Origin: Ndongobacter massiliensis
Lineage (GTDB): Bacteria; Bacillota; Clostridia; Tissierellales; Peptoniphilaceae
Assembly (NCBI RefSeq): GCF_900120375.1
Contig: NZ_LT635480.1
Location: forward strand, 1,556,840-1,620,839
Direction of reading: 5' to 3'
DNA length: 64,000 nt
Shown: piece by piece, positions 1 to 64,000 of the stretch
How the letters are laid out: each line of letters opens with the position of its first letter
Position numbering within the stretch: the stretch's first letter is position 1
Translations under genes and position numbers: made by a program
The notes under the pieces: generated by a model
Databases searched by the model: none
The model's input: only the letters and a program-made list of their open reading frames with translations
What the model was told of the DNA's origin: nothing

Positions 1-847
1 CGGGTAAAAAACCCGCCTGTTCCAACGCCCGACGAATGCGGAGCGCCTGCTCCACCGCTTTTTTCGCATTGGAAAAATAGACACCCGACGCAAACGCCGC
101 TTCATATTGCACACCGAGCAGCCGCCCCTTGGCAAGCATCCCGCCGCAGCGCTTGATGTGGTAGCGGAAATGCGGGAAACGTTCCGGACGATTGAGTACG
201 ATCGCCTCGCCGAAGAGCAGACCCTGTTTGGTTCCGCCGATCGTAAAGGCGTCGCACAGCGAAACCAAGTCGCCCAATGTCATATCCGTCTCTGAGGAAG
301 CGAGTGCATAGCCCAATCGCGCGCCGTCGACGAAAATGCCCACCCCGTACGGTTCACAAATTTCTTTGAGTTCCTGCAGCTGCGCCTTTGTATATAATCC
401 GCCCAGCTCCGTACTCTGCGAAATATAGAGCATGCCGGGCATGACCATATGCTCGTTGCCTCCGTCTTTGAAATGCGCTTCCAAGGCTTTGCGCACAGAC
501 TGCGGACAAACGCGTCCGACGGCATCGCCTTCGACAAGAAGGCATTTATGCCCCATCGCTTCAATGGCGCCGGTTTCATGCACATTGATGTGCCCCGTCG
601 ACGTGCAGAGCACCCCCTGATATGGCGCCAATCCAGCGGTCAGAACGATGACATTCGCCTGCGTACCGCCCACGACGAAATGAATTTCCCCGTGAAAATC
701 GCCCAGTTCCCGGACAATGGCGGCGCGCGCCGCTTCACAGTAGCGATCCTCGCCGTAGCCGGGCGTCTGCACCAGATTCGTATCTGTCAGTGCCTGCAAT
801 ATCGCCGGATCGCAACCTTCGTGGTAATCACAACAGAAGTAGTACAT
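1..847 (-). CDS. ltaE: Low-specificity L-threonine aldolase, C-terminus cut off by window edge
   Basis: PLP-dependent fold-type I enzyme that would cleave L-threonine or L-allo-threonine to glycine and acetaldehyde. Reading the minus strand from the ATG at 847 gives an open frame of about 282 codons that leaves the window at base 1, so the C-terminus is missing. Visible marks are GGTQAN near residues 60-65 (PLP phosphate contact), DGAR near 174-177 and the Schiff-base lysine in GGTKQG (about K207), all in the spacing expected for threonine aldolases. The start lies 8 nt after the upp stop, with a GGGGG ribosome-binding stretch inside the end of upp, so it is probably the last known gene of a ppaC-sua5-upp-ltaE operon. 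A related beta-eliminating PLP enzyme is less likely. Confidence 0.88.
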   Translation of the reverse strand, partial: MYYFCCDYHEGCDPAILQALTDTNLVQTPGYGEDRYCEAARAAIVRELGDFHGEIHFVVGGTQANVIVLTAGLAPYQGVLCTSTGHINVHETGAIEAMGHKCLLVEGDAVGRVCPQSVRKALEAHFKDGGNEHMVMPGMLYISQSTELGGLYTKAQLQELKEICEPYGVGIFVDGARLGYALASSETDMTLGDLVSLCDAFTIGGTKQGLLFGEAIVLNRPERFPHFRYHIKRCGGMLAKGRLLGVQYEAAFASGVYFSNAKKAVEQALRIRRALEQAGFLP

Positions 848-855
848 TGCGCCCC

Positions 856-1485
856 CTACTTGGTTCCGAAGAGCCGATCGCCGGCATCACCCAGACCCGG
901 AACAATGTACGCATCTTCATTCAACTTTTCATCCACAGCCGCGAGGTAAATATCGACATCGGGATGTGCTTCGTTTACCGCTTTGATGCCCTCCGGCGCG
1001 CCAAGAATATTGACCATACGGATGGAACGGCAGCCGCGCTCTTTCAAAAAGTTGATCGCCGCAATTGCGGAACCGCCGGTTGCCAGCATCGGATCGAGCA
1101 CAAAAATTTCCCGCGAAGCGACATCCTTCGGCAATTTGCAGTAATATTCCACCGGCTTCAGCGTCTGCGGATCACGGTATAACCCAATGTGCCCGATCTT
1201 TGCCGTCGGAATAATTTCGACAAACCCGTCGACCATGCCCAGTCCGGCGCGCAAAATCGGTACAATGGCCAACTTTTTCCCGGCAAGGCGGTAACCCGTC
1301 GTCGGCGCAATCGGCGTTTCCACCGCATACGTCTCCAATTCAAGGTTGCGCGTCGCTTCATAGGCTTCCAGCGCTGAAATCTCGACGACCAACTTGCGAA
1401 ATTCATTGGTCCCCGTCGTCTTTTGCCGCAAAATCGACAATTTGTGTTTAATCAGCGGATGATCGAGTACTATCAATTTTCCCAT
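856..1485 (-). CDS. upp: Uracil phosphoribosyltransferase
   Basis: Converts uracil and PRPP to UMP (pyrimidine salvage, cytoplasm). The 209-residue product has the PRPP loop [10 protein letters not shown] at about 131-140 and the conserved uracil-binding tail [13 protein letters not shown]. The ATG at 1485 is chosen over an in-frame start nine codons upstream because AAGGAG sits just before it and the resulting length is normal for the family. The start lies inside the 3' end of the sua5 frame (about 38 bp overlap), so translation is probably coupled. Confidence 0.96.
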
Positions 1486-2599
1486 GGTTTTCTCCTTCCA
1501 GGTTTTGCACATGCCCGCCCGCAGATTTTCGCAGCCGGTTCATAATGGAAATCGCATATTCGCTTGTTTCAGCAATTCCTGCGCCGAAAATGACATCGAC
1601 GCCTGCGCGGTCCATCGCGCGCAGCTTGGTATACATCCCCCGGGCCATGCTGTCAAGGTCGCCCGGTTTCCCCCAAAACTCAACAAAATCCGCATCTTCG
1701 CTTGCCATTCCCTCGAAAAGTAAGACGCCGACGCGTTTTCCCTCCGCCTTGGCTTGTCGCACCGCTTCCTCAAGGCGTTGTTCGACTTGCGCCCCACATA
1801 CATCCGGCGCGCCCACATAGACCGTAAGGGGCGCTTTCGGCGCATAGTGGCGATACTTTTGTCCCGGCGAACGCGGCACCTGATGTGCTCCGACCAGCGC
1901 CGGGTCCATGGCCACCCTTCCGAGCCAAGGCGCGAAATCCGCCGGCGTATAGTAGCCCGGGCGCAAAATAACCGGCGGTCCGGTTACATCCAGCACGGTC
2001 GATTCAATGCCGATCCCGCATGCGCCCCCATCTAAAATGAGCGAAACACGACCGTCCATATCTTCTTTGACATCCGCCGCCTGCGTCGGGCTGGGCCTTC
2101 CGCTGCGGTTTGCGGAAGGGGCGGCAATTGGGCAGCGCGCATAGCGAATCAGCGCCCGCGCCACCGGATGTGACGGCATGCGCAGCGCCACCGTTGGACC
2201 GCCGCCGGTCACGACATCCGGCACCACCAGTCGCTTTTGAAAAATAACGGTCAGCGGCCCCGGCCAAAGGGATGCAAGCATCGCTTCAACGGCTTCCCGC
2301 GGCGGTCCCATCCTAGAAAAATCGACCAGCGGCTGCATCTCTTTCATCGCTTGAATGTGTAGGATCAGTGGATTGTCTGCCGGTCTTCCCTTTGCCGCAA
2401 AAATTTTTGCACAAGCCTCTCCGTTTAACCCATCGGCCCCTAAGCCGTACACCGTTTCCGTGGGGAAGGCAACCAATTCTCCCGCACGCAACCGGCGTGC
2501 CGCTTCCGCCAATGCATCCCTTCCGGCCGCACTTTCGGTCGGCCGTTTCGGATCAATGGGAAGAATGTGCGTTTTTATGCAGGATTCCGCCGCCTTCAT
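1448..2599 (-). CDS. sua5: L-threonylcarbamoyladenylate synthase (Sua5/YwlC type)
   Basis: Makes threonylcarbamoyl-AMP from threonine, bicarbonate and ATP, the first step of t6A modification of ANN-decoding tRNAs. The N-terminal YrdC domain (about 25-215) shows PTETVYGLG, the KGRPADNPL nucleotide-binding stretch (about 70-78) and [13 protein letters not shown]. The C-terminal Sua5 domain follows an [15 protein letters not shown] linker typical of the long form. At 383 residues it is longer than the usual 340-350; the extra tail is the part that runs over the upp start. The ATG overlaps the upstream pyrophosphatase stop by 4 bp, which indicates translational coupling. Confidence 0.93.
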
Positions 2600-4245
2600 G
2601 CTTCCTGCCTCGCCTGGGCAATGGCACCGGTCACAGTGGGTACGACCTGTTTTTTTCGGGAAAGAACACCGGGTGCGGAAAAACCGTTCTGTTCCAGCGT
2701 CTGTCCGAAGCCGCGCGCAATTTCCCGGGCATAATCGCCGACGACAAGCAAACTCGATACTTCGCGGAAAATATCGGTCATGACCAGAATGTACGTATCT
2801 TCCCCTTGCTCTTGCAGCAACTTTTGCATCCGCTCCACCAGTTTCGGCTTCAATCCGTCAAGCGACTCCAAATTCATGGTAAAAGCCTGTGCAATTTTGA
2901 CTTTTACCCCTTCCATTTGGAAGAATTTCACGTCCTCGGAAAGGATATCACTCAATTTTTTCGTGCTCAAGTCCGTACCGGCGCGAAACATCTCCATGGC
3001 ATAATTCTCCGGATCAATGCCCGCTATCGGCGCCAAGCGCTCCAGCGCATGACGATCCGCATCCGTCGCCGTCGGAGAACGAAACAACAACGTGTCCGAA
3101 ATGATGGCGGAACACATCAGGCCCGCCGCTTCGCGTGAGGGGCGCAGCCCCTGTTCAAAAAAGATCTGTGAGATAATCGTTGCCGTACAGCCAACGGGCA
3201 CATTGCGAAAATAAATCGGACTTGTCGTCATAACATTGGCGACGCGATGATGATCGATGATCTCCAAGATTTCCGCATACTCAATATCCGGCACGGACTG
3301 CGAACGCTCGTTGTGATCGACAAGAATCAGTTTCTTTTTTGCCGTGGCAATGAGATGGTAGCGGCTGATTGAGCCGACGACATGCTCATTGGAATCCAAT
3401 ACCGGATAGCTGCGATACCGGTTTTTTGCCATCACATTCTGCACATCATCCAGCGTGTCGTCTAGGTGAAAGATAATCAATTTTTCCGTTGTCATGAGAA
3501 ATGAAACCGGCACGGCCTGCGGAATCAGGCGCGCCGCCATGTACGTCGTATAGCTGGTCGAAAGCACGGTTACGCGGTTTTCTTCCGCTTGTTTTGCAAT
3601 TTTCTCCGACAGTGGCGAATCATTGGTCAATATCAACAAGGATACACCGCGCGCAATCGCATCTTCCTGGGCTTCTTCGCGATTGCCCACCATAACAATG
3701 TCATTTTCCCGGATCGTGTCGTTGTCGATATGGCTCATCGCATAAATATTAAAGGCGCCCGTAAAGGGACGTGGATTTTGCGGTTGCAGCAATACGCGTG
3801 CGGATAAAACTTCCAGCACATTTTCAAGGGGCGCCTGCGAGCGCCCCAAAATGGTATCGTCCCACACATTGGCATATGATTTTGTAATATTGGAAAGAGA
3901 AATGACACCGATCAGCTGATCTTTTTCATTGACAACCGCCAAACTGTTCAGGTGATTTTTTTGAATGAGTTCGCTGGCTTTATAGAGCGAAATATCGGAC
4001 GATACGCCGTAATCCCGGTCGATTTCGATATCACAGATCTTCGGCTTCATCGATTCCATATAAACCGGAGCATCGACTCCGAAATAATCCAGTACAAAGC
4101 GGGTCTCCTGATTGAGTTCCCCGACGCGAATGGGAATGGCTTCCATCTCGCCCGTGCGGTTCTTCAATTCCGCATACGCAAGCGCTGAGCAGATGGAGTC
4201 CGTATCCGGAACCCGATGCCCGGAAATATACACTTTTTCTTTCAT
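2596..4245 (-). CDS. ppaC: Manganese-dependent inorganic pyrophosphatase with regulatory CBS-DRTGG-CBS insert
   Basis: Family II pyrophosphatase hydrolysing PPi to phosphate. The 549-residue length marks the regulated subclass: the catalytic DHH domain starts with GHRVPDTDS near residue 9, is interrupted by CBS, DRTGG and CBS domains (roughly 68-305), then resumes with LVDHNE and EIIDHHR, and ends with a DHHA2 domain carrying SRKKQVVPTV. In this subclass the CBS pair binds adenine nucleotides to tune activity and the DRTGG region favours diadenosine polyphosphates; that is family knowledge. The start has a GGAGAGGAGAGACC leader. It heads the run to sua5, upp and ltaE. Confidence 0.95.
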   Translation of the reverse strand: MKEKVYISGHRVPDTDSICSALAYAELKNRTGEMEAIPIRVGELNQETRFVLDYFGVDAPVYMESMKPKICDIEIDRDYGVSSDISLYKASELIQKNHLNSLAVVNEKDQLIGVISLSNITKSYANVWDDTILGRSQAPLENVLEVLSARVLLQPQNPRPFTGAFNIYAMSHIDNDTIRENDIVMVGNREEAQEDAIARGVSLLILTNDSPLSEKIAKQAEENRVTVLSTSYTTYMAARLIPQAVPVSFLMTTEKLIIFHLDDTLDDVQNVMAKNRYRSYPVLDSNEHVVGSISRYHLIATAKKKLILVDHNERSQSVPDIEYAEILEIIDHHRVANVMTTSPIYFRNVPVGCTATIISQIFFEQGLRPSREAAGLMCSAIISDTLLFRSPTATDADRHALERLAPIAGIDPENYAMEMFRAGTDLSTKKLSDILSEDVKFFQMEGVKVKIAQAFTMNLESLDGLKPKLVERMQKLLQEQGEDTYILVMTDIFREVSSLLVVGDYAREIARGFGQTLEQNGFSAPGVLSRKKQVVPTVTGAIAQARQEA

Positions 4246-4286
4246 GGTCTCTCCTCTCCGATAACCGCGCCTTTTCTTTCCTGTTT

Positions 4287-4292
4287 ATTATA
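4287..4292 (-). promoter_or_regulatory. Putative -10 element for the pyrophosphatase operon
   Basis: On the minus strand there is a TATAAT 42 nt before the pyrophosphatase ATG, with only a weak TTTTCA at -35 spacing (17 nt). It is the only good -10 in the gap. Confidence 0.4.
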
Positions 4293-4327
4293 GGCTATGC
4301 CCGCGGCTTTGAAAAGGCGCCTTGGAG

Positions 4328-4417
4328 AGGGGGCGTTTCTGAAATTGATGTAAACAGCAGAGTGCCTCAAAGATGCTCTGTTTAGTGAGAGTGTAAACTA
4401 ATAAAACTCCGCCCCCT
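4328..4417. repeat. Nested imperfect inverted repeat at the left edge of the AT-rich island
   Basis: Outer arms AGGGGGCGTTT (4328-4338) and AAACTCCGCCCCCT (4404-4417) are complementary apart from a 3-nt bulge. Inside lies TAAACAG/CTGTTTA (4351-4357 and 4378-4384). A second pair, GTGTAAA/TTTACAC, spans 4391-4427. The gap (4246-4518) holds no gene; an orphan AAAGGAGG with no usable start follows at about 4435. It could be a transcript end for the deoC operon or a scar of insertion. Confidence 0.4.
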
Positions 4418-4518
4418 TTATTTACACCGCGTTAAAGGAGGCGATTCTTTTCATATTATCGGAAATGATTGTTTGTTAGCTATAGGGATGGAAGTATGAG
4501 AAGCTATCCTCGAATTTT

Positions 4519-5181
4519 CTATTGGTTTCTCCTGTGGGCATACTCATTCATAATTTCAACAGCTGACGAAATTCCTAAACGTGATGCACCTGCCTCAACA
4601 AGCTTCATCGCTTGGTCGAGGGTCTTTATTCCCCCAGAAGCTTTCACTAAAGCTTTTCCATTTACGGTCTCTTTCATGAGGCGTATATCTTCTTCGCAGG
4701 CACCTTTGCCTAAAAAACCCGTCGACGTTTTTACATAATCTGCGCCAGCTTCCACCGCCAGTTGACAACCTCTAATAATTTCTTCCTTATTGAGTAAGCA
4801 GTTTTCCAAAATCACCTTGAAGATATGATTTTTTGTAATGTCCCGAACTTGGATAAGTTCTTGCAAAACTTTATCTTCTTGTCCCGACTTTAAAGCTCCA
4901 ATCTGAATCACCATATCAATTTCATCAGCTCCAGCATCAAGCGCACACTTTGCTTCATACGCCTTTACCGATGAAAGCATTGCGCCTAGAGGAAAACCCA
5001 CTGCACAGCAAACTTTGATGCCAGTATTTTTGAGTTCCCTAACTACTTGAGCAACATGTACACTGGTTACTGCACAGGCATAAAAATTATATTTTCTGGC
5101 AAGCATGCAGAAAGCATGAATATCATTTTCTGTTGTTTCTGGTTTTAATAAGGTAAAATCAATGATACTGTTTAACTCCAT
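4519..5181 (-). CDS. deoC: Deoxyribose-phosphate aldolase family protein
   Basis: Class I aldolase, classically 2-deoxyribose-5-phosphate to acetaldehyde plus glyceraldehyde-3-phosphate. The 220-residue protein keeps the Schiff-base lysine in YVKTSTGF (K151), the second lysine in VKASGGI (K180) and the aspartate in DEIDMVI (D89). The N-terminal DHT motif reads DFT. It is the last gene of the minus-strand PTS operon, with a GAGGGA ribosome-binding site. No other deoxyribonucleoside genes (deoA, deoD, deoB, deoK) are nearby, so it may act on a PTS-derived sugar phosphate rather than on nucleoside deoxyribose; that is inference. Confidence 0.9.
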   Translation of the reverse strand: MELNSIIDFTLLKPETTENDIHAFCMLARKYNFYACAVTSVHVAQVVRELKNTGIKVCCAVGFPLGAMLSSVKAYEAKCALDAGADEIDMVIQIGALKSGQEDKVLQELIQVRDITKNHIFKVILENCLLNKEEIIRGCQLAVEAGADYVKTSTGFLGKGACEEDIRLMKETVNGKALVKASGGIKTLDQAMKLVEAGASRLGISSAVEIMNEYAHRRNQ

Positions 5182-5211
5182 ATTTCCCTCATTTCTGCTA
5201 AATTAATGCAA

Positions 5212-6318
5212 TTACATTGAATAAAGAGCCTCTTGAGTACATAAATCATGCAACTGATACTGTTTTCTTAATTTTGATAACACAGAGGTTATTCCTTCTC
5301 TTTGTGTATTACTTACTTCCATTTCCGCAATGAACTTCTTAATCTCTGCCCAGGTTGCCTCCTCTTTGTCAAGAGCATAGTAAAGAGCGGATGCAATAAG
5401 TACAACATAGGGCCACACTTCTCCACCCATTTGATCGACAATTTTCATTGGAAAAAGCAGTCTTTCATTCTGTCCCAATTTCCTCAAAGCCTGTTGCGCA
5501 TTTCGTGCAATTGGATCTTTTATTTCTGGATTCGAAAATTTTCTATAGGCTGAATTCCAAAAATCTATTTGATTTTCAAAAGATACTTGGAAATATTTAG
5601 ACATAACTAAATTATGAGGCTTTTCAAGTTCTTTTAGAAAATTAATAATCTCTTCATCCAACGATGCCTCATCCAGAAACTGATATTTTTTATAACTACC
5701 GAGGTAAGAAATAACTGCGCTCATAAAATTATAAGTGTAGATTTTCCTTTTGATGAGCGTATCAAAGTTTTCTATCAACGGCATTCCATCTATAACGAAT
5801 TTATGGCTAATTTTTTCTCCATCCACTGGTAGCATTAGGCCATGCTCACTTGTAATATCCAATGCCTCTTTATTTACAGAAGTACAGAAGATGACTCCCG
5901 CACTAATGTCTGCATCGATGTTATACTCCTTTAACATATCTGGCGCATTAATGCTATTTTCTACTGTAATGACAAGTAATTTGTTTCGACAAGCATTTCT
6001 TTGAGCTATAGCTTTGACAAGCAACGGTCCTAATTCTGGGAGATTCTGAACAAACACACTAGTTGTGACGATGTCAGCTTCTGCAATTGCCGTTACTGCC
6101 TTTGGATCTTGTACAGAAAAAGCTAAGTATCGATCGATGACCACATCGTAATTATTTTTTTTACCAAAATAACTCACTGTGTATTTGCTTTTCTTGTTAA
6201 GCATTTGGATTAAATCACAATTCTTGTCGAGAAATGTGATTTCAAAATCATTTTTGTAAAATATTGGAGCTACAAAACCTCGGCCAGTTTGTCCCGCTCC
6301 TATAATTACCACTTTCAT
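5212..6318 (-). CDS. Mannitol dehydrogenase-family NAD-dependent polyol (phosphate) dehydrogenase
   Basis: Long-chain polyol dehydrogenase fold. An N-terminal Rossmann domain opens with VVIIGAGQTGRG. The C-terminal domain carries the family's catalytic K...N pattern in KRKIYTYNFMSAVISYLG (about 190-207) and the DPIARNAQQALRKLG stretch that matches the DP-R---PLRKL region of mannitol-1-phosphate dehydrogenases. The length of 368 residues fits MtlD-like enzymes better than the roughly 490-residue mannitol 2-dehydrogenases. The ATG at 6318 is used because AAGGGG ends 6 nt before it; the ATG two codons earlier abuts that site. The substrate is unknown; its place between deoC and a SorD-like SDR suggests a sugar or polyol phosphate delivered by the adjacent PTS. 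Confidence 0.85.
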   Translation of the reverse strand: MKVVIIGAGQTGRGFVAPIFYKNDFEITFLDKNCDLIQMLNKKSKYTVSYFGKKNNYDVVIDRYLAFSVQDPKAVTAIAEADIVTTSVFVQNLPELGPLLVKAIAQRNACRNKLLVITVENSINAPDMLKEYNIDADISAGVIFCTSVNKEALDITSEHGLMLPVDGEKISHKFVIDGMPLIENFDTLIKRKIYTYNFMSAVISYLGSYKKYQFLDEASLDEEIINFLKELEKPHNLVMSKYFQVSFENQIDFWNSAYRKFSNPEIKDPIARNAQQALRKLGQNERLLFPMKIVDQMGGEVWPYVVLIASALYYALDKEEATWAEIKKFIAEMEVSNTQREGITSVLSKLRKQYQLHDLCTQEALYSM

Positions 6319-6349
6319 ATACATCCCCTTATGCTTTTATTTCGCTATA

Positions 6350-7183
6350 TCAAACTCTAGTTTTCCCACCAGCAACGGGTATAATTGTTCCCGTTATATA
6401 GCTGGAGTGACTAGACACGAGATAGCAAACTAAATTAGATACTTCACTGAGCTTTCCTGGTCTCCCTAACGGAATGCTAGATTTATAGCCTTTAAAAAAA
6501 ACTTTTGCTAGTTCAGCAGGGTCCCCCGAAATATCCATCCCTCTTCCGTATGCCTGAGCTCTGTATTTTTCATCGTTATTCGCTGGTGTGCGCTCTAGAA
6601 TATCTGGAGCAATGCTATTGACGCGGATATTAAAGGGCGCCAATTCCTTCGCCCAAGACAATGTAAAAGCATTAATGGCCGCTTTTGTCGCTGCATAAAC
6701 GCTATGTCCCTTGGATCCATTCAAGCCGGCAGCCGAAGACATATTAATAATATTACCGTGATTTTGCTGTAAAAATCGACGTGTTGCTTCTTGACTTACA
6801 AATAACGTGCCTTTAATGTTAATATCGCTCATGAAGTAATAGTCTTGTTCATTTATTTCATACTTCTTCTCCTGTTTGTAATAATCTACTAAAATACGAG
6901 GGCGAGTAACGCCCGCATTGTTCACCAAAGCATCAATTTGATCCATCGAAGCATCAATTACTTTAAAAGCATCAGCAATTTCATCAATACTGGTTAAATC
7001 CGTCTTTTTATATAAAGCTCCTCGATCCAATAATTTTTGTGATGGACTCTGTCGATCAAGGATAAAAACTTTAGCTCCACAATTCACTAAATCTACGACA
7101 ATCTGTTCCCCAATCCCACTGGACCCTCCTGTCACAACAACTTTTTTATTGTATAAATCAATCCAAGCTTGGTTATTATCCAC
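6350..7183 (-). CDS. SDR-family dehydrogenase resembling sorbitol-6-phosphate 2-dehydrogenase
   Basis: Classical short-chain dehydrogenase: TGGSSGIG (about 18-25), NNAG (88-91), catalytic serine about 25 residues later and YAATK (Y163, K167). The C-terminal third, with SIPLGRPGKLSEV and the end AGGKTR, strongly recalls SorD/GutF-type sorbitol-6-phosphate dehydrogenases, as I remember them. A GTG start at 7183 is preferred: GAGGTG lies just before it, overlapping the EIID stop, whereas the longer reading needs a TTG with no ribosome-binding site. It would interconvert a hexitol phosphate and fructose-6-phosphate if the resemblance holds. Confidence 0.87.
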   Translation of the reverse strand: MDNNQAWIDLYNKKVVVTGGSSGIGEQIVVDLVNCGAKVFILDRQSPSQKLLDRGALYKKTDLTSIDEIADAFKVIDASMDQIDALVNNAGVTRPRILVDYYKQEKKYEINEQDYYFMSDINIKGTLFVSQEATRRFLQQNHGNIINMSSAAGLNGSKGHSVYAATKAAINAFTLSWAKELAPFNIRVNSIAPDILERTPANNDEKYRAQAYGRGMDISGDPAELAKVFFKGYKSSIPLGRPGKLSEVSNLVCYLVSSHSSYITGTIIPVAGGKTRV

Positions 7184-7196
7184 TCTTCTCACCTCT

Positions 7197-8060
7197 CTAT
7201 ACAAGTCCAAAGAAAGACAGCACCAAAGATAAAGCTAAAATTAACATCAAAAGTGATACGTATTTCTGCCCTATCTTTTTAAAGAAAAATACTATTCCTA
7301 TTATTATTGCTAATGGAAAAAGATTTGGAAAAATTTTGTCAATAAACTGCTGGAGTTCCACTGTTTCTCCTACGGCGTTCGTCCAGGAAATGGCGGTTTG
7401 AAATTTAACATATTGTGCCGATAGTCCGCCCATCATAAATAGCCCTAATATCCCAGCTCCATTAATAAAGGTGTTAATTTTTCCTGCGCCCAATACGTGA
7501 TCTACGGAATTTTTTCCAGAATTGTATCCTAATTGTAGGAGCGAGTAGCCTAAAAATGAAGTTCCTACCCCCCAAATAACAATAGGCGCAACACCAGCAA
7601 TCCATAATCCACTGCTAGCCAAGGGAATAAAGGCAGATAACAGTAGAGGTCTTATCATGGCATGATTAATAGTATCCCCAATACCCGCAAGTGGACCCAT
7701 CAACCCCAATTTAAAATTTGTAACGACATCTGCCAAGTCCTTCTTCTCAGTTTCCTCAAAAGAACCACTGGCAATTTTAAGTGCCCGCTCTTCTTCCAAT
7801 GCTAAAGTTATTCCAATAATTAGAGATCCCCAAATAGCCTCGGAATTATAGAACATAAGATGACGTTCAAGCGCAGTCCTATATTCCTCCTCATCATGTC
7901 CGTAAAGCTTTTCCAAAGCTTCAGAAACTCCATAAGAAAATGCCAAAGCCGTTAAACGTTCATACCCCGAGGACACTTCCGCACAAAGAATATACTTGGC
8001 CCACGCTTTTGTAACATCCTTGCTAGTCAATTCTTGAACTTTTGCTAACTGATTAACCAT
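7197..8060 (-). CDS. PTS mannose-family transporter subunit IID
   Basis: Membrane partner of IIC in mannose/fructose/sorbose-type phosphotransferase permeases. The 287-residue protein starts with the typical soluble segment (SGYERLTALAFSYG, RHLMFYNSEAIWGSLIIG), then GLMGPLAGIGDTINHAMIRPLL, which is diagnostic of IID, and ends in hydrophobic segments. Its ATG overlaps the IIC stop in a TAATG arrangement. Confidence 0.95.
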   Translation of the reverse strand: MVNQLAKVQELTSKDVTKAWAKYILCAEVSSGYERLTALAFSYGVSEALEKLYGHDEEEYRTALERHLMFYNSEAIWGSLIIGITLALEEERALKIASGSFEETEKKDLADVVTNFKLGLMGPLAGIGDTINHAMIRPLLLSAFIPLASSGLWIAGVAPIVIWGVGTSFLGYSLLQLGYNSGKNSVDHVLGAGKINTFINGAGILGLFMMGGLSAQYVKFQTAISWTNAVGETVELQQFIDKIFPNLFPLAIIIGIVFFFKKIGQKYVSLLMLILALSLVLSFFGLV

Positions 8061-8842
8061 TAGAAATCCCCCTCTTCCGCTACATTGTTACCGTTTTCTG
8101 CAATCTTGCTCTCTTTAGTAACAAACTGAGAATGAATCAAAGCCAAGCACGCTCCAAATACAGAAAGACCTATCATATTGATGCCTGCATAAGACGCTAA
8201 TGCAAACCCAATAATAAAATATGGAATGTTCTTTTTTGTTCCAATAGTCATAATTGTGATAGCAAAACCTAAAGCAGGAAGAATACCACCTGCTACAGAG
8301 AGCCCATGAATAGCCCAAGCCGGCAAAGATTCAAGAAAGGACTGTATAGCATCTCCTCCAAAATAAAGTCCTAGGGTGACAGGAATTATGCGCAGAGGCA
8401 ACGAAAGCAAAAAAGGATATAGAAATTCATTTTTTTCCATTTTCTTTCTATTCTTTTTCTCAGCCTCCATATCCGCCCGTCTTACAAAGTAACTATGATA
8501 AGTTCTCTTCAAATTATCCAATAGAACGCCAAGCATACCTAATGGCATAGCGATAGAAACGGCAATTTCTGGCGCCAACTTATATTGCAATGCAAGAGGA
8601 ATCGCAATAGCCGCTGCCAAAGCTTCATCGGATGGCAGTTGCCCTCCTGGCGCAATGGCTCCCAAATAGATCAACTGTAAGGCAGCACCGATCTTCATAG
8701 AATTCGATAAATCACCCATAATAATTCCTATGGGAACAGCAAGAACTAAAGGTTGTCGCGCCAGATGCTGAGTACCATACCAAAACTTATTTGTGCCACA
8801 CCAATAAAGAACCCCCATAACTAAACTTAGACCAAAACTCAT
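8060..8842 (-). CDS. PTS mannose-family transporter subunit IIC
   Basis: Polytopic membrane subunit that carries the sugar. The 260-residue protein has the IIC signature region around IGAALQLIYLGAIAPGGQLP and repeated hydrophobic segments, ending in a charged cytoplasmic tail. A strong AAGGAGG precedes the ATG. It lies between IIB (39-nt gap) and IID. Confidence 0.95.
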   Translation of the reverse strand: MSFGLSLVMGVLYWCGTNKFWYGTQHLARQPLVLAVPIGIIMGDLSNSMKIGAALQLIYLGAIAPGGQLPSDEALAAAIAIPLALQYKLAPEIAVSIAMPLGMLGVLLDNLKRTYHSYFVRRADMEAEKKNRKKMEKNEFLYPFLLSLPLRIIPVTLGLYFGGDAIQSFLESLPAWAIHGLSVAGGILPALGFAITIMTIGTKKNIPYFIIGFALASYAGINMIGLSVFGACLALIHSQFVTKESKIAENGNNVAEEGDF

Positions 8843-8881
8843 TTTTTCCTCCTTAAGAAGACTCTTTTCGTCTTGACAACA

Positions 8882-9373
8882 TCACTTGCCAAATATTTTT
8901 TCAACATCTTCAAAATTTAGTTTCGTATCTTTTGGAGTCACTTGAAAGCTAATTTCAACTCCTTTCGAATGTAAGAGCTTCAATTTAGACATTTCATTTT
9001 CAGACAAAAAAATCTCATTTGAAATTTTTCGTTTTGTATTGTCACTTCCCAGCCCACCAATCTGAATAAACTGTAATTCCATGCCTTGATTTATAGCTGA
9101 ATACGCATCTTCTACTGTCTTAAACAGAATTATGAGTTTCCTATTTTTAAATTTTCCAAGATTGAAATCCTGAATCGCCTTATCGATCGTTCTTAATGCC
9201 ACTTGGATACCTGGCGGCGCCGCCATTCGAAAAACATTAGCTAAGATAGGGTCATTCATCAATTGGTCATTTACAATAAGTATAGAATCTGCATTGACTT
9301 GCTGAATCCAATTTGTAACAATTTGACCATGAAGTAATCTAAAATCCACTCGTGCTAAACAAATGTTATTCAT
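8882..9373 (-). CDS. PTS mannose-family component IIB
   Basis: Cytoplasmic phosphocarrier passing phosphate from IIA to the incoming sugar. The 163-residue protein has the phosphorylation site His15 in ARVDFRLLHGQIV and the NDQLMNDPILANVFRMAAPPG segment of the family. The start overlaps the IIA stop by 8 bp, with GAGGAG inside the IIA end. Confidence 0.95.
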   Translation of the reverse strand: MNNICLARVDFRLLHGQIVTNWIQQVNADSILIVNDQLMNDPILANVFRMAAPPGIQVALRTIDKAIQDFNLGKFKNRKLIILFKTVEDAYSAINQGMELQFIQIGGLGSDNTKRKISNEIFLSENEMSKLKLLHSKGVEISFQVTPKDTKLNFEDVEKIFGK

Positions 9374-9764
9374 TTTTCTCCTCTCTTACTAATTGACATC
9401 GTTGAATGCTAGCTTTTGCATCACAAATTGATTTGTCGATGGTCTTCTCCAAACTATCTCCATCCCGACCCAAGATAAGCGAAACGAGCATGGCTAAATT
9501 CAATCCTGTCATCACCTCCACATCATATTTCCCTGAACAGTACATAGCTACGTTATTCGGCGTTCCTCCAAACAGATCGGTAACAATTAAAATTGATCCC
9601 GTTAATGAGTTGATTAACTCATCGGTCTCACTAAGTAGCTCCTCCATGGATTTTCCAGGTTTTAAGCTGAGCGAAAATACATCATTTACACTACCTAAAA
9701 TCATTTCACAGCTTTGAATAAGTTCTTTACCTACCTCACCATGCGTAATAAGTATTATTTTCAT
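9366..9764 (-). CDS. PTS mannose-family component IIA
   Basis: First sugar-specific phosphocarrier, receiving phosphate from HPr. The phosphorylated histidine is His8 in MKIILITHG, and DLFGGTPNN is the conserved loop. A start at 9764 (132 residues) is chosen over one eight codons upstream because AAGGGG sits about 8 nt before it and the N-terminus then matches the family. First gene of the minus-strand operon IIA-IIB-IIC-IID-SDR-mtlD-like-deoC. Confidence 0.94.
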   Translation of the reverse strand: MKIILITHGEVGKELIQSCEMILGSVNDVFSLSLKPGKSMEELLSETDELINSLTGSILIVTDLFGGTPNNVAMYCSGKYDVEVMTGLNLAMLVSLILGRDGDSLEKTIDKSICDAKASIQRCQLVREEKNE

Positions 9765-9883
9765 AATGCCATCCCCTTGTAACAACAATCCTAATTAAAT
9801 CCAAAATGTTTATTTCTTTCATTTGTATAATTTCTCTAAAGCTTTCTCCTTTCTTCTTTTTTTGCAAACATTTTCTTATTCAA

Positions 9884-9912
9884 ACTATAACCACTTGTTC
9901 TTTTTAATGCAA
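9884..9912 (-). promoter_or_regulatory. Promoter of the PTS/aldolase operon
   Basis: Minus strand: TTGCAT (9907-9912), 17-nt spacer, TATAGT (9884-9889), 120 nt before the IIA start. It lies in the divergent region shared with the DeoR gene. Confidence 0.6.
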
Positions 9913-9915
9913 GAT

Positions 9916-9946
9916 TTGATCATATATTAATCAAAATGAACTTTTG
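9916..9946. promoter_or_regulatory. Two abutting palindromes, candidate DeoR-family operator
   Basis: TTGAT-N9-ATCAA (9916-9934) and CAAAA-N5-TTTTG (9932-9946) overlap by three bases. They lie immediately upstream of the PTS-operon -35 box and over the likely -35 of the regulator gene (TTGTTT at 9944 and TAATAT at 9966, 16-nt spacer). The position suits an operator for both divergent promoters. Confidence 0.45.
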
Positions 9947-10003
9947 TTTGCTTATTTCTATTTGTTAATATACAATTCTGACAAATGAATGGAGACGAAC
10001 GCT

Positions 10004-10771
10004 ATGAATAAAAACAATCGACAAAACCGTATATATAATTTATTAACAAAATATGAAACTATGACCGTTGAAGACTTGTCTGAAATACTAAAAGTCTCGG
10101 CGGCAACAATTCGTAGAGACTTAACAAGTTTAGAGGAAAAAAAGTTGGTTTTGAGGACGTACGGAAAAGCTCACTTCGTTGAAAATCGAGCAAGGCACTC
10201 AACTCGAGACCTATCTACTTCAGAAAAACAAAAAATTTCTGAAGAAGCTCTACACTTTATAAAAGATGGAGCATCTATTATTATCGATGCAGGAACTACT
10301 ACATTTGAGCTTGCTAAAGCTTTACTCAAAAAGCAACGGACATTTCAAAACATTAATGTTGTCACAAATGAACTTTCAACTGCCAACATCCTTTCCGATA
10401 CATTTCGCGTTACTATGCCTGGCGGCTTAATTTTTTCGGAAGAATCTATTAAATATCAAGTGGGCAACACTACGTGCCGATTTTTTGATGAAATCAATGC
10501 AGATATTTTGTTTCTTGGTTCGACAGGAATAAAGAACACCTCAGGACTAACAGTCTCGAATCCTTTACTCGTTGAAGTAAAAAAGAAAATGGTTGAGGCA
10601 GCTAATTTAGTCATTGCACTTGTTGATTCTCAAAAGTTTTTAAATAACGGTTTATTTCAAGTTATTGATTATAGCTTTGTCGATATATTAATCACTATTC
10701 AAAGCCCCGAAAATTTAGAGCAACTCGAAAGGCTGAAAAAATTTGAGCATCTTCAAGTGCTTACTATTTAA
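10004..10771 (+). CDS. DeoR-family transcriptional regulator
   Basis: Sugar-operon regulator, 255 residues. The N-terminal winged helix-turn-helix (MTVEDLSEILKVSAATIRRDL) is the DeoR recognition motif. The C-terminal sensor domain has DAGTTTFELAKAL, the sugar-phosphate-binding loop of the ISOCOT-like fold. The start at 10004 is set by GGAG at 9991-9994 with 9-nt spacing; the in-frame ATG five codons earlier overlaps that site. It is transcribed divergently from the PTS operon, the usual arrangement for a local repressor relieved by a phosphorylated intermediate. Confidence 0.92.
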   Translation: MNKNNRQNRIYNLLTKYETMTVEDLSEILKVSAATIRRDLTSLEEKKLVLRTYGKAHFVENRARHSTRDLSTSEKQKISEEALHFIKDGASIIIDAGTTTFELAKALLKKQRTFQNINVVTNELSTANILSDTFRVTMPGGLIFSEESIKYQVGNTTCRFFDEINADILFLGSTGIKNTSGLTVSNPLLVEVKKKMVEAANLVIALVDSQKFLNNGLFQVIDYSFVDILITIQSPENLEQLERLKKFEHLQVLTI

Positions 10772-10886
10772 TAACTCAAATTAAGTTTTTCCGCATGATC
10801 GCTTTCGATTTTTCACATAATTGGAACCCTTTTCTTACAAAATTATTGTTTTTGATAAAAGCCTTATAATATTTCTTAATTCTCTT

Positions 10887-11570
10887 TTATCCCTTGAGCT
10901 CACAAATGCTTTCCGTGCCTCCGGCAAAATCGACCCAGTCATCCGCAAAATCACTGATTGCTTTTTCGATAGATGGATTAAGGAATGTTTCCTTCATAAC
11001 ATCTTCGGATAGGGTGACTTGGTGAGCGCCGGCTTTCAATGCATCGCTCACTTGATAAGTATTTTTAAAAGATGCTCCTAAAATTTGGGATTCATATCCA
11101 TCTCGATCAATGATGTAGCGAAGATCGGTTATTACATCAATCGACGAAATACCTAAATTCTCCATTCGATTAAAATAGGGTGCTATAGTATCTGCTCCTA
11201 ATTCTAATGCCATATATGCTTGAAATTTCGTATATACCGCTGTAGCAGTAATGCGAATGCCTTCTTTTTTCAATGTTTTTATGGCCTTCATCCCTTCTTC
11301 AAAAACAGGGACCTTAACATAGATATCTTTCCCTAATTTATTCACTAAACAATGTGCTTCTTGGATTATCTGGTCCGACTCTTTAGCAGTTGTTTGCACG
11401 TGGAGATCGCGACCAGCTAAAATACGTTGAATTTTTATAAGCTGCGGGAAGAAATCAATGCCTTGATTCTTTTTGAGAATACTTGGATTTGTAGTTACCC
11501 CTGCAATGGGATAGAATTCGTTAAAAAATGCAACTGCTTCTAAATTAGCGCAATCAAGCAAGAACTTCAT
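10887..11570 (-). CDS. Transaldolase-like fructose-6-phosphate aldolase
   Basis: Small transaldolase-fold protein (227 residues), in the TalC/FSA size class. It shows AGVTTNPSILKK (about 23-34), the Schiff-base lysine in DIYVKVPV (K86), ITATAVYTKFQAYMALELGADTIAPYFNR and ILGASFKNTYQV. A tyrosine (APYFNR) stands where FSA enzymes have their catalytic Tyr, which favours aldolase over transaldolase chemistry (fructose-6-phosphate to dihydroxyacetone plus glyceraldehyde-3-phosphate). The second ATG (11570) has the better spacing to GGGAGG. It converges on the DeoR gene and has its own promoter. Confidence 0.88.
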   Translation of the reverse strand: MKFLLDCANLEAVAFFNEFYPIAGVTTNPSILKKNQGIDFFPQLIKIQRILAGRDLHVQTTAKESDQIIQEAHCLVNKLGKDIYVKVPVFEEGMKAIKTLKKEGIRITATAVYTKFQAYMALELGADTIAPYFNRMENLGISSIDVITDLRYIIDRDGYESQILGASFKNTYQVSDALKAGAHQVTLSEDVMKETFLNPSIEKAISDFADDWVDFAGGTESICELKG

Positions 11571-11596
11571 CATGACCTCCCTATTAAATATAGTTA

Positions 11597-11625
11597 ATTC
11601 TTGCGCGAAAAGAATGCCTTGTCAA
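11597..11625 (-). promoter_or_regulatory. Promoter with internal palindromic operator for the FSA-like gene
   Basis: Minus strand: TTGACA (11620-11625), 17 nt, AAGAAT (11597-11602). The -10 box and the distal spacer form an inverted repeat ATTCTT-N7-AAGAAT (11597-11615), so a dimeric repressor bound there would cover the promoter. Confidence 0.6.
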
Positions 11626-12157
11626 GATATCAACATATTCTTTAATATAACCTTTATAGATATCTCATTGTGTGAATCCACGAAAAAAATAAAGAAAACT
11701 CCGGTGCAATAAATTGACCACTAAGCTAAAAGAAAGGTTCTCTCTATGACAATGGGTATAGGAAAATCAACGGTATCTGCCCATACTTTAGAAACAAGGT
11801 TTCCGGCGGTAAACTTATCACCTTAGCCATTCCCTTTCCTTTTTCTTGCGACGCTATCAGATATCCAAGCCTTCGCCCATACTCTGAAATCGTCGTTTTG
11901 ACGACCGTAAAGATTTCTTAAGAGAGAGCCTTTTTTCACTTCCTCCAAAAATTATGGTTTTAAAAAAGCCCGATGAAAAAGGAAACTTATGCCTCAAATC
12001 CTTATAATACGCCTCAAAACTTAGTATAAGGTGATAATGAGATATGAAATACGTTCAGCTCGCTTACTATGCGAGCAACGAACTATGCTCTTCCCTCACA
12101 TTTTTAGATGTCACATCCTATACAAATGTACACGACTCTGCATGAACGGACTCCATA
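11626..12157. other. Gene-poor AT-rich gap
   Basis: No convincing gene. A 38-codon minus-strand frame starting with GTG near 11927, after a GGAGGAA stretch, ends near 11815; it has no recognisable family and the spacing of its ribosome-binding site is poor. The rest holds short runs of A/T and no clear terminator. It may be decayed sequence between the sugar island and the ATPase. Confidence 0.4.
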
Positions 12158-13531
12158 TCACGATCGTTTGCAGACCGCCTTACCGTCCCTACGATCCCAT
12201 CCTTTTGTATAATGGATATAGTCTTTCAACCGAAAAATACAGTAGAGTGGAATGCTCCAATTCTGCGTTTTTCCTACCTGATTATCTCCGACATTCTTTA
12301 ATGACAGCTTAAATGACATCTCCGGTTCATACCGTTCACAAAAGATGCGCAAGCTTTTTGCCTTGGTATTATCTGCCGACTTCACTTCAATGGGAATCAA
12401 AAGTCCTTCATAATCGGTAATAAAATCAACCTCAGCATCTGCTTTGGTTCGCCAAAAACAACAATTCATACCCATTGCAATCAACTGCGTCATGACATAA
12501 TTTTCCGTCAAAGCGCCTTTGAAATGACTGAAATGCCTTTCTCCACTCCATATCGTGCGGTAATTCAGATTTGATTTGCGCCGAAGTAACCCCACATCGG
12601 ACATATATACTTTGAAGTAGGTGGCATCCACCATCCCCGAAAGCGGTACCTGGGGATTGTTCACGCAGTACAACCGATACGCAAGCCCGGAATTTACCAG
12701 CCATTGTAAGGAATCTTCCAAATCTTTGGCGCGCAAACTTTTTTTTACATGGGAAAAAATAAATTTATTGTTCTCCCTGGCAATCTGTGTCGGAATCGAA
12801 TCCCATATTAAATGAATGCGGTTCGCTTCTGTGTTTGTCGTGTGTTTGCTAAAATCATCCGGATAGTCTTTTAATATGTTGTCCTGAACGTATTCTACTT
12901 CTTCATAGTTATGCGTGTCCACCCACGTTTGAACTACCTCCGGCATTCCTCCGACGATATAATAATTCTTCAAATATTTTTCCATGGGGACCGTATAGAG
13001 TTCCGGAATTTCCCTTTCAAATGCGATTCTGCGCAATCCTTCTATATATTTCTCGCCGCCATCTGCGATTACAAATTCCTCAAAATTCATCGGAAACATT
13101 GCCAGACGCTCAACCTTGCCGACCGGAAAAGAGACGCCTTCCTGCTTGAGCGCCACGCCCAACAGAGATCCTGCGGCAATAATATGAAGATCCGCTTTGT
13201 TTTCACAAAAATATTTCAAAGAAGAAATCGCTCGGGGACATGCCTGAATTTCATCAAATATCAGCAGAGTTTTTCCGGGCGTGATCTTTTTCCCAAAATG
13301 GATAATTTCGAGCTCATGCAAAATTCGATCGATATCCAAATCGTATGCAAATACGGATTGCAAACCCGTATTTCCGTCGAAATTAAAATACAGAGATTCT
13401 TCAAATTCATTTTTTGCAAACTTTTTGATGATATAGGTTTTTCCGCATTGTCGTACACCTGTGATCATCAACGGTTTTCGGTTTTTCTTATCTTTCCATT
13501 GAATTAATTGATCCATGATTTCCCGTTTCAT
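12158..13531 (-). CDS. AAA ATPase with C-terminal DUF4143 domain
   Basis: 457-residue protein of the AAA_14/DUF4143 class, common as strain-variable genes in anaerobes and of unknown role. Walker A is GVRQCGKT (25-32), Walker B IFDEIQ (91-96), with a sensor-like AAGSLLGVAL following. The C-terminal domain ends with a PD-(D/E)XK-like pattern, EVDFI...IPIEVKS, which suggests a nuclease-related fold; whether it cuts is not known. The ATG follows a GGGGGTG stretch, and the upstream DNA holds three operator-like tandem repeats. Composition is AT-richer than the housekeeping genes, suggesting transfer. Confidence 0.9.
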   Translation of the reverse strand: MKREIMDQLIQWKDKKNRKPLMITGVRQCGKTYIIKKFAKNEFEESLYFNFDGNTGLQSVFAYDLDIDRILHELEIIHFGKKITPGKTLLIFDEIQACPRAISSLKYFCENKADLHIIAAGSLLGVALKQEGVSFPVGKVERLAMFPMNFEEFVIADGGEKYIEGLRRIAFEREIPELYTVPMEKYLKNYYIVGGMPEVVQTWVDTHNYEEVEYVQDNILKDYPDDFSKHTTNTEANRIHLIWDSIPTQIARENNKFIFSHVKKSLRAKDLEDSLQWLVNSGLAYRLYCVNNPQVPLSGMVDATYFKVYMSDVGLLRRKSNLNYRTIWSGERHFSHFKGALTENYVMTQLIAMGMNCCFWRTKADAEVDFITDYEGLLIPIEVKSADNTKAKSLRIFCERYEPEMSFKLSLKNVGDNQVGKTQNWSIPLYCIFRLKDYIHYTKGWDRRDGKAVCKRS

Positions 13532-13552
13532 AAAACACCCCCACGAAAAATA

Positions 13553-13642
13553 TACATTTTTTGGACCGAATAATCAATGGATTATACATTTTTTCGACCG
13601 AATAAATGTATAACTCTACATTTTTTCGACCGAATAAATGTA
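13553..13642. repeat. Three tandem 32-bp-period palindromic repeats upstream of the DUF4143 ATPase
   Basis: Units begin at 13553, 13585 and 13617, exactly 32 bp apart. Units 2 and 3 share 26 identical bases forming a near-palindrome (TACATTT ... AAATGTA around TTCGACCGAA); unit 1 keeps the first 21 with a G for C change and loses the right arm. They end about 20 nt before the ATPase start. A period of about three helical turns would put bound proteins on one DNA face. Confidence 0.8.
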
Positions 13643-13688
13643 TTCCGCCGGAAAATGTCCTTCCGTCCTTGGCAAAAACGCTCTTAAA

Positions 13689-13961
13689 TTATTTCTTACA
13701 ACTCTGCCCGATCATCATGCCGACTGCCATCCCGATCATTGAGCCAATAGCTACAATGTCACTGCCGAAAATGACACCGATACCCGTTCCCAGACACATG
13801 CCGATGCACATGCCTTCGATTCTATAGTCTTCTGCCCGATCCTCTTCTTTTTTCTCTTTTTCTTTTTTCACGGTCCATATTAAGAGGACCACGCCGACTC
13901 CGACCATAAACACCGGGAGCAAGATGGATCCAATTTTTCCTATGATTTGTGCAATTGTCAT
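13689..13961 (-). CDS. Small membrane protein with glycine-zipper segments
   Basis: Unrecognised 90-residue protein. A first hydrophobic segment (about 6-30) is followed by a charged stretch KKEKEKKEEDRAED, then a second hydrophobic half dense in G-x3-G spacing (GMCIGMCLGTGIGVIFG, GSMIGMAVGMMIG). AAGGA precedes the ATG at good spacing. It lies 15 nt after the DUF2254 gene and is probably co-transcribed with it. Function unknown. Confidence 0.7.
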   Translation of the reverse strand: MTIAQIIGKIGSILLPVFMVGVGVVLLIWTVKKEKEKKEEDRAEDYRIEGMCIGMCLGTGIGVIFGSDIVAIGSMIGMAVGMMIGQSCKK

Positions 13962-13976
13962 TATTTCCTTCTTTAT

Positions 13977-15269
13977 TTAAAGATTGCTATGTTCTTCGAT
14001 CTTCTTTTTAATCCGTTTAAACTTGTTGATGTGGATTTCATGGCTGAAATTGGTCAACAAAAGATCGTATGCAGAATCAAAATACTTTTTAATGCCAGCT
14101 TTGGCGCTCCTGCCGGCCATCATATAAATCATATAGATTCCCTGTAAAATGGCTTGGGTGACTAGCGGATCGCCACCGGAGTAGGAGATAATCTGACTGA
14201 AAACAAGATATAATTCATCTTCGACGGAATAACTTCGGTAGATTATTTTTGCTTCTCTATCTTGTTCCAGAACGATGAACGGATGGCCCGTCGACAGGAG
14301 CTTTCCCAATAATGAAGAAATTTTCTCGATACATACAATGGCGGTATTCGGATCATTGATTCCGGGACTCAGAGCCATGTTTGCAATCTCGGTAAGGTTG
14401 ATAAGCCCTCGGTGGTAGTCATCTTCGTTATTGTTATAGATGTTAATTACAAGCAGTTGACCGATTTTTTCTTTTAACTCTTCCTTTTGTTCGACACTGC
14501 ATTTTTCATCCCCAAAGATTTTCAAATCCCCTACGGTCTCCCCTTCCGTAATATACTCACCGATTCTTTTTTGGATGGTCAACTCTGCTTTGATCCCATC
14601 GAGTTCTTTGAGGATGTCTTCCGATTTAACTTCAAAGAAATAGCCCGTTCTTGCCGCTACAATCAGCATTTCCTTCGCCGGCTTATCTTCTTGATAACGT
14701 TCTGCCTTTTTTCTAAGCTCTACCTCATTGTCGATAAGTTTTTCGCAGTCATTGTATACCCCCTCAATAATGTTGGACATTTTAAGGTTTCCAAGTACCT
14801 GTTTCGAAAAAACAATGAAGCCGATCATCGTAATAATCGAGTAAGCAATTCCGAAGCTTCCCGCCACTACCTTTTGGTCTGAATGAAGATCTTGAAGAAG
14901 TAAAATGCTGATTACGGAGTAAAAAAAGCCACTGACAAATATACCATATAAGCCCAAAACACCGGTCCTGTCTATAAATCTTTGAAGCATCCTGGGTGAT
15001 ATGCTGCTGCTATATTTGTTGAGTACGGTGACAATGGTGGTAAAACAAAAAATGCTGATCGTCAAAAAGACACCCGAAATATTTGAAAGAAAGTTGACGG
15101 AAACTTCTACGGACAACAAGAGTTGCTTTGGAATATAATTCTTTAAATCGGGATATTGATGATCAATAAGCCAAGTGATTAAAAGAAGCACTCCCGTCAA
15201 GAGGATAAACTTCGACATCTTTAACAGATTTTTTTGATTGATAAACCACAGCTTGATTTTCGATAACAT
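13977..15269 (-). CDS. DUF2254 family membrane protein
   Basis: 430-residue predicted inner-membrane protein. Four hydrophobic segments lie in the first 175 residues (near 23-40, 60-85, 105-125, 140-160), followed by a long cytoplasmic part that contains the family signature HRGLINLTEIANMALSPGINDPNTA. Function is unknown for the family. The ribosome-binding site is weak (AGAAGAGA). It is read away from the flavoprotein gene, with a 283-nt gap between them. Confidence 0.85.
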   Translation of the reverse strand: MLSKIKLWFINQKNLLKMSKFILLTGVLLLITWLIDHQYPDLKNYIPKQLLLSVEVSVNFLSNISGVFLTISIFCFTTIVTVLNKYSSSISPRMLQRFIDRTGVLGLYGIFVSGFFYSVISILLLQDLHSDQKVVAGSFGIAYSIITMIGFIVFSKQVLGNLKMSNIIEGVYNDCEKLIDNEVELRKKAERYQEDKPAKEMLIVAARTGYFFEVKSEDILKELDGIKAELTIQKRIGEYITEGETVGDLKIFGDEKCSVEQKEELKEKIGQLLVINIYNNNEDDYHRGLINLTEIANMALSPGINDPNTAIVCIEKISSLLGKLLSTGHPFIVLEQDREAKIIYRSYSVEDELYLVFSQIISYSGGDPLVTQAILQGIYMIYMMAGRSAKAGIKKYFDSAYDLLLTNFSHEIHINKFKRIKKKIEEHSNL

Positions 15270-15516
15270 TATTTTCTCTTCTCTATACGCGAATAATTTA
15301 TGATTTTGGTCGATTGTAAAATCACATGGAATGTGAAATGTGAAAAGACCCTATAGCGCCTCTCTGCCTCTCTGTAGAAAGTAGTGTTCAGAGCTTCTCT
15401 CACAATACAAAGATCCCTATGAACCATTTCCATTCTACTACTTTATTCCAAAAGGAGTGTTACATTCCGCCAAAACTATTGTAAAATTTTTAAGATTTTA
15501 CGAACTTGGAATATCA

Positions 15517-15525
15517 TGATATAAT
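15517..15525 (+). promoter_or_regulatory. Extended -10 promoter for flavoprotein gene
   Basis: TG at 15517-15518, one base, then TATAAT (15520-15525), 28 nt before the ATG. No good -35 box, which an extended -10 can tolerate. Confidence 0.55.
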
Positions 15526-15552
15526 TTAATCTATCATATTTAGGAGGTTTCT

Positions 15553-17532
15553 ATGAGAAAGTATCTAAAAATCCTCTTCCTGTTCGCTTTGACGCTCTCG
15601 TTTACTGCATGCGGTCAGCAAAACGAGTCGGAACAGCCCACCAATCAGGAAGAAACCAGTCAAACCGGAGAATCCGGTTCTGCAATGAAAGCGGGAACCT
15701 ATACAGCACAAGTAGCCGGCATGCAGGGACCCCTCACAGTGGAACTGACTGTGGACGAAACAGGAATTAAAGACGCGAAAATTACCGAAAGCCAAGAAAC
15801 ACCCGGTATCGGCAACGTAGCTGCCGAGCGCTTGGCAAAGGAATTGGTCGATTTTCAGTCTCTGGATCTGGACACCGTCTCCGGAGCGACCATTACCAGC
15901 GCAGCCGTAAAAAAAGCCTTCAAGGATTGTTTGGAGCAGGCCGGGGCGAATATGGACGCGCTTGAAAAAGAACGTGAACGGGACATTGCCATTGAAAAAG
16001 AATACACTGCAGATGTAGTCATTGTTGGTGCCGGTGGCGCCGGTTTAACGGCAGCTTCCGCCGCACTTGAAAATGGCGCCAGTGTCCTTCTCTTAGAAAA
16101 GATGGACATCGTTGGCGGAAACTCCATCGTAGTCGGTGGTTTTATGAATGCTCCGATCCCGGAACTACAAGACCACAAATATGAACAGCGTCAGCCAAGC
16201 ATCGATCGTTTGGTTGAGCAGGCACTGGAGGAAGAGCCGGTCAGCGAAGAGCACAAAGCTCTGCAGGATGCGGTTCGTGAAGAATATGAAGCCTATCTTG
16301 CCGACTCCAGCCGCACCCTCTTTGACAGCGCAAACTGGTTTGCCCTGCAGACTTGGAATGCTGGTGATAAAGTAGGTGAATTGCCCATCGTGGAAAAAAT
16401 GACGGCGCATGCATATGACCGCATGCAGTGGCTTATTTCCAACGGTATGGAATTCAAGGACGAGGTTGTGCTTGGTGGCGGCGCACTGTACACCCGTTCC
16501 CGTTATGCGGTAATGCCCAATGGAACCGGCTATATTAAAGCCATTGAAGACAGTATTGCCAAAAATAATAAAGACAATTACCAGTTACTCCTTGGTGCCG
16601 ATGCCAAAGAATTGATTTTGGATGGCGAAAAAGTGGTTGGCGTCAAGGCGATCATCAATGGGCAGGAAGTCGTCGCCCATGCGAATAAGGGCGTCGTTCT
16701 CGCCACGGGCGGGTTTGCCGGAAATGTTGAACTCCGCGTAAAATACGCTCAAGGGGAAAAATGGCCCAATCTAGGAAAGGACGTCCTCACGACGAATACA
16801 AAGGGCGTCACCGGCGATGGCATCTTCATGGCGGAATCTGCCGGTGCTGAATTGGTAAATATGGAACAAATCCAATTGCTACCCTACTGCAACCCGATGA
16901 CCGGCCAGGTCAACGACACTTTCGGGGGCGGCGATGGATCGACCATTTTTATTAATAAGGAAGGGAAGCGCTTTGTCCGCGAAGACGGACGTCGCGACGA
17001 GATGTCCAAAGCGATTATCGAACAGACCGATGGGATCATGTATATGTTCTCCAACCTCGCTACCTTTAAGGTGCAAAATGCCGGAGACATCAAGACTTTA
17101 GGTGGACAAAAAGTCAGCTACTTCTTAGAAAATAACTTGAATGGTATTATCGTAGCCGACACCTTAGAGGAATTTGCTGAAAAATTCGGCTGTCCTGTAG
17201 AAAATCTAAAAGAAACGCTGGAAAGTTACAATGAACATGTCAAGGCGTCTACGGAAGATGAATTCGGCCGCGTGACCTTTGTCAACCCGCTTGAAGAAGG
17301 GCCCTTTGTTGCCTATCCGAGAAAACCGTCTGCGCACCACACCATGGGCGGTGTGCGAATTGATGCGGAGACACATGCGCTTCGTTCTGACGGAAGTATC
17401 ATTCCCGGACTTTACTGCGCGGGAGAAATCACCGGTGTGATTCATGGTGCAAACCGCGTCGGCGGCAATGCCATTGTGGACTATCTAACATTTGGCTATG
17501 AAGCCGGTCAAAATGCTGCTGCCGGTAAGTAA
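15553..17532 (+). CDS. Lipoprotein FMN-binding/FAD fumarate reductase-like flavoprotein
   Basis: Extracytoplasmic flavoprotein, 659 residues. A lipoprotein signal ends at FTAC (Cys20). An FMN-binding domain (about 45-130) has DTVSGATIT with Thr113 as the expected site of covalent FMN attachment by ApbE. The rest is a FAD_binding_2 reductase beginning VVIVGAGGAGLTAA. Fumarate-reductase-type active-site marks are present near the end: HHTMGG and GANRVGGNAI (His and Arg that bind the dicarboxylate). It could reduce fumarate or a similar unsaturated acid such as urocanate at the cell surface; the substrate cannot be fixed from sequence. It is a single transcription unit closed by a strong terminator. 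No apbE is in the window. Confidence 0.9.
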   Translation: MRKYLKILFLFALTLSFTACGQQNESEQPTNQEETSQTGESGSAMKAGTYTAQVAGMQGPLTVELTVDETGIKDAKITESQETPGIGNVAAERLAKELVDFQSLDLDTVSGATITSAAVKKAFKDCLEQAGANMDALEKERERDIAIEKEYTADVVIVGAGGAGLTAASAALENGASVLLLEKMDIVGGNSIVVGGFMNAPIPELQDHKYEQRQPSIDRLVEQALEEEPVSEEHKALQDAVREEYEAYLADSSRTLFDSANWFALQTWNAGDKVGELPIVEKMTAHAYDRMQWLISNGMEFKDEVVLGGGALYTRSRYAVMPNGTGYIKAIEDSIAKNNKDNYQLLLGADAKELILDGEKVVGVKAIINGQEVVAHANKGVVLATGGFAGNVELRVKYAQGEKWPNLGKDVLTTNTKGVTGDGIFMAESAGAELVNMEQIQLLPYCNPMTGQVNDTFGGGDGSTIFINKEGKRFVREDGRRDEMSKAIIEQTDGIMYMFSNLATFKVQNAGDIKTLGGQKVSYFLENNLNGIIVADTLEEFAEKFGCPVENLKETLESYNEHVKASTEDEFGRVTFVNPLEEGPFVAYPRKPSAHHTMGGVRIDAETHALRSDGSIIPGLYCAGEITGVIHGANRVGGNAIVDYLTFGYEAGQNAAAGK

Positions 17533-17585
17533 GATTCACTCATGCGCAGCTGAAACGAGAATGAGCCACAACAATACAGATAAAA

Positions 17586-17626
17586 GAAACCCCCTTTACC
17601 GAAAATATCGGTAAAGGGGGGTTTTC
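17586..17626. terminator. Strong bidirectional terminator
   Basis: Long stem around CCCCTTTACCGA/TCGGTAAAGGGG with A-rich left and T-rich right flanks. It serves the flavoprotein gene on plus and the two-component operon on minus. Confidence 0.9.
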
Positions 17627-17714
17627 ATAATTTTCTTTTCGAGTCATTCCCTTACCAAGCACCCTTACAATGATCATCAACTTATGACCTCTTCCGTCAC
17701 TCGCGCCGAATCCG

Positions 17715-20384
17715 TCAAACTCCTTTTTCCAGCGGAAAGGACAAGGTAACTTTGAATAAATCGCCGTCTATGGCAATATCCAGCGTTCCGTGCATCAAAC
17801 GCGTCAAGCTCTCCGCGATCGAAAGTCCCAGCCCGCTTCCGACTTTCGTGCGCGCCTCATCGCCGCGCTTAAAGCGTTCCAGCAAGCGTTGGGCGTCAAT
17901 GTGCAACGCTTCCTCGGATGTATTGCGCACCGTCACCACGCCATTCTCCGGGTTTTCTTCCACATCCAAATACACGCGCGTCCCGGGCATGGCATATTTT
18001 TGCGCATTGTTCAGTACATTATCCAAAACCCGGTACAGATGGCGTCCATCAGCGCGAATCAGAATATGCCGCGGCGGAATCGCGACCCGCAATTCGAGCT
18101 GCCGGTCCTGCCATTTGTCCTCGTATTCACCGATCACCTGCAGCAATAATTCATTCAGATCAATCACATCTGCCCGGACATCCAGCGCTCCGGAGCTCGC
18201 TCGAGAAGCCTCGATCAGATCGTCCATCAGCTGCCGCAGGCGCTGTGCTTTTTGATCCAAAACGGCAATATATTCCCGCGCCTTCTCATTCTCGATCGTC
18301 TCTCGCTGCAGCAAGTTGATATAACTGATAATGGACGTCAGCGGCGTGCGCAGATCATGCGAAACATTGGTAATTAAATCTGTCTGCATGCGTTCATTTT
18401 TTACGCTCGCGCGCACTGCCCGATCGACGCCGAGCTCAATCTGTGCCAATTCTTCCGCCAGCTTGCGATTTTGCGGCAAATAGCGCGGCAACCCGCTGTC
18501 GTCCGGCTCCGTCACCGGGGCGCGTTCGCCCTGTGCGATTTTACTGGCGCGTCGGAAAAGACTCTCTTTTTCTTCCTGATCGCGCAACGCAAAGTAGAGA
18601 AATCCGGCATCAACCAAGAAGAAGAATAACCATCTTCTGGACAATTCCAATAAGCAAAGGAACTGCAGAAAAAAGAACCCGCATAGAACCAATACCAAAC
18701 TCCATGTCCGCTTGGGGCGACTTTTTCCGCCGGAAAAAAGATTGCCGATCGTCTCAAAGAGATATTGCAAGACACTGCCCTGATAAAAACGCTTCGCCTT
18801 CCACTTGCGCACCAGTGCGGAAAGCAGGTAAAGTCCGATCAATTCCGGCAAAATCATCAGGAAAGACAAGACCGTCCCGCGCCAATCCCATAGAGCCATC
18901 GGTGCCGATGCACTTTCCCATACGCCACTGGAAAACCCGAAGAAATCCCATAAACTCAGAAAATAGAAAATCGTGCCTACGCAAAACAGCGCGCTTGCCA
19001 CCAGATATGCTTCGACCGGGACTTTCGCTTCCATCCGTGTCCAAAAGCCCTTGCGCACGGGGGTGCGCATCAGGAAAAACACCAATGATACGATCCAAAG
19101 TACGGCACCGATTCCAAAGATTGCCGTGGCACGCCAGAAATTCGGCTGCGCCTCCTCATAGTCCAGTTTTGCAACGGAAATCCTGTCTTTTTCATTCAAG
19201 CGCAAATCTAAACGCATCGTAAGCGAAATCCCCGACAGGGGAGCGTCCAGGTACAGCGGCGATTGTGCAAAGGCATGTCGAAACTCCCGGCTCCACTTCC
19301 CATCTCCGACATCCAGCGTCGAAACGTAAGGGCGATCCGATAACGTAAACTGGCCTTCTAAGGGCGCGCTGAAATCCGCATCCCGGAAGCGCGCATCGGC
19401 GGCATTGGTGTACTCATTCCCGCTGCGCGCATAGGAAATGCGAAAGGCCAAGTTGCTTTTCTCCGGTGCAAAGGTGCGCTGTGCCTGTTGCAGCTTTCCC
19501 TCTTCCTTAAAAGCAGCAAGCGCCTGAAAGATCTCCTCCGGGTCGTTTCCCGTTTCCATCAAAAAAGCCCAAATATCTGTGCCGTCCACCGACGTTGGAA
19601 TCTCCTGTACCACGGGCAAAAATATCTCTTCCAGGGCTTGGGGGTGATTCTCCCGGTTTACCGGGCGCCAATACTCGTTTTTGGACCGGGTCGTCTCCAC
19701 GTCCTCTTCCTGCTGTTCGGGGAAGACATACCGATATGCATCCTGCTCCGGCACCCATTGCCGCGTGATGCGCACCGTGCGATACCGTATCGGATTCTTC
19801 TGCCACGCTTCCAGATCCGCTTTTCGAAATAGGGGAAATGTTCGGCTGCGTGCCTCTTCTTCGCCACGCCAAGCGCCCCGCTCTTCGCCCCATGCCGATA
19901 AATACCGCTGGGCAATCACGGCGGCTTCCTTGTCGTCCGGATTTTGACTCATGTCGGCAAAATACTCCACGACATAATTCCAGGGCATATTTATGACCGC
20001 CGGGCAAAGTGCTGCTTTTGCAGGAATCTTATCGTACCACTGCATGGCTTCTACCTGCAGGCTATCTTCCAAGACGGAAGCGCTTTCATCCCGAAACGCG
20101 CATGCCCATTCCCCCGACGCATAAAAGGAAGTATTCGGGGCGCTCGGTGAACTCTTCCAGCTGCTGACCACCATATTCAATAGACCAATAAAAATGAGCA
20201 CAATGGATACCAACTGTACCGTCAGCGGAAGCCCTGTAAACCGGCGAACGGAATCTTTTTTTGGTGTTTCCGGCATGGTGGAATCTGAGCCTATCCCGTT
20301 TTGCGGTACTTTTTCTTCCTGCCGGCTCTTTTTTTCAGCCGTTTCCTGTTCCTGTTGTTTCTCTTTTTTATCTGTCTTCTCCAT
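17715..20384 (-). CDS. Large membrane sensor histidine kinase
   Basis: 889 residues. A charged cytoplasmic N-terminus (1-48) precedes a first membrane segment (about 51-71), an extracytoplasmic region of about 350 residues with no family I recognise, then about five more hydrophobic segments (roughly 430-640). The kinase core has the phospho-acceptor NVSHDLRTPLTS (His676), an N-box around NVLNNAQKYA, and a G-box KVGSGLGLSIAE. The start overlaps the response regulator by 17 bp and has GGGAGGAAG before it. No HAMP or PAS domain is obvious. The signal is unknown. Confidence 0.92.
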   Translation of the reverse strand: MEKTDKKEKQQEQETAEKKSRQEEKVPQNGIGSDSTMPETPKKDSVRRFTGLPLTVQLVSIVLIFIGLLNMVVSSWKSSPSAPNTSFYASGEWACAFRDESASVLEDSLQVEAMQWYDKIPAKAALCPAVINMPWNYVVEYFADMSQNPDDKEAAVIAQRYLSAWGEERGAWRGEEEARSRTFPLFRKADLEAWQKNPIRYRTVRITRQWVPEQDAYRYVFPEQQEEDVETTRSKNEYWRPVNRENHPQALEEIFLPVVQEIPTSVDGTDIWAFLMETGNDPEEIFQALAAFKEEGKLQQAQRTFAPEKSNLAFRISYARSGNEYTNAADARFRDADFSAPLEGQFTLSDRPYVSTLDVGDGKWSREFRHAFAQSPLYLDAPLSGISLTMRLDLRLNEKDRISVAKLDYEEAQPNFWRATAIFGIGAVLWIVSLVFFLMRTPVRKGFWTRMEAKVPVEAYLVASALFCVGTIFYFLSLWDFFGFSSGVWESASAPMALWDWRGTVLSFLMILPELIGLYLLSALVRKWKAKRFYQGSVLQYLFETIGNLFSGGKSRPKRTWSLVLVLCGFFFLQFLCLLELSRRWLFFFLVDAGFLYFALRDQEEKESLFRRASKIAQGERAPVTEPDDSGLPRYLPQNRKLAEELAQIELGVDRAVRASVKNERMQTDLITNVSHDLRTPLTSIISYINLLQRETIENEKAREYIAVLDQKAQRLRQLMDDLIEASRASSGALDVRADVIDLNELLLQVIGEYEDKWQDRQLELRVAIPPRHILIRADGRHLYRVLDNVLNNAQKYAMPGTRVYLDVEENPENGVVTVRNTSEEALHIDAQRLLERFKRGDEARTKVGSGLGLSIAESLTRLMHGTLDIAIDGDLFKVTLSFPLEKGV

Positions 20385-21084
20385 TGCTTCCTCCCTTCGG
20401 ATCCAATTTGTAGCCGATGCCCCACACGACTTTCACGTAGCGCGGGTCTTTCGGATCAATTTCAATTTTTTCCCGGATATGACGAATGTGTACCGCCACC
20501 GTATTTGCCATGCCGAGCGCCTCTTCTTCCCACACGCGCTCATAGATTTCTTCGCTGCTGAAAATGCGCCCCGGGTTCTGCATAAGAAGTTGAAGGATTT
20601 TATACTCGATTTTCGTCAACGAAAGCAGCTCCCCATCTAAAAAGAAAGCGCGTTTTTCTTCATCAAAAGCCAATCCCCCCGCGCGCAGCAATCCTTCCTG
20701 CGCAGATAAATTGTCATACTCCGTATAACGACGCAATTGACTTTTCACGCGGGCGACCAGTTCCAGGGGATTAAAGGGCTTGGACACATAATCGTCCGCG
20801 CCGAGCGAAAGCCCTAAAATTTTGTCCGCATCTTGCGTTTTCGCGGACAGCACAATAATGGGAATGGATTTCGTTTGACGAATTTTTCGCAGGGCAGTCA
20901 ACCCGTCCAATTTCGGCATCATGACATCCAGCAGAAGCAGATGAACCGGCATTTCTTCCAAAATGCGCAGCGCCTGTTCTCCGTCATACGCTTTGCTTAC
21001 CGCATAACCCTCTTCTTCCAAAAAAATTCGTATCGCCTCGACGATGTCGCGATCATCGTCACAGACCAAAATCCGTTGCTGCAT
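20368..21084 (-). CDS. OmpR/PhoB-family response regulator
   Basis: 238 residues: receiver domain with acidic pocket DDD (9-11), phospho-acceptor Asp53 in LLLLDVMMPKLDG, conserved Lys in VSKPFNPLEL, and a C-terminal winged-helix DNA-binding domain (about 135-230). It pairs with the overlapping histidine kinase. A strong AGGAGGG precedes the ATG. Confidence 0.95.
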   Translation of the reverse strand: MQQRILVCDDDRDIVEAIRIFLEEEGYAVSKAYDGEQALRILEEMPVHLLLLDVMMPKLDGLTALRKIRQTKSIPIIVLSAKTQDADKILGLSLGADDYVSKPFNPLELVARVKSQLRRYTEYDNLSAQEGLLRAGGLAFDEEKRAFFLDGELLSLTKIEYKILQLLMQNPGRIFSSEEIYERVWEEEALGMANTVAVHIRHIREKIEIDPKDPRYVKVVWGIGYKLDPKGGSNGEDR

Positions 21085-21213
21085 GACTCCCTCCTGCGTC
21101 CCTTGAAACCGGTTCTCTTTCTGACAGTTTCATTGTAGAGGATATTTTCAAAGAAAGAATAAAGAGATTCTTAAGATTTTCTTATATTTTGCATCGCCAT
21201 GCCCCACAAAGGG

Positions 21214-21249
21214 CAAAAAAACCGCCTCTTGCCAAAGGCAAAAGGCGGT
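21214..21249 (-). terminator. Terminator of the lipoprotein gene
   Basis: Minus-strand stem ACCGCCTTTTGCC/GGCAAGAGGCGGT, then a run of T. Lies 16 nt after the lipoprotein stop. Confidence 0.85.
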
Positions 21250-21264
21250 CGGTCTTTCGATTTT

Positions 21265-22182
21265 TTACTCGTCTGCTTGCATCTGCAGCCCGACGAGATT
21301 TCCTTCTAAATCATATAAGAAAGTGTATACCAAATTCCATTGCTCATATTCGCCGTACATATACACTTCAATGATCCGGTCCCCGGCAAAGGGCAAAAAC
21401 CTTTCTTCCGGCAGACGTTCGCGTACGTAAACATCCGTCAGTTCAAAGCTCTTCTCCGCACCTCCCTGCTCCAACAACGCTGTCAGATCTTCAAAGAGAG
21501 AGCGACGCTGTTCTTCACTGCCGATTGTTTCCCCGGTCATCTTGAGGAAAGCCTCTTCATCCTTTTTGATCAGCACTTCATGGACTTCCTTCGACGTCTC
21601 AATTTCCGCCGCATACTCCTTTTGATTTGCTTCCTGATCCTGATACAGCTGCACATAGAAAGAAACAAGGCGGTCATCCGCACCTCTTGCCAACTGTGCA
21701 ACGAGTTGCTCTTTGCTGCCAATGACATAGGCGGTGTAGAGTGTCACGTCATTTCCTTCGTCCTGTGCGGTCTCCTTCTCCGCTCCTTGCAACATCTGCG
21801 GTTCGCCCGCCAGCACAAAGGGGGATAGCGCAGACTCTAAAGCCGACGGACCGCCCTGCTCAATCTCCTCCTTCGCGGATCCGCCTAAAATTCCTTTAAC
21901 TTCTTCCGGTTCGCCCTTGAATAAAGTCAGCAAAGTCTGAGACATCCACTCTTTTTCTTCCTCTGTCACCGATCCGTCAAAACCGTCCCCATAGGAAAAT
22001 GACTGTGACGTCTCTTTCTTGCTCTCCGACGAAACACTAACACTTGACGACTCTTGCGACGATGCTTCTACGGATTCGGATGAAACCTCTGCTTTTTCAC
22101 TGCTCTCCTTTGGGGTGGAACCGCCGCAGGCAGTCAGAAACACCGTCAATGCCAAAACCCCCGTATATGCCAAACGCTTCAT
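21265..22182 (-). CDS. Putative lipoprotein of unknown function
   Basis: 305 residues with a lipoprotein signal ending LTAC (Cys19), then a Ser/Glu-rich linker to about residue 65, and a folded acidic region with repeated alternation of charged helices. It may contain two related halves of about 110 residues (ETSKEVHEV and EEKEWMSQ regions both precede TL-ALL-type segments), reminiscent of small extracytoplasmic solute or stress domains, but I cannot name a family. AAGGAGG precedes the ATG. Transcribed alone, upstream of and parallel to the two-component operon, so it could be a target or sensor partner of that system; that is inference. Confidence 0.75.
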   Translation of the reverse strand: MKRLAYTGVLALTVFLTACGGSTPKESSEKAEVSSESVEASSQESSSVSVSSESKKETSQSFSYGDGFDGSVTEEEKEWMSQTLLTLFKGEPEEVKGILGGSAKEEIEQGGPSALESALSPFVLAGEPQMLQGAEKETAQDEGNDVTLYTAYVIGSKEQLVAQLARGADDRLVSFYVQLYQDQEANQKEYAAEIETSKEVHEVLIKKDEEAFLKMTGETIGSEEQRRSLFEDLTALLEQGGAEKSFELTDVYVRERLPEERFLPFAGDRIIEVYMYGEYEQWNLVYTFLYDLEGNLVGLQMQADE

Positions 22183-22316
22183 AGAACCTCCTTGTTTTTC
22201 TCTTTCTTATGAAAATATTTTACTCCAAATTTTAACCGGTATCCTTTGGTTTCAAAAAATTTTACAGAGTTTTTACATCAGATGGCACCCCCGCGCCCGG
22301 AATCTGAAAATGCGGT

Positions 22317-22345
22317 TTGCGATTGGCCAACCTTTCGCGTATAAT
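22317..22345 (+). promoter_or_regulatory. Promoter for the mgtE pair
   Basis: TTGCGA (22317-22322), 17-nt spacer, TATAAT (22340-22345). It gives a 5' leader of about 225 nt before the first mgtE. Confidence 0.65.
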
Positions 22346-22351
22346 CACAAG

Positions 22352-22576
22352 GGGCGGATGTCTGCCCATGGTTTGCTTTTTGTTTGATCGCGCAAACCCG
22401 ACAAGAAATTTATAAAGGAGAGACAGTATGGAAAGCCAAAGTCAAACGGAATACCGAAGTTGCCCGCAAATGCCGACTGTCTCACCGAAGACTTCTTTCT
22501 TATATAAGTAGTTTGGTATAAGCAGCATTTGTTTTGCACTCCCTTTTTCGTTTGCGGCTCCATTCGGAGGTGCAAC
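22352..22576 (+). promoter_or_regulatory. Structured leader of mgtE
   Basis: Begins with a hairpin (GGGCGGA/TCTGCCC, about 22352-22369) followed by a T-rich stretch, then a small ORF. A possible long-range pairing joins CAAATGC (within the small ORF, about 22469) and GCATTTG (about 22525). The conserved M-box magnesium riboswitch core is not visible. A magnesium-responsive leader is suspected from position only. Confidence 0.35.
22428..22511 (+). CDS. Possible 27-residue leader peptide before mgtE
   Basis: ATG at 22428 with an excellent AAAGGAGAG ribosome-binding site 6-9 nt upstream; 27 codons ending in TAG at 22511, 65 nt before mgtE. The peptide is polar, with three prolines and four of its first six residues Ser, Gln or Glu. 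In enterobacteria, Pro-rich leader ORFs control Mg2+ transporter genes (mgtL); here the resemblance is of arrangement only. Confidence 0.45.
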   Translation: MESQSQTEYRSCPQMPTVSPKTSFLYK

Positions 22577-23947
22577 ATGCAAGAAATAACAAACCGTTCC
22601 ACAGCGGAAGCGGTGCTGTCTTCTGTTCGCGAGGCAATTGAAGCGCGCAATGTTCTTCAGGTGCGTGAACAGGTGGAGCACCTGCACGCAGCCGATGCGG
22701 CGGAACTCATGGAACTGCTGAACAGTGAAGAATGCATGGTCCTGTTTCGTTTTTTACAAAAGGATTATGCGGCGGAGCTTTTTTCTTTCTTAAGTATTGA
22801 ACAACAAAAGGCGTTGATTCGCGGTTTTAATGACGAAGAGTTGTTGGAACTGGTAGACCGCCTGTTTATTGACGATGCGACGGACTTGTTGGAAGAATTG
22901 CCGGCAAATGCCGTGCGGCGCATTCTGTCCGGCTCCTCGCAGGTCAAGCGCACGACGCTCAATCGCTACCTGCGCTTTCCCGAAGATTCCGCCGGCAGCG
23001 CGATGAGTGAGGAATTTATTCGCCTGCAGCCGGAAATGACCGTCGCCCATGCGATCCGCAAAATTCGGAATCATCGAAAAAAATTAGCTTCCACATCGGT
23101 ACTTTACGTAACGGAAAACGACCAAAAATTAGTGGGCGTCCTGTCCATTCGCGAACTCCTGCAGGCAAAGGACGAAACCACCGTCGGCGAAATTATGCAT
23201 GACCAGGTTGTCTACGTCCTAACGACCACCGACCGCGAAGAGGCGCTAGCGCTCATTCGTAAATACGACTTTCTCGCGCTGCCGGTGACCGACCGCGAAG
23301 AACGGCTCGTCGGCGTCATTACGATTGACGACGCATTGGATATTTCGGATGAAGAGGCGACAGAGGACTTCGAAAAAATGGCGGCCATGCATCCGTCGGA
23401 ACGTCCGTATTTTGAATCCGGCGTCGTGGAACAGGCAAAAAGTCGTTTGCCCTGGCTGTTTATTCTAATGATTTCCGGCATGCTCACCGGTTTTATTTTA
23501 GAGGGTTTTGAAGATGCCTTTAAAGTTATGCCTATTCTCGTCACCTTTATTCCAATGTTGACGGACACCGGCGGGAATGCCGGTTCGCAAAGCAGCACCA
23601 TGATTATTCGCGGTCTGGCGTTGGGCGAAATCAAAGTACACCAGTTACCGCAAGTCATCTGGAAAGAGCTGCGCATCTCCGTTCTCGTCGGCATCGGTTT
23701 GGCGATTGTCTGCATGATTCGCGTCCTACTCATAAATCCCGATCAATATGGCGTTGCACTTGCCGTCTCCTCCGCGGTTTTTTTCATCGTGATGATCTCG
23801 AAAATGATTGGCGGTGCGTTGCCGCTTCTGGCAAAAAAAATCGGCTTGGATCCCGCACTGATGGCGGCGCCGCTCATTACCACGCTCGTCGATGCGGCGG
23901 GCCTTCTCATTTTCTTCAGCTTAGCGGAACTGATTCTCGGGCTGTAG
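22577..23947 (+). CDS. mgtE: Magnesium transporter MgtE (copy 1)
   Basis: 456-residue Mg2+ channel: N-terminal MgtE_N superhelical domain (about 15-120), paired CBS domains (about 125-250) that close the pore when Mg2+ is bound, and five C-terminal membrane helices with the pore signature TDTGGNAGSQSSTMIIRGLA. A start at 22577 is used because CGGAGG lies 7 nt upstream; the longer reading has no such site. Followed after 25 nt by a close paralogue. Confidence 0.95.
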   Translation: MQEITNRSTAEAVLSSVREAIEARNVLQVREQVEHLHAADAAELMELLNSEECMVLFRFLQKDYAAELFSFLSIEQQKALIRGFNDEELLELVDRLFIDDATDLLEELPANAVRRILSGSSQVKRTTLNRYLRFPEDSAGSAMSEEFIRLQPEMTVAHAIRKIRNHRKKLASTSVLYVTENDQKLVGVLSIRELLQAKDETTVGEIMHDQVVYVLTTTDREEALALIRKYDFLALPVTDREERLVGVITIDDALDISDEEATEDFEKMAAMHPSERPYFESGVVEQAKSRLPWLFILMISGMLTGFILEGFEDAFKVMPILVTFIPMLTDTGGNAGSQSSTMIIRGLALGEIKVHQLPQVIWKELRISVLVGIGLAIVCMIRVLLINPDQYGVALAVSSAVFFIVMISKMIGGALPLLAKKIGLDPALMAAPLITTLVDAAGLLIFFSLAELILGL

Positions 23948-23972
23948 CCCGCGCAACCGGAAAGGAGCCCTC

Positions 23973-25340
23973 ATGAATGAAATGATCCGGGAAAATATGG
24001 ATCCCTCTCTGGACAGGCTGCGGGAAGCTTTGGCGAGTCGCAACGTGAAACAGGTGCGCGCGCTGATCGATGCGCGGCATCCCGCCGACATGGCGGATTG
24101 GATGGAATCGTTAAATGCACAGGAATCGCTTGCGCTTTTTCGCTTTCTGCCCAAAGATACGGCAGCGGAATTCTTCGCTTTTCTGACGATTCCGGAACAA
24201 AAGGCACTGATCGCAGATTTTAACGATGAAGAACTGGTCCGGCTCGTCGATGATCTTTATGTGGACGATGCGGTCGATCTGCTGGAAGAATTGCCCGCGA
24301 ATGCCGTGCGCAGCATCCTAGACAATGCGCCGGCGACAAAGCGTTCCATCCTCAATCGCTATCTGCTCTACCCCGAAGAATCCGCCGCCGCGGCGATGAG
24401 TGAAGAATTCGTTCGTTTGCAACCGGAAATGACGGTAAAAGAAGCGATTGAAAAATTGCGCCATAATCGCAAAAAATTGGCCTCTACGTCCATCCTTTAT
24501 GTGACCGACCGCGGGCGGCGGCTTTGCGGTGTACTTTCCATTCGGGAATTGCTGCAGGCGCGCGATGAAAAACGCATCGAAGAAATCATGCGAACGCATG
24601 TAATCAGTGCAACGACGACCGACGATCAGGAAGACGCCTTGGATCTCATCCGCAAATACTCGCTGCTTGCCTTGCCCATTCTCGACCTTGAAGGACGTCT
24701 GGTCGGCGTGCTCACCGTCGACGACGCTCTGGATATCTCCGATGAAGAGGCAACGGAAGATTTCGAGATTATGGCCGCTATTACGCCCTCCGAAAAAACG
24801 TATTTTGAATCTTCCGTGCTTGAACAATCGAAAAACCGACTGCCCTGGCTGTTTGTTCTCCTGCTTTCCGGCATGGTCACGGGCTTTATCTTGGGCGGCT
24901 TTCAGGACGCCTTCCAAGCAAACGGCCTGCTTGTCACCTTTATCCCCATGCTGACCGGCGCGGGCGGAAATGCCGGTTCGCAGAGCAGTACTATGATCAT
25001 TCGTGGCCTTGCCATGGGGGAAATTAAAGTCAATGAATTGCTGAAAGTCCTGTGGAAAGAACTGCGTATCTCGCTTCTCGTCGGCGCCGGGCTGGCGCTG
25101 GTCTGCCTGCTGCGCGTGATGCTCCTGAACCCCGATCAAACCGGAACCGCTCTCGTCGTCTCTCTCGCCGTCTTTTTTATCGTCATCTTGGCGAAACTCT
25201 GCGGCGGTCTTTTGCCCGTTCTGGCAAAACGCATCGGCTTGGACCCGGCGCTTATGGCGGCGCCGCTGATTACGACGGTGGTTGACGCTCTGGGGCTTTT
25301 GATTTATTTTTCTCTGGCAACGGTAATCTTAAAGATTTAA
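23973..25340 (+). CDS. mgtE: Magnesium transporter MgtE (copy 2)
   Basis: 455 residues, with the same domain plan and the pore signature TGAGGNAGSQSSTMIIRGLA. It aligns to copy 1 along its whole length with long identical blocks (for example PKDTAAEF/QKDYAAEL, LYVDDAVDLLEELPANAVR), so this is a tandem duplication. AAAGGAG precedes the ATG. Both copies keep the CBS pair; divergence is mostly in the N-terminal domain and helix ends. They may form homo- or heterodimers; sequence does not decide. Confidence 0.95.
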   Translation: MNEMIRENMDPSLDRLREALASRNVKQVRALIDARHPADMADWMESLNAQESLALFRFLPKDTAAEFFAFLTIPEQKALIADFNDEELVRLVDDLYVDDAVDLLEELPANAVRSILDNAPATKRSILNRYLLYPEESAAAAMSEEFVRLQPEMTVKEAIEKLRHNRKKLASTSILYVTDRGRRLCGVLSIRELLQARDEKRIEEIMRTHVISATTTDDQEDALDLIRKYSLLALPILDLEGRLVGVLTVDDALDISDEEATEDFEIMAAITPSEKTYFESSVLEQSKNRLPWLFVLLLSGMVTGFILGGFQDAFQANGLLVTFIPMLTGAGGNAGSQSSTMIIRGLAMGEIKVNELLKVLWKELRISLLVGAGLALVCLLRVMLLNPDQTGTALVVSLAVFFIVILAKLCGGLLPVLAKRIGLDPALMAAPLITTVVDALGLLIYFSLATVILKI

Positions 25341-25344
25341 CGAA

Positions 25345-25370
25345 AAAAGGAGCGCGTTTGCACTCCTTTT
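25345..25370. terminator. Terminator shared by mgtE copy 2 and the convergent gene
   Basis: AAAAGGAG ... CTCCTTTT stem with A/T flanks on both sides, between the mgtE stop and the convergent gene's stop at 25380. Confidence 0.8.
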
Positions 25371-25379
25371 GTGTCGAAA

Positions 25380-26150
25380 TCATCCTTCGAAAGAAGAAAT
25401 CCTTGACCCGCAATATTCGCACGCTGTCGGGGTTCCATCGACCGGAACGTCCTGCCATGCCCCGCAGTTTCGACACTGCACACGGCACATGCCCACCGCT
25501 TTTTCTTCAGACTGCTTCTCTACCACCCTTGGAAAATAGAGGCGCAGCGCTTGGGCGTCCACCTTGGCGTCCGGCCAATACCCCAGCGCCAACATCCGCA
25601 GAATATCCGCAATGACGGTGCGTAGCGCAAGCGGAAATTCCATTGCCAGCGTACGCAGATAGACTTCATCCTGCGTACCGACCAGAACGACGTAACGCGC
25701 ATAGCGATCCGCCAGATTGTCCAACTTTTTGGCGCGATAATGAAAGAAAAGTACAAAGCCGCCGGCAATCATCATGCTGCCCAGAAAAACAGATCCCACA
25801 TCAGAAGCAGTTTCCTCTTGCGTCGACGCAAAAAAGGCGAGCAACGCGGAAAGTGCAAGCCCGATCAGCAACGCATTGCGACGATAACGACGATAACGCT
25901 TTGCGTTCTCACGATAGGTCTTCGGCATATCGTAGGGCGCAGAAATCGACATTTCTGAATTAGTATAGCAATTTTGTAAAAGCCGGGCGTATTTCTCCGG
26001 CGGACAGTTTGGATAAATGCCTTTCTTTTTCAGAAAGTAATACAATCCGTAGCCGCCAAGAATAAAAGGCGCCAATGGCAACAGGAAAATCGATAAAAGG
26101 CATGCGCCGCAACAACCGTATTCGTCTTTGGACAGCATATTTTTCGCCAT
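25380..26150 (-). CDS. Membrane protein with C-terminal zinc ribbon
   Basis: Unrecognised 256-residue protein. A Cys-rich start (YGCCGACLL) runs into hydrophobic segment 1 (about 15-40). After a basic stretch (YRRYRRNA) there are two more segments (about 93-110 and 120-137). The C-terminus has CRNCG ... CEYCGS, a four-cysteine zinc ribbon. Placed convergent to mgtE and divergent from murT. Function unknown. Confidence 0.75.
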   Translation of the reverse strand: MAKNMLSKDEYGCCGACLLSIFLLPLAPFILGGYGLYYFLKKKGIYPNCPPEKYARLLQNCYTNSEMSISAPYDMPKTYRENAKRYRRYRRNALLIGLALSALLAFFASTQEETASDVGSVFLGSMMIAGGFVLFFHYRAKKLDNLADRYARYVVLVGTQDEVYLRTLAMEFPLALRTVIADILRMLALGYWPDAKVDAQALRLYFPRVVEKQSEEKAVGMCRVQCRNCGAWQDVPVDGTPTACEYCGSRISSFEG

Positions 26151-26203
26151 GTCGCGCCTCCCTTTCCATTTTCAGTATAACACAGCTATCCCACAACAGC
26201 AGT

Positions 26204-26231
26204 TTGCATCTTTTCCGCCATCAAGTACAAT
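26204..26231 (+). promoter_or_regulatory. murT-gatD promoter
   Basis: TTGCAT (26204-26209), 16-nt spacer, TACAAT (26226-26231). Because this -10 box overlaps an upstream in-frame ATG (26230), it supports the murT start at 26251. Confidence 0.65.
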
Positions 26232-26250
26232 GAAGCGTGGAGGAAAAAGA

Positions 26251-27723
26251 ATGATCGAAAAAACCATCCCTCGGGAAAACCGGAGCGTTTTCGGAACGCT
26301 TCGTGCGTATATGGCCCTTTGGGCGGGAAAAGCCGCCCGTTTTCTGATGCGTCGAATCGGGCGCAATGCGACAACCCTGCCCGGGCGCATCGCGCTGACC
26401 CTGGATCCGGAGTTTCTCTCTTGGGTCGCGCTGCCGGCTCGCCGACTGGGCATTACCGGCACCAACGGCAAGACGACAACCACCAATCAACTGGCCGCCA
26501 TTTTTGAACAGGCTTCGTTCCGCGTCGCCTGCAATCACATGGGCAGCAATATGGCGACGGGCATTTGTTCCACCCTGTTAGAGAATACGTCGCTGCGAAA
26601 CCGCACACAGGCAGATGTGCTCGTGGCGGAAATCGACGAGGTGGCCTCTCCGCTGTTTTTGCCGGCGCTGCACCTGCAATATCTTTTGGTTACCAACCTC
26701 GCCCGCGATCAATACGATCGCATTGGCCATGAAAAACAACTGATTCGTAAAATCAATCAGGCGCTGCGCCCGGAGACGACGCTTGTTCTCAATGCGGACG
26801 ATTTTCAGGCGCGCTTTCTGGGTGACTCGAAACAAAGCCGCCTGTGGTTCTCCGCCGTCGGACCGATGCGGGAAAACACACACGCCTTTCTCGGCCTTTG
26901 CCCCGACTGTGGGCATCCCGTTTTTCTGACGGCCCGCGCCTATCACACGATCGGCAACTATCGCTGCGAGCACTGCGGCCTTACAAATCCGCCGGCGCAA
27001 ACCGAAGTGCGGGCAACACTTCCGTCCGCCGAATTTTTCTTTACTTCGCTCCACATACCGGCGTCGTCAGAGGATTCGGCAAACGCCCCGGCAAAGGATG
27101 ATCCGACAAAAGACGCGGTGAGCACCCTGTCGCATCCGACAGACAATGTGCTCATTTCTGCGCCTGTGCGCCAGGCTTTTGACCTCTACAATTACGCCGG
27201 CATCCTGACAATGGCACGGGAGTTTTCCCTGCCGCAGGAAGCCGTGGAGCGGGCGCTGGAGCAGTTTCGCTCGTTCAAGTCCCGCTTTGAAGAGACCCAC
27301 ATCGGTCCCTATGCAATTACCTATGTGCTAGGAAAAGGGAAAACCCCCATGCCCCTAGAAACGAATCTGCGTCTGGCGCTGCAGCGCGGTCCCTGCACCT
27401 TTATTCTCATGGATCAAGATTTTGATCAGGAACCCGACGGCTACCATAATATGGGCTGGTTGTACGATGCCGCTTTGGAATTGTGCCAAGAAGACTCCAT
27501 CGTCGATGTTATCGCCTGCGGAAAGCGGCACCTCGATTATCGCATCGCGCTGCTTTTGCGCGGCGTTGCTCCACAAAAGATTCACACCTTTGCAACGATC
27601 GACGGCGTCAATGCACTGGTTCCTACACTCGCCTGTAAAAAGATTCTTTTGGTTCATTCACTGGATGCCGCTACCAAGGAAAATGCGCAGGCACTGCTCA
27701 CCCACCTACGGAGTTTGTCTTGA
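26251..27723 (+). CDS. murT: Lipid II isoglutaminyl synthase, ligase subunit MurT
   Basis: Mur-ligase-like subunit that, with GatD, amidates the alpha-carboxyl of D-Glu in lipid II. The 490-residue protein has the ATP loop GITGTNGKTTT (about 68-78), the inserted Cys4 zinc ribbon (CPDCGHP ... CEHCGL) characteristic of MurT, and the C-terminal DUF1727 domain. The start is fixed by GGAGG 8 nt before the ATG and by the promoter position. A low-complexity Asp/Ser/Ala stretch (about 275-300) is inserted before the C-terminal domain. Its stop overlaps the gatD start. Confidence 0.93.
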   Translation: MIEKTIPRENRSVFGTLRAYMALWAGKAARFLMRRIGRNATTLPGRIALTLDPEFLSWVALPARRLGITGTNGKTTTTNQLAAIFEQASFRVACNHMGSNMATGICSTLLENTSLRNRTQADVLVAEIDEVASPLFLPALHLQYLLVTNLARDQYDRIGHEKQLIRKINQALRPETTLVLNADDFQARFLGDSKQSRLWFSAVGPMRENTHAFLGLCPDCGHPVFLTARAYHTIGNYRCEHCGLTNPPAQTEVRATLPSAEFFFTSLHIPASSEDSANAPAKDDPTKDAVSTLSHPTDNVLISAPVRQAFDLYNYAGILTMAREFSLPQEAVERALEQFRSFKSRFEETHIGPYAITYVLGKGKTPMPLETNLRLALQRGPCTFILMDQDFDQEPDGYHNMGWLYDAALELCQEDSIVDVIACGKRHLDYRIALLLRGVAPQKIHTFATIDGVNALVPTLACKKILLVHSLDAATKENAQALLTHLRSLS

Positions 27724-28505
27724 AGATCGAATTGTTATACCCCGAGCTGACCTCCCAATTCGGAGACGGCGCCAACGGCCGCATTCTGCGGGCGCTTTTT
27801 CCGCAGGCGCAATTTTTTGAAACCCCCTTCCCGGAGGAGCCGCGCTTTCTGCGAGAGTCAATTTCCCTCGTCTATTTCGGAGCGATGGAAGAATCCGACC
27901 AAGATCGCATCATTGCACGTCTTTTGCCCCTGCGTCAGGCGATTGAAGAGACTTTGGAGACCGACGCGCTCTTGTTCTGTACGGGCAATGCCGGGGAAAT
28001 TTTCGCCCGTCAGATTGAAGATCCCGAAAACGGAACCCTTCCGGGCTTGGATCTGGCGCCTTTTTCCGTTCGACGCGACTATACGGTGCGCGTAAACGCC
28101 TTGGCGATCGGCGAGGTGAACCCCGCGCTGCTCGCCACAAAAGGCGCCGCACAGATCGCACCGTCCGAAAAAACCGCTCCGCTTGCAGTCGGCGGCGTTG
28201 TCGGCAGTTATAGCCGTCTGCAGCCGGAAAATGGACTGCTTCCCTTCCTGCACCATTTGCGCGTCGAGGGGGAAGCCGCTGCAGAGGCGACGCCCGTAGC
28301 CGCCGGTTTTTGGCAAAAAAACCGGATCGCCTGTGGACTTTTGGGTCCCGTACTGGCGAATAACTACGGGCTGCTTGCGTTTCTCGCCGATCGCTTAGGT
28401 GCGACCGTGCCCGATACGCCGCTATTCACCGCGATTCAGGAAAATGAGACAATGACTCATGGCGAACTGCGCGATCCCGACGTCGTGCGCATCATTCAGG
28501 ATTGA
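27720..28505 (+). CDS. gatD: GatD-like glutamine amidotransferase with degenerate active site
   Basis: Partner of MurT by position (TTG start overlapping the murT stop, GGAG upstream) and by overall pattern (261 residues; typical GatD is about 240-260). The nucleophile region keeps a cysteine (LLFCTGNAGEIF) but not the usual CGGYQ. The stretch where GatD proteins read GFENHGGRTY here reads GGVVGSYSRL. The stretch corresponding to YLHGPILPKN here reads CGLLGPVLANN, so the catalytic histidine appears to be leucine. Glutaminase activity is therefore doubtful. It may still scaffold MurT, or MurT may use free ammonia. The family call is inferred from context plus weak motif similarity. Confidence 0.72.
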   Translation: MKIELLYPELTSQFGDGANGRILRALFPQAQFFETPFPEEPRFLRESISLVYFGAMEESDQDRIIARLLPLRQAIEETLETDALLFCTGNAGEIFARQIEDPENGTLPGLDLAPFSVRRDYTVRVNALAIGEVNPALLATKGAAQIAPSEKTAPLAVGGVVGSYSRLQPENGLLPFLHHLRVEGEAAAEATPVAAGFWQKNRIACGLLGPVLANNYGLLAFLADRLGATVPDTPLFTAIQENETMTHGELRDPDVVRIIQD

Positions 28506-28773
28506 ACCGGCATATATTTAACATATATTTAACGCAATTCTTATGCATTTCTTAAATGAGCCCTCTACAATAAGGAAGGAATCGGTGAAAACAACCGGCA
28601 TCCCTCCCTCCAAGAGCTCTCCGCAACGGGATGTCCGCCGAATTCTTCTCCCTCTTTAGGAAGCGCGCTTCGTCGGAAGCGCGCTGTTCCGTATGCTATT
28701 CCATTTCCGATTTGTTATTCCATTTTGGAATATACTTTCGAAAAAAAACAGAATCGTTTTCTTGTTGAATACG

Positions 28774-28782
28774 TGCTATGAT
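28774..28782 (+). promoter_or_regulatory. Extended -10 promoter for the NhaC-type transporter gene
   Basis: TG, one base, TATGAT (28777-28782), giving a leader of about 160 nt. Confidence 0.4.
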
Positions 28783-28880
28783 GCATTTGGCGGGAGATCT
28801 TGTGGAAAGTCGGTCTATATTCCTTAGATTGGTCGGTTTTGTATCTTTCGCTTCTCGAAATTCTTTCGCTTTGTCGCGTT

Positions 28881-28913
28881 TGTGTCGTTTCTGAAAACGT
28901 TTCGGTCGACACA
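28881..28913 (+). promoter_or_regulatory. Leader hairpin containing a cre-like site
   Basis: TGTGTCG/CGACACA arms (28881-28887, 28907-28913) enclose TGAAAACGTTTCGG (28892-28905), which matches most of the CcpA cre consensus TGWAARCGYTWNCW. It lies 34 nt before the ATG. Catabolite control of this amino-acid pathway is possible but unproven. Confidence 0.35.
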
Positions 28914-28946
28914 TAAAATATATGCGAAACTTTTTAGGAGGAATTT

Positions 28947-30356
28947 ATGAACACCAAGAAAACGGAACGGATTTCTGGAGTCGCGTTACTCCCCTTCCTG
29001 ATTTTCGTCGGCATTTACTTGGCCGCGGGAATCATCCTCTCCATCCAAGGCGTGGAAATGGCGTTTTATGCCTTCCCTGTATTGGTTGCCTGTTTAATCG
29101 GTATTATGTGTGCTTTTGTTCTGCATCCCGGAACGATGGGCGAGAAGTTTGACGCATTCACAGCCGGCATGGGAAATACGGACATCATGACAATGTGCAT
29201 GATCTACATGTTGGCAGGCGCCTTCGCTGCATCGACTTCGGCCATGGGCGGTGCGGAGTCGACGATCAACCTGGCGCTGAGTCTCATTCCGGCCCAGTTC
29301 CTGATTGCCGGCGTCTTCCTCGTCGGTGCCTTCCTGTCCTTGGCGATGGGCACCTCGATGGGCACCATCGGTGCTCTGGGACCGATTGCCATCGGTCTGG
29401 CGAATGCCGCAAACCTCAACCTCGGTTTGACCTTGGGCGCGGTCCTTGGCGGTGCGATGTTCGGCGACAACCTGTCGGTGATCTCGGACACGACCATTGC
29501 AGCGACCAAGACGCAGAACGTCGAAATGAAAGACAAGTTTAACCTGAACTTCAAGCTGGCTCTGCCGGCAGCCGTGTTGACTTTTGTGCTACTTTTGATC
29601 TTCGGACGTCCGGAAGTCGCACCGCAAACGGAAAGCTACACCTATGACATCGTAAAAGTGTTGCCCTACCTCTTCGTTTTGATTGCCGCATTGGTCGGCG
29701 TCAACGTCTTCGTCGTATTGGCGGGCGGCATTGTCTTCTCCGTCGTTATCGGCATCGCCACGGGCAGTTTTGATTTCCTGACGGCGGTCGGTTCCATGAA
29801 CGACGGATTTATGGGCATGGCAGAGATTTACATCCTGTCGATGTTTGTCGGCGGATTAGCGGAAATGGTTCGACGGGCCGGCGGTATCAACTGGCTGCTG
29901 AATCGCTTGAGCCGTTCGATCAAATCCCGTGCCGGCGGAGAAATCGGCGTGTCCGTTCTCGTCAGCGCCGTCGACATTGCCTGCGCAAACAACACGGTCG
30001 CCATCGTTTTGGCGGGTCCGATTGCCAAACAGCTGTCCAACCGCTTCAAGATCGACCCGCGCCGCGTCGCGTCCCTGCTCGATACGTTCTCCTGTATCTT
30101 CCAAGGCATCATCCCCTACGGCGCACAGATGCTTCTTGCATTGAAGCTATCGGAGAGCGGCCTGAGCCCGTTTGCTGTCATCCCGAATGTATGGTATGTG
30201 TTCTTCCTCGCTATCCTCGCCATCGTTTCGATTTTCGTTCCATTCGCAGACGGCGTCTGCCGAAAAGATCCCTGGAACTTCGAATATGACTGTCCCGAGA
30301 GCAAAGTGGAAGCCAAAAAAGCATCGCTCGCCAATGAGGCCGACTTCGCGCAATAG
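28947..30356 (+). CDS. NhaC-family antiporter-like transporter, possible methionine importer
   Basis: 469-residue polytopic membrane protein (11-12 hydrophobic segments) of the NhaC/ion-transporter superfamily. Conserved stretches are SLAMGTSMGTIGALGPIA, GGAMFGDNLSVISDTTIAAT and CANNTVAIVLAGPIAKQ. In several Gram-positive genomes NhaC-type proteins linked to methionine genes have been proposed as methionine transporters (MetT); the next gene here is methionine gamma-lyase, so I favour methionine uptake over Na+/H+ exchange. AGGAGG precedes the ATG. Confidence 0.82.
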   Translation: MNTKKTERISGVALLPFLIFVGIYLAAGIILSIQGVEMAFYAFPVLVACLIGIMCAFVLHPGTMGEKFDAFTAGMGNTDIMTMCMIYMLAGAFAASTSAMGGAESTINLALSLIPAQFLIAGVFLVGAFLSLAMGTSMGTIGALGPIAIGLANAANLNLGLTLGAVLGGAMFGDNLSVISDTTIAATKTQNVEMKDKFNLNFKLALPAAVLTFVLLLIFGRPEVAPQTESYTYDIVKVLPYLFVLIAALVGVNVFVVLAGGIVFSVVIGIATGSFDFLTAVGSMNDGFMGMAEIYILSMFVGGLAEMVRRAGGINWLLNRLSRSIKSRAGGEIGVSVLVSAVDIACANNTVAIVLAGPIAKQLSNRFKIDPRRVASLLDTFSCIFQGIIPYGAQMLLALKLSESGLSPFAVIPNVWYVFFLAILAIVSIFVPFADGVCRKDPWNFEYDCPESKVEAKKASLANEADFAQ

Positions 30357-30370
30357 TGTTGTCGACAACA
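30357..30370. promoter_or_regulatory. 14-bp perfect palindrome between transporter and lyase genes
   Basis: TGTTGTCGACAACA directly after the transporter stop and 57 nt before the lyase ATG. It could be a LysR-type (T-N11-A) or other dimer site. Confidence 0.35.
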
Positions 30371-30427
30371 TTTCCGAATACAGTATCTATCCCTATTGGA
30401 ATCAACGTATAATAAAGGAGGAACCAA

Positions 30428-31615
30428 ATGAATCTCAAAAATGCTAAGTTTGACACGTTGGCAGTACATGCCGGCTATGTGAAGAACGATGTGGGCGCGC
30501 TGACGACGCCGATCTACCAGACTTCGACCTTCATCTTTGACAATGCTGCACAGGGTGGACGCCGCTTTGCCGGACAAGAAGAAGGCTACATCTACAGCCG
30601 TCTGGGTAATCCGACGGTCGCGGTCGCGGAAGACAAACTCGCTGTATTAGAAAAAGGTGAAGCCTGCGTGGCGATGGCCTCCGGTATGGGCGCCATTTCC
30701 TCCGTTCTGTGGACGTTCCTGTCCGCCGGAGATCAACTGATTGCCGGTGAAACGCTGTACGGCTGCACGTTCGCATTGATGGCACACTCCCTGACCCGCA
30801 TGGGCATCGAAGTGACCTTCGTCGACACGACAGATCCGGAAAACGTACGCAAAGCGATGACCGAGAAGACGAAGATGGTTTACTTGGAAACTCCGGTGAA
30901 CCCGAGCCTGACGCTTGCCGATATCAAGAAGATTTCGGAAATTGCACACAAGCAAGAAGGCGTTCGCGTCGTCGTCGACAATACCTTTGCAACGCCGGTT
31001 TGCCAGCGTCCGTTGGAACTCGGTGCGGACATTGTCGTTCACTCGGCCACGAAGTACATCAACGGTCACGGCGACGTGATTGCCGGATTTGCCATCGGCA
31101 CGAAGGAAGACATGATGCAGGTGCGCATGGTCGGCGTCAAGGACTGCACGGGCTCGGTTATGTCCCCGTTCAACGCCTTCCTGCTGGTTCGCGGTATGAA
31201 GACGATGGGCATTCGCGTCCATCAGCATGTCGAGAACGCGAAGAAAGTCGCCGCCTTCCTGGAGAAGCATCCGAAGGTAACGCGCGTCAACTATCCGGGT
31301 CTGGACAGCTTCCCGCAGAAAGCATTGGCGGACGAGCAAATGGATCTGCCGGGCGCCATGCTGTCGTTTGAAATCGACGGCGGTGTCAAAGAGGGCGCAA
31401 AGGTCATGGACTCCGTGCAGCTCTGCACCTTAGCGGTCAGCTTGGGCGACTGCGAGACCCTGATCGAGCATCCGGCCAGCATGACGCATTCCACCTACAC
31501 GGCGGAAGAGCGTGCCGAAGCGGGGATCAAGGACAACCTGATCCGCTTGTCGGTTGGTCTGGAAGATCCGGACGACATCATTGCCGATTTGGATCAAGCA
31601 CTTGCGCAGATCTGA
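30428..31615 (+). CDS. mgl: Methionine gamma-lyase
   Basis: PLP enzyme of the Cys/Met-metabolism family, 395 residues, splitting methionine into methanethiol, ammonia and 2-oxobutyrate. The PLP lysine is in VVHSATKYINGHGDV (Lys209), and the tyrosine and cysteine of GETLYGCTF (Tyr111, Cys113) match the cysteine near the active site that distinguishes methionine gamma-lyases from cystathionine enzymes. YSRLGNPT binds the cofactor phosphate of the partner subunit. AAAGGAGG precedes the ATG. Followed by a clear terminator. Confidence 0.93.
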   Translation: MNLKNAKFDTLAVHAGYVKNDVGALTTPIYQTSTFIFDNAAQGGRRFAGQEEGYIYSRLGNPTVAVAEDKLAVLEKGEACVAMASGMGAISSVLWTFLSAGDQLIAGETLYGCTFALMAHSLTRMGIEVTFVDTTDPENVRKAMTEKTKMVYLETPVNPSLTLADIKKISEIAHKQEGVRVVVDNTFATPVCQRPLELGADIVVHSATKYINGHGDVIAGFAIGTKEDMMQVRMVGVKDCTGSVMSPFNAFLLVRGMKTMGIRVHQHVENAKKVAAFLEKHPKVTRVNYPGLDSFPQKALADEQMDLPGAMLSFEIDGGVKEGAKVMDSVQLCTLAVSLGDCETLIEHPASMTHSTYTAEERAEAGIKDNLIRLSVGLEDPDDIIADLDQALAQI

Positions 31616-31638
31616 GGCAATTCTACCTTTTGAGATAT

Positions 31639-31672
31639 CAGCCGGCTCCCCTGTTGAGCCGGCTGTTCTTCT
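31639..31672 (+). terminator. Terminator after methionine gamma-lyase
   Basis: CAGCCGGCTC/GAGCCGGCTG stem (31639-31665) and TTCTTCT. Confidence 0.85.
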
Positions 31673-31709
31673 GTAGGAAATCGAAGCGGCCATCGGAAAA
31701 GGAGAAGCG

Positions 31710-32660
31710 ATGAACCTGCAACATCTCAATTACATCGTGGCCTTGTATCGTTCGGAGTCCATGGTCGAAGCCGCCGAACGCTGCTATGTGACGCAGCCGA
31801 CCATCAGCAAGGCCGTGCGCGCCCTGGAGCAGGAATTTTCCATTGAATTATTGCAGCGCAATCGGTCGAGTGAAATTCAATTCACGCCGGATGGAGAACT
31901 GTTCATTGAAAAAGCCCAGCGCATTCTCAATGATTACGAAATTCTCAGCGGGATGTTTTCCGCAAAGAATGCAAAACACCTCAATGTGGCGTCCCAGCAC
32001 TTTGTTTTTGTCGCTGAGGCCTTCATTGAAATGACGCAGTACTGTCGGAATTGTGACTTCCAATTACAATTTAAGGAAATGCACACCAAGGCTGTTGTCG
32101 ATGAGGTATATACGGGTAAAAGTTCTTTGGGATTCATTTTTCTCTGCAAACGCAACAGCAACTTTCTGACCAAGTATCTGCGGGAACGGGATATTGAATT
32201 CACCGAGTTGGGCGCTTTTCCCTTCCGCGCTTTTACAAGTACGGATCACCCGCTGGCGGAAAAAAAGTCTGTGTGTTTGCGCGAATTGGAAGTCTATCCC
32301 TATGTCTGCTATGCACAGAGCGATTATTCGCTGAACTTTATGGAGGAAGGCATCATCCCCCGTACGGAGCAGATCGTGCGCGTCTGTGACCGCGACACGA
32401 TGTACCGCGTCATGCAGGCAACCCACGCGTACACCATTGGCACGGGTACGCTGCGCTCGGATACGGAATTGGAAACCATTCTCTCGATTCCCATCTCCGA
32501 CATTCAGGATCACATGCGCATCGGCTGGATTCGCCGAAGTGGATTTAATCCCAGCGCCATCGAAGAACAATTTCTCCAAATCTGTACGGATAAGGTGAAC
32601 CTTTTCCGTATGCGGATGCACGAGCCGTACGAGCAACCACGGACGAAACAGGAACTGTAG
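31710..32660 (+). CDS. LysR-family transcriptional regulator
   Basis: 316 residues: N-terminal winged HTH (MVEAAERCYVTQPTISKAVRALEQ, about 16-39) and a LysR substrate-binding domain (about 90-300). It lies between the lyase and PFOR genes in the same direction. LysR proteins usually control neighbours; a ligand such as methionine or a 2-oxoacid is plausible but not shown. GGAGAAG precedes the ATG. Confidence 0.92.
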   Translation: MNLQHLNYIVALYRSESMVEAAERCYVTQPTISKAVRALEQEFSIELLQRNRSSEIQFTPDGELFIEKAQRILNDYEILSGMFSAKNAKHLNVASQHFVFVAEAFIEMTQYCRNCDFQLQFKEMHTKAVVDEVYTGKSSLGFIFLCKRNSNFLTKYLRERDIEFTELGAFPFRAFTSTDHPLAEKKSVCLRELEVYPYVCYAQSDYSLNFMEEGIIPRTEQIVRVCDRDTMYRVMQATHAYTIGTGTLRSDTELETILSIPISDIQDHMRIGWIRRSGFNPSAIEEQFLQICTDKVNLFRMRMHEPYEQPRTKQEL

Positions 32661-32720
32661 GGCACAACGAGAATTTCTCGGTGTACATAGATAATCAAAG
32701 ATAATCGAAAGGAGCATTTT

Positions 32721-35700
32721 ATGATCACACGATCCACGAAGACGATGGACGGCAACCAAGCGGCAGCATATGTATCGTATGCATTCAGTGAAGTTGCAGC
32801 CATCTATCCCATCACGCCTTCTTCTCCCATGCCGGAGCATATCGACACATGGGCGGCAAATGGCAAAAAAAATCTATATGGAAATCCCGTTCATGTAACG
32901 GAAATGCAGCACGAAGGGGGCGCCGCCGGTGCCGTGCACGGTTCATTGGTGGCAGGTTCTCTGACAACGACGTACACCGCTTCCCAGGGTCTGTTGCTGA
33001 TGATTCCGGACATGTACAAAATCGCCGGTGAGCGTCTGCCGGGCGTCTTCCACGTCGCCGCACGTTCGCTGTCGACCTGCTCGATCAACATGTACGGCGA
33101 TCATCAGGACGTCATGGCAACGCGCCAGACGGGCTTTGCACTGTTGGCATCCGGCTCCGTACAGGAAATCATGGACATCGCGCCGGTGGCGCACCTTGCC
33201 GCCATCGAAGCCAGCGTTCCCTTCCTGCACTTCTTTGACGGCTTCCGCACATCGCATGAAGTACAGAAGATTCGCGTCTGGGATTACAAAGATCTCGCAC
33301 CGATGGTGAACCACGAAGCCATTGCGAACTTCAAAAAGCGTTCCCTGAATCCGGAGCGCCCGACGATGCGCGGTACCTTTGAGAAATCGGGCTATTTCCA
33401 GCGCACCGAAGCGCAGAATGCCGCGTACGCTCTGGTGCCCGGCATTGTCGAAAAATACTTCAACAAAGTCAATGAAAAGCTCGGCACGTCGTACGGACTG
33501 TTCAACTACGTCGGCGATCCCGAAGCAACCGATGTCATCATCTGCATGGGCTCGGGCACGGACACGGTACAGCAAACGGTGGATTACCTGCGTGAAAACC
33601 GCGGTGAAAAAGTCGGTTTGCTGAAAGTGCACCTCTACCGTCCGTTCTCCGCCAAACACTTCCTCGCCGCCATGCCGAAGACGGTGGAACGCATTGCCGT
33701 TCTTGACCGTACCAAGGAAAAAGGTTCGGTCGGTGAACCGCTGTACTTAGACGTCGTCCAGGTGTACTCCGAATCCGATCGCCATCCGCTCATCATCGGC
33801 GGACGTTTCGGTCTTGGACAAAAAGATACGACGCCGGCACATATCGCCGCCGTGTTTGAGAATCTCAAACAAAAAGCACCGAAGAACCACTTCACGGTCG
33901 GCATCAACGATGACGTCAGCAATACGTCCATTCCGGTGGACACGAGCTTCGTCATTTCCGACGGCAAGACCACGCGCTGCAAATTCTGGGGCAACGGCGG
34001 TGACGGTACCGTCGGCGCAAACAAGAGCGCGATCAAAATCATCGGCGACAACACCGATCTGTATGCACAGGGCTACTTTGACTACGATGCGAAGAAGAGC
34101 AACGGTCTGACGCTGTCGCATCTGCGCTTCAGCCCGAACCCGATTCACGCGGCCTACCTGTTGGATGAAGCGGACTTTGTCTCCTGCTCGCCGCAAGCCT
34201 ACGTTACGCAGTACGACCTGCTAGCGGGATTGAAAGACGGCGGTACTTTCCTGCTGAACACCATCTGGTCCGATGAGGAATTGGAAACGCACCTGCCGGG
34301 TTCGATGAAGCGGGCGTTGTTCAACCGCAACATCGATTTCTACACGATCAACGCGTCGGCAATCGCCGAAGAAGTTGGCCTCGGAAACCGCACGAACATG
34401 GTCATTCAGACGGCGTTCTTCAAGCTCTCGAAGGTACTCCCGCTGGACGAAGCCATCGGCTATCTGAAAGACTCCATCGTGAAGTCCTATGGACATAAGG
34501 GGCAGGATATCGTCGATATGAACAATGCCGCGGTCGATCGCAGCATTGAAGCACTGCATCGCGTCGAAGTTCCCGCCGCCTGGGGCGAAGCGGAAATGGA
34601 AAAGCCGCAGGTACATGAAGATGAATCGGAATTTGTACAGAACATGGTGCGTCCGATCCTGCGTCTGGAAGAAGATGCGCTGCCGGTTTCCACCTATCTG
34701 CCGTACGACGACGGCTGCTATGAAGGCGGCACCTCACAAATTGAAAAACGCGGCATTGCGCACTATGTACCCGAGTGGCAGATTGAAAACTGCATTCAGT
34801 GCAACCAGTGTGCCTATGTTTGCCCGCATGCCTGCATTCGTCCCTTCCTGCTGAGTGAGGAAGAGGTCGCAGCGGCGCCCGCCGGCTTTGAAACGAAAAA
34901 AGCGATCGGCAAGGGTCTCGAGGGCTATGCCTTCCGTATGCAGGTTTCCCCGCTGGATTGCATGGGCTGTGGAAACTGCGCGGATGTCTGCCCGGCAAAG
35001 GAAAAGGCTCTGATTATGAAGCCGTTGGGCGAACAGGTCGAAGCCGGACAGGCGGATAACTGGATGTTCGCACACAAAGAAGTCGGATATAAGACCGATC
35101 TCGTTGCGCCGACGAACGTTAAGAATTCGCAGTTCCAGCGTCCGTTGTTGGAATTCTCCGGCGCCTGCTCGGGCTGCGGAGAAACCCCGTATGCACGCCT
35201 CGTCACACAGCTCTACGGAGATCATCAGCTGATCGCCAACGCAACGGGCTGCTCGTCGATTTGGGGCTCCTCGGTTCCGTCGATGCCGTACTGCTCGAAC
35301 TGCGAAGGACGCGGTCCCGCGTGGGCAAGCTCCCTCTTTGAGGATGCAGCAGAATATGGCTTCGGTATGGCGCTGTCGACGAAGAGCAACCGTGCCCTGT
35401 TGGAAACGCGCATGAAAGAATTCCTTGACTGCAAGGTGCAGAGCCCGTTAAATGAACTCTTCGAGCAGTGGATGGAAGCGCACGCCGACTACGAATCTTC
35501 TCGTAAACTGAGCAATGAAATCATTGCGCTGGAAGATAAGAAGGTCGACGACGAAAAAGCGCAACAGATCCTCAATCAAATCTATGACCTGAAAGATTAC
35601 CTAGCCAAGAAGAGCATCTGGATCTACGGCGGTGACGGCTGGGCGTACGATATTGGCTTCAGCGGTCTGGACCATGTCCTTGCTTCCGGTGAGGATATCA

Positions 35701-36257
35701 ATATCATGGTCTTCGATACGGAAGTGTATTCCAACACCGGCGGTCAAAGCTCCAAGGCGACGCCGATTGCCGCAGTGGCAAAATTCGCCGCCTCTGGTAA
35801 AAAGGTACGCAAGAAGGACCTCGGGTTGATGATGACGACGTACGGATACGTCTACGTCGCGCAGGTCGCCATGGGTGCCAATCAGGCACAGACCCTCAAA
35901 GCGATCCGCGAAGCCGAATCCTATGCGGGTCCGTCGCTGATCATCTGCTACGCACCGTGCATCAACCACGGCATTCGCGCCGGTATGGGCAAGACCCAGC
36001 GCCGTGAAAAAGAGGCTGTGGAAGCCGGTTACTGGCATCTGTGGCGCTTCGATCCGCGTCTGAGCGAAGAAGGAAAGAACCCCTTCCAGCTCGACTCCAA
36101 AGAGCCGACGGCAGATTTCCAAGAATTCCTGCAGGGTGAGGTGCGTTACAGCTCCTTGCGCAAGAACTTCCCGGAGATTGCAGACGAGCTCTACATGGAA
36201 GCGGAGAAAGCCGCCAAAGAGCGCTACGAGAGTTACGTGCGCATGGCAAAGAACTGA
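32721..36257 (+). CDS. nifJ: Pyruvate:ferredoxin (flavodoxin) oxidoreductase
   Basis: Single-chain, 1178-residue homodimeric PFOR: oxidises pyruvate (and often 2-oxobutyrate) with CoA to acyl-CoA and CO2, reducing ferredoxin. Domain I starts with AAAYVSYAFSEVAAIYPITPSSPM. Two ferredoxin-type clusters are at about 690 (CIQCNQCAYVCP) and 746 (CMGCGNCADVCP). The third-cluster and TPP domain begins CSGCGETPYARL (about 815), with the TPP motif GGDGWAYDIGF (about 970) and VYSNTGGQ. GAAAGGAG precedes the ATG. The position after methionine gamma-lyase suggests it may turn 2-oxobutyrate into propionyl-CoA. Confidence 0.97.
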   Translation: MITRSTKTMDGNQAAAYVSYAFSEVAAIYPITPSSPMPEHIDTWAANGKKNLYGNPVHVTEMQHEGGAAGAVHGSLVAGSLTTTYTASQGLLLMIPDMYKIAGERLPGVFHVAARSLSTCSINMYGDHQDVMATRQTGFALLASGSVQEIMDIAPVAHLAAIEASVPFLHFFDGFRTSHEVQKIRVWDYKDLAPMVNHEAIANFKKRSLNPERPTMRGTFEKSGYFQRTEAQNAAYALVPGIVEKYFNKVNEKLGTSYGLFNYVGDPEATDVIICMGSGTDTVQQTVDYLRENRGEKVGLLKVHLYRPFSAKHFLAAMPKTVERIAVLDRTKEKGSVGEPLYLDVVQVYSESDRHPLIIGGRFGLGQKDTTPAHIAAVFENLKQKAPKNHFTVGINDDVSNTSIPVDTSFVISDGKTTRCKFWGNGGDGTVGANKSAIKIIGDNTDLYAQGYFDYDAKKSNGLTLSHLRFSPNPIHAAYLLDEADFVSCSPQAYVTQYDLLAGLKDGGTFLLNTIWSDEELETHLPGSMKRALFNRNIDFYTINASAIAEEVGLGNRTNMVIQTAFFKLSKVLPLDEAIGYLKDSIVKSYGHKGQDIVDMNNAAVDRSIEALHRVEVPAAWGEAEMEKPQVHEDESEFVQNMVRPILRLEEDALPVSTYLPYDDGCYEGGTSQIEKRGIAHYVPEWQIENCIQCNQCAYVCPHACIRPFLLSEEEVAAAPAGFETKKAIGKGLEGYAFRMQVSPLDCMGCGNCADVCPAKEKALIMKPLGEQVEAGQADNWMFAHKEVGYKTDLVAPTNVKNSQFQRPLLEFSGACSGCGETPYARLVTQLYGDHQLIANATGCSSIWGSSVPSMPYCSNCEGRGPAWASSLFEDAAEYGFGMALSTKSNRALLETRMKEFLDCKVQSPLNELFEQWMEAHADYESSRKLSNEIIALEDKKVDDEKAQQILNQIYDLKDYLAKKSIWIYGGDGWAYDIGFSGLDHVLASGEDINIMVFDTEVYSNTGGQSSKATPIAAVAKFAASGKKVRKKDLGLMMTTYGYVYVAQVAMGANQAQTLKAIREAESYAGPSLIICYAPCINHGIRAGMGKTQRREKEAVEAGYWHLWRFDPRLSEEGKNPFQLDSKEPTADFQEFLQGEVRYSSLRKNFPEIADELYMEAEKAAKERYESYVRMAKN

Positions 36258-36309
36258 AGATTCCTGCGACAGCAGTGATGCTATTGTAGAAAATTCTTCG
36301 AAGAATCGA

Positions 36310-36339
36310 CCGCCCGGCATTTGCCGGGCGGTTTTTCAT
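36310..36339 (+). terminator. PFOR terminator
   Basis: ACCGCCCGGCA-TT-TGCCGGGCGGT stem followed by TTTTT. Confidence 0.92.
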
Positions 36340-36394
36340 GACGGTTTCAGCAAAATAGAAACCAATTCCTAAAAAACTCATTCCGCGCACCTAC

Positions 36395-36445
36395 AAAAAA
36401 AGCAACGGCTCGAGCGAAGCTTAGCCCACTCTTGCCGTTGCTTTT
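36395..36445 (-). terminator. Terminator of the second flavoprotein gene
   Basis: Minus strand: AAAAGCAACGGC and GCCGTTGCTTTT arms (36398-36409, 36434-36445), ending in a T run (minus strand), 18 nt after the stop. Confidence 0.8.
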
Positions 36446-36463
36446 CTATTGGAAGGTCCTCTC

Positions 36464-38278
36464 TTACTTTGTTGCCGCCTGTTCCCCGGCAATGCGCCCG
36501 AAGTGCAGCGCTGCGCCGATCGCCAGCCCGCAAGTCGAATATTCTTTGCCATACAGACCCGTACCGGCAACCTCTCCGGCCGCATAGAGCCCGGAAATGG
36601 GATTGCCCTCCGTATCGAGAACGCGCGCCTGCAAATCAATGTCCAAACCGCCGAAAGTGTTGGAACTGGACGGCTGCATCAAAATCGCATAGTAGGTATC
36701 TCCTTCCACCGGTTGCATATACTCCGCCGGCTTGCCGAAGTCCTCATCCGTTCCTGTCGCACAAAGTGCGTTGTACCGTTCGACCGTTTGCTGCAGCGTG
36801 GCGGGATCCATTCCGATCTGTTTTGCCAATTCTTCCACCGAGGCCGCTTTTGGAGTGTCTTCCAGCGTAATGGCATATTGGACGCTCGGATTTGGATCGT
36901 TCGCCGTGGCGATATAATAGCCTTTCGTACTCTTTGCGTCCGCTAAAGCCTGCGCCACATGCGACTGATAAGAGTATTCATTGCATACGCGCTCCCCCTT
37001 TTCCGAAACGATAAGCCCGGATTCCTCGTTAATGCCGACGCCGCTGGTAAAGCTGACATACACCAACTGCGTCCCCGGATGCTGTGTCACGCGCGCACCG
37101 ACCGCCTCGCCCATTTTAATGCCGTCTCCGGTATTCGCGTTGGAAACGGATGCATATTTATTGGACGGAAGGAAATCCGCATAGGCCTTCATCATCTCTT
37201 CATTCTTGGCAAAACCGCCCGTTGCCAAAATGACCGCATGGGCGGAAATTTCTGCTTCTTCCTGTCCTTCTTTTCCATACGAGACCGCCTTTACACCGGT
37301 GATCTTTCCGTCGGCATCTTTTAGCAGTTCCGACGCCTGCCAATTGTAGAAAAACTGGACGCCCAGCTCCTCGGCTTTCTGGTAAAGCGGAACGGTGAGT
37401 TGTCCGCCGTGGCCAGCCGTCTGTCCACCGCCACCTTCGACATTGTGTACGCGCCAAGGTGTAATCGAGGAATGAATTGCTTCCACATCTTGGATCTTCA
37501 CACCTAAATCGGAAAGCCAATTCATAAGATTCGGCGAATCATTGCTGAAATCCGCGATCTTTTCCGGATCCATCAACCCGTTATCATAGCTGAGCAAAAA
37601 TTCGGTCATGGCTTCCGGGGAATCTTCATAGCCCAGTTTTTCCTGCCACGGCGTATTTGCCGCCAATACTTTTCCACCGCTGCGCGCCGTCGAGCCGCCC
37701 ACAATGCCCTGTTTTTCCAGGAGTACAACCGAAGCGCCTTTTTCCGCCGCGGTAATCGCCGCGGAAAGTCCAGCCGCACCCCCGCCTAAGACTACGACAT
37801 CCGCTTCCTTGGTCGGCGTTTCTATCGGCGTTGTTGCCACAGGAAACGCCTTTGCATCCGCACCGGCCTGCGTCAAACAATCCGCCACCGCATTGCGGAT
37901 GGCGCGTGAAGTAATCGTGGCGCCTGTCACATCATCGACATTTGGCGTTTTTTGTGAAACAATCCGCGCCGGAATCACTTCCACAGGCGTTTCCTCCATG
38001 CCGTAACCGATCCCGTACGTTTCCTTGTGATCCGTCACGGAAACGGCTTCGATGGCATCGTCCGTCACATGCACTTCAACCGCAATATCTCCGTTCATCG
38101 CTGGTGCCGACGCCTGATACGTACCGGCTTTCATCGATACGGACTTTTCCGAGCTGGTTGATTCGACATCCGCCACACTCTCCGACGCCATCGATTGTTG
38201 GGAATCTGTTCCCTGCCCGCCGCATGCGGTCAGGATTAACAGACCGGCAAGAAGCCATATACTTTTCTTTTTTTTCAT
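36464..38278 (-). CDS. Second lipoprotein FMN-binding/FAD reductase, divergent active site
   Basis: 604-residue paralogue of the gene at 15.5 kb. Lipoprotein signal ending LTAC (Cys19), FMN-binding domain with DDVTGATITS (Thr121 the likely flavinylation site), then a FAD_binding_2 reductase (GGGAAGLSAA, about 165). The fumarate-type marks are replaced: HHTMGG reads SNTFGG, and GANRxGGNA reads YGKEYSTCGLAIG, so the dicarboxylate-binding His and Arg are missing and another substrate is likely. The ATG at 38278 is preferred (AAGGAGGAG 5-12 nt upstream) over one 12 codons earlier. Own promoter and terminator. Confidence 0.9.
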   Translation of the reverse strand: MKKKKSIWLLAGLLILTACGGQGTDSQQSMASESVADVESTSSEKSVSMKAGTYQASAPAMNGDIAVEVHVTDDAIEAVSVTDHKETYGIGYGMEETPVEVIPARIVSQKTPNVDDVTGATITSRAIRNAVADCLTQAGADAKAFPVATTPIETPTKEADVVVLGGGAAGLSAAITAAEKGASVVLLEKQGIVGGSTARSGGKVLAANTPWQEKLGYEDSPEAMTEFLLSYDNGLMDPEKIADFSNDSPNLMNWLSDLGVKIQDVEAIHSSITPWRVHNVEGGGGQTAGHGGQLTVPLYQKAEELGVQFFYNWQASELLKDADGKITGVKAVSYGKEGQEEAEISAHAVILATGGFAKNEEMMKAYADFLPSNKYASVSNANTGDGIKMGEAVGARVTQHPGTQLVYVSFTSGVGINEESGLIVSEKGERVCNEYSYQSHVAQALADAKSTKGYYIATANDPNPSVQYAITLEDTPKAASVEELAKQIGMDPATLQQTVERYNALCATGTDEDFGKPAEYMQPVEGDTYYAILMQPSSSNTFGGLDIDLQARVLDTEGNPISGLYAAGEVAGTGLYGKEYSTCGLAIGAALHFGRIAGEQAATK

Positions 38279-38323
38279 TCTCTCCTCCTTATTCTCGCCG
38301 CATTTCTGCAGCAAAAACGGCCG

Positions 38324-38352
38324 ATTCTACAAATATCGGTCCTTTTCTGCAA
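38324..38352 (-). promoter_or_regulatory. Promoter of the second flavoprotein gene
   Basis: Minus strand TTGCAG (38347-38352), 17 nt, TAGAAT (38324-38329), 46 nt before the ATG. Confidence 0.65.
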
Positions 38353-38368
38353 ATAGAAGCAGTTCTGT

Positions 38369-40180
38369 TTAGGACAACTTCACCGTTCCCATATTGAGAT
38401 CGTAGTAGCGCCCTTTTAGCGCCATCAATTCCTCGTGGTTGCCGCGTTCGACAATGCGGCCCTGCTCTAAAACAATGATCGCATCGGCGTCGCGCACCGT
38501 AGAAAGACGGTGGGCAATGACAAAAGTCGTGCGCCCCTCCATCAATGCGTCCATCCCTGCGGCAATCATCGACTCGGTACGCGTATCGACCGACGAAGTC
38601 GCTTCGTCCATGATGAGAATGACCGGATCGGCAATGGCCGCACGCGCAATGGAAAGCAATTGGCGTTCTCCTTGTGACAACCCGCCCCCCTCGCCTTCTA
38701 AAAAGGTTTCATAGCCCTTTTCCAATTTCGAAATAAAGGGATGGGCATTTGCGGAGATCGCCGCCTGCACCACCTCTTCATCCGTGGCGTCCAGTCGACC
38801 GTAGCGGATGTTTTCCGCGATGGTGCCGCGAAAAAGATGCACATCCTGTAACACCACCGAGAGAATCGAGCGCAGATCGTACTTGTTGATGCGGCGAATA
38901 TCCACGCCGTCTACAGTAATTTGACCGCCGTTGATCTCATAAAATCGGTTGATCAGATTGGTGATGGTCGTCTTTCCTGCCCCCGTCGATCCGACAAAGG
39001 CAATTTTTTGTCCGGGTTTGGCGTAAAGGGAAATGTCATAGAGAACTTGTTTGTCCTCTACATACCCGAAATTTACACCATAGAAACGGATGTCCCCAAA
39101 AACGGGAACCAGCTTTTGTGAACCGTCCTTTTGCGGCACACGCCAACACAGGGCGCGTTTTCCGTCGCATTGATCCTGCAGACGCACCTCGCCGTCCATC
39201 GCTTCCTCTTCCAAATCGAAAACGGAAAAAATGCGCTCCGCACCCGCCACTGCGGCAAAGAGCAAATTTACCTGTTGGGAAATTTGTGTAATCGGCTGTG
39301 CCACGGTGCGCGTAAATTGCAGGAATGCCACCAGATTTCCGAGACTCATTGCGCCCTGCATGGCAAAATGCGCCCCGAGCATGGCGACCAATGCATACAT
39401 CACATAGGAAAGATTGCCCATCACGGGAAACGCCATCACCCCGTACGTAGCACCGCGCGACGCCGCATGACGCAAGGTGTCCGCATGTTCATCGAAATCC
39501 GCAACGGCGCGCGATTCGTAATTGAACACTTGAACGACTTTTTGTGCAGAAACCATCTCTTCGACATAGCTGTTGAGCGCCGCCGTGGAGGCCTGCCGCT
39601 TCCGATAGTATTTTGCACTGCGTCCCGCAATGATCCGCATCACAAGGCTCATGCCAAGCAAGCAGGCAATAACCGTCAGCGCCAGCACCCAATGAATGAC
39701 GAACATCATCACCAGCGTCCCAAAGAAGAGAATCGCCGACAGAAGTACCTGCGGAATACTCTGCTCGAGCGACTGCGTCAGTACATTCACATCGTTAGTA
39801 AATGCCGACATCATATCCCCGTGTGCATGCGAATCAAAATACGAAACGGGCAGGTGGTGCATCTTTCGCAGGAGATCTTCTCGCAGCAAATAGACCGTAT
39901 TCTGCGCCAACCGAGCCAAGAGCAACGACCCCAAATAGCTGGCGGCGATATTCAGCAATACGAGGCCTGAAAAAAGCAGCAAATACTTCGTAAAAGCCGA
40001 CCAATTACGGAGCACGGCCAGGCTGTCGATAATCGGAGAAAGCATCGCACTTGTTGCCACTTGAGCGACGGAACTGCCCAGCATCAATAGAATTCCGACG
40101 AAGAACATTTTTTTATTATAGCGAAAATAGCGGAACAGCCGACTCATCGTTTGAAAAGCGTTCTTTTTTCCTTGTTTCAT
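38369..40180 (-). CDS. ABC exporter half, catalytic-site subunit
   Basis: 603-residue type IV exporter half: six-helix membrane domain (about 25-320) plus nucleotide-binding domain with Walker A GSTGAGKTT, signature LSQGERQ, Walker B LIMDEATSSVD (full catalytic Glu) and H-loop IAHRLST. It overlaps its partner by 4 bp (ATGA). Together they resemble heterodimeric multidrug exporters (LmrCD, BmrCD, TM287/288). The substrate is unknown. Confidence 0.93.
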   Translation of the reverse strand: MKQGKKNAFQTMSRLFRYFRYNKKMFFVGILLMLGSSVAQVATSAMLSPIIDSLAVLRNWSAFTKYLLLFSGLVLLNIAASYLGSLLLARLAQNTVYLLREDLLRKMHHLPVSYFDSHAHGDMMSAFTNDVNVLTQSLEQSIPQVLLSAILFFGTLVMMFVIHWVLALTVIACLLGMSLVMRIIAGRSAKYYRKRQASTAALNSYVEEMVSAQKVVQVFNYESRAVADFDEHADTLRHAASRGATYGVMAFPVMGNLSYVMYALVAMLGAHFAMQGAMSLGNLVAFLQFTRTVAQPITQISQQVNLLFAAVAGAERIFSVFDLEEEAMDGEVRLQDQCDGKRALCWRVPQKDGSQKLVPVFGDIRFYGVNFGYVEDKQVLYDISLYAKPGQKIAFVGSTGAGKTTITNLINRFYEINGGQITVDGVDIRRINKYDLRSILSVVLQDVHLFRGTIAENIRYGRLDATDEEVVQAAISANAHPFISKLEKGYETFLEGEGGGLSQGERQLLSIARAAIADPVILIMDEATSSVDTRTESMIAAGMDALMEGRTTFVIAHRLSTVRDADAIIVLEQGRIVERGNHEELMALKGRYYDLNMGTVKLS

Positions 40181-41901
40181 GCCGGCATCCCCCTTTCCTG
40201 CGATTCGTAAATTTCCCGGTAAATTGGGGAGCGTTGCAAAAGCTCTTCATGGGTTCCCGTGGATTCCACCGCGCCGCTATCCAACACGACAATCTGATCG
40301 GCGTCCTTAATGGAAGCGATGCGCTGCGCAATTGTCAGAATCGTCACACCCGGAAACTCTTCACGGAAGGTTCGGCGCAATTTTGCATCGGTTGTCATAT
40401 CGACGGCGCTGGTCGAATCGTCTAAGATGAGAATTTTTGGCTTTTTGATCAGCGCACGCGCAATGGTTAAGCGTTGGCGCTGTCCACCGGAGAAGTTTGC
40501 GCCGCCCTGTTCCACAATGTGCGACAATCCGTCACTGTAGCGCGAAACAAACTCCCACGCCTGCGCCTGCTTTAGCGCCCGGATAATTTCTTCGTCGCTT
40601 GCCGCTGCACGCCCCCACTGCATATTCGAACGAATCGTGCCCGTTACGAGTGTATTTTTCTGCAGAACAAAGCCGATTTGCTCGCGCAGCGCCGCGCGGT
40701 CGTACGACCGCACATCTACACCGCCGACGCGCAGACTGCCGCATTGTACGTCATAGAGCCGCGGAATCATCTGCACCAATGTCGACTTCGAGGAACCTGT
40801 CGAACCGATAATGCCGATATGAGACCCGGCAGGAAAATGTAAATCGATGTGTTCCAAAATATTGTCGCGATACCCCGGATATTTGAAACAGACATCGTCA
40901 AAAACAATGTCTCCGCTTGGCACGGTACGAACCGGATCCTCCGGATCCACGAGTTCCGACTGCACGTCGATCGCTTCAAAAATCCGTTTCAAAGAAGCCA
41001 ACCCGCGCGTCAAACTCATGACATACACGGAAATCATCAATAGCGCATTCATAATCTGAAAAACATAGGTGATAAAGGCGACAAGATCGCCCGTCTGCAT
41101 CGTCCCCGCCATGATTTTCTGTCCACCCAGCCATAAAATGGCAATCACGCAGCTGAAACTGACCAGCATCAAAAAAGGCATGGCAAAGACTGCAAGGCGG
41201 ATGGCGGACATGGCAGTGCTGCGAAGACTTTTATTTTCTTCCGAAAACTGCTCCTGCGAATACTCTTGCCGGTTAAACGCTTTAAGGACGCGTATGCCGA
41301 TCAATTGTTCCTGCACGATGGCATTGACGTGATCCACTTTTTCCTGCAGCTTGGTAAAACGCGGCATCGCTTTGCGCAAAAGCAACCCCACGCCAAGCGC
41401 AATCGCGGGAATTGCAATGGCAAAAAGCATCGCCAGCTGCGCATCGATGGAAATGGCAACGAGGACGGCGAAGAGCAATAAAAACGGCGCGCGAATTGCC
41501 ATGCGCAGCGACATCATAACCACCATGCCGACGGTTTCACAATCCGTGGTAAGGCGCGTAATCAGGGAGGGGATGCTGATCTCATCGATATTATTGAACG
41601 AGTAGCCCTGCAACGCACGATACCCCGCCTTGCGCAGCTCCGCCGCTGTGCCGTATCCGGCTGTGGCACCCAAATGCGAACTCCAGGTGCCGCAAAGCCC
41701 GCCGAAAAGGGCGGCGCCGATCATGCACGACCCCAAAAAGACCACCTGCTGCATATCCCTTTCGGGGATGGCCGTGTTGATTAACCGGGCAATGAGTAAA
41801 GGGATCAATATATCGCTGCACACTTCCAAAATCATTAAAAGTGGCGATAAAACAGCTTCTCGGCGATATTTTTTGATATAAGGGAGAAGTTTTCGTACCA
41901 T
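40177..41901 (-). CDS. ABC exporter half, degenerate-site subunit
   Basis: 574-residue partner. Walker A reads GSTGSSKST (Ser in place of the Gly before Lys), signature FSGGQRQRL, Walker B LILDDSTSAVD with Asp instead of the catalytic Glu, and IAQRIAS with Gln instead of the H-loop His. This is the pattern of the non-hydrolysing site in heterodimeric exporters. First gene of the pair. Confidence 0.93.
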   Translation of the reverse strand: MVRKLLPYIKKYRREAVLSPLLMILEVCSDILIPLLIARLINTAIPERDMQQVVFLGSCMIGAALFGGLCGTWSSHLGATAGYGTAAELRKAGYRALQGYSFNNIDEISIPSLITRLTTDCETVGMVVMMSLRMAIRAPFLLLFAVLVAISIDAQLAMLFAIAIPAIALGVGLLLRKAMPRFTKLQEKVDHVNAIVQEQLIGIRVLKAFNRQEYSQEQFSEENKSLRSTAMSAIRLAVFAMPFLMLVSFSCVIAILWLGGQKIMAGTMQTGDLVAFITYVFQIMNALLMISVYVMSLTRGLASLKRIFEAIDVQSELVDPEDPVRTVPSGDIVFDDVCFKYPGYRDNILEHIDLHFPAGSHIGIIGSTGSSKSTLVQMIPRLYDVQCGSLRVGGVDVRSYDRAALREQIGFVLQKNTLVTGTIRSNMQWGRAAASDEEIIRALKQAQAWEFVSRYSDGLSHIVEQGGANFSGGQRQRLTIARALIKKPKILILDDSTSAVDMTTDAKLRRTFREEFPGVTILTIAQRIASIKDADQIVVLDSGAVESTGTHEELLQRSPIYREIYESQERGMPA

Positions 41902-41980
41902 AGGATTTCCTTTCCGAATAAAAGCCGCGAAAGGGCGTTACCCGGTACCGATCGTATCGAAAGCAATGGAAAAAAGCAAG

Positions 41981-42004
41981 AAAGCGGAGGTTCCCCTCCG
42001 TTTT
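41981..42004 (-). terminator. nrdD terminator
   Basis: CGGAGG-TTCC-CCTCCG stem; on the minus strand followed by a T-rich tract, 34 nt after the nrdD stop. Confidence 0.7.
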
Positions 42005-42033
42005 CCGGCTTTGATTACTTTTCCGTACCGCAA

Positions 42034-44121
42034 TTACGCTTGTTCGGTTTGCGCATCGGTCGCGTACACCTTGCGTTTCTTAAATTCCTGCGTCTTTCCG
42101 GCATTCCAGTTCTGCACCGGGCGATAGTACCCGGTAATACGGCTGTACACCTCCGCCGTCTTTCCGCACGTCGGGCAGGTGAAGTGCTCTCCGGCGATAT
42201 ATCCGTGTTCCCGGCATACAGAATACGTCGGAGACATCGTATAATACGGCAGGCGATAGTTCTCGGCAATCTTGCGCACAAGCATGGCCGCCGATTTCCA
42301 CGAGGGCAGCTTTTCCCCTAAAAAGGCGTGAAATACCGTGCCCGATGTGTAGAGCGTCTGCAATTCGTCCTGGATCGCCAAGGCTTCAAAGATGTCTTCC
42401 GTGTAGTCCACCGGCAGGTGCGACGAGTTCGTATAGAACGGCGTTTCGCCTTCTTTGGCGGCGGTGATGATGTCGGGGAATTGTTCGACATCGTGTTTTG
42501 CCAAACGGAATGCGGTGCTTTCCGCCGGCGTCGCTTCCAGATTGTACAGGTCGCCATATTCTTCTTGATAATCGGACAGACGCCCGCGCATGTGCAAGAG
42601 CACGTCACGTGCGAATTTCTGCGCTTCCGGATGAGTCAGGTCTTTGCGCAGCCATACAGCATTCTGCGTCGCCTCATTCATGCCCACGAGACCGATGGTG
42701 GAGAAGTGATTGGCAAAGGTGCCGAGATAGCGTTTTGTATAGGGATATAACCCGGCTTCCAACAATTCCGTCACCACATTGCGCTTGATCTTCAGACTGC
42801 GCGCCGCCAGATCCATCATGTGATCGAGGCGGTCGTAAAATTCGGTTTCATCCTGTGACAAATAAGCAATGCGCGGCAAATTGATCGTAACAACGCCGAC
42901 GGATCCCGTGCTCTCTCCGCTGCCGAAAAAGCCGCCGGACTTTTTGCGCAATTCCCGCAGATCCAACCGCAAACGGCAGCACATACTCCGCACATCGCTC
43001 GGTTCCATATCGCTGTTGACGTAGTTCGAGAAATACGGCGTACCGTACTTTGCCGTCATCTCAAAGAGCAGGCGGTTGTTTTCCGTCTCGCTCCAATCGA
43101 AATCCTTCGTGATCGAATAGGTCGGAATCGGATACTGAAAACCGCGTCCTTCCGCATCGCCTTCGATCATGACCTCGATGAAGGCCTTGTTGATCATGTC
43201 CATCTCTTTTTTGCAGTCTTTGTACTTAAAATCCTGCGTTTTTCCGCCGACGATGGCCGGTTGTTCCGCCAAATCCGGCGGTACGACCCAGTCCAGCGTG
43301 ATATTGGAAAAAGGCGCCTGCGTGCCCCACCGGGACGGTGTATTTACGCCGTACACAAAACTTTCAATGCATTTTTTGACCTGATCGTAGCTCAGTTGAT
43401 CCGTACGCACAAAGGGTGCCAGATAGGTATCAAACGAGGAAAATGCCTGCGCTCCGGCCCATTCATTTTGCATAATGCCGAGAAAGTTCACCATCTGGTT
43501 ACACAGCGTCGCCAAGTGTTTTGCCGGCGAAGAAGTGATTTTTCCCGGAATGCCGCCCAATCCTTCCATAATGAGCTGGCGCAGACTCCACCCGGCGCAG
43601 TAACCCGTCAGCATGGAAAGATCATGGATGTGCAAGTCCGCATTGCGGTGCGCCTGCTCAATCTCGGAATCGTAAACTTCGCTGAGCCAATAGTTGGCAG
43701 TGATTGCCCCGGAGTTACTCAAAATTAAACCGCCGACGGAATACGTCACCGTGGAATTTTCTTTCACGCGCCAGTCATTGATTTTCAAGTAATCGTTGAC
43801 CGTATCCTTGAAATCAAGAACCGTTGATTTCACGCGGCGCAGCTTTTCATGTTGTTTGCGGTAAAGGATGTAGGCTTTTGCCACGTCCACATATCCGCCT
43901 TGGATGAGCACGGTTTCTACGCTATCTTGAATGTCTTCCACATCAATCATCGCGTTCAAAACCTTCGGTTCAAAATCCGCCGTCACGCGAATCGCCAACA
44001 GATCAATGACGCTCGAATGAAATTCCCGTCCCTGTGATTGGAACGCTTTAATAATTGCCGTCTTGATTTTCTGGATATCGAAATCGACAACGCTGCCGTC
44101 GCGTTTTTTAACCTGATACAT
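42034..44121 (-). CDS. nrdD: Anaerobic ribonucleoside-triphosphate reductase (class III)
   Basis: Makes deoxynucleotides under anoxia using a glycyl radical. 695 residues: N-terminal ATP-cone (about 1-90, KKRDGSVVDFDIQKI), the finger-loop region, a C-terminal cysteine cluster (CREHGY ... CPTCGK) and the glycyl-radical segment RITGYYRPVQNWNAGK with Gly664 as the likely radical site. The activase gene nrdG, usually adjacent, is not in the window. A promoter and an NrdR-box-like site lie upstream. Confidence 0.95.
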   Translation of the reverse strand: MYQVKKRDGSVVDFDIQKIKTAIIKAFQSQGREFHSSVIDLLAIRVTADFEPKVLNAMIDVEDIQDSVETVLIQGGYVDVAKAYILYRKQHEKLRRVKSTVLDFKDTVNDYLKINDWRVKENSTVTYSVGGLILSNSGAITANYWLSEVYDSEIEQAHRNADLHIHDLSMLTGYCAGWSLRQLIMEGLGGIPGKITSSPAKHLATLCNQMVNFLGIMQNEWAGAQAFSSFDTYLAPFVRTDQLSYDQVKKCIESFVYGVNTPSRWGTQAPFSNITLDWVVPPDLAEQPAIVGGKTQDFKYKDCKKEMDMINKAFIEVMIEGDAEGRGFQYPIPTYSITKDFDWSETENNRLLFEMTAKYGTPYFSNYVNSDMEPSDVRSMCCRLRLDLRELRKKSGGFFGSGESTGSVGVVTINLPRIAYLSQDETEFYDRLDHMMDLAARSLKIKRNVVTELLEAGLYPYTKRYLGTFANHFSTIGLVGMNEATQNAVWLRKDLTHPEAQKFARDVLLHMRGRLSDYQEEYGDLYNLEATPAESTAFRLAKHDVEQFPDIITAAKEGETPFYTNSSHLPVDYTEDIFEALAIQDELQTLYTSGTVFHAFLGEKLPSWKSAAMLVRKIAENYRLPYYTMSPTYSVCREHGYIAGEHFTCPTCGKTAEVYSRITGYYRPVQNWNAGKTQEFKKRKVYATDAQTEQA

Positions 44122-44195
44122 GATGCCCTCTCTTCCCCGGTTTACGGCGGATGCTTCCTCATTTCTAATAAAATCATTCCCGCCGGTGCTTTCTC

Positions 44196-44224
44196 ATAGT
44201 ATCACCGTGGGAAGGAATCGTCAA
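44196..44224 (-). promoter_or_regulatory. nrdD promoter
   Basis: Minus strand TTGACG (44219-44224), 17 nt, TACTAT (44196-44201), about 75 nt before the ATG. Confidence 0.7.
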
Positions 44225-44230
44225 GAGAAA

Positions 44231-44246
44231 AATCAATATATAGTAT
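44231..44246. promoter_or_regulatory. NrdR-box-like site
   Basis: AATCAATATATAGTAT matches the NrdR consensus ACACWATATATWGTGT in the central CWATATATWG. It sits 7 nt upstream of the nrdD -35 box. A weaker second copy (TAATATATAC) starts about 23 nt further on. NrdR normally represses ribonucleotide reductase genes through paired boxes. Confidence 0.6.
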
Positions 44247-44317
44247 GTTTATTTTTTAATATATACGATCGCTTGTGCTTTTGAAAGTTCTCGTCAACTT
44301 TGGAACGAAGGGAATCC

Positions 44318-45478
44318 TCAATCAAACACCACCGACCAATGGTCGTCCGCCGCTGCTTTCATGCACTGCAAAATCGAGCGCCGCGTGACGCGATCGGTAG
44401 CCAGTTCCGGCAATTCTTCCGGCGCAAAAAAGCCGATGGCATCCGTCTCCGTATTCGGAGAAAAAGCCTCCTGCAGTGCCGTCCAGGAAACGGAAGGATC
44501 CTTGCGTTCGCACAAAATGTAGCATTTTATCACTTCAAACCAATAGGGATCGTAATCATATTGCGAACGATTTTCAATGGCAATCAAACGCTTTTTTTGC
44601 ACGACAATGCCTGCTTCTTCCAGGCATTCCTTCTCCGCCGTTTCTCCGATGCCCATGCCGCTGTCGCACCATCCGCCCGGCAAAGACCAACGATTCGCCA
44701 TTCGTTCGTGGACGAGCAGAATTTTTCCCCGCTCCACAATCGCCGCCCGCACCTCGACTTTCGGGGTCGGATAGCCCTTTTCTTCCGATAGAAAACCCAA
44801 CATGCGCCGCGCAGTCCTACCCGTTTTCTTCGCCAGAATCTGTGCGGCAATGTACTGTAATCGTTCAAAGCGATCGCGATCAAACGGATCTTTGGTATAA
44901 GCAAGCCCCTCCTGTGCCAAGTCGCAGAGCGCCTTGACCGGAACCGTCCAATCGTGTTGTGTCGCCGGATCCTCCGTCAGGCTGCGGAGATCGCGCCAGA
45001 ACAGGAGAAAGCGGTCGCGCACCGACGGGATGATCAGCGGATCGTTCCAGGCCTGCGGATCCAATGAAATCCAACGAGCGTCCACGGTTTCCCCCGGCTG
45101 CAAATGCAAATCCTCGAGGGGAACGTCGCGCTGCACAAAAAAGAAACTCATCCAACCGTCCAGTTCCGGAATAAAGAAGCGATCTAGGTAGGTCAATGCC
45201 TCTTTTTCGCAGACAATGCCGGTTTCTTCCGCCAGTTCCCGTGCCGCCGCCGTCGCAAGCGCTTCTCCCGCTAATACCGAACCTGCCGTCAGTTCCCAAT
45301 AGCCTGCGTAACTCTTTTCGGGGGCTCGTTTGGTCATCAGCACTTCCCGCCGGGAATTGACGACAAAAATGCAAACCATATGATGAAAACAACCTGCCGG
45401 AAGAGGTACGCCGCGTTGATGGCGACCGACAAAAACTCCCCTGCGATCGTATAAATCCCACCACTCTTTTTCCCGCAT
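44318..45478 (-). CDS. Fusion of two Nudix hydrolases
   Basis: 386 residues. The N-terminal half (about 1-165) is an Idi/YfcD-like Nudix domain with a perfect Nudix box (G-x5-E-x7-RELAEETGI, about 66-88). The C-terminal half has the Nudix_N_2 region (LAQEGLAYTKDPFDRDRFERL) and a second Nudix domain whose box reads GGWCDSGMGIGETAEKECLEE, with Met and Lys at the usual Glu and Arg positions, the second of which is common in that subfamily. Substrates would be nucleoside diphosphates linked to another group; the exact one is unknown. It follows sigB by 14 nt. Confidence 0.88.
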   Translation of the reverse strand: MREKEWWDLYDRRGVFVGRHQRGVPLPAGCFHHMVCIFVVNSRREVLMTKRAPEKSYAGYWELTAGSVLAGEALATAAARELAEETGIVCEKEALTYLDRFFIPELDGWMSFFFVQRDVPLEDLHLQPGETVDARWISLDPQAWNDPLIIPSVRDRFLLFWRDLRSLTEDPATQHDWTVPVKALCDLAQEGLAYTKDPFDRDRFERLQYIAAQILAKKTGRTARRMLGFLSEEKGYPTPKVEVRAAIVERGKILLVHERMANRWSLPGGWCDSGMGIGETAEKECLEEAGIVVQKKRLIAIENRSQYDYDPYWFEVIKCYILCERKDPSVSWTALQEAFSPNTETDAIGFFAPEELPELATDRVTRRSILQCMKAAADDHWSVVFD

Positions 45479-45492
45479 ATTCTCCTCCCTGG

Positions 45493-46281
45493 TTACTTCT
45501 TCTTTGCGAGATCCGCCTCTGTGATGTGCAGCTCGTCTCGAAACTTCTGGATAATCTTCTTTTCAATCCGCGAAACAGTCATTTGTGAAATCGACAACTC
45601 CCGGGCAATCGCGGTCTGCGTTTTTTTATCGTAATACCGAAAATACAGGATCTTTTTTTCCAGTTCGTTAAAATCGGCAGAGGCACGTGCAATTAAATCC
45701 TCAAAATCAATCTGATCAAAATTTTCATCCATCGCGCCGACCAGATCGCCCAGATTCATGTCCCGCTCCTCCGTACCGGATTCAAAACTCTGATCCAGCG
45801 ATTGCGGTGCATACACCTTGGACGCCTCCATGGATTCCAACACTTCTTCTTCGGAAATCCCCAGATATTCCGCAATATCTCCGATGGTCGGCTGGCGTTG
45901 CAGCTGTTGCGTTAACACGACGCGCGCTTGATTGGCTTTCTTCGATAATTCCTGAATGCGGCGCGGCACGCGAATCACCCAGCCCTTATCGCGAAAATGA
46001 CGCTTTAATTCCCCTACAATGGTTGGCGTGGCAAAACTGGAAAATTCGTAGCCTTTGGAAACATCATAGCGGTCGACCGCATAAATCAGTGCCAGCGAGG
46101 CCACCTGATACAGATCGTCGTACTCAATGCCTCGGTTTACATATTTTTTCGCAAGAATTTCCGCAATATAAAGATATTCCGTGATCAACTGATCGCGAAT
46201 GCGTTTATCTCCGGTTTCTTTCAGTTGTTGAAAAAGGACTCTGGTCCGTTCGCGGCGTTGTTTTTTTTCCGCCCTCGACAT
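45493..46281 (-). CDS. sigB: SigB/SigF-family RNA polymerase sigma factor
   Basis: 262 residues with sigma-70 region 2 (YDDLYQVASLALIYAVDRYD, FSSFATPTIVGELKRHFRDKGW), region 3 (RVPRRIQELSKK ... PTIGDIAEYLGI) and region 4 (EKKILYFRYYDKKTQTAIARELSISQMTVSRIEKKI), in the order and wording of SigB/SigF factors. The ATG at 46281 is used (AGAGGTGG upstream); a GTG five codons earlier overlaps the rsbW stop and cannot be excluded. In an operon with rsbV and rsbW. No spore genes are in the window, so general stress control is more likely than sporulation. Confidence 0.93.
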   Translation of the reverse strand: MSRAEKKQRRERTRVLFQQLKETGDKRIRDQLITEYLYIAEILAKKYVNRGIEYDDLYQVASLALIYAVDRYDVSKGYEFSSFATPTIVGELKRHFRDKGWVIRVPRRIQELSKKANQARVVLTQQLQRQPTIGDIAEYLGISEEEVLESMEASKVYAPQSLDQSFESGTEERDMNLGDLVGAMDENFDQIDFEDLIARASADFNELEKKILYFRYYDKKTQTAIARELSISQMTVSRIEKKIIQKFRDELHITEADLAKKK

Positions 46282-46292
46282 GTCCACCTCTT

Positions 46293-46643
46293 TCACGGCA
46301 ACCGTTTCTTTTCCAAAATGATACAGTCACCTTCTTCGATATAGGAATCGAGCAGGCTGTCTAAAATCAAACGATGCAAATCCTTCTCCGGTACTTCCTC
46401 TGCCTCCTCGCTCAGCTGTTGGGCGCGAATTTCGATGCGCAGCGCTCCCGGCGAGAGAATAAAATCCACATCGAGCACCTCGTTTTTTGCAATCAACGGA
46501 TTGACCGCTTCCGAAACACATACGCGCCAATCGTCCACCGCTTCCACGTCAAATCCCTGTGCATTGGCGAGGGAAGAGGTCACCAGGCGCAGCGTTGAAA
46601 CATAGGCCGCCTTCGAAGGAATGCGCACACTGACTTTTTCCAT
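46293..46643 (-). CDS. rsbW: RsbW-like anti-sigma factor lacking ATP-binding motifs
   Basis: 116 residues against the usual 140-160. The N-terminal half resembles RsbW/SpoIIAB (RIPSKAAYVSTLRLVTSSLA ... WRVCVSEAVNPLI). The N-box EAVTN is altered to EAVNP, and the DxGxGF and GxGLGL motifs that bind ATP, with the ATP-lid, are absent; the sequence passes straight from LRIEIRAQQ to DLHRLILDSLLDSYIEEGDCIILEKK. It may bind sigma but is unlikely to phosphorylate RsbV. The gene order rsbV-rsbW-sigB supports the call. Confidence 0.78.
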   Translation of the reverse strand: MEKVSVRIPSKAAYVSTLRLVTSSLANAQGFDVEAVDDWRVCVSEAVNPLIAKNEVLDVDFILSPGALRIEIRAQQLSEEAEEVPEKDLHRLILDSLLDSYIEEGDCIILEKKRLP

Positions 46644-46644
46644 G

Positions 46645-46956
46645 CTACGCCCCCATCACAAAGAGCTGATCCAACTCGGTAATGGCAAATAATTTTCGGA
46701 TATGTTCCTTTGCATGGCAAATATGCAGACTGTGCCCTGCTTCCTGAATCAATTTATAGAGCGAGATCAGTACCCCGAGACCGGTGGAATCGAGATATTC
46801 CAACTCCTGCAAATCAAAATACAAATCGGCAGGTTTTTTTTGATAGGCTTCGGTGACGGACTTTTTCAATTCGGGTGAAGAAATAATATCCAAGTCCCCC
46901 TGAAGGGAAAAATTCAGACGGTTTTCCGACTCGCTGCAAGTACTGTGAAATTTCAT
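46645..46956 (-). CDS. rsbV: RsbV-type anti-anti-sigma factor (STAS domain)
   Basis: 103-residue STAS domain with ISSPEL and the phospho-acceptor serine in YLDSTGLGVL (Ser57). In partner switching the unphosphorylated form displaces sigma from RsbW. It lies 29 nt after the gyrA stop, so it may be carried on the gyr transcript. Confidence 0.92.
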   Translation of the reverse strand: MKFHSTCSESENRLNFSLQGDLDIISSPELKKSVTEAYQKKPADLYFDLQELEYLDSTGLGVLISLYKLIQEAGHSLHICHAKEHIRKLFAITELDQLFVMGA

Positions 46957-46985
46957 AGTTCCCCCTTCTACAAAGAAAGTAGCGG

Positions 46986-49415
46986 TTACTCTTCGTCCAT
47001 GTATTTTCCAACCGCGGCGATCTGATCCTCTTCGCGGCTGACCTCTTTTAATTTGACGCCCTGCGTGCCCCGTCCCTGTGTCGAGATGGTGGCGACATCT
47101 AAGCGGATAATATCACCCGACTGCGAAACCAACAAGACCTCATCGTCCTTCTTTACGAGCATACCGGCAATGAGTTTGCCCGTCTTTTTCGTCAGTTTAT
47201 AGGTAATCAGACCCTTGCCGCCGCGATTCTGCAGCGTATAATGTTCGAGCAGCGTCTTTTTCCCATAGCCGCCTTCCGAGATAACCAATAGATAGTTATT
47301 CTCCATCACCAGGTCCATATCGACCAGGTGATCGTCCGGTGCCAAACGCATCCCGATCACGCCCTGTCCGGCGCGACCGATGGCGCGGACATTCTGTAAA
47401 TTAAAGCGAATCGACATGCCGTTCTCTGTAACCATCATCGCTTCTTCGTCGTCTTTTCCGATGCGAACCGCTATGAGTTCGTCGCCTTCGACGATCGTGA
47501 TAGCGCGAACACCATTCATGCGAATATTGCGGAAATTTTCCGTGGAGCATTTTTTAATAATGCCGTTGCGCGTCGCCATAATCAGATAGCGATCCTCATC
47601 CAGTGAGGTGAGCGGGAACATGGCAGCCACGTGCTCCTTCGGATCCAAAGGCAGCAAGTTGACGATCGCCTGCCCCTTTGCGGTGCGCTTTCCTTCCTGA
47701 AGTTCGTGCGCCATTAACGTGTACACGCGTCCGAAATTCGTAAAGAAGAGTAACCGGTCATGTGTGGAAACGACATACAAATTCGTAATATAGTCGTCAT
47801 CCCGCGTCGTCATCCCGCGTATGCCCTTTCCGCCGCGATTTTGCACCTTATACGTATCCACCGGCGTGCGCTTGATGTACCCACGCTTCGTCAGCGTCAC
47901 CAGAACGTCCTCTTCCTGAATGAGGTCTTCGATATTGATTTCATCTGCCGCCGGCATAATTTTTGTGCGCCGCTTATCGGCATACCGTTCCCGAATATCG
48001 CGCAATTCCTCTTCAATAACATGCAATAACACGCGCTCACTGCTGAGTATCTCCCGAAATGTGGCTATTTTTTTCAGCAGTTCTTCGTACTCTTCGTCTA
48101 ATTTTTCGCGCTCCAAACCCGACAGGCGCTTGAGTTGCATATCGAGGATTGCCTGCGATTGAATCGCATCCAAGCCGAATCGCTCGTTGAAAATCTGCTT
48201 GATCTGCGCACTGTCGTAACTGGACCGGATAATTTTGATGATCTCATCAATATGGTCAATGGCCACGCGCAAGCCCTCGACGATATGCGCGCGCGCCTCC
48301 GCCTTGTCCAAATCATATTGTGTCCGGCGCGTTACCACGTCTTTTTGGTGTTCTACATAGTAGTGCAGCATTTCTTTGAGCGACAGAATCCGCGGCTGCC
48401 CATCCACCAATGCCAAATTGATAATGCCGAAAGTCGTCTCCATCTGCGTCTGCATATAAAGATTATTCAATACTACTTTCGGGATGGCATCGCGCCGCAA
48501 ATCGATGATAATGCGCATGCCCGTGCGGTTCGTATCATCTCGAATGGCAGTAATCCCGTCGATCTTCTTATCTCGCGCCAAATCGGCAATTTTTTTAATC
48601 AGGGTCGCTTTGTTGACTTGGTAGGGGATTTCCGTGATGACAATGCGATTTTTCCCGCGGTGTTCTTCGATATTCGCCACAGCGCGCAGTTTGATTTTTC
48701 CGCGCCCCGTTTCATAAGCGCGCCGAATTTCACTCTTTCCCATGATGTGCGCCGCCGTTGGAAAATCCGGTCCCTTGATGTGTTTCATCAACTCTTTCAG
48801 AGAAATTTCCGGATTCTCCATATAGGCGATGCACCCATCGATGACTTCGCCCAGATTGTGCGGCGCCATATTCGTCGCCATACCGACCGCAATGCCCGCG
48901 GATCCGTTGACTAAGAGATTCGGAAATCGCGACGGCAACACCGTCGGTTCCAATTCCTCTTCATCGAAATTCGGTTGAAAGTCCACCGTATTTTTTCCGA
49001 TATCGCGCAGCATCTCCTGCGCCAATTTCGTCATGCGCACTTCCGTATAACGCATCGCTGCAGCGCCGTCGCCGTCAACCGAACCGAAGTTTCCCTGCCC
49101 GTCCGCCAGCAAATAACGCGTATTGAACGGCTGCGCCAAGCGCACCACCGCATCGTAAATCGCAGAATCGCCATGTGGATGGAAACGACCCATGACATCA
49201 CCGACCAGACGCGCCGATTTTCGATACGGTTTATCCGGCGTCAAACCCAGTAAATTCATACCGTAGAGAATGCGCCGATGGACCGGTTTTAATCCGTCTC
49301 GCACATCCGGCAGCGCGCGCGCCACGATAACCGACATCGAATAATCGAGGTACGAAGTGCGCATCTCTTTTTCTATATCAACCGGTAAAATACCGTCTTT
49401 CTGTATATCCGTCAT
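46986..49415 (-). CDS. gyrA: DNA gyrase subunit A
   Basis: 809 residues. Catalytic Tyr123 in AAAMRYTEVRM; quinolone region HPHGDSAIYD with the drug-sensitive Ser84 and Asp88; C-terminal beta-propeller repeats with the GyrA-box-like QNRGGKG. The ATG at 49415 is chosen (GGAGGAAAGC upstream) over a TTG that overlaps the gyrB stop. Confidence 0.97.
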   Translation of the reverse strand: MTDIQKDGILPVDIEKEMRTSYLDYSMSVIVARALPDVRDGLKPVHRRILYGMNLLGLTPDKPYRKSARLVGDVMGRFHPHGDSAIYDAVVRLAQPFNTRYLLADGQGNFGSVDGDGAAAMRYTEVRMTKLAQEMLRDIGKNTVDFQPNFDEEELEPTVLPSRFPNLLVNGSAGIAVGMATNMAPHNLGEVIDGCIAYMENPEISLKELMKHIKGPDFPTAAHIMGKSEIRRAYETGRGKIKLRAVANIEEHRGKNRIVITEIPYQVNKATLIKKIADLARDKKIDGITAIRDDTNRTGMRIIIDLRRDAIPKVVLNNLYMQTQMETTFGIINLALVDGQPRILSLKEMLHYYVEHQKDVVTRRTQYDLDKAEARAHIVEGLRVAIDHIDEIIKIIRSSYDSAQIKQIFNERFGLDAIQSQAILDMQLKRLSGLEREKLDEEYEELLKKIATFREILSSERVLLHVIEEELRDIRERYADKRRTKIMPAADEINIEDLIQEEDVLVTLTKRGYIKRTPVDTYKVQNRGGKGIRGMTTRDDDYITNLYVVSTHDRLLFFTNFGRVYTLMAHELQEGKRTAKGQAIVNLLPLDPKEHVAAMFPLTSLDEDRYLIMATRNGIIKKCSTENFRNIRMNGVRAITIVEGDELIAVRIGKDDEEAMMVTENGMSIRFNLQNVRAIGRAGQGVIGMRLAPDDHLVDMDLVMENNYLLVISEGGYGKKTLLEHYTLQNRGGKGLITYKLTKKTGKLIAGMLVKKDDEVLLVSQSGDIIRLDVATISTQGRGTQGVKLKEVSREEDQIAAVGKYMDEE

Positions 49416-49432
49416 GCTTTCCTCCGCTCCTA

Positions 49433-51343
49433 TCAACCGATGGTATCAATATTTCGGGCAAATTTCGCATTTTCTTCAATGAATTCGCGCCGCGGCGCCA
49501 CCTTATCCCCCATCAGCGTCGTAAACGTTTCATCGACACTCATCGATTCGGTATCGATGTGCACTTGCAACAGGATGCGATGATCCGGCGACATCGTCGT
49601 TTCCCACAATTGATCATCGTTCATTTCACCGAGACCTTTGTAACGATTCAGTTTGTAGGAGCCTTCTTCCACGCCATCCAACACGCGTTCCAGTTCTTTA
49701 TCGTCATACACATAGCGCTCTTTTTTGCCCATCGTGACGCGATACAGCGGCGGCTGGGCGATATAGACGTGCCCCTGATCAATTAACGGCCGCAAATACC
49801 GGTAAAAGAACGTCAATAACAATGTGCGAATGTGTGCGCCGTCCACATCGGCATCGGTCATGATGATAATTTTTCCATAGCGCAATTTTGAAATATCAAA
49901 TTCCGGACCGATTCCCGTGCCGAAAGCTGTGACCATCGACTTGATTTCCTCATAGCTGAGAATGTGATCCAGACGCGCTTTTTCGACATTCAAAATTTTA
50001 CCGCGCAGCGGAAGAATCGCCTGAATGCGGTTGTCACGTCCCGTCTTTGCCGAACCGCCGGCGGAATCGCCCTCGACTAGGAAAATTTCATTGACGGAAA
50101 TATCACTTTCCTGACAATCCGCCAATTTTCCGGGCAATGTCGTATTGTCCAGAAGCGAACGCTTCCGCGTCAGATCTCTGGCTTTGCGTGCCGCATGGCG
50201 TGCCCTCTGGGAGGTTAATGCTTTTTCCAAAATCACTTTGGCAATGCGCGGATTCTCCTCGAGATATGCCTCCAGCGCCGTGGAAAAGAAGGTATCGACG
50301 ATGCCACGTACTTCACTATTGCCTAATTTTGACTTTGTCTGTCCCTCAAATTGCGGATTCTGCACTTTCACACAGACAATCGCCGTCAACCCTTCGCGGG
50401 AATCTTCCCCGGACAAATTCTCATCTTTTTCTTTAATAATATTGTATTTTCTTCCGTACTCATTGAGTGACTTGGTCAATGCGGAACGAAACCCGGTGAG
50501 ATGCGTACCGCCCTCCGGCGTTAAAATATTATTGGCAAATGCCAGCGTCACTTCGGAATACGCATCGGTGTACTGCAGAGAAATATCGACCAACGCCCCG
50601 TCTTGTTCGCCTGAAAAATGAAGAATCTCCTTGTGCAGCGGATTCTTGTTGCGATTCAGATGTTTGACAAATTCCCGTATGCCGCCTTCATAGTGGAAGC
50701 GTTCCTGCGTTCCGTCACGCTCATCAATAAAATGAAACTTCAAGCCGGCATTCAGAAACGCCATTTCGCGAAAGCGCTTCATTAAGATCTCTTTATGAAA
50801 ATCGAGCACTTCAAAGATTTCCGCATCCGGAATAAAGCGAATGCGCGTTCCCGTTTTTTTCGCCTTTCCCGTAACTTCGAGCGGCCCTAGAGATTTGCCG
50901 CGGGAAAACGCCTGATGGTATTCTTGTCCATCGCGCCACACCCAGGCATCCAGCCGCTCGGAGAGCGCATTGACGACAGAAACGCCAACTCCGTGTAATC
51001 CTCCGGAATATTGATAGGCTTTGGAATCGAATTTTCCGCCGGCGTGCAGAATCGTCAGAACCGTTTCCAACGTGGAAAGTCCTGTCTGGTGATGTTTTTC
51101 TACGGGAATGCCGCTGCCGTCATCCGTAACCGTGCAGCTGCCATCTTTTCCCAATACAATTTCCACTTTACTACAGCGACCTGCCAATGCCTCGTCGACC
51201 GAGTTGTCCACCACTTCGTAGACGAGATGGTGCAAACCGCGTTCATCCGTGGAACCAATATACATACCCGGACGCACCCGAACGGCTTCTAACCCCTCCA
51301 GTACGCGAATATTACTTTCGCCGTAATTATCCTTTTTTGCCAT
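49433..51343 (-). CDS. gyrB: DNA gyrase subunit B
   Basis: 636 residues: GHKL ATPase (VRVRPGMYIGSTDERGLHHLVYEVVDNSVDEA), transducer, and TOPRIM (EGDSAGGSAKTGRDNRIQAILPLRGK ... DADVDGAHIRTLLLTFFYR). The ATG at 51343 is chosen for its AAAGGAA site; the one 8 codons earlier overlaps recF. Confidence 0.97.
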   Translation of the reverse strand: MAKKDNYGESNIRVLEGLEAVRVRPGMYIGSTDERGLHHLVYEVVDNSVDEALAGRCSKVEIVLGKDGSCTVTDDGSGIPVEKHHQTGLSTLETVLTILHAGGKFDSKAYQYSGGLHGVGVSVVNALSERLDAWVWRDGQEYHQAFSRGKSLGPLEVTGKAKKTGTRIRFIPDAEIFEVLDFHKEILMKRFREMAFLNAGLKFHFIDERDGTQERFHYEGGIREFVKHLNRNKNPLHKEILHFSGEQDGALVDISLQYTDAYSEVTLAFANNILTPEGGTHLTGFRSALTKSLNEYGRKYNIIKEKDENLSGEDSREGLTAIVCVKVQNPQFEGQTKSKLGNSEVRGIVDTFFSTALEAYLEENPRIAKVILEKALTSQRARHAARKARDLTRKRSLLDNTTLPGKLADCQESDISVNEIFLVEGDSAGGSAKTGRDNRIQAILPLRGKILNVEKARLDHILSYEEIKSMVTAFGTGIGPEFDISKLRYGKIIIMTDADVDGAHIRTLLLTFFYRYLRPLIDQGHVYIAQPPLYRVTMGKKERYVYDDKELERVLDGVEEGSYKLNRYKGLGEMNDDQLWETTMSPDHRILLQVHIDTESMSVDETFTTLMGDKVAPRREFIEENAKFARNIDTIG

Positions 51344-51354
51344 GGTATTCCTTT

Positions 51355-52476
51355 CTATTTTTTCCATCGCCTGCTTTCGGTTTCCTCACTCAGGACCCCT
51401 TGGCAAATATGGAAGATACGCCCATTTTCGCCGGGCGTTTCTGTGAGCAGATTCCCCAATCGATTGGCGGTAATCATCGTCTGATAGGGACCAATCATCT
51501 GTAATAGCTGCTTGCTCCGGTTTGGATCCAATTCCGAAAATACATCGTCCAACAACAGCAGCGGCGCACTGGCATTGTGCGCTTCCAAAATGGAAACCTC
51601 CGCCCATTTTAATGCCAAGGCGGCCGTGCGGCTCTGTCCCTGCGAGGCGTACCGCCTTGCCGGCATTCCGTTGATGGTCAGCAGCAGATCGTCTTTATGT
51701 GGCCCGACATCGGTATTTTTCTGCATCAAATCACGATCTCGTGAATCGATGAGCGCCTGCAGCATTTGTTTTTCAAATGTATCCGACAGCGGTATGGCGG
51801 TTTCATACTGCACGCCAAATTTTTCGCGTCCACCGGACATTTTTTGATGAAATCCCTTCGCTTCTTCTTGAATTTCCTGCACCAACGCTTCGCGTTGTTG
51901 CACAATGCGGTATGCCGCTTGTACTAATTGCTGATCCAATGTTGAAAGCTGCGCTTCAAACCATCGATCTTTTCTTCCTTTCAGCAGCCGATTGCGTTGA
52001 TACAGAATCCGTTCGTAGGCTCCCAACTCTTTATTATAATGGAGATTGATTCCCTGTAACAGACTGTCGAGATACCCTCTACGATACGCGGGACCCGCTT
52101 GCACCAATCGCAACTCCTGTGGAGAAAAAAGAACCACATCAAATTGATAGCTCAGTTCGCGCAGATTTTCTATTTCAATCTCATTGATGCGCACGCGTTT
52201 CCGATCGACCATGGACAATTTACACTCCACCGTTTTTTGTTGCCCATTTCGATCAATGACCGCCCTTACATAGGCACTGCGTTCCCCGAAACGAATGAGT
52301 TCGCGCTCGCGGATATTTTTAAATACCGTGCCACGTGCACTTAAATAGACACTCTCCAACAAATTCGTTTTGCCCTGCGCATTTTCCCCGATAAGCAGAT
52401 TCAATCCGGGATGAAAAAGAACCTTCTGGTACCGATAGTTCCTGTAATTGATAAGAAGAAGTTCTTTCAAAAACAC
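51355..52476 (-). CDS. recF: DNA replication and repair protein RecF
   Basis: 373 residues with an SMC-like ATPase: Walker A GENAQGKTN (near 31-39), signature ASQGQSRT, Walker B LLLLDDVFSELD. GTG start (reads GTGTTTTTGAAA) with AGGGAT upstream. Part of the dnaN-yaaA-recF-gyrB order. Confidence 0.95.
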   Translation of the reverse strand: MFLKELLLINYRNYRYQKVLFHPGLNLLIGENAQGKTNLLESVYLSARGTVFKNIRERELIRFGERSAYVRAVIDRNGQQKTVECKLSMVDRKRVRINEIEIENLRELSYQFDVVLFSPQELRLVQAGPAYRRGYLDSLLQGINLHYNKELGAYERILYQRNRLLKGRKDRWFEAQLSTLDQQLVQAAYRIVQQREALVQEIQEEAKGFHQKMSGGREKFGVQYETAIPLSDTFEKQMLQALIDSRDRDLMQKNTDVGPHKDDLLLTINGMPARRYASQGQSRTAALALKWAEVSILEAHNASAPLLLLDDVFSELDPNRSKQLLQMIGPYQTMITANRLGNLLTETPGENGRIFHICQGVLSEETESRRWKK

Positions 52477-52506
52477 AAAGGATCCCTTTCCCGGACTCTG
52501 CCCCGC

Positions 52507-52728
52507 CTATGCCTCACCCTTGGAAGAAATGCATGCCGCCGCGTCACCAAAAGAAAAACAATCGCCATCGTACAGTTTTTTTCCACGCTGCATACAAACG
52601 GTACCGTTAACCGCAACCGCACCTTCCTGCACCAACGCCTTTGCCTCGGCGCCCGAAGCGACGAAAGATGCCAATTTCATCGCCTGATCCAACCGGATAT
52701 ATGGCGTGTGGATGACCAAATTTTCCAT
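52507..52728 (-). CDS. yaaA: S4-domain protein YaaA/RlbA
   Basis: 73-residue S4 RNA-binding protein (IRLDQAMKLASFVASGAEAKALVQEGAVAVNG), always found between dnaN and recF in Firmicutes. Its start overlaps the dnaN stop by one base. Confidence 0.92.
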   Translation of the reverse strand: MENLVIHTPYIRLDQAMKLASFVASGAEAKALVQEGAVAVNGTVCMQRGKKLYDGDCFSFGDAAACISSKGEA

Positions 52729-53834
52729 CAGGCACCCCCGACGCGCACCGGAAGTACCAGATAAAGATAATCCGCTTCTTCAGCCGGACGAATCACCATG
52801 GGATTGAGCGAACCGTTGACATGCAGACGCACTTCTTCACAATCCAACGCTTTTAATCCCTGTAGGAGATATGCGGCATTAAAGGCAATTCGCATGGCTT
52901 CCCCGTCACAACGGATGGGCAAAGACTCATTCACCGTTCCGATCTCCGAATTGGATTCCATGCGCAGCAAAGAACCGTCGACAAAGAGCTTTACCAGATT
53001 GGCGTGTTCCGCATTGGAAAGCAGCGTCGCACGCTCCAATGCATCGACAAAGTCTTGGCGATTTACATCTACTTTTGTACGGAATTCGGTAGAAATAATC
53101 TCCCGATAGTTGATATATTTCTTATCGATCAGACGCGCATAAAAACGTGTCGTTTCATCTTCAAAGACAACGGTACCCGGCAGCCTGCGAATCGTCGTCA
53201 ATCCCATATCCGGGAAAATATGAAGCACATCATCCATCGCCCGTTTCGGAAGGATGAAGGATTCCATTTCCACATCAGTTCCCTGCGCAATCGGAACGCT
53301 TCGCACTGCCAAACGGTAGCCATCCAGCGCCACAAAGCGCAGATGATCGCCCTCTTTTTCTACAAATATGCCCGTTAACGCCAACTTATTTTCATCCAAG
53401 GAAGTGGCAAATCCCGTCTCAATAATCGCGCGGCGCAGAACATCATTATGCAGTGCCAAACAGGGTTGATTCGGTTCTTCCGGCAGCGTTGGAAAATCGG
53501 CTGCATTGCTCAGCTGCATCCGAAAATGTGCATTCCCGCAGTCAATTTCTGCCATATCCCCATTGGTCGACAGCACTGCTTCCTCCGCCGGTAATTTTCG
53601 AAAAATATTGCCGATAATGGTGGAAGGCAGAACGACGATACCGGCTTCTTCCACCATACAAGGCAGCGTTGTTTGAATGGAACGTTCCAAGTCTGTAGAT
53701 GTCAATTGTAATTTTTGTTCCCCCGCTTCTAAACGGATATTCGTTAAAATACTCATGGTTGCCCGACCGGCAACCGCTCGTTGTGCGATTGCGATTGCTG
53801 CACTGAGCGCTTGGGGTTGAATTCGTATGCGCAT
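52728..53834 (-). CDS. dnaN: DNA polymerase III sliding clamp (beta)
   Basis: 368 residues, the three clamp domains with conserved LALTGIFVE, FILPKRAMDDV and C-terminal hydrophobic YLVLPVRV. AAGGAGG precedes the ATG. Confidence 0.97.
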   Translation of the reverse strand: MRIRIQPQALSAAIAIAQRAVAGRATMSILTNIRLEAGEQKLQLTSTDLERSIQTTLPCMVEEAGIVVLPSTIIGNIFRKLPAEEAVLSTNGDMAEIDCGNAHFRMQLSNAADFPTLPEEPNQPCLALHNDVLRRAIIETGFATSLDENKLALTGIFVEKEGDHLRFVALDGYRLAVRSVPIAQGTDVEMESFILPKRAMDDVLHIFPDMGLTTIRRLPGTVVFEDETTRFYARLIDKKYINYREIISTEFRTKVDVNRQDFVDALERATLLSNAEHANLVKLFVDGSLLRMESNSEIGTVNESLPIRCDGEAMRIAFNAAYLLQGLKALDCEEVRLHVNGSLNPMVIRPAEEADYLYLVLPVRVGGA

Positions 53835-53974
53835 GGCGCCTCCTTATAAGAATAATAAAGATAGTAGAAACAGCAGTAGGGGCTGTGGAATCCGTGGAAA
53901 AGTGCAATCTGACGCAGAAAAGAGCCTTTTCTTTCGTGGATAAGTCGATTTTTCCGGTGGATAAAAACGTGGAA
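53835..53974. promoter_or_regulatory. dnaA-dnaN spacer with DnaA-box-like sites
   Basis: Contains CGTGGATAA (53935-53943) and GGTGGATAA (53956-53964), each one base from the reverse DnaA box TGTGGATAA, plus several TGTGGAA/CGTGGAA variants. It could be the second half of a bipartite oriC and the dnaN leader. Confidence 0.5.
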
Positions 53975-55495
53975 TCATGAGGTCCCCTTGAGTTTCTGTG
54001 TGAGTTCTTCAACGGTGTCTTTGTATTCGGGCTTCGGCCCGTTTTTTTCTTTCGTTTCGATTTTGGATAAACCGTGCAGCACGGTGGTGTGATCGCGATT
54101 GAAATGCTTTCCGATGGCGACCAACGATAAACTCGTTAAATGCCGTGCCAAATACATTGCAATTTGCCGCGGACGTGCGATGGCGTTTTGTTTGCTGACG
54201 GAAGACAATGCCCCGGTTTCCAAACCATACGTTTCTTCCACGATGCGTATAATATCTTCGATTTGAATGACCGTCTCTTTTTTTTCTTCCAGATTGAGCG
54301 CATTTCGCGTAATTTCCAACACTTTTTCGCGCGCTTGCGTCATGGGATCCATTTGTTTGAAGCGCAGGAATGCAATGACGCGAATAAAAGATCCCTCCAA
54401 TTCCCGAATGTTGGACGTGATTTCATTGGCAATGAATTCCACCGCGTACGCAGGCAGCTCCATCCCTTCCTGCTTGGATTTATGATTGAGAATCGCTACA
54501 CGCGTCTCAAAATCCGGCGGCTGAATGTCCGCCGTCATACCCCCTTCAAAACGGGTGACGAGACGTTCTTCCAGATTTTTCAATTCTTTCGGGGGTTTAT
54601 CTGAGGACAAAACGATTTGTTTATTCGCTTCTTTCAGGTCGTTGAAAGTGTGAAAGACTTCTTCCATCGTGGCCTTTTTTCCGGCGATAAACTGTATATC
54701 GTCAATGAGAATGACATCGATCGAGCGGTATTTTTTGCGGAAATTTTCTTTTTCCACATTGGTCCCGTTTTCAATCATGGCGATCATTTCATTCATAAAT
54801 TTTTCACTGGTCGTGTACAGAACCTTTTTTTGCGGGTCATTGCGCAGGATTTCATGCGCAATCGCCTGCATGAGGTGGGTTTTTCCCAAACCCGATCCGC
54901 CATAAATAAAGAAAGGATTGTACGCACTGCCCGGATTTTTCACTACGCCTTTCGCCACAGCAAAGGCAAATTCGTTGCTGGGACCGGAAACAAAGCTGTC
55001 CATGGTGTACTTGGGATTTAACGTTGCATAGCCATTTTGCGCCTGTTGTTCCGAATGGCGCGTTTTTTCCTCTCGAATGCGTTCGACAATGCGTGGTGTC
55101 TCCAGCGACAGATCATCGGAGATCACATCCTGCGCTGTTTTTTTTGCAGAAGAAACCGGAGGTTCTTCGGTAAGCTGTGCCTCTCGCATGACGCTTTGCC
55201 CGGCGGGTTCATATTTCAGCCGGTTAACCAGAACCATGTAGTTATCCAGACTGGGATCGGTTAATTCCACATGAATCGGTTTATTGCATAGGTAGGAAAG
55301 ATATTCTTCAATATCTTTCATATATTTTTTTCGCACCATATTGGCAATGAAATTGCTGGTTGCGTCCAGAACTAAACAATCATTATTCAAAGAAATCGGC
55401 TTCAACGGATCAATCCAATTTTGAAGCTGCAAATTATTTAATTTCAGGCTCAACATCTCAACGACTTCCTGCCAGATGATGGAGAGGTCGCTCAT
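53975..55495 (-). CDS. dnaA: Chromosomal replication initiator DnaA
   Basis: 506 residues: domain I (1-80), a long linker domain II (about 90-160), AAA+ domain with Walker A GGSGLGKT (199-206) and VILIDDIQF, and domain IV with LVAIGKHFNRDHTTVLHG contacting DnaA boxes. The ATG at 55495 is set by AAAGGAG 5 nt upstream and the normal N-terminus (MSDLSIIWQEVVEML); an upstream in-frame ATG 67 codons earlier lies within oriC and has no support. Confidence 0.97.
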   Translation of the reverse strand: MSDLSIIWQEVVEMLSLKLNNLQLQNWIDPLKPISLNNDCLVLDATSNFIANMVRKKYMKDIEEYLSYLCNKPIHVELTDPSLDNYMVLVNRLKYEPAGQSVMREAQLTEEPPVSSAKKTAQDVISDDLSLETPRIVERIREEKTRHSEQQAQNGYATLNPKYTMDSFVSGPSNEFAFAVAKGVVKNPGSAYNPFFIYGGSGLGKTHLMQAIAHEILRNDPQKKVLYTTSEKFMNEMIAMIENGTNVEKENFRKKYRSIDVILIDDIQFIAGKKATMEEVFHTFNDLKEANKQIVLSSDKPPKELKNLEERLVTRFEGGMTADIQPPDFETRVAILNHKSKQEGMELPAYAVEFIANEITSNIRELEGSFIRVIAFLRFKQMDPMTQAREKVLEITRNALNLEEKKETVIQIEDIIRIVEETYGLETGALSSVSKQNAIARPRQIAMYLARHLTSLSLVAIGKHFNRDHTTVLHGLSKIETKEKNGPKPEYKDTVEELTQKLKGTS

Positions 55496-55770
55496 GGCAA
55501 CTCCTTTCTTTTCCGATAGGGAAAAGCAATGATCCCCCGTTACGAGTGGATAGATTCGTGGAAAAAAGAAAAAATCCCGGAAAGAGAAATATTCCACCGA
55601 CGGTTTTCCACGATTCCACCGAAGAAAAGGTGGAGCATTCTGCAGAAAAGAAAGCAGAAAAAAAAGAAATCCACCAATTATGAACGGGTTATCCACAAGT
55701 TATCCACATTTGTGGATAACTTGTGTTTTTTTCCACCAAAAACACGCTTTTTGTTGTTTTCATTATATCA
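55496..55770. other. oriC: Origin of replication (oriC), dnaA-proximal part
   Basis: Three perfect DnaA boxes: TTATCCACA at 55689-55697 and 55700-55708, TGTGGATAA at 55711-55719 (the last two facing each other). Further degenerate copies (TTCCAC-type) lie at 55590-55635. Flanked by dnaA and rpmH, the classic Firmicute origin. A/T-rich stretches at 55645-55680 and 55735-55760 could be the unwinding element. Confidence 0.85.
55762..55770 (-). promoter_or_regulatory. Putative dnaA promoter, extended -10
   Basis: Minus strand TGATATAAT, with TATAAT at 55762-55767. The resulting leader of about 260 nt crosses the DnaA boxes, allowing autoregulation. Confidence 0.5.
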
Positions 55771-55822
55771 TAAGGAGAAATTCGACTCCACTTTCCAATC
55801 GAGCGCATAACAGCGAGATTGC

Positions 55823-55851
55823 TTGACAGTCCCAAGGGATTTCAATACAAT
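55823..55851 (+). promoter_or_regulatory. rpmH promoter
   Basis: TTGACA (55823-55828), 17 nt, TACAAT (55846-55851). Near-consensus. Confidence 0.9.
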
Positions 55852-55956
55852 CAAGAAGATTCCGCAGCGTTTCGATACGGTGTCATTTGCGTGGGCAAGC
55901 CATCGAAACAAACGCGCAGCGAGCGCGCGGAGTACTAAGAGGCAAGGAGGGATAAT

Positions 55957-56091
55957 ATGAAGCGAACGTATCAACCGAATCGTCGTAAAAGGGCGAATGA
56001 TCACGGTTTTCGCAAGAGAATGGCAACGACGGGCGGCCGTCGCGTACTGAAAGCGAGAAGACTGAAGGGAAGAAAAAGATTGTCTGCGTAG
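55957..56091 (+). CDS. rpmH: Ribosomal protein bL34
   Basis: 44-residue basic protein beginning [12 protein letters not shown] and ending RKRLSA, the invariant bL34 pattern. AAGGAGG at 55944-55950. It is read away from dnaA, beside the origin. Confidence 0.98.
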
Positions 56092-56133
56092 GTCTATGCT
56101 CGGTCATAGACCTTTTTTATTCGAGGGGAAATC

Positions 56134-56511
56134 ATGGAACGTGCGCTTCGACTGCGAAAAAATTCAGATTTTCAACGATTGTATCGACGCGGGGAAGCCT
56201 ACTATAATCGACAGTTCAAAGTTTTGTGTCGAAAAAATGGAAGAAAAACGAATCGATATGGTTTTTCCATCTCGAAAAAAATGGGAAAAGCGACCGCCAG
56301 AAACCGTTTGAAACGCAGACTGCGAGAAATTGTGCGACATCATGAAGCCGCGTTTCCGCAAGGCTACGATTTTGCTTTTGTTCCGCGCGAGGGGGTTCAG
56401 GAACTGTCTTATGCCGATTTGGAGAAGTCAGTCCTGCATCTTTTGACGCTGCGCGAGCGGCGCGCTTCTCTGCGAAAACCTCGCAACAGCGAAGGAAGCC
56501 GTAAATCATGA
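56134..56511 (+). CDS. rnpA: Ribonuclease P protein component
   Basis: 125 residues. Contains the RNA-contact motif [14 protein letters not shown] and the N-terminal [15 protein letters not shown]. Normal length 110-125. Confidence 0.96.
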
Positions 56512-56720
56512 ACCGTATCGCAGAGGGGTTGATTCGATTCTATCAGCGTTGGATTTCTCCTTTGTATGGGAGTGGGAAATGCAAGTACCAGCCGACTTGT
56601 TCCCAATACGCGTTGGAAGCCTTTCGCCGATATCGTTTTACAACGGCTTGTTGTCTCAGTCTATGGCGTATTTTACGCTGCAATCCGTTCAGTAAGGGCG
56701 GTAAGGATCCGTTGCGATAG
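56508..56720 (+). CDS. yidD: Membrane protein insertion efficiency factor YidD
   Basis: 70 residues with [24 protein letters not shown] and [12 protein letters not shown]. Its ATG overlaps the rnpA stop by 4 bp. Confidence 0.96.
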
Positions 56721-56745
56721 CGATGGAGAGTAGGAGAAAAATAGT

Positions 56746-57477
56746 TTGTCGATTCTATATCAAATTTTTGGCGCAATCATGCGTCAAATATACGAGTTTA
56801 TCATCACAATCGGACAGGAACCGAAAACGATCTCGTATTTTGCCATCACAATTTTATTGATGGCGGTGCTCAATAAATTGATTACCCTTCCCCTGACCCT
56901 GCGTCAGGCACGGGCATCCAAGAAGATGCAGGATATCAATCCGCAACTGGAGGCGCTGAAAAAGCGCTATGGGTATGACGAGCGTATTCTGCAGCAAAAA
57001 ACGATGGAGTTTTACAAGGAGAACAAGGTTTCGCAAGTCGGTTGTTCCAGTTGTCTGCCGATGGTCATACAGTTGATTATCGTCCTCGCTCTGTTTGGAA
57101 TTATGCGGAATCCGGAACAATACCTCTTTGACGACCCTGGGATGTTTGCGCATATACAAAAGAATTTTTTATGGATTCAGGATTTATCACTGGCCGATCC
57201 GTACTGGTTCGCCCTGCCCTTACTCAACTCGGCATCGCAGATTCTCGTTTCCCTGTTGAATCCGCAAATGCAGCAATCGCAGGCGGCCGGCGGATCCAGT
57301 GCGTCGTCGATGCGCATGATGACCTATATGATGCCGGTGGTTTTCTTCTTTGTCTTCGTCAATTTCCAAGCCGCCCTGCTTTTATACTGGGGCTTTGGCA
57401 ATCTCTTGGAAGTATCGATTCGCCTGATTTCGCGTCTTTTTATGCGGAAAACAGAACCGGAACCGGATCGCCGATAG
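56746..57477 (+). CDS. yidC: Membrane protein insertase YidC/Oxa1
   Basis: 243 residues, short Gram-positive form with five membrane helices. No lipobox is apparent at the N-terminus, unlike SpoIIIJ-type lipoproteins. TTG start at 56746, GGAG 9-10 nt upstream; an ATG 11 codons later is a weaker choice. Confidence 0.94.
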   Translation: MSILYQIFGAIMRQIYEFIITIGQEPKTISYFAITILLMAVLNKLITLPLTLRQARASKKMQDINPQLEALKKRYGYDERILQQKTMEFYKENKVSQVGCSSCLPMVIQLIIVLALFGIMRNPEQYLFDDPGMFAHIQKNFLWIQDLSLADPYWFALPLLNSASQILVSLLNPQMQQSQAAGGSSASSMRMMTYMMPVVFFFVFVNFQAALLLYWGFGNLLEVSIRLISRLFMRKTEPEPDRR

Positions 57478-57544
57478 CGTTTCTCGGAGGAGAGCGGGAA
57501 ATGTTCGAGTTGTTGCGCGATGCGAAAAGAGCAGGAGGGATAGC

Positions 57545-58453
57545 ATGAAATCAGTCGTTAAAACGGCAAAAAGTGTGGATGAAGCGGTTCATCTTGCGCT
57601 GGTGGAATTGCAGCGGGAGTTGGACGAGGTCGATATTGAAATTTTGGAAGAATCGAAAGCGGGCTTTCTTGGTTTCGGTTCGCGAAATGCCGTCGTACGT
57701 GTAACGTTGCGGGAAGAAACCCCGAAAGAGATGACGAAGTCGGAACCGGAAGAAGCGGTTTCGGCGCCTACCTCTGAACCCTCCGACTTCACTTCGAAAT
57801 CGGTGGTTTCGACAGCGGAGGAAGCGGCGGAGGGGAAAGACGATGTGGAAAAAGAGTTGACGTTGAAGGAAGAAGCTGCCGGCATCACATCATCCGAAGA
57901 AGAAGCGGATCGTACAGACATGTCGGAAGCGGAAGCATGCAGCGAAGCCTTTGATACGCCAACCTCGGAGACAGAAAGTGGGAACGCGCAAGAAGAACGC
58001 GTGGAAGAGTTTGCCGCCGATTGGTTGCTTTCCATTTTGGAACAGATGCACATCGACGCACAGGTGAGCGGCGACCGAAATGAGAATACCCTTTTTCTGG
58101 AAATCAGCGACTTGAGCGATGAAGATACAGGCATTGTCATCGGGCGGCGTGCGGAAACGCTCAATGCACTGCAATATCTGCTGGCGATTGCGATCAATCG
58201 GCACTGTGAAGAGCATTTACGCGTCCTGATTGATGTCGGCGGGTATCGCGGACGGCGCAAAGCCAGTATTGAGACCATGGCGCGGCGGACGGCGGAAAAG
58301 GTGCAACGTTTTCGACGTTCCATTGCGTTGGAGCCGATGAATGCTTATGAACGTCGCATCGTGCATTTCGCGCTACAGGATATGCCCAATGTGGAAACCG
58401 TATCGGAGGGACGCGATCCGTATCGCAAAGTCGTAATTCGATATACGAAGTAG
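57545..58453 (+). CDS. jag: RNA-binding protein KhpB/Jag
   Basis: 302 residues: Jag_N (1-50, with the conserved KAGFLGFG), an acidic Ser/Thr/Glu-rich linker (about 56-150), KH domain (about 155-225, GIVIGRRAETLNALQYL) and R3H domain (about 230-300, RRTAEKVQ ... MNAYERRIVHFAL). Longer than the usual 205-210 because of the linker. Works with KhpA in RNA binding and cell-wall elongation in other Firmicutes. Confidence 0.95.
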   Translation: MKSVVKTAKSVDEAVHLALVELQRELDEVDIEILEESKAGFLGFGSRNAVVRVTLREETPKEMTKSEPEEAVSAPTSEPSDFTSKSVVSTAEEAAEGKDDVEKELTLKEEAAGITSSEEEADRTDMSEAEACSEAFDTPTSETESGNAQEERVEEFAADWLLSILEQMHIDAQVSGDRNENTLFLEISDLSDEDTGIVIGRRAETLNALQYLLAIAINRHCEEHLRVLIDVGGYRGRRKASIETMARRTAEKVQRFRRSIALEPMNAYERRIVHFALQDMPNVETVSEGRDPYRKVVIRYTK

Positions 58454-58478
58454 CGGTCTCTCAAGAGACCGCTTTTTT
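58452..58478 (+). terminator. Terminator after jag
   Basis: AGCGGTCTC-TCAA-GAGACCGCT followed by TTTTT. Confidence 0.9.
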
Positions 58479-58504
58479 ATCGGGATCGTCGGAAGGAAAA
58501 TGCT

Positions 58505-59944
58505 GTGAAAACGCAAGACGAAACGCGGGAAAAAAAGATGGCTGCCGCACCGGGCACCATGGAAGAGGATACGATCGCGGCGATTGCCACCGCCGTCGGA
58601 AAAGCAGGCATCGGCATTGTGCGCATCAGCGGTCCCGATGCGTTTTCCATTGCACAGGCGGTGTTTCGACCGACCGGAACTCCCTTATCAAGAACCGATG
58701 ATCGAAAATTGCGATATGGACACATCATTTGTGGGGAAAAAATTATTGATGAAGTGTTGGTGAGCTTTATGCGCGGACCGCACACCTATACGGCGGAAGA
58801 TGTCGTTGAAATCAATGCCCACGGCGGAGCGCTTTCCGTGCGTCGCATTCTCGCCTTGGTTTTGGAAAAGGGTGCGCGTTTTGCAGAACGCGGCGAATTT
58901 ACGCGCCGCGCCTTCTTGAACGGGCGCATTGATCTCGCACAGGCGGAAGCCGTACGGGATGTTATCGATGCGCAGACGACGCGCGCGCACGAGCAAGCGG
59001 TAAAACAATTAGATGGAAAATTATCAAAAGAAATAAACAGAATAAAGGATTCCGTGTTGAAATTGCTTGCGGAGATGGAATACGGCATCAACTTTATGGA
59101 GGATGCCCAAGAGGAGTTGCCACAGGAACCGATGCAAAACGCAGCGCGCGCCATACTGACGTCGATGGATGCGCTGTTATCTTCCGCCGCGCGGGGACGG
59201 TTGTTGCGCGAGGGCATTGCAACGGCCATCGTCGGAAGTCCCAATGTGGGCAAATCCTCGCTGTTAAATGCGTTGCTGTGCGAATCGCGTGCGATTGTCA
59301 CGGACATTCCGGGTACCACGCGCGACTCCATCGAGGAATCGTATGATTTGGACGGGATTTTGCTGCGCCTGATTGATACGGCGGGCATTCGCGAAACCGA
59401 GGATCGCGTGGAGGCGATCGGTGTGGAACGCAGTCGCGCTTTGATGCGGGAAGCCGATTTAATCTTGCTGGTGCTCGACACGGCGCGGGTTCCGCAAAAA
59501 CAGGACGACGAACTTGTTGCCGAGGCGGCTGCCGGTACGGCACTCCTTCTTTTGAATAAAAGCGATCAACCGACCGCCGATGCATTTGCGCAAAAATTGG
59601 CGCAGTGGAAGGCACAATACCCTGCCCTTTCCTGGTTGGAAATTTCCGCCAAAACGGGAGCGGGACTTTCCCGGCTGGAAGAGACCATTCGCGATTTGTT
59701 TTTTGAAGGCGCGGTGGAAAATGCGCCGCCGGCGGCACTGACGAATCTCAGGCAAACCGAGCTCGTTCGGAAAAGCCGAAACGAAGTGCAACAGACGCTG
59801 GAAGATTTAGAACGCGGCGTCGTGTTGGATGCGGTGGAAGTCAGTCTGCGATCGGCGTATCGTTATTTGTGTGAAGTAACCGGCGAGTCGATGGATGAAA
59901 AAGTGCTGGATCGAATTTTTCAGTCGTTTTGTGTAGGAAAGTAG
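58505..59944 (+). CDS. mnmE: tRNA modification GTPase MnmE
   Basis: 479 residues: N-terminal formyl-THF-binding domain ([10 protein letters not shown]), helical domain and an inserted GTPase with G1 GSPNVGKSS (about 243-251), G3 DTAG, G4 NKSD; ends FCVGK with the catalytic C-terminal Cys motif. GTG start at 58505, AAGGAAA upstream. Works with MnmG in cmnm5U34 formation. Confidence 0.96.
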
Positions 59945-59958
59945 GAAGGGCACGGGAG

Positions 59959-61899
59959 ATGAAGCAGGAAGAGCGCAGCGTACCGGAATATACAAGAGCA
60001 AAGGCGGATGTCATCGTCGTCGGTTCGGGTCATGCCGGCTGTGAAGCGGCGCTGGCGGCGGCACGCCTGGGCAAAAATACGCTGCTTTTGACCATCAGTT
60101 TAGAATCCATCGCGGATATGCCCTGTAATCCCAATGTCGGCGGAACCGGTAAAGGACACCTGGTCCGTGAAATTGACGCCTTAGGTGGAGAAATGGGGTT
60201 GGTTATCGATGCGACGTTTCTCCAATCGCGCATGTTGAATCGGTCCAAAGGACCTGCCATTCACTCGCTGCGGGTGCAGGCGGACAAACGCCGGTACCAC
60301 GATGAGATGAAGCGTCGACTGGAACGCCAGCCGCGGCTGCAGCTGATCGAGGCGGAAGCCTGCCGCCTCTTGGTGGAAGAAGGCGTTGTGCGGGGAATTG
60401 TCACGCGCACGGGGGCACGTTATCTCGCCCCGGCGGTGATCCTATGCACCGGAACCTTTTTGAACGGAAGAATTTTGATGGGAGAATGTTCCTATTCGTC
60501 GGGACCGCATGGTCTGCAGCCGTCCTTGTCTTTTTCCGATTCGTTGCGCGCCTGCGGATTTGCGCTGCGGCGTTTCAAGACGGGGACGCCGGCGCGCGTC
60601 AATCGACGCTCGATCGATTTTTCACAGATGATTCTTCAGGAAGGCGACCAAACCGTTGTCCCCTTTTCTTTTCTCAATCAGGGAAAGTCGCTGGAGCGCA
60701 AACAACTCCCCTGCTATCTGACGTATACAACGGCGGAAACGAAACGCATCATTCTAGAAAATTTAGGGCGCAGTCCCATGTACAGCGGCGAGGTGCACGG
60801 CGTTGGACCGCGTTACTGCCCGTCTATTGAAGATAAAATGGTTCGTTTCCCGGATCGCGAGGAGCATCAGGTGTTTTTAGAGCCGGAAGGGGAAAGTACG
60901 GATGAGATTTATGTCCAGGGCGTCAGCTCGACGTTGCCGGAAGAGGTGCAGCTGGAACTGTATCGTTCGATTCGCGGATTGGAACACGTTGAAATTATGC
61001 GCTCCGCTTACGGCATCGAATACGACTGCATCGATGCACGTGTATTGCGGCGCAGTTTGGAAAGTTTTTCCGTCCATGGACTCTACTTCGCCGGACAGAT
61101 CAACGGTTCCTCCGGCTATGAGGAGGCGGCAGCCCAGGGTTTGCTCGCCGGAATCAATGCGGCGCTACAATTGGACGGAAAGTCGCCGCTTATTTTAGAT
61201 CGCAGCGAAGCGTATATCGGCGTTTTAATTGACGATCTGGTGACCAAGGGAACAAACGAACCCTATCGCATGATGACCTCGCGCTGTGAATACCGGTTGA
61301 GTTTGCGCCAGGACAATGCGGATGTCCGTCTGACCGAGCGCGGGTATCAAATCGGACTGGCCAGTGAGGAACGGTATCGGCGCATGCAGGCGAAGAAAGC
61401 GGCCATTGCGCAAGAACGGCAGCGCCTTTTGCAGGTGATGCTCTCCCCCAATGAAGAAACCAATGCAATTCTGGAATCGCTGGAGTCGGCTCCGTTGAAA
61501 ACGGGTCTCTCCCTTTCGGAACTCCTTCGTCGTCCGGAAATGACCTATGAAAATGCAGCGCCACTGGACCCCACCCGCACGGTGTTGCCAGACGAAGTGA
61601 TCAGCGAAGTGGAAACGGAAATCAAATACGAAGGGTACATTGAAAAACAGGCCCGGCAAATTCGCCAATTCCGTCGTCTGGAAAATCAGGCACTCACGAT
61701 TGCCGATTACACCACTATCAATGGATTAAAAAAGGAAGCAGCCCAGAAATTAAACCAGATTTGTCCGGAGTCGGTCGGGCAGGCGTCGCGAATCAGCGGC
61801 GTGAGTCCGTCGGATATCAATGTATTGCTGATTGAACTGGAAGTACGGCGCAGAAAGAACAGTAGTCACCCAGACGAGAAGGAGCGTATTGATGAATGA
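59959..61899 (+). CDS. mnmG: tRNA modification enzyme MnmG (GidA)
   Basis: 646 residues, FAD site [12 protein letters not shown] (about 20-31), [13 protein letters not shown] (FAD/NAD loop), C-terminal helical domain that docks MnmE. The ATG at 59959 (AGGAAGG upstream) is chosen over a GTG/TTG reading that overlaps mnmE. The stop overlaps rsmG. Confidence 0.96.
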
Positions 61900-62599
61900 G
61901 TTTTTGCAAAATGCCAAAGAGCCGCCTTTTTGTTTGAACGATGCGCAGATACAAAAATTCACGCAGTTTCGCACGCTTCTATTGGATTGGAATACGCGAA
62001 TGGATCTTACGGCAATTACAGACCCGGATGAAATTGACGAAAAACATTTTTTGGACTCCTTAAGTGTTTTTCGCGTTATGGACCGCAACGCGGCGTTGCG
62101 TGTGATTGATGTTGGAACGGGTGCGGGCTTTCCGGGCATCCCGCTGAAAATTGCAAACCCGAAAATCGAGCTGACACTGCTCGACAGCCTGCAGAAGCGC
62201 GTGCGTTTTTTGGAGGAGGTTATAGCGCAATGTCAGCTGACAAAGACCATTGCCATCCATGGGCGCGCGGAAGAGTTCGGGTGCAAACCTGATTATCGTG
62301 CGGCGTATGATGTTGCGCTTTCCCGCGCTGTGGCGCCGCTGCCGACGCTGTTGGAGTACTGTCTCCCCTTTGTTCGCCTTGGTGGGTATTTTTACTGTAT
62401 GAAGGGACCCAAGGCAGGAGAAGAGATTGCAAGTGCAAAAAATGCGCTGCAAATACTCGGTGGCGTGCTGCTGAAGGTCGATTCCTTTACCTTCGGAAAA
62501 GATGCGCTGCAGCGCAATCTGCTTGTCATAAAAAAAGTCCACTCCACACCGGAACTATATCCCCGTACACAGGGAAAGCCGCGCAAAAAACCTTTGTAA
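61892..62599 (+). CDS. rsmG: 16S rRNA m7G527 methyltransferase RsmG
   Basis: 235 residues with the SAM motif [17 protein letters not shown] (about 71-87) and KKVRFLEE-like [10 protein letters not shown]. Start at 61892 (AAGGAG 9 nt upstream); overlaps mnmG by 8 bp. Confidence 0.96.
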
Positions 62600-62610
62600 A
62601 GGTTATAGAC

Positions 62611-62637
62611 GAGTCCGGGCGCAGCCCGGGCTTTTTC
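62611..62637 (+). terminator. Terminator of the rpmH-rsmG group
   Basis: AGTCCGGGC-GCA-GCCCGGGCT stem then TTTT. Confidence 0.88.
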
Positions 62638-62657
62638 TATTGGGAAAAGGGATAGTC

Positions 62658-62747
62658 AAAATTGTTTCATATGAAACAATTTTAGGAAAAACTTAATGTT
62701 TCATATGAAACCAGGGATAGAAGAGCTCGAATGTTTCATATGAAACA
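62658..62747. repeat. parS: Three parS-like 16-bp palindromes
   Basis: TGTTTCATATGAAACA at 62663-62678 and 62732-62747, and a copy ending in C at 62697-62712; starts are 34 and 35 bp apart. The first is the centre of a 26-bp perfect palindrome (62658-62683). The consensus parS of B. subtilis is TGTTNCACGTGAAACA; these differ only at the two central bases (TA for CG). The location next to the origin and rsmG is where chromosomal parS sites and Soj/Spo0J genes cluster. They could instead be operators for cinA. Confidence 0.65.
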
Positions 62748-62803
62748 TCTACAGAAAACTACATTTTCCATTTCTGCATGGTAGAATAAATGTGGAGGCG
62801 ACG

Positions 62804-64000
62804 ATGAATATTGAAATCTTATCGGTGGGAACCGAATTACTTTTAGGCGACATTCTCAATACCAATGTTCAATATTTGTGCCGGGAATGTGCGGCGCTCG
62901 GGCATGATGTCTTTCGGACGAGCGTGGTCGGCGACAATGAAAAAAGGCTGTACACAGCTATTTCCGAAGTCATGCAGCGGGCGGATCTATTGATATTGAC
63001 AGGAGGACTGGGGTCCACGCATGACGATGTGACAAAAAGGACCGTATTGCGCTATGTAGATCGTCCAATCATTTATGATGCGGAGAGCACGGAACGAATT
63101 GACCATTGGTTTACAAATAAAAAAGCGCAACAGGACAATCGGATCGTCACGGAGTTCCCAGAGGGGGCACAGATTTTTCAAAATCATCACGGAACGGCGG
63201 GCGGCGCATGGATTCCCGTCGGCGAGCGGGCCATTGTACTGTTGCCGGGGCCGCCGCGCGAGATGACGTTGATGTTTGAAGAATCCGTGCGGCCGCTCCT
63301 GCAAAATTCAACGATGATCACAAAATCGCTGCCGGTTCGCATTGGAATCTTAGGCGAATATGAGGTAAATCGTCGCTTTTCGGATGCGATTGCGCATGCA
63401 GTCAATCCCAGTTTTGCCCCCTATGTAAAAGACGATGGGACGCTTTTGCGTATTACGGCAAAAGGCAAAACGGAGGCGGAGGCGGACGCCCTGCTTGCTG
63501 CAGGCCTACAAAAAGTGCAGCAGTGTTTTGCCGGGTTGATTGTCACTGTCGGCGACGACACAAAATCGCAGGCGCTGGTGCGTATATTAAGGGAAAGAAA
63601 GGAATGGGTGGCAACCGCGGAAAGTTTGACGGGCGGCGCGCTGGCAGCGACGATCGTCGATGCGCCGGGTGCCTCACATTGTTTCGGACGCGGTTGGGTT
63701 ACCTACTCGGATGGAGCGAAGATGGAGGAATTGGGTATTCCGCACGAAATTGTCAAAGGATGCGGCGCGGTCAGCCGCGAAGCGGCGTGCTGGATGGCGC
63801 AGCGAGCGGCCCTGCAGGCAAAGGCTGACTTGGGGCTTTCCACGACCGGGTATGCCGGACCGGAGGGCGCCTTGATTGGAAAGGTATTTGTCGGGATCGA
63901 CTATCGCGGGAAAACGGAAGTGCATGAGTTGCATTTGCATGGAGATCGACAAAATATACGACAACGGGCGTGTCATATTGTGCTGGATTACGCCATATTG
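62804..64000 (+). CDS. cinA: CinA-family protein, right end cut by window
   Basis: 399 codons open to the right edge; typical CinA is about 410-420. N-terminal MoaB/MogA-like domain (VGTELLLGDILNTN, LTGGLGSTHDDVT) and C-terminal PncC-type NMN deamidase domain (AESLTGG ... STTGYAGPEG). The conserved TGIAGP reads TGYAGP. GTGGAGG precedes the ATG. In many Firmicutes it lies beside recA. Confidence 0.93.
   Translation, partial: MNIEILSVGTELLLGDILNTNVQYLCRECAALGHDVFRTSVVGDNEKRLYTAISEVMQRADLLILTGGLGSTHDDVTKRTVLRYVDRPIIYDAESTERIDHWFTNKKAQQDNRIVTEFPEGAQIFQNHHGTAGGAWIPVGERAIVLLPGPPREMTLMFEESVRPLLQNSTMITKSLPVRIGILGEYEVNRRFSDAIAHAVNPSFAPYVKDDGTLLRITAKGKTEAEADALLAAGLQKVQQCFAGLIVTVGDDTKSQALVRILRERKEWVATAESLTGGALAATIVDAPGASHCFGRGWVTYSDGAKMEELGIPHEIVKGCGAVSREAACWMAQRAALQAKADLGLSTTGYAGPEGALIGKVFVGIDYRGKTEVHELHLHGDRQNIRQRACHIVLDYAIL

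Follow-up and report, generated by a model that had tools for sequence, protein, structure and literature searches.

A mannose-family PTS gene block of Ndongobacter massiliensis that joins an MtlD-related dehydrogenase, a divergent SorD/GutF-like SDR and two class I aldolases

Gene content and base composition of the island

The window, a 64,000-nucleotide stretch of the genome of Ndongobacter massiliensis (class Clostridia) that was analysed as a whole, contains at positions 4519-11573 a block of nine genes, hereafter the island.

4519..5181, minus strand: DeoC-type class I aldolase, an extra copy and last gene of the PTS operon (TIGR00126, 243.3 bits versus a cut-off of 117.3)
5212..6324, minus strand: MtlD-family dehydrogenase of the MtlD2 clade, a name coined in the present analysis (Pfam Mannitol_dh and Mannitol_dh_C)
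6350..7183, minus strand: SDR, SorD/GutF-like but divergent (NF004817, 300.6 bits versus a cut-off of 304, scored from the TTG at 7210)
7197..8060, minus strand: PTS EIID, mannose family (PF03613, 241.5 bits)
8060..8842, minus strand: PTS EIIC, mannose family (PF03609, 241.4 bits)
8882..9373, minus strand: PTS EIIB, mannose family (PF03830, 154.6 bits; RLLHGQ histidine present)
9366..9764, minus strand: PTS EIIA, mannose family (PF03610, 68.2 bits, scored from 9788; ITHG histidine present)
9989..10771, plus strand: DeoR-family regulator, transcribed divergently from the PTS operon (PF00455, 127.2 bits; PF08220, 58.6 bits)
10887..11573, minus strand: FSA-type class I aldolase on a transcript of its own, convergent with the regulator gene (NF009299, 264.1 bits versus a cut-off of 214)

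The genes for EIIA to EIID, the SDR, the MtlD-family dehydrogenase and DeoC are organized into one operon, with FSA outside it. This is the set described in the initial annotation, and all nine genes and their families were confirmed. The SDR start is better placed at the GTG at 7183, behind AGAGAGG, than at the TTG at 7210, and for EIIA the ATG at 9764 is likelier than 9788. For the DeoR-family regulator, all listed NCBIfam scores stay below cut-off. A promoter scan found 22 candidates versus 26.0 expected from shuffles, and no operator motif common to the PTS/regulator and FSA promoter regions could be distinguished from shuffles.

The GC content of the island is 0.372, versus 0.545 in positions 1-4200 and 0.516 in positions 16001-64000, and GC3 is 0.29-0.36 across all nine genes, with FSA (0.33) like the rest; the comparison values are 0.62 for gyrA and 0.58 and 0.62 for the pair of genes measured on the left. 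The island was originally held to be AT-richer than both flanks, which these contrasts bear out; however, high AT content continues on the right in positions 12158-15269 (GC 0.403; GC3 of 0.45 and 0.47 for two measured genes), and thus the AT-rich stretch extends beyond the island. The search for flanking repeats at the island ends gave weak pairs only, no tRNA genes were found in the window, and no RNA family reached its gathering score there. The island is probably an acquired PTS catabolic gene block.

Two dehydrogenases and their relatives

The MtlD-like enzyme reaches no MtlD equivalog cut-off (best score, 152.2 versus 404 bits). Its membership in the Mannitol_dh fold family is nevertheless consistent across the Pfam matches, the predicted structure (pLDDT 88.7, with MtlD 3h2z as its best VIA-align match at Z 37.9 and an rmsd of 2.8 across 348 residues) and the catalytic triad N123, K194 and N199, which corresponds to N119, K200 and N205 of Staphylococcus aureus M1PDH. 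Two key phosphate arginines are also kept (R281 and R288, equivalent to R287 and R294), and the third, R283 in the S. aureus enzyme, is replaced by Gln277; these positions were mapped by hand on a pairwise alignment with S. aureus M1PDH, for which the roles of the triad and arginines are described in PMC6623548. Given Gln277, phosphate binding may be weaker, which counts against the pathway proposed below.

On the phylogenetic tree, the island enzyme belongs to a separate clade of 10 proteins (support 100/100), MtlD2. In all 10, His208 is replaced by Ser and Val204 by Tyr, the Ile152 column has Thr, and a conserved Arg gives way to Cys or Thr, where the Ile152 and Arg places follow the multiple alignment and the pairwise alignment sets that stretch differently. 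As judged from these alignments, the clade has a remodelled pocket and a retained catalytic triad. The two MtlD2 proteins scanned against NCBIfam (from the island and locus L048) have mannitol-1-phosphate 5-dehydrogenase models as best matches, far under cut-off.

A second MtlD relative, MtlD1, is encoded before MtlD2 in 8 of the 10 clade loci; the island has the SDR in this place, directly upstream of MtlD2. Seven loci, all from Clostridia (L018, L019, L020, L047-L050), combine MtlD1 and MtlD2 with an FGGY kinase gene rather than a hexitol PTS. They resemble the island in that the MtlD2 enzyme adjoins a partner dehydrogenase, but the partner is an MtlD relative instead of an SDR, and the FGGY kinase (7/7) and a Zn-dehydrogenase (6/7) replace the PTS. 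The PTS-linked MtlD2 loci are the island, a second locus of the same genome and one in Dielma fastidiosa; each of the three has a class I aldolase gene nearby, whereas the examined stretches of the seven kinase-linked loci gave no DeoC, FSA or KDPG-type match. A partner dehydrogenase in 8/10 loci and the adjacency of two NAD-type dehydrogenases in the island make a two-step redox interconversion plausible. Two observations count against such a scheme: the second locus of the same genome has a different gene set, with a 2-hydroxyacid dehydrogenase and a KDPG-type aldolase, and the Dielma MtlD2 gene is without a recognised dehydrogenase partner.

The SDR narrowly misses the NF004817 (sorbitol-6-phosphate dehydrogenase) cut-off. 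It is 40-46% identical to 12 SorD/GutF-type proteins, whose values with one another are 53-89%, and its closest named relatives include SorD of the Citrobacter freundii sorbose operon (44.5%) and GutF-type proteins. A motif derived in the present analysis from 12 of 16 available loci, S-E-[SAC]-G-L-E-G-S-[EQ]-G-Q-S, is present in all 12 aligned relatives and missing from the island SDR, which has S-A-A-G-L-N-G-S-K-G-H-S at this site. Among the 397 other genomes of the phylum sample, 12 had a match to the SDR query; seven of the 12 loci adjoin gut PTS genes, four a SorE-like gene (one of these also with sor PTS genes) and one neither. FSA is present at two of them, and no MtlD2 or DeoC match was found at any of the 12, as rechecked with tblastn.

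Alternatively, each dehydrogenase might serve a hexitol of its own: one broad PTS would import both compounds, and the MtlD-like enzyme would oxidise one and the SDR the other, as phosphates, to fructose-6-phosphate. The MtlD and S6PDH families are both known to yield fructose-6-phosphate from hexitol phosphates, and FSA is found at sorbitol operons; however, the MtlD2 pocket differs from that of M1PDH at four places that are (nearly) constant in the clade, the SDR has lost its motif, and an FGGY kinase gene stands in for the hexitol PTS at 7/10 MtlD2 loci, so that we consider this alternative unlikely.

Transported substrate, aldolases and gene-set comparisons

The closest named EIIC and EIID proteins belong to the dga PTS operon of Lacticaseibacillus paracasei p1CACC566 (42% and 41%), whereas identities to the C. 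freundii sorbose proteins are 24% and 29%; as a yardstick, two sor systems are 67% and 66% alike in EIIC and EIID. The histidines of EIIB and EIIA noted above presumably have their generally known roles. At 1e-45, the EIIC query found its own genome alone among 398 genomes (apparently the same sample as for the MtlD-like and SDR queries); at 1e-38, it found its own and four others among 336. The five loci in those four genomes have no MtlD2, SDR, DeoC or FSA matches and carry varied cargo genes, including a KDPG-type aldolase and a 2-hydroxyacid dehydrogenase at L102. Thus, the substrate cannot be read from this PTS branch.

The initial annotation proposed that the MtlD-like enzyme takes the place of sorbose-1-phosphate reductase, converting L-sorbose-1-phosphate to sorbitol-6-phosphate, which the SDR would oxidise to fructose-6-phosphate for cleavage by FSA or DeoC. 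The C. freundii sor operon (NZ_CP151862.1) does combine a mannose-family PTS, a SorD-like SDR and a second dehydrogenase, as in the island, and the redox-neutral two-step logic is shared with the module proposed here. However, it has a SorC-type regulator, SorE in place of MtlD2 (for the SorE step, see PMC12817954) and no DeoC or FSA among the listed genes, and its EIIB, EIIC and EIID are 24-31% alike to those of the island. Membership of the island in the L-sorbose operons is contradicted by its PTS identities, which fall short of sorbose-type EIIC/EIID, and by the score and motif of the SDR. The paired-dehydrogenase logic remains plausible, with the 8/10 clade loci behind it, and a sorbose substrate lacks support: the PTS is nearer the D-glucosaminate type and the SDR lacks the SorD/GutF motif. 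Pfam matches of the nine proteins include no SorE-type Zn-dehydrogenase, and a match to a Dak1-type kinase is missing from the genome, which carries two PFK genes. Despite the mannose-family PTS and the closeness of the SDR to SorD and GutF-type proteins, the sorbose route is very unlikely, and the imported compound is probably something other than L-sorbose.

A sugar acid or amino-sugar derivative resembling D-glucosaminate, with the dehydrogenases epimerising a keto-acid phosphate, would suit the dga-like EIIC and EIID and the KDPG-type aldolase and 2-hydroxyacid dehydrogenase at both the second MtlD2 locus and L102. A metallo-hydrolase gene at 4/7 kinase-linked MtlD2 loci points the same way, the one scanned product being weakly like ascorbate-6-P lactonase (37 bits versus a cut-off of 306). 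This substrate is unlikely, as the Pfam matches of the nine proteins do not include KDPG/KDGP aldolase, ammonia-lyase or dehydratase families, and the varied cargo of the EIIC relatives makes the PTS branch undiagnostic. The dga operon itself differs from the island in its sigma-54 regulator, DgaE ammonia-lyase and KDGP aldolase, with no polyol dehydrogenase listed.

The genome encodes a second DeoC (285.4 bits) and a transaldolase elsewhere, and therefore both island aldolases are extras. Island DeoC retains VKTSTGF and VKASGG, which we take to be its Schiff-base lysine motifs, and deviates at 11 of the 68 columns that do not vary among six other DeoCs. The changes include H9F, C37A, N39T, T127N and G159K, of which the first four presumably lie near the pocket, and some changed residues are probably at the pocket itself. 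The usual DeoC substrate is 2-deoxyribose-5-phosphate; the proposed ketose/polyol steps do not produce it, and thus either a step is missing or the specificity of DeoC has changed, which counts against the pathway proposed below. As the initial annotation suggested, this extra DeoC with its altered residues may act on the phosphate of a deoxy-sugar.

FSA keeps the Q and Y (HVQ, APY), presumably marks of FSA rather than transaldolase, where the transaldolase of this genome has E and F. It falls short of the thresholds of two further FSA models (176.8 versus 245.95 and 173.8 versus 306) and is 43-47% identical to FSAs at four sorbitol-type loci and 38% to a fifth. The originally proposed FSA/DeoC route without phosphofructokinase is weakened by the two PFK genes, the missing Dak1 match, the position of FSA outside the operon and, according to PMC7767278, the failure of wild-type E. 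coli FsaA to bypass PFK in vivo. FSA is therefore unlikely to substitute for phosphofructokinase.

The search for co-occurrence of the island gene families found the full set in no other sampled genome, a result for samples that does not establish absence. At 1e-30, the MtlD-like query had matches in 7 of the 397 other genomes of the phylum sample (all at 28-33% identity); at 1e-10, it had matches in 3 of 60 other near relatives (27-30%). An MtlD2 profile recovered the group in its own and five other of 391 genomes of the class, none with the island set; one of the five (L019) is a contig already in the profile, leaving four independent matches. A pattern scan of genome contigs gave four loci. 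No description of the island combination or of an MtlD1-MtlD2 pair was found in the literature, which is weak evidence as most subscription papers lay outside the search. The claim that no characterised pathway has this exact set holds within these searches, but one part of it is known: a table in PMC4165912 places an SDR with FSA at sorbitol operons. For instance, the gut operons with FSA of Ligilactobacillus salivarius (pMP118 NC_007930.1, pMP1046A) have a sorbitol-6-phosphate-dehydrogenase-type SDR and FSA beside a PTS, as in the island. Unlike the island, they have a glucitol-family PTS with GutM and no MtlD or DeoC among the listed neighbours, and their SDR (43-44% to that of the island) carries the motif missing here. 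The contexts in Streptococcus pneumoniae also differ from the island set: there FSA accompanies a glycerol dehydrogenase and a PTS of the lactose type, and DeoC is part of a nucleoside operon (PMC3302838).

Proposed pathway and implications

We propose, with a probability of about one half, that the island encodes a DeoR-controlled pathway in which MtlD2 and the SDR act in sequence on the phosphorylated import before cleavage by a class I aldolase. The mannose-family PTS would import and phosphorylate a hexose- or hexitol-like compound, and the two dehydrogenases, presumably NAD-dependent, would act on its phosphorylated linear form, converting a ketose phosphate via a polyol phosphate to another ketose phosphate, or the reverse, redox-neutrally overall. 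The product would be split into a triose phosphate and a small carbonyl, with the operon DeoC as the putative flux-carrying aldolase and FSA, expressed from a separate promoter, assisting it or taking its place. We infer that the DeoR-family regulator controls the PTS operon; the lack of a visible operator common to FSA and the operon counts against co-regulation of FSA within this scheme.

In a more tentative extension, MtlD2 may be an unrecognised subfamily of polyol-phosphate dehydrogenases that forms, with MtlD1 or an SDR, an epimerase/isomerase module swappable between kinase-fed and PTS-fed pathways. The island module might then feed a specificity-changed DeoC for the retro-aldol split of an uncharacterised, perhaps deoxy, hexose phosphate. 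The island combines known enzyme families, among them a little-known dehydrogenase branch, in a new way and is not a new type of system. It offers a clean test case in which assays can identify the substrates of both dehydrogenases and both aldolases, and recognition of the MtlD2 clade would correct mannitol-1-phosphate 5-dehydrogenase annotations and draw attention to uncharted routes of sugar metabolism in Clostridia.

Gene content and setting of the island

Coordinates and family searches confirmed the nine genes of the island (4519-11573) and their assigned families. Its PTS genes form one operon:

9788 down to 4519, minus strand: PTS operon, with EIIA, EIIB, EIIC, EIID, SDR, MtlD-like and DeoC genes in that order

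The DeoR-type regulator is divergent from this operon; the FSA gene lies beyond the regulator's far side, convergent with it, and thus outside the PTS operon. The initial annotation described the island as AT-richer than both flanks, which holds against positions 1-4200 and the DNA from 16 kb on (GC 0.372 vs 0.545 and 0.516, respectively; every island gene, that for FSA among them, has a GC3 of 0.29-0.36). The adjoining 12158-15269 is AT-rich too (GC 0.403), but GC3 reaches 0.45 and 0.47 in the two genes measured there. The whole set was found in none of the other genomes sampled, and we recognised no description of a pathway with exactly this set in our partial coverage of the literature, in agreement with the earlier view. 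Since dehydrogenases and aldolases are frequently reassorted in PTS catabolic operons, we regard the island as a reassortment within a known kind of operon.

Elsewhere in the window, a 27-base repeat occurs in three tandem copies at 32-base spacing (13553-13643; two identical, one 74%), directly upstream of an ATPase-like gene (12158-13531, minus strand). By eye, two lipoprotein-like genes (15553-17532, whose product resembles a flavoprotein reductase, and 36464-38314) are alike in their N-terminal parts, as are two tandem genes of ~460 aa at 22529-25340. Genes resembling gyrA, gyrB, recF, dnaN and dnaA, also named by eye, occupy 46986-62599, probably the replication origin region, and GC skew changes near 55 kb.

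PTS, SDR and aldolases

The proposed substrate, sorbose, was not borne out. Judged by sequence, the window PTS is no close relative of the sorbose type, since EIIC and EIID are 24 and 29% alike to the C. freundii sorbose PTS and 42 and 41% to the L. paracasei D-glucosaminate PTS; EIIB is 31% alike to both. Related EIIC proteins occur at five loci in four other genomes with varied neighbours, and the branch of the PTS does not name its substrate. The SDR narrowly misses the sorbitol-6-phosphate dehydrogenase model (300.6 vs 304 bits). Twelve SDR relatives from sorbitol, sorbose and other loci (12 of the 16 available) share 53-89% likeness with one another and 40-46% with the window SDR; all 12 carry S-E-[SAC]-G-L-E-G-S-[EQ]-G-Q-S, whereas the window SDR has S-A-A-G-L-N-G-S-K-G-H-S and, as a second difference, an insertion in a later loop. 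It retains Ser, Tyr and Lys at the positions expected for SDR catalysis, and its second strand is followed by an Asp, which suggests NAD as cofactor.

In the island DeoC the catalytic lysines are intact, but changes occur at 11 of 68 columns invariant in six other DeoCs. This count alone is not exceptional, because two of those six, each compared with the remaining five, show changes at 9/77 and 10/78 columns; the case for a changed specificity would hang on the kind of some changes and on their presumed places. Outside the island, the same genome, a single contig of 1.86 Mb, encodes another DeoC (285 bits) and also a transaldolase-type protein (208 bits). The island FSA scores above one family cut-off and below two others; its likeness is 43-47% to the FSAs of four sorbitol-type loci and 38% to that of a fifth, and the two other copies in its own genome are each 31% alike to it. 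In the genome sample, FSA is present at 2 of 12 SDR loci, and SDR and FSA stand beside a glucitol PTS in L. salivarius, E. faecium and Aerococcus plasmids (published for L. salivarius in PMC4165912).

The suggestion that FSA cleavage bypasses phosphofructokinase (PFK) appears unlikely, because the genome has two PFK genes and no match to a Dak1-type protein (the same search was positive in 3 of 14 control genomes), and because wild-type FsaA did not bypass PFK in E. coli, according to PMC7767278. Dihydroxyacetone might still be reduced by putative iron-type alcohol dehydrogenases, of which the genome encodes two.

The MtlD2 clade and its partners

The MtlD-like enzyme scores far under the MtlD equivalog cut-offs. 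In a tree of 42 proteins it falls into a group of 10 that we named MtlD2 (support 100/100), apart from 24 ordinary MtlDs and from eight partner relatives, MtlD1 (93/89); a Dielma fastidiosa protein pairs with it (98/86), though on a long branch of the kind that the tree tool warns about. A profile built from six relatives and run over 391 genomes of the class set MtlD2 (at least 337 bits; both copies of the own genome and five other genomes, the own genome and one of the five being represented in the profile) apart from tandem neighbours (218-248 bits) and other MtlDs (at most 196 bits). One contig in this sample is the exact reverse complement of a compared locus, L019, which comes from a MAG recorded as 'Clostridia bacterium'.

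Residues were mapped by hand on a pairwise alignment with S. aureus MtlD (chain index minus 34). The catalytic Asn119-Lys200-Asn205 and the indispensable phosphate arginines 287 and 294 of that enzyme (roles from PMC6623548) correspond to N123, K194, N199, R281 and R288, and the lesser Arg283 to Q277. His208 and Val204 become S202 and Y198, with Ser and Tyr in all 10 clade members. The multiple alignment also places Cys (nine) or Thr (one) at a conserved Arg of ordinary MtlD and Thr (10/10) at the Ile152 column, two positions that are less sure because the pairwise alignment sets this stretch differently. An AlphaFold model (pLDDT 88.7; 8-row alignment) superimposes on MtlD 3h2z over 348 residues with an rmsd of 2.8 (VIA-align, Z 37.9), and its top Foldseek matches are the MtlD structures 5jnm and 3h2z. 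The kept catalytic and phosphate residues, the altered pocket and the model match together point to a probable role as dehydrogenase of a phosphorylated polyol, probably one other than mannitol-1-phosphate.

The best match of the window enzyme elsewhere in its genome (35%) is the second of two tandem MtlD relatives (MtlD1-MtlD2) at ~448-458 kb (L005, C1:446000-464000). This second mannose-family PTS locus, also of low GC (0.388), further encodes a D-2-hydroxyacid dehydrogenase, KDPG-type and FSA-type aldolases, and a regulator that is presumably LevR-like. The MtlD1 gene is followed by the MtlD2 gene in eight of the 10 MtlD2 loci, and an FGGY kinase gene adjoins the pair in seven. A PTS is present in three (the window, L005 and Dielma, the last named by eye), each with an aldolase gene; the examined stretches of the seven kinase-linked loci gave no match to DeoC, FSA or KDPG-type aldolase. 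All seven (L018-L020, L047-L050) combine FGGY kinase, MtlD1 and MtlD2, accompanied by a Zn-dehydrogenase in six and a metallo-hydrolase in four.

Sorbose operons perform a redox-neutral two-step interconversion (SorE step in PMC12817954) like that proposed for the two window dehydrogenases. As logic, without its sorbose substrate, the proposal fits, because the dehydrogenases adjoin and one belongs to a clade whose members are mostly paired with another dehydrogenase. The FGGY kinase-MtlD1-MtlD2 row apparently represents an uncharacterised clostridial pathway for a sugar or a polyol, and the MtlD2 clade with its partner habit is the most interesting piece of the island.
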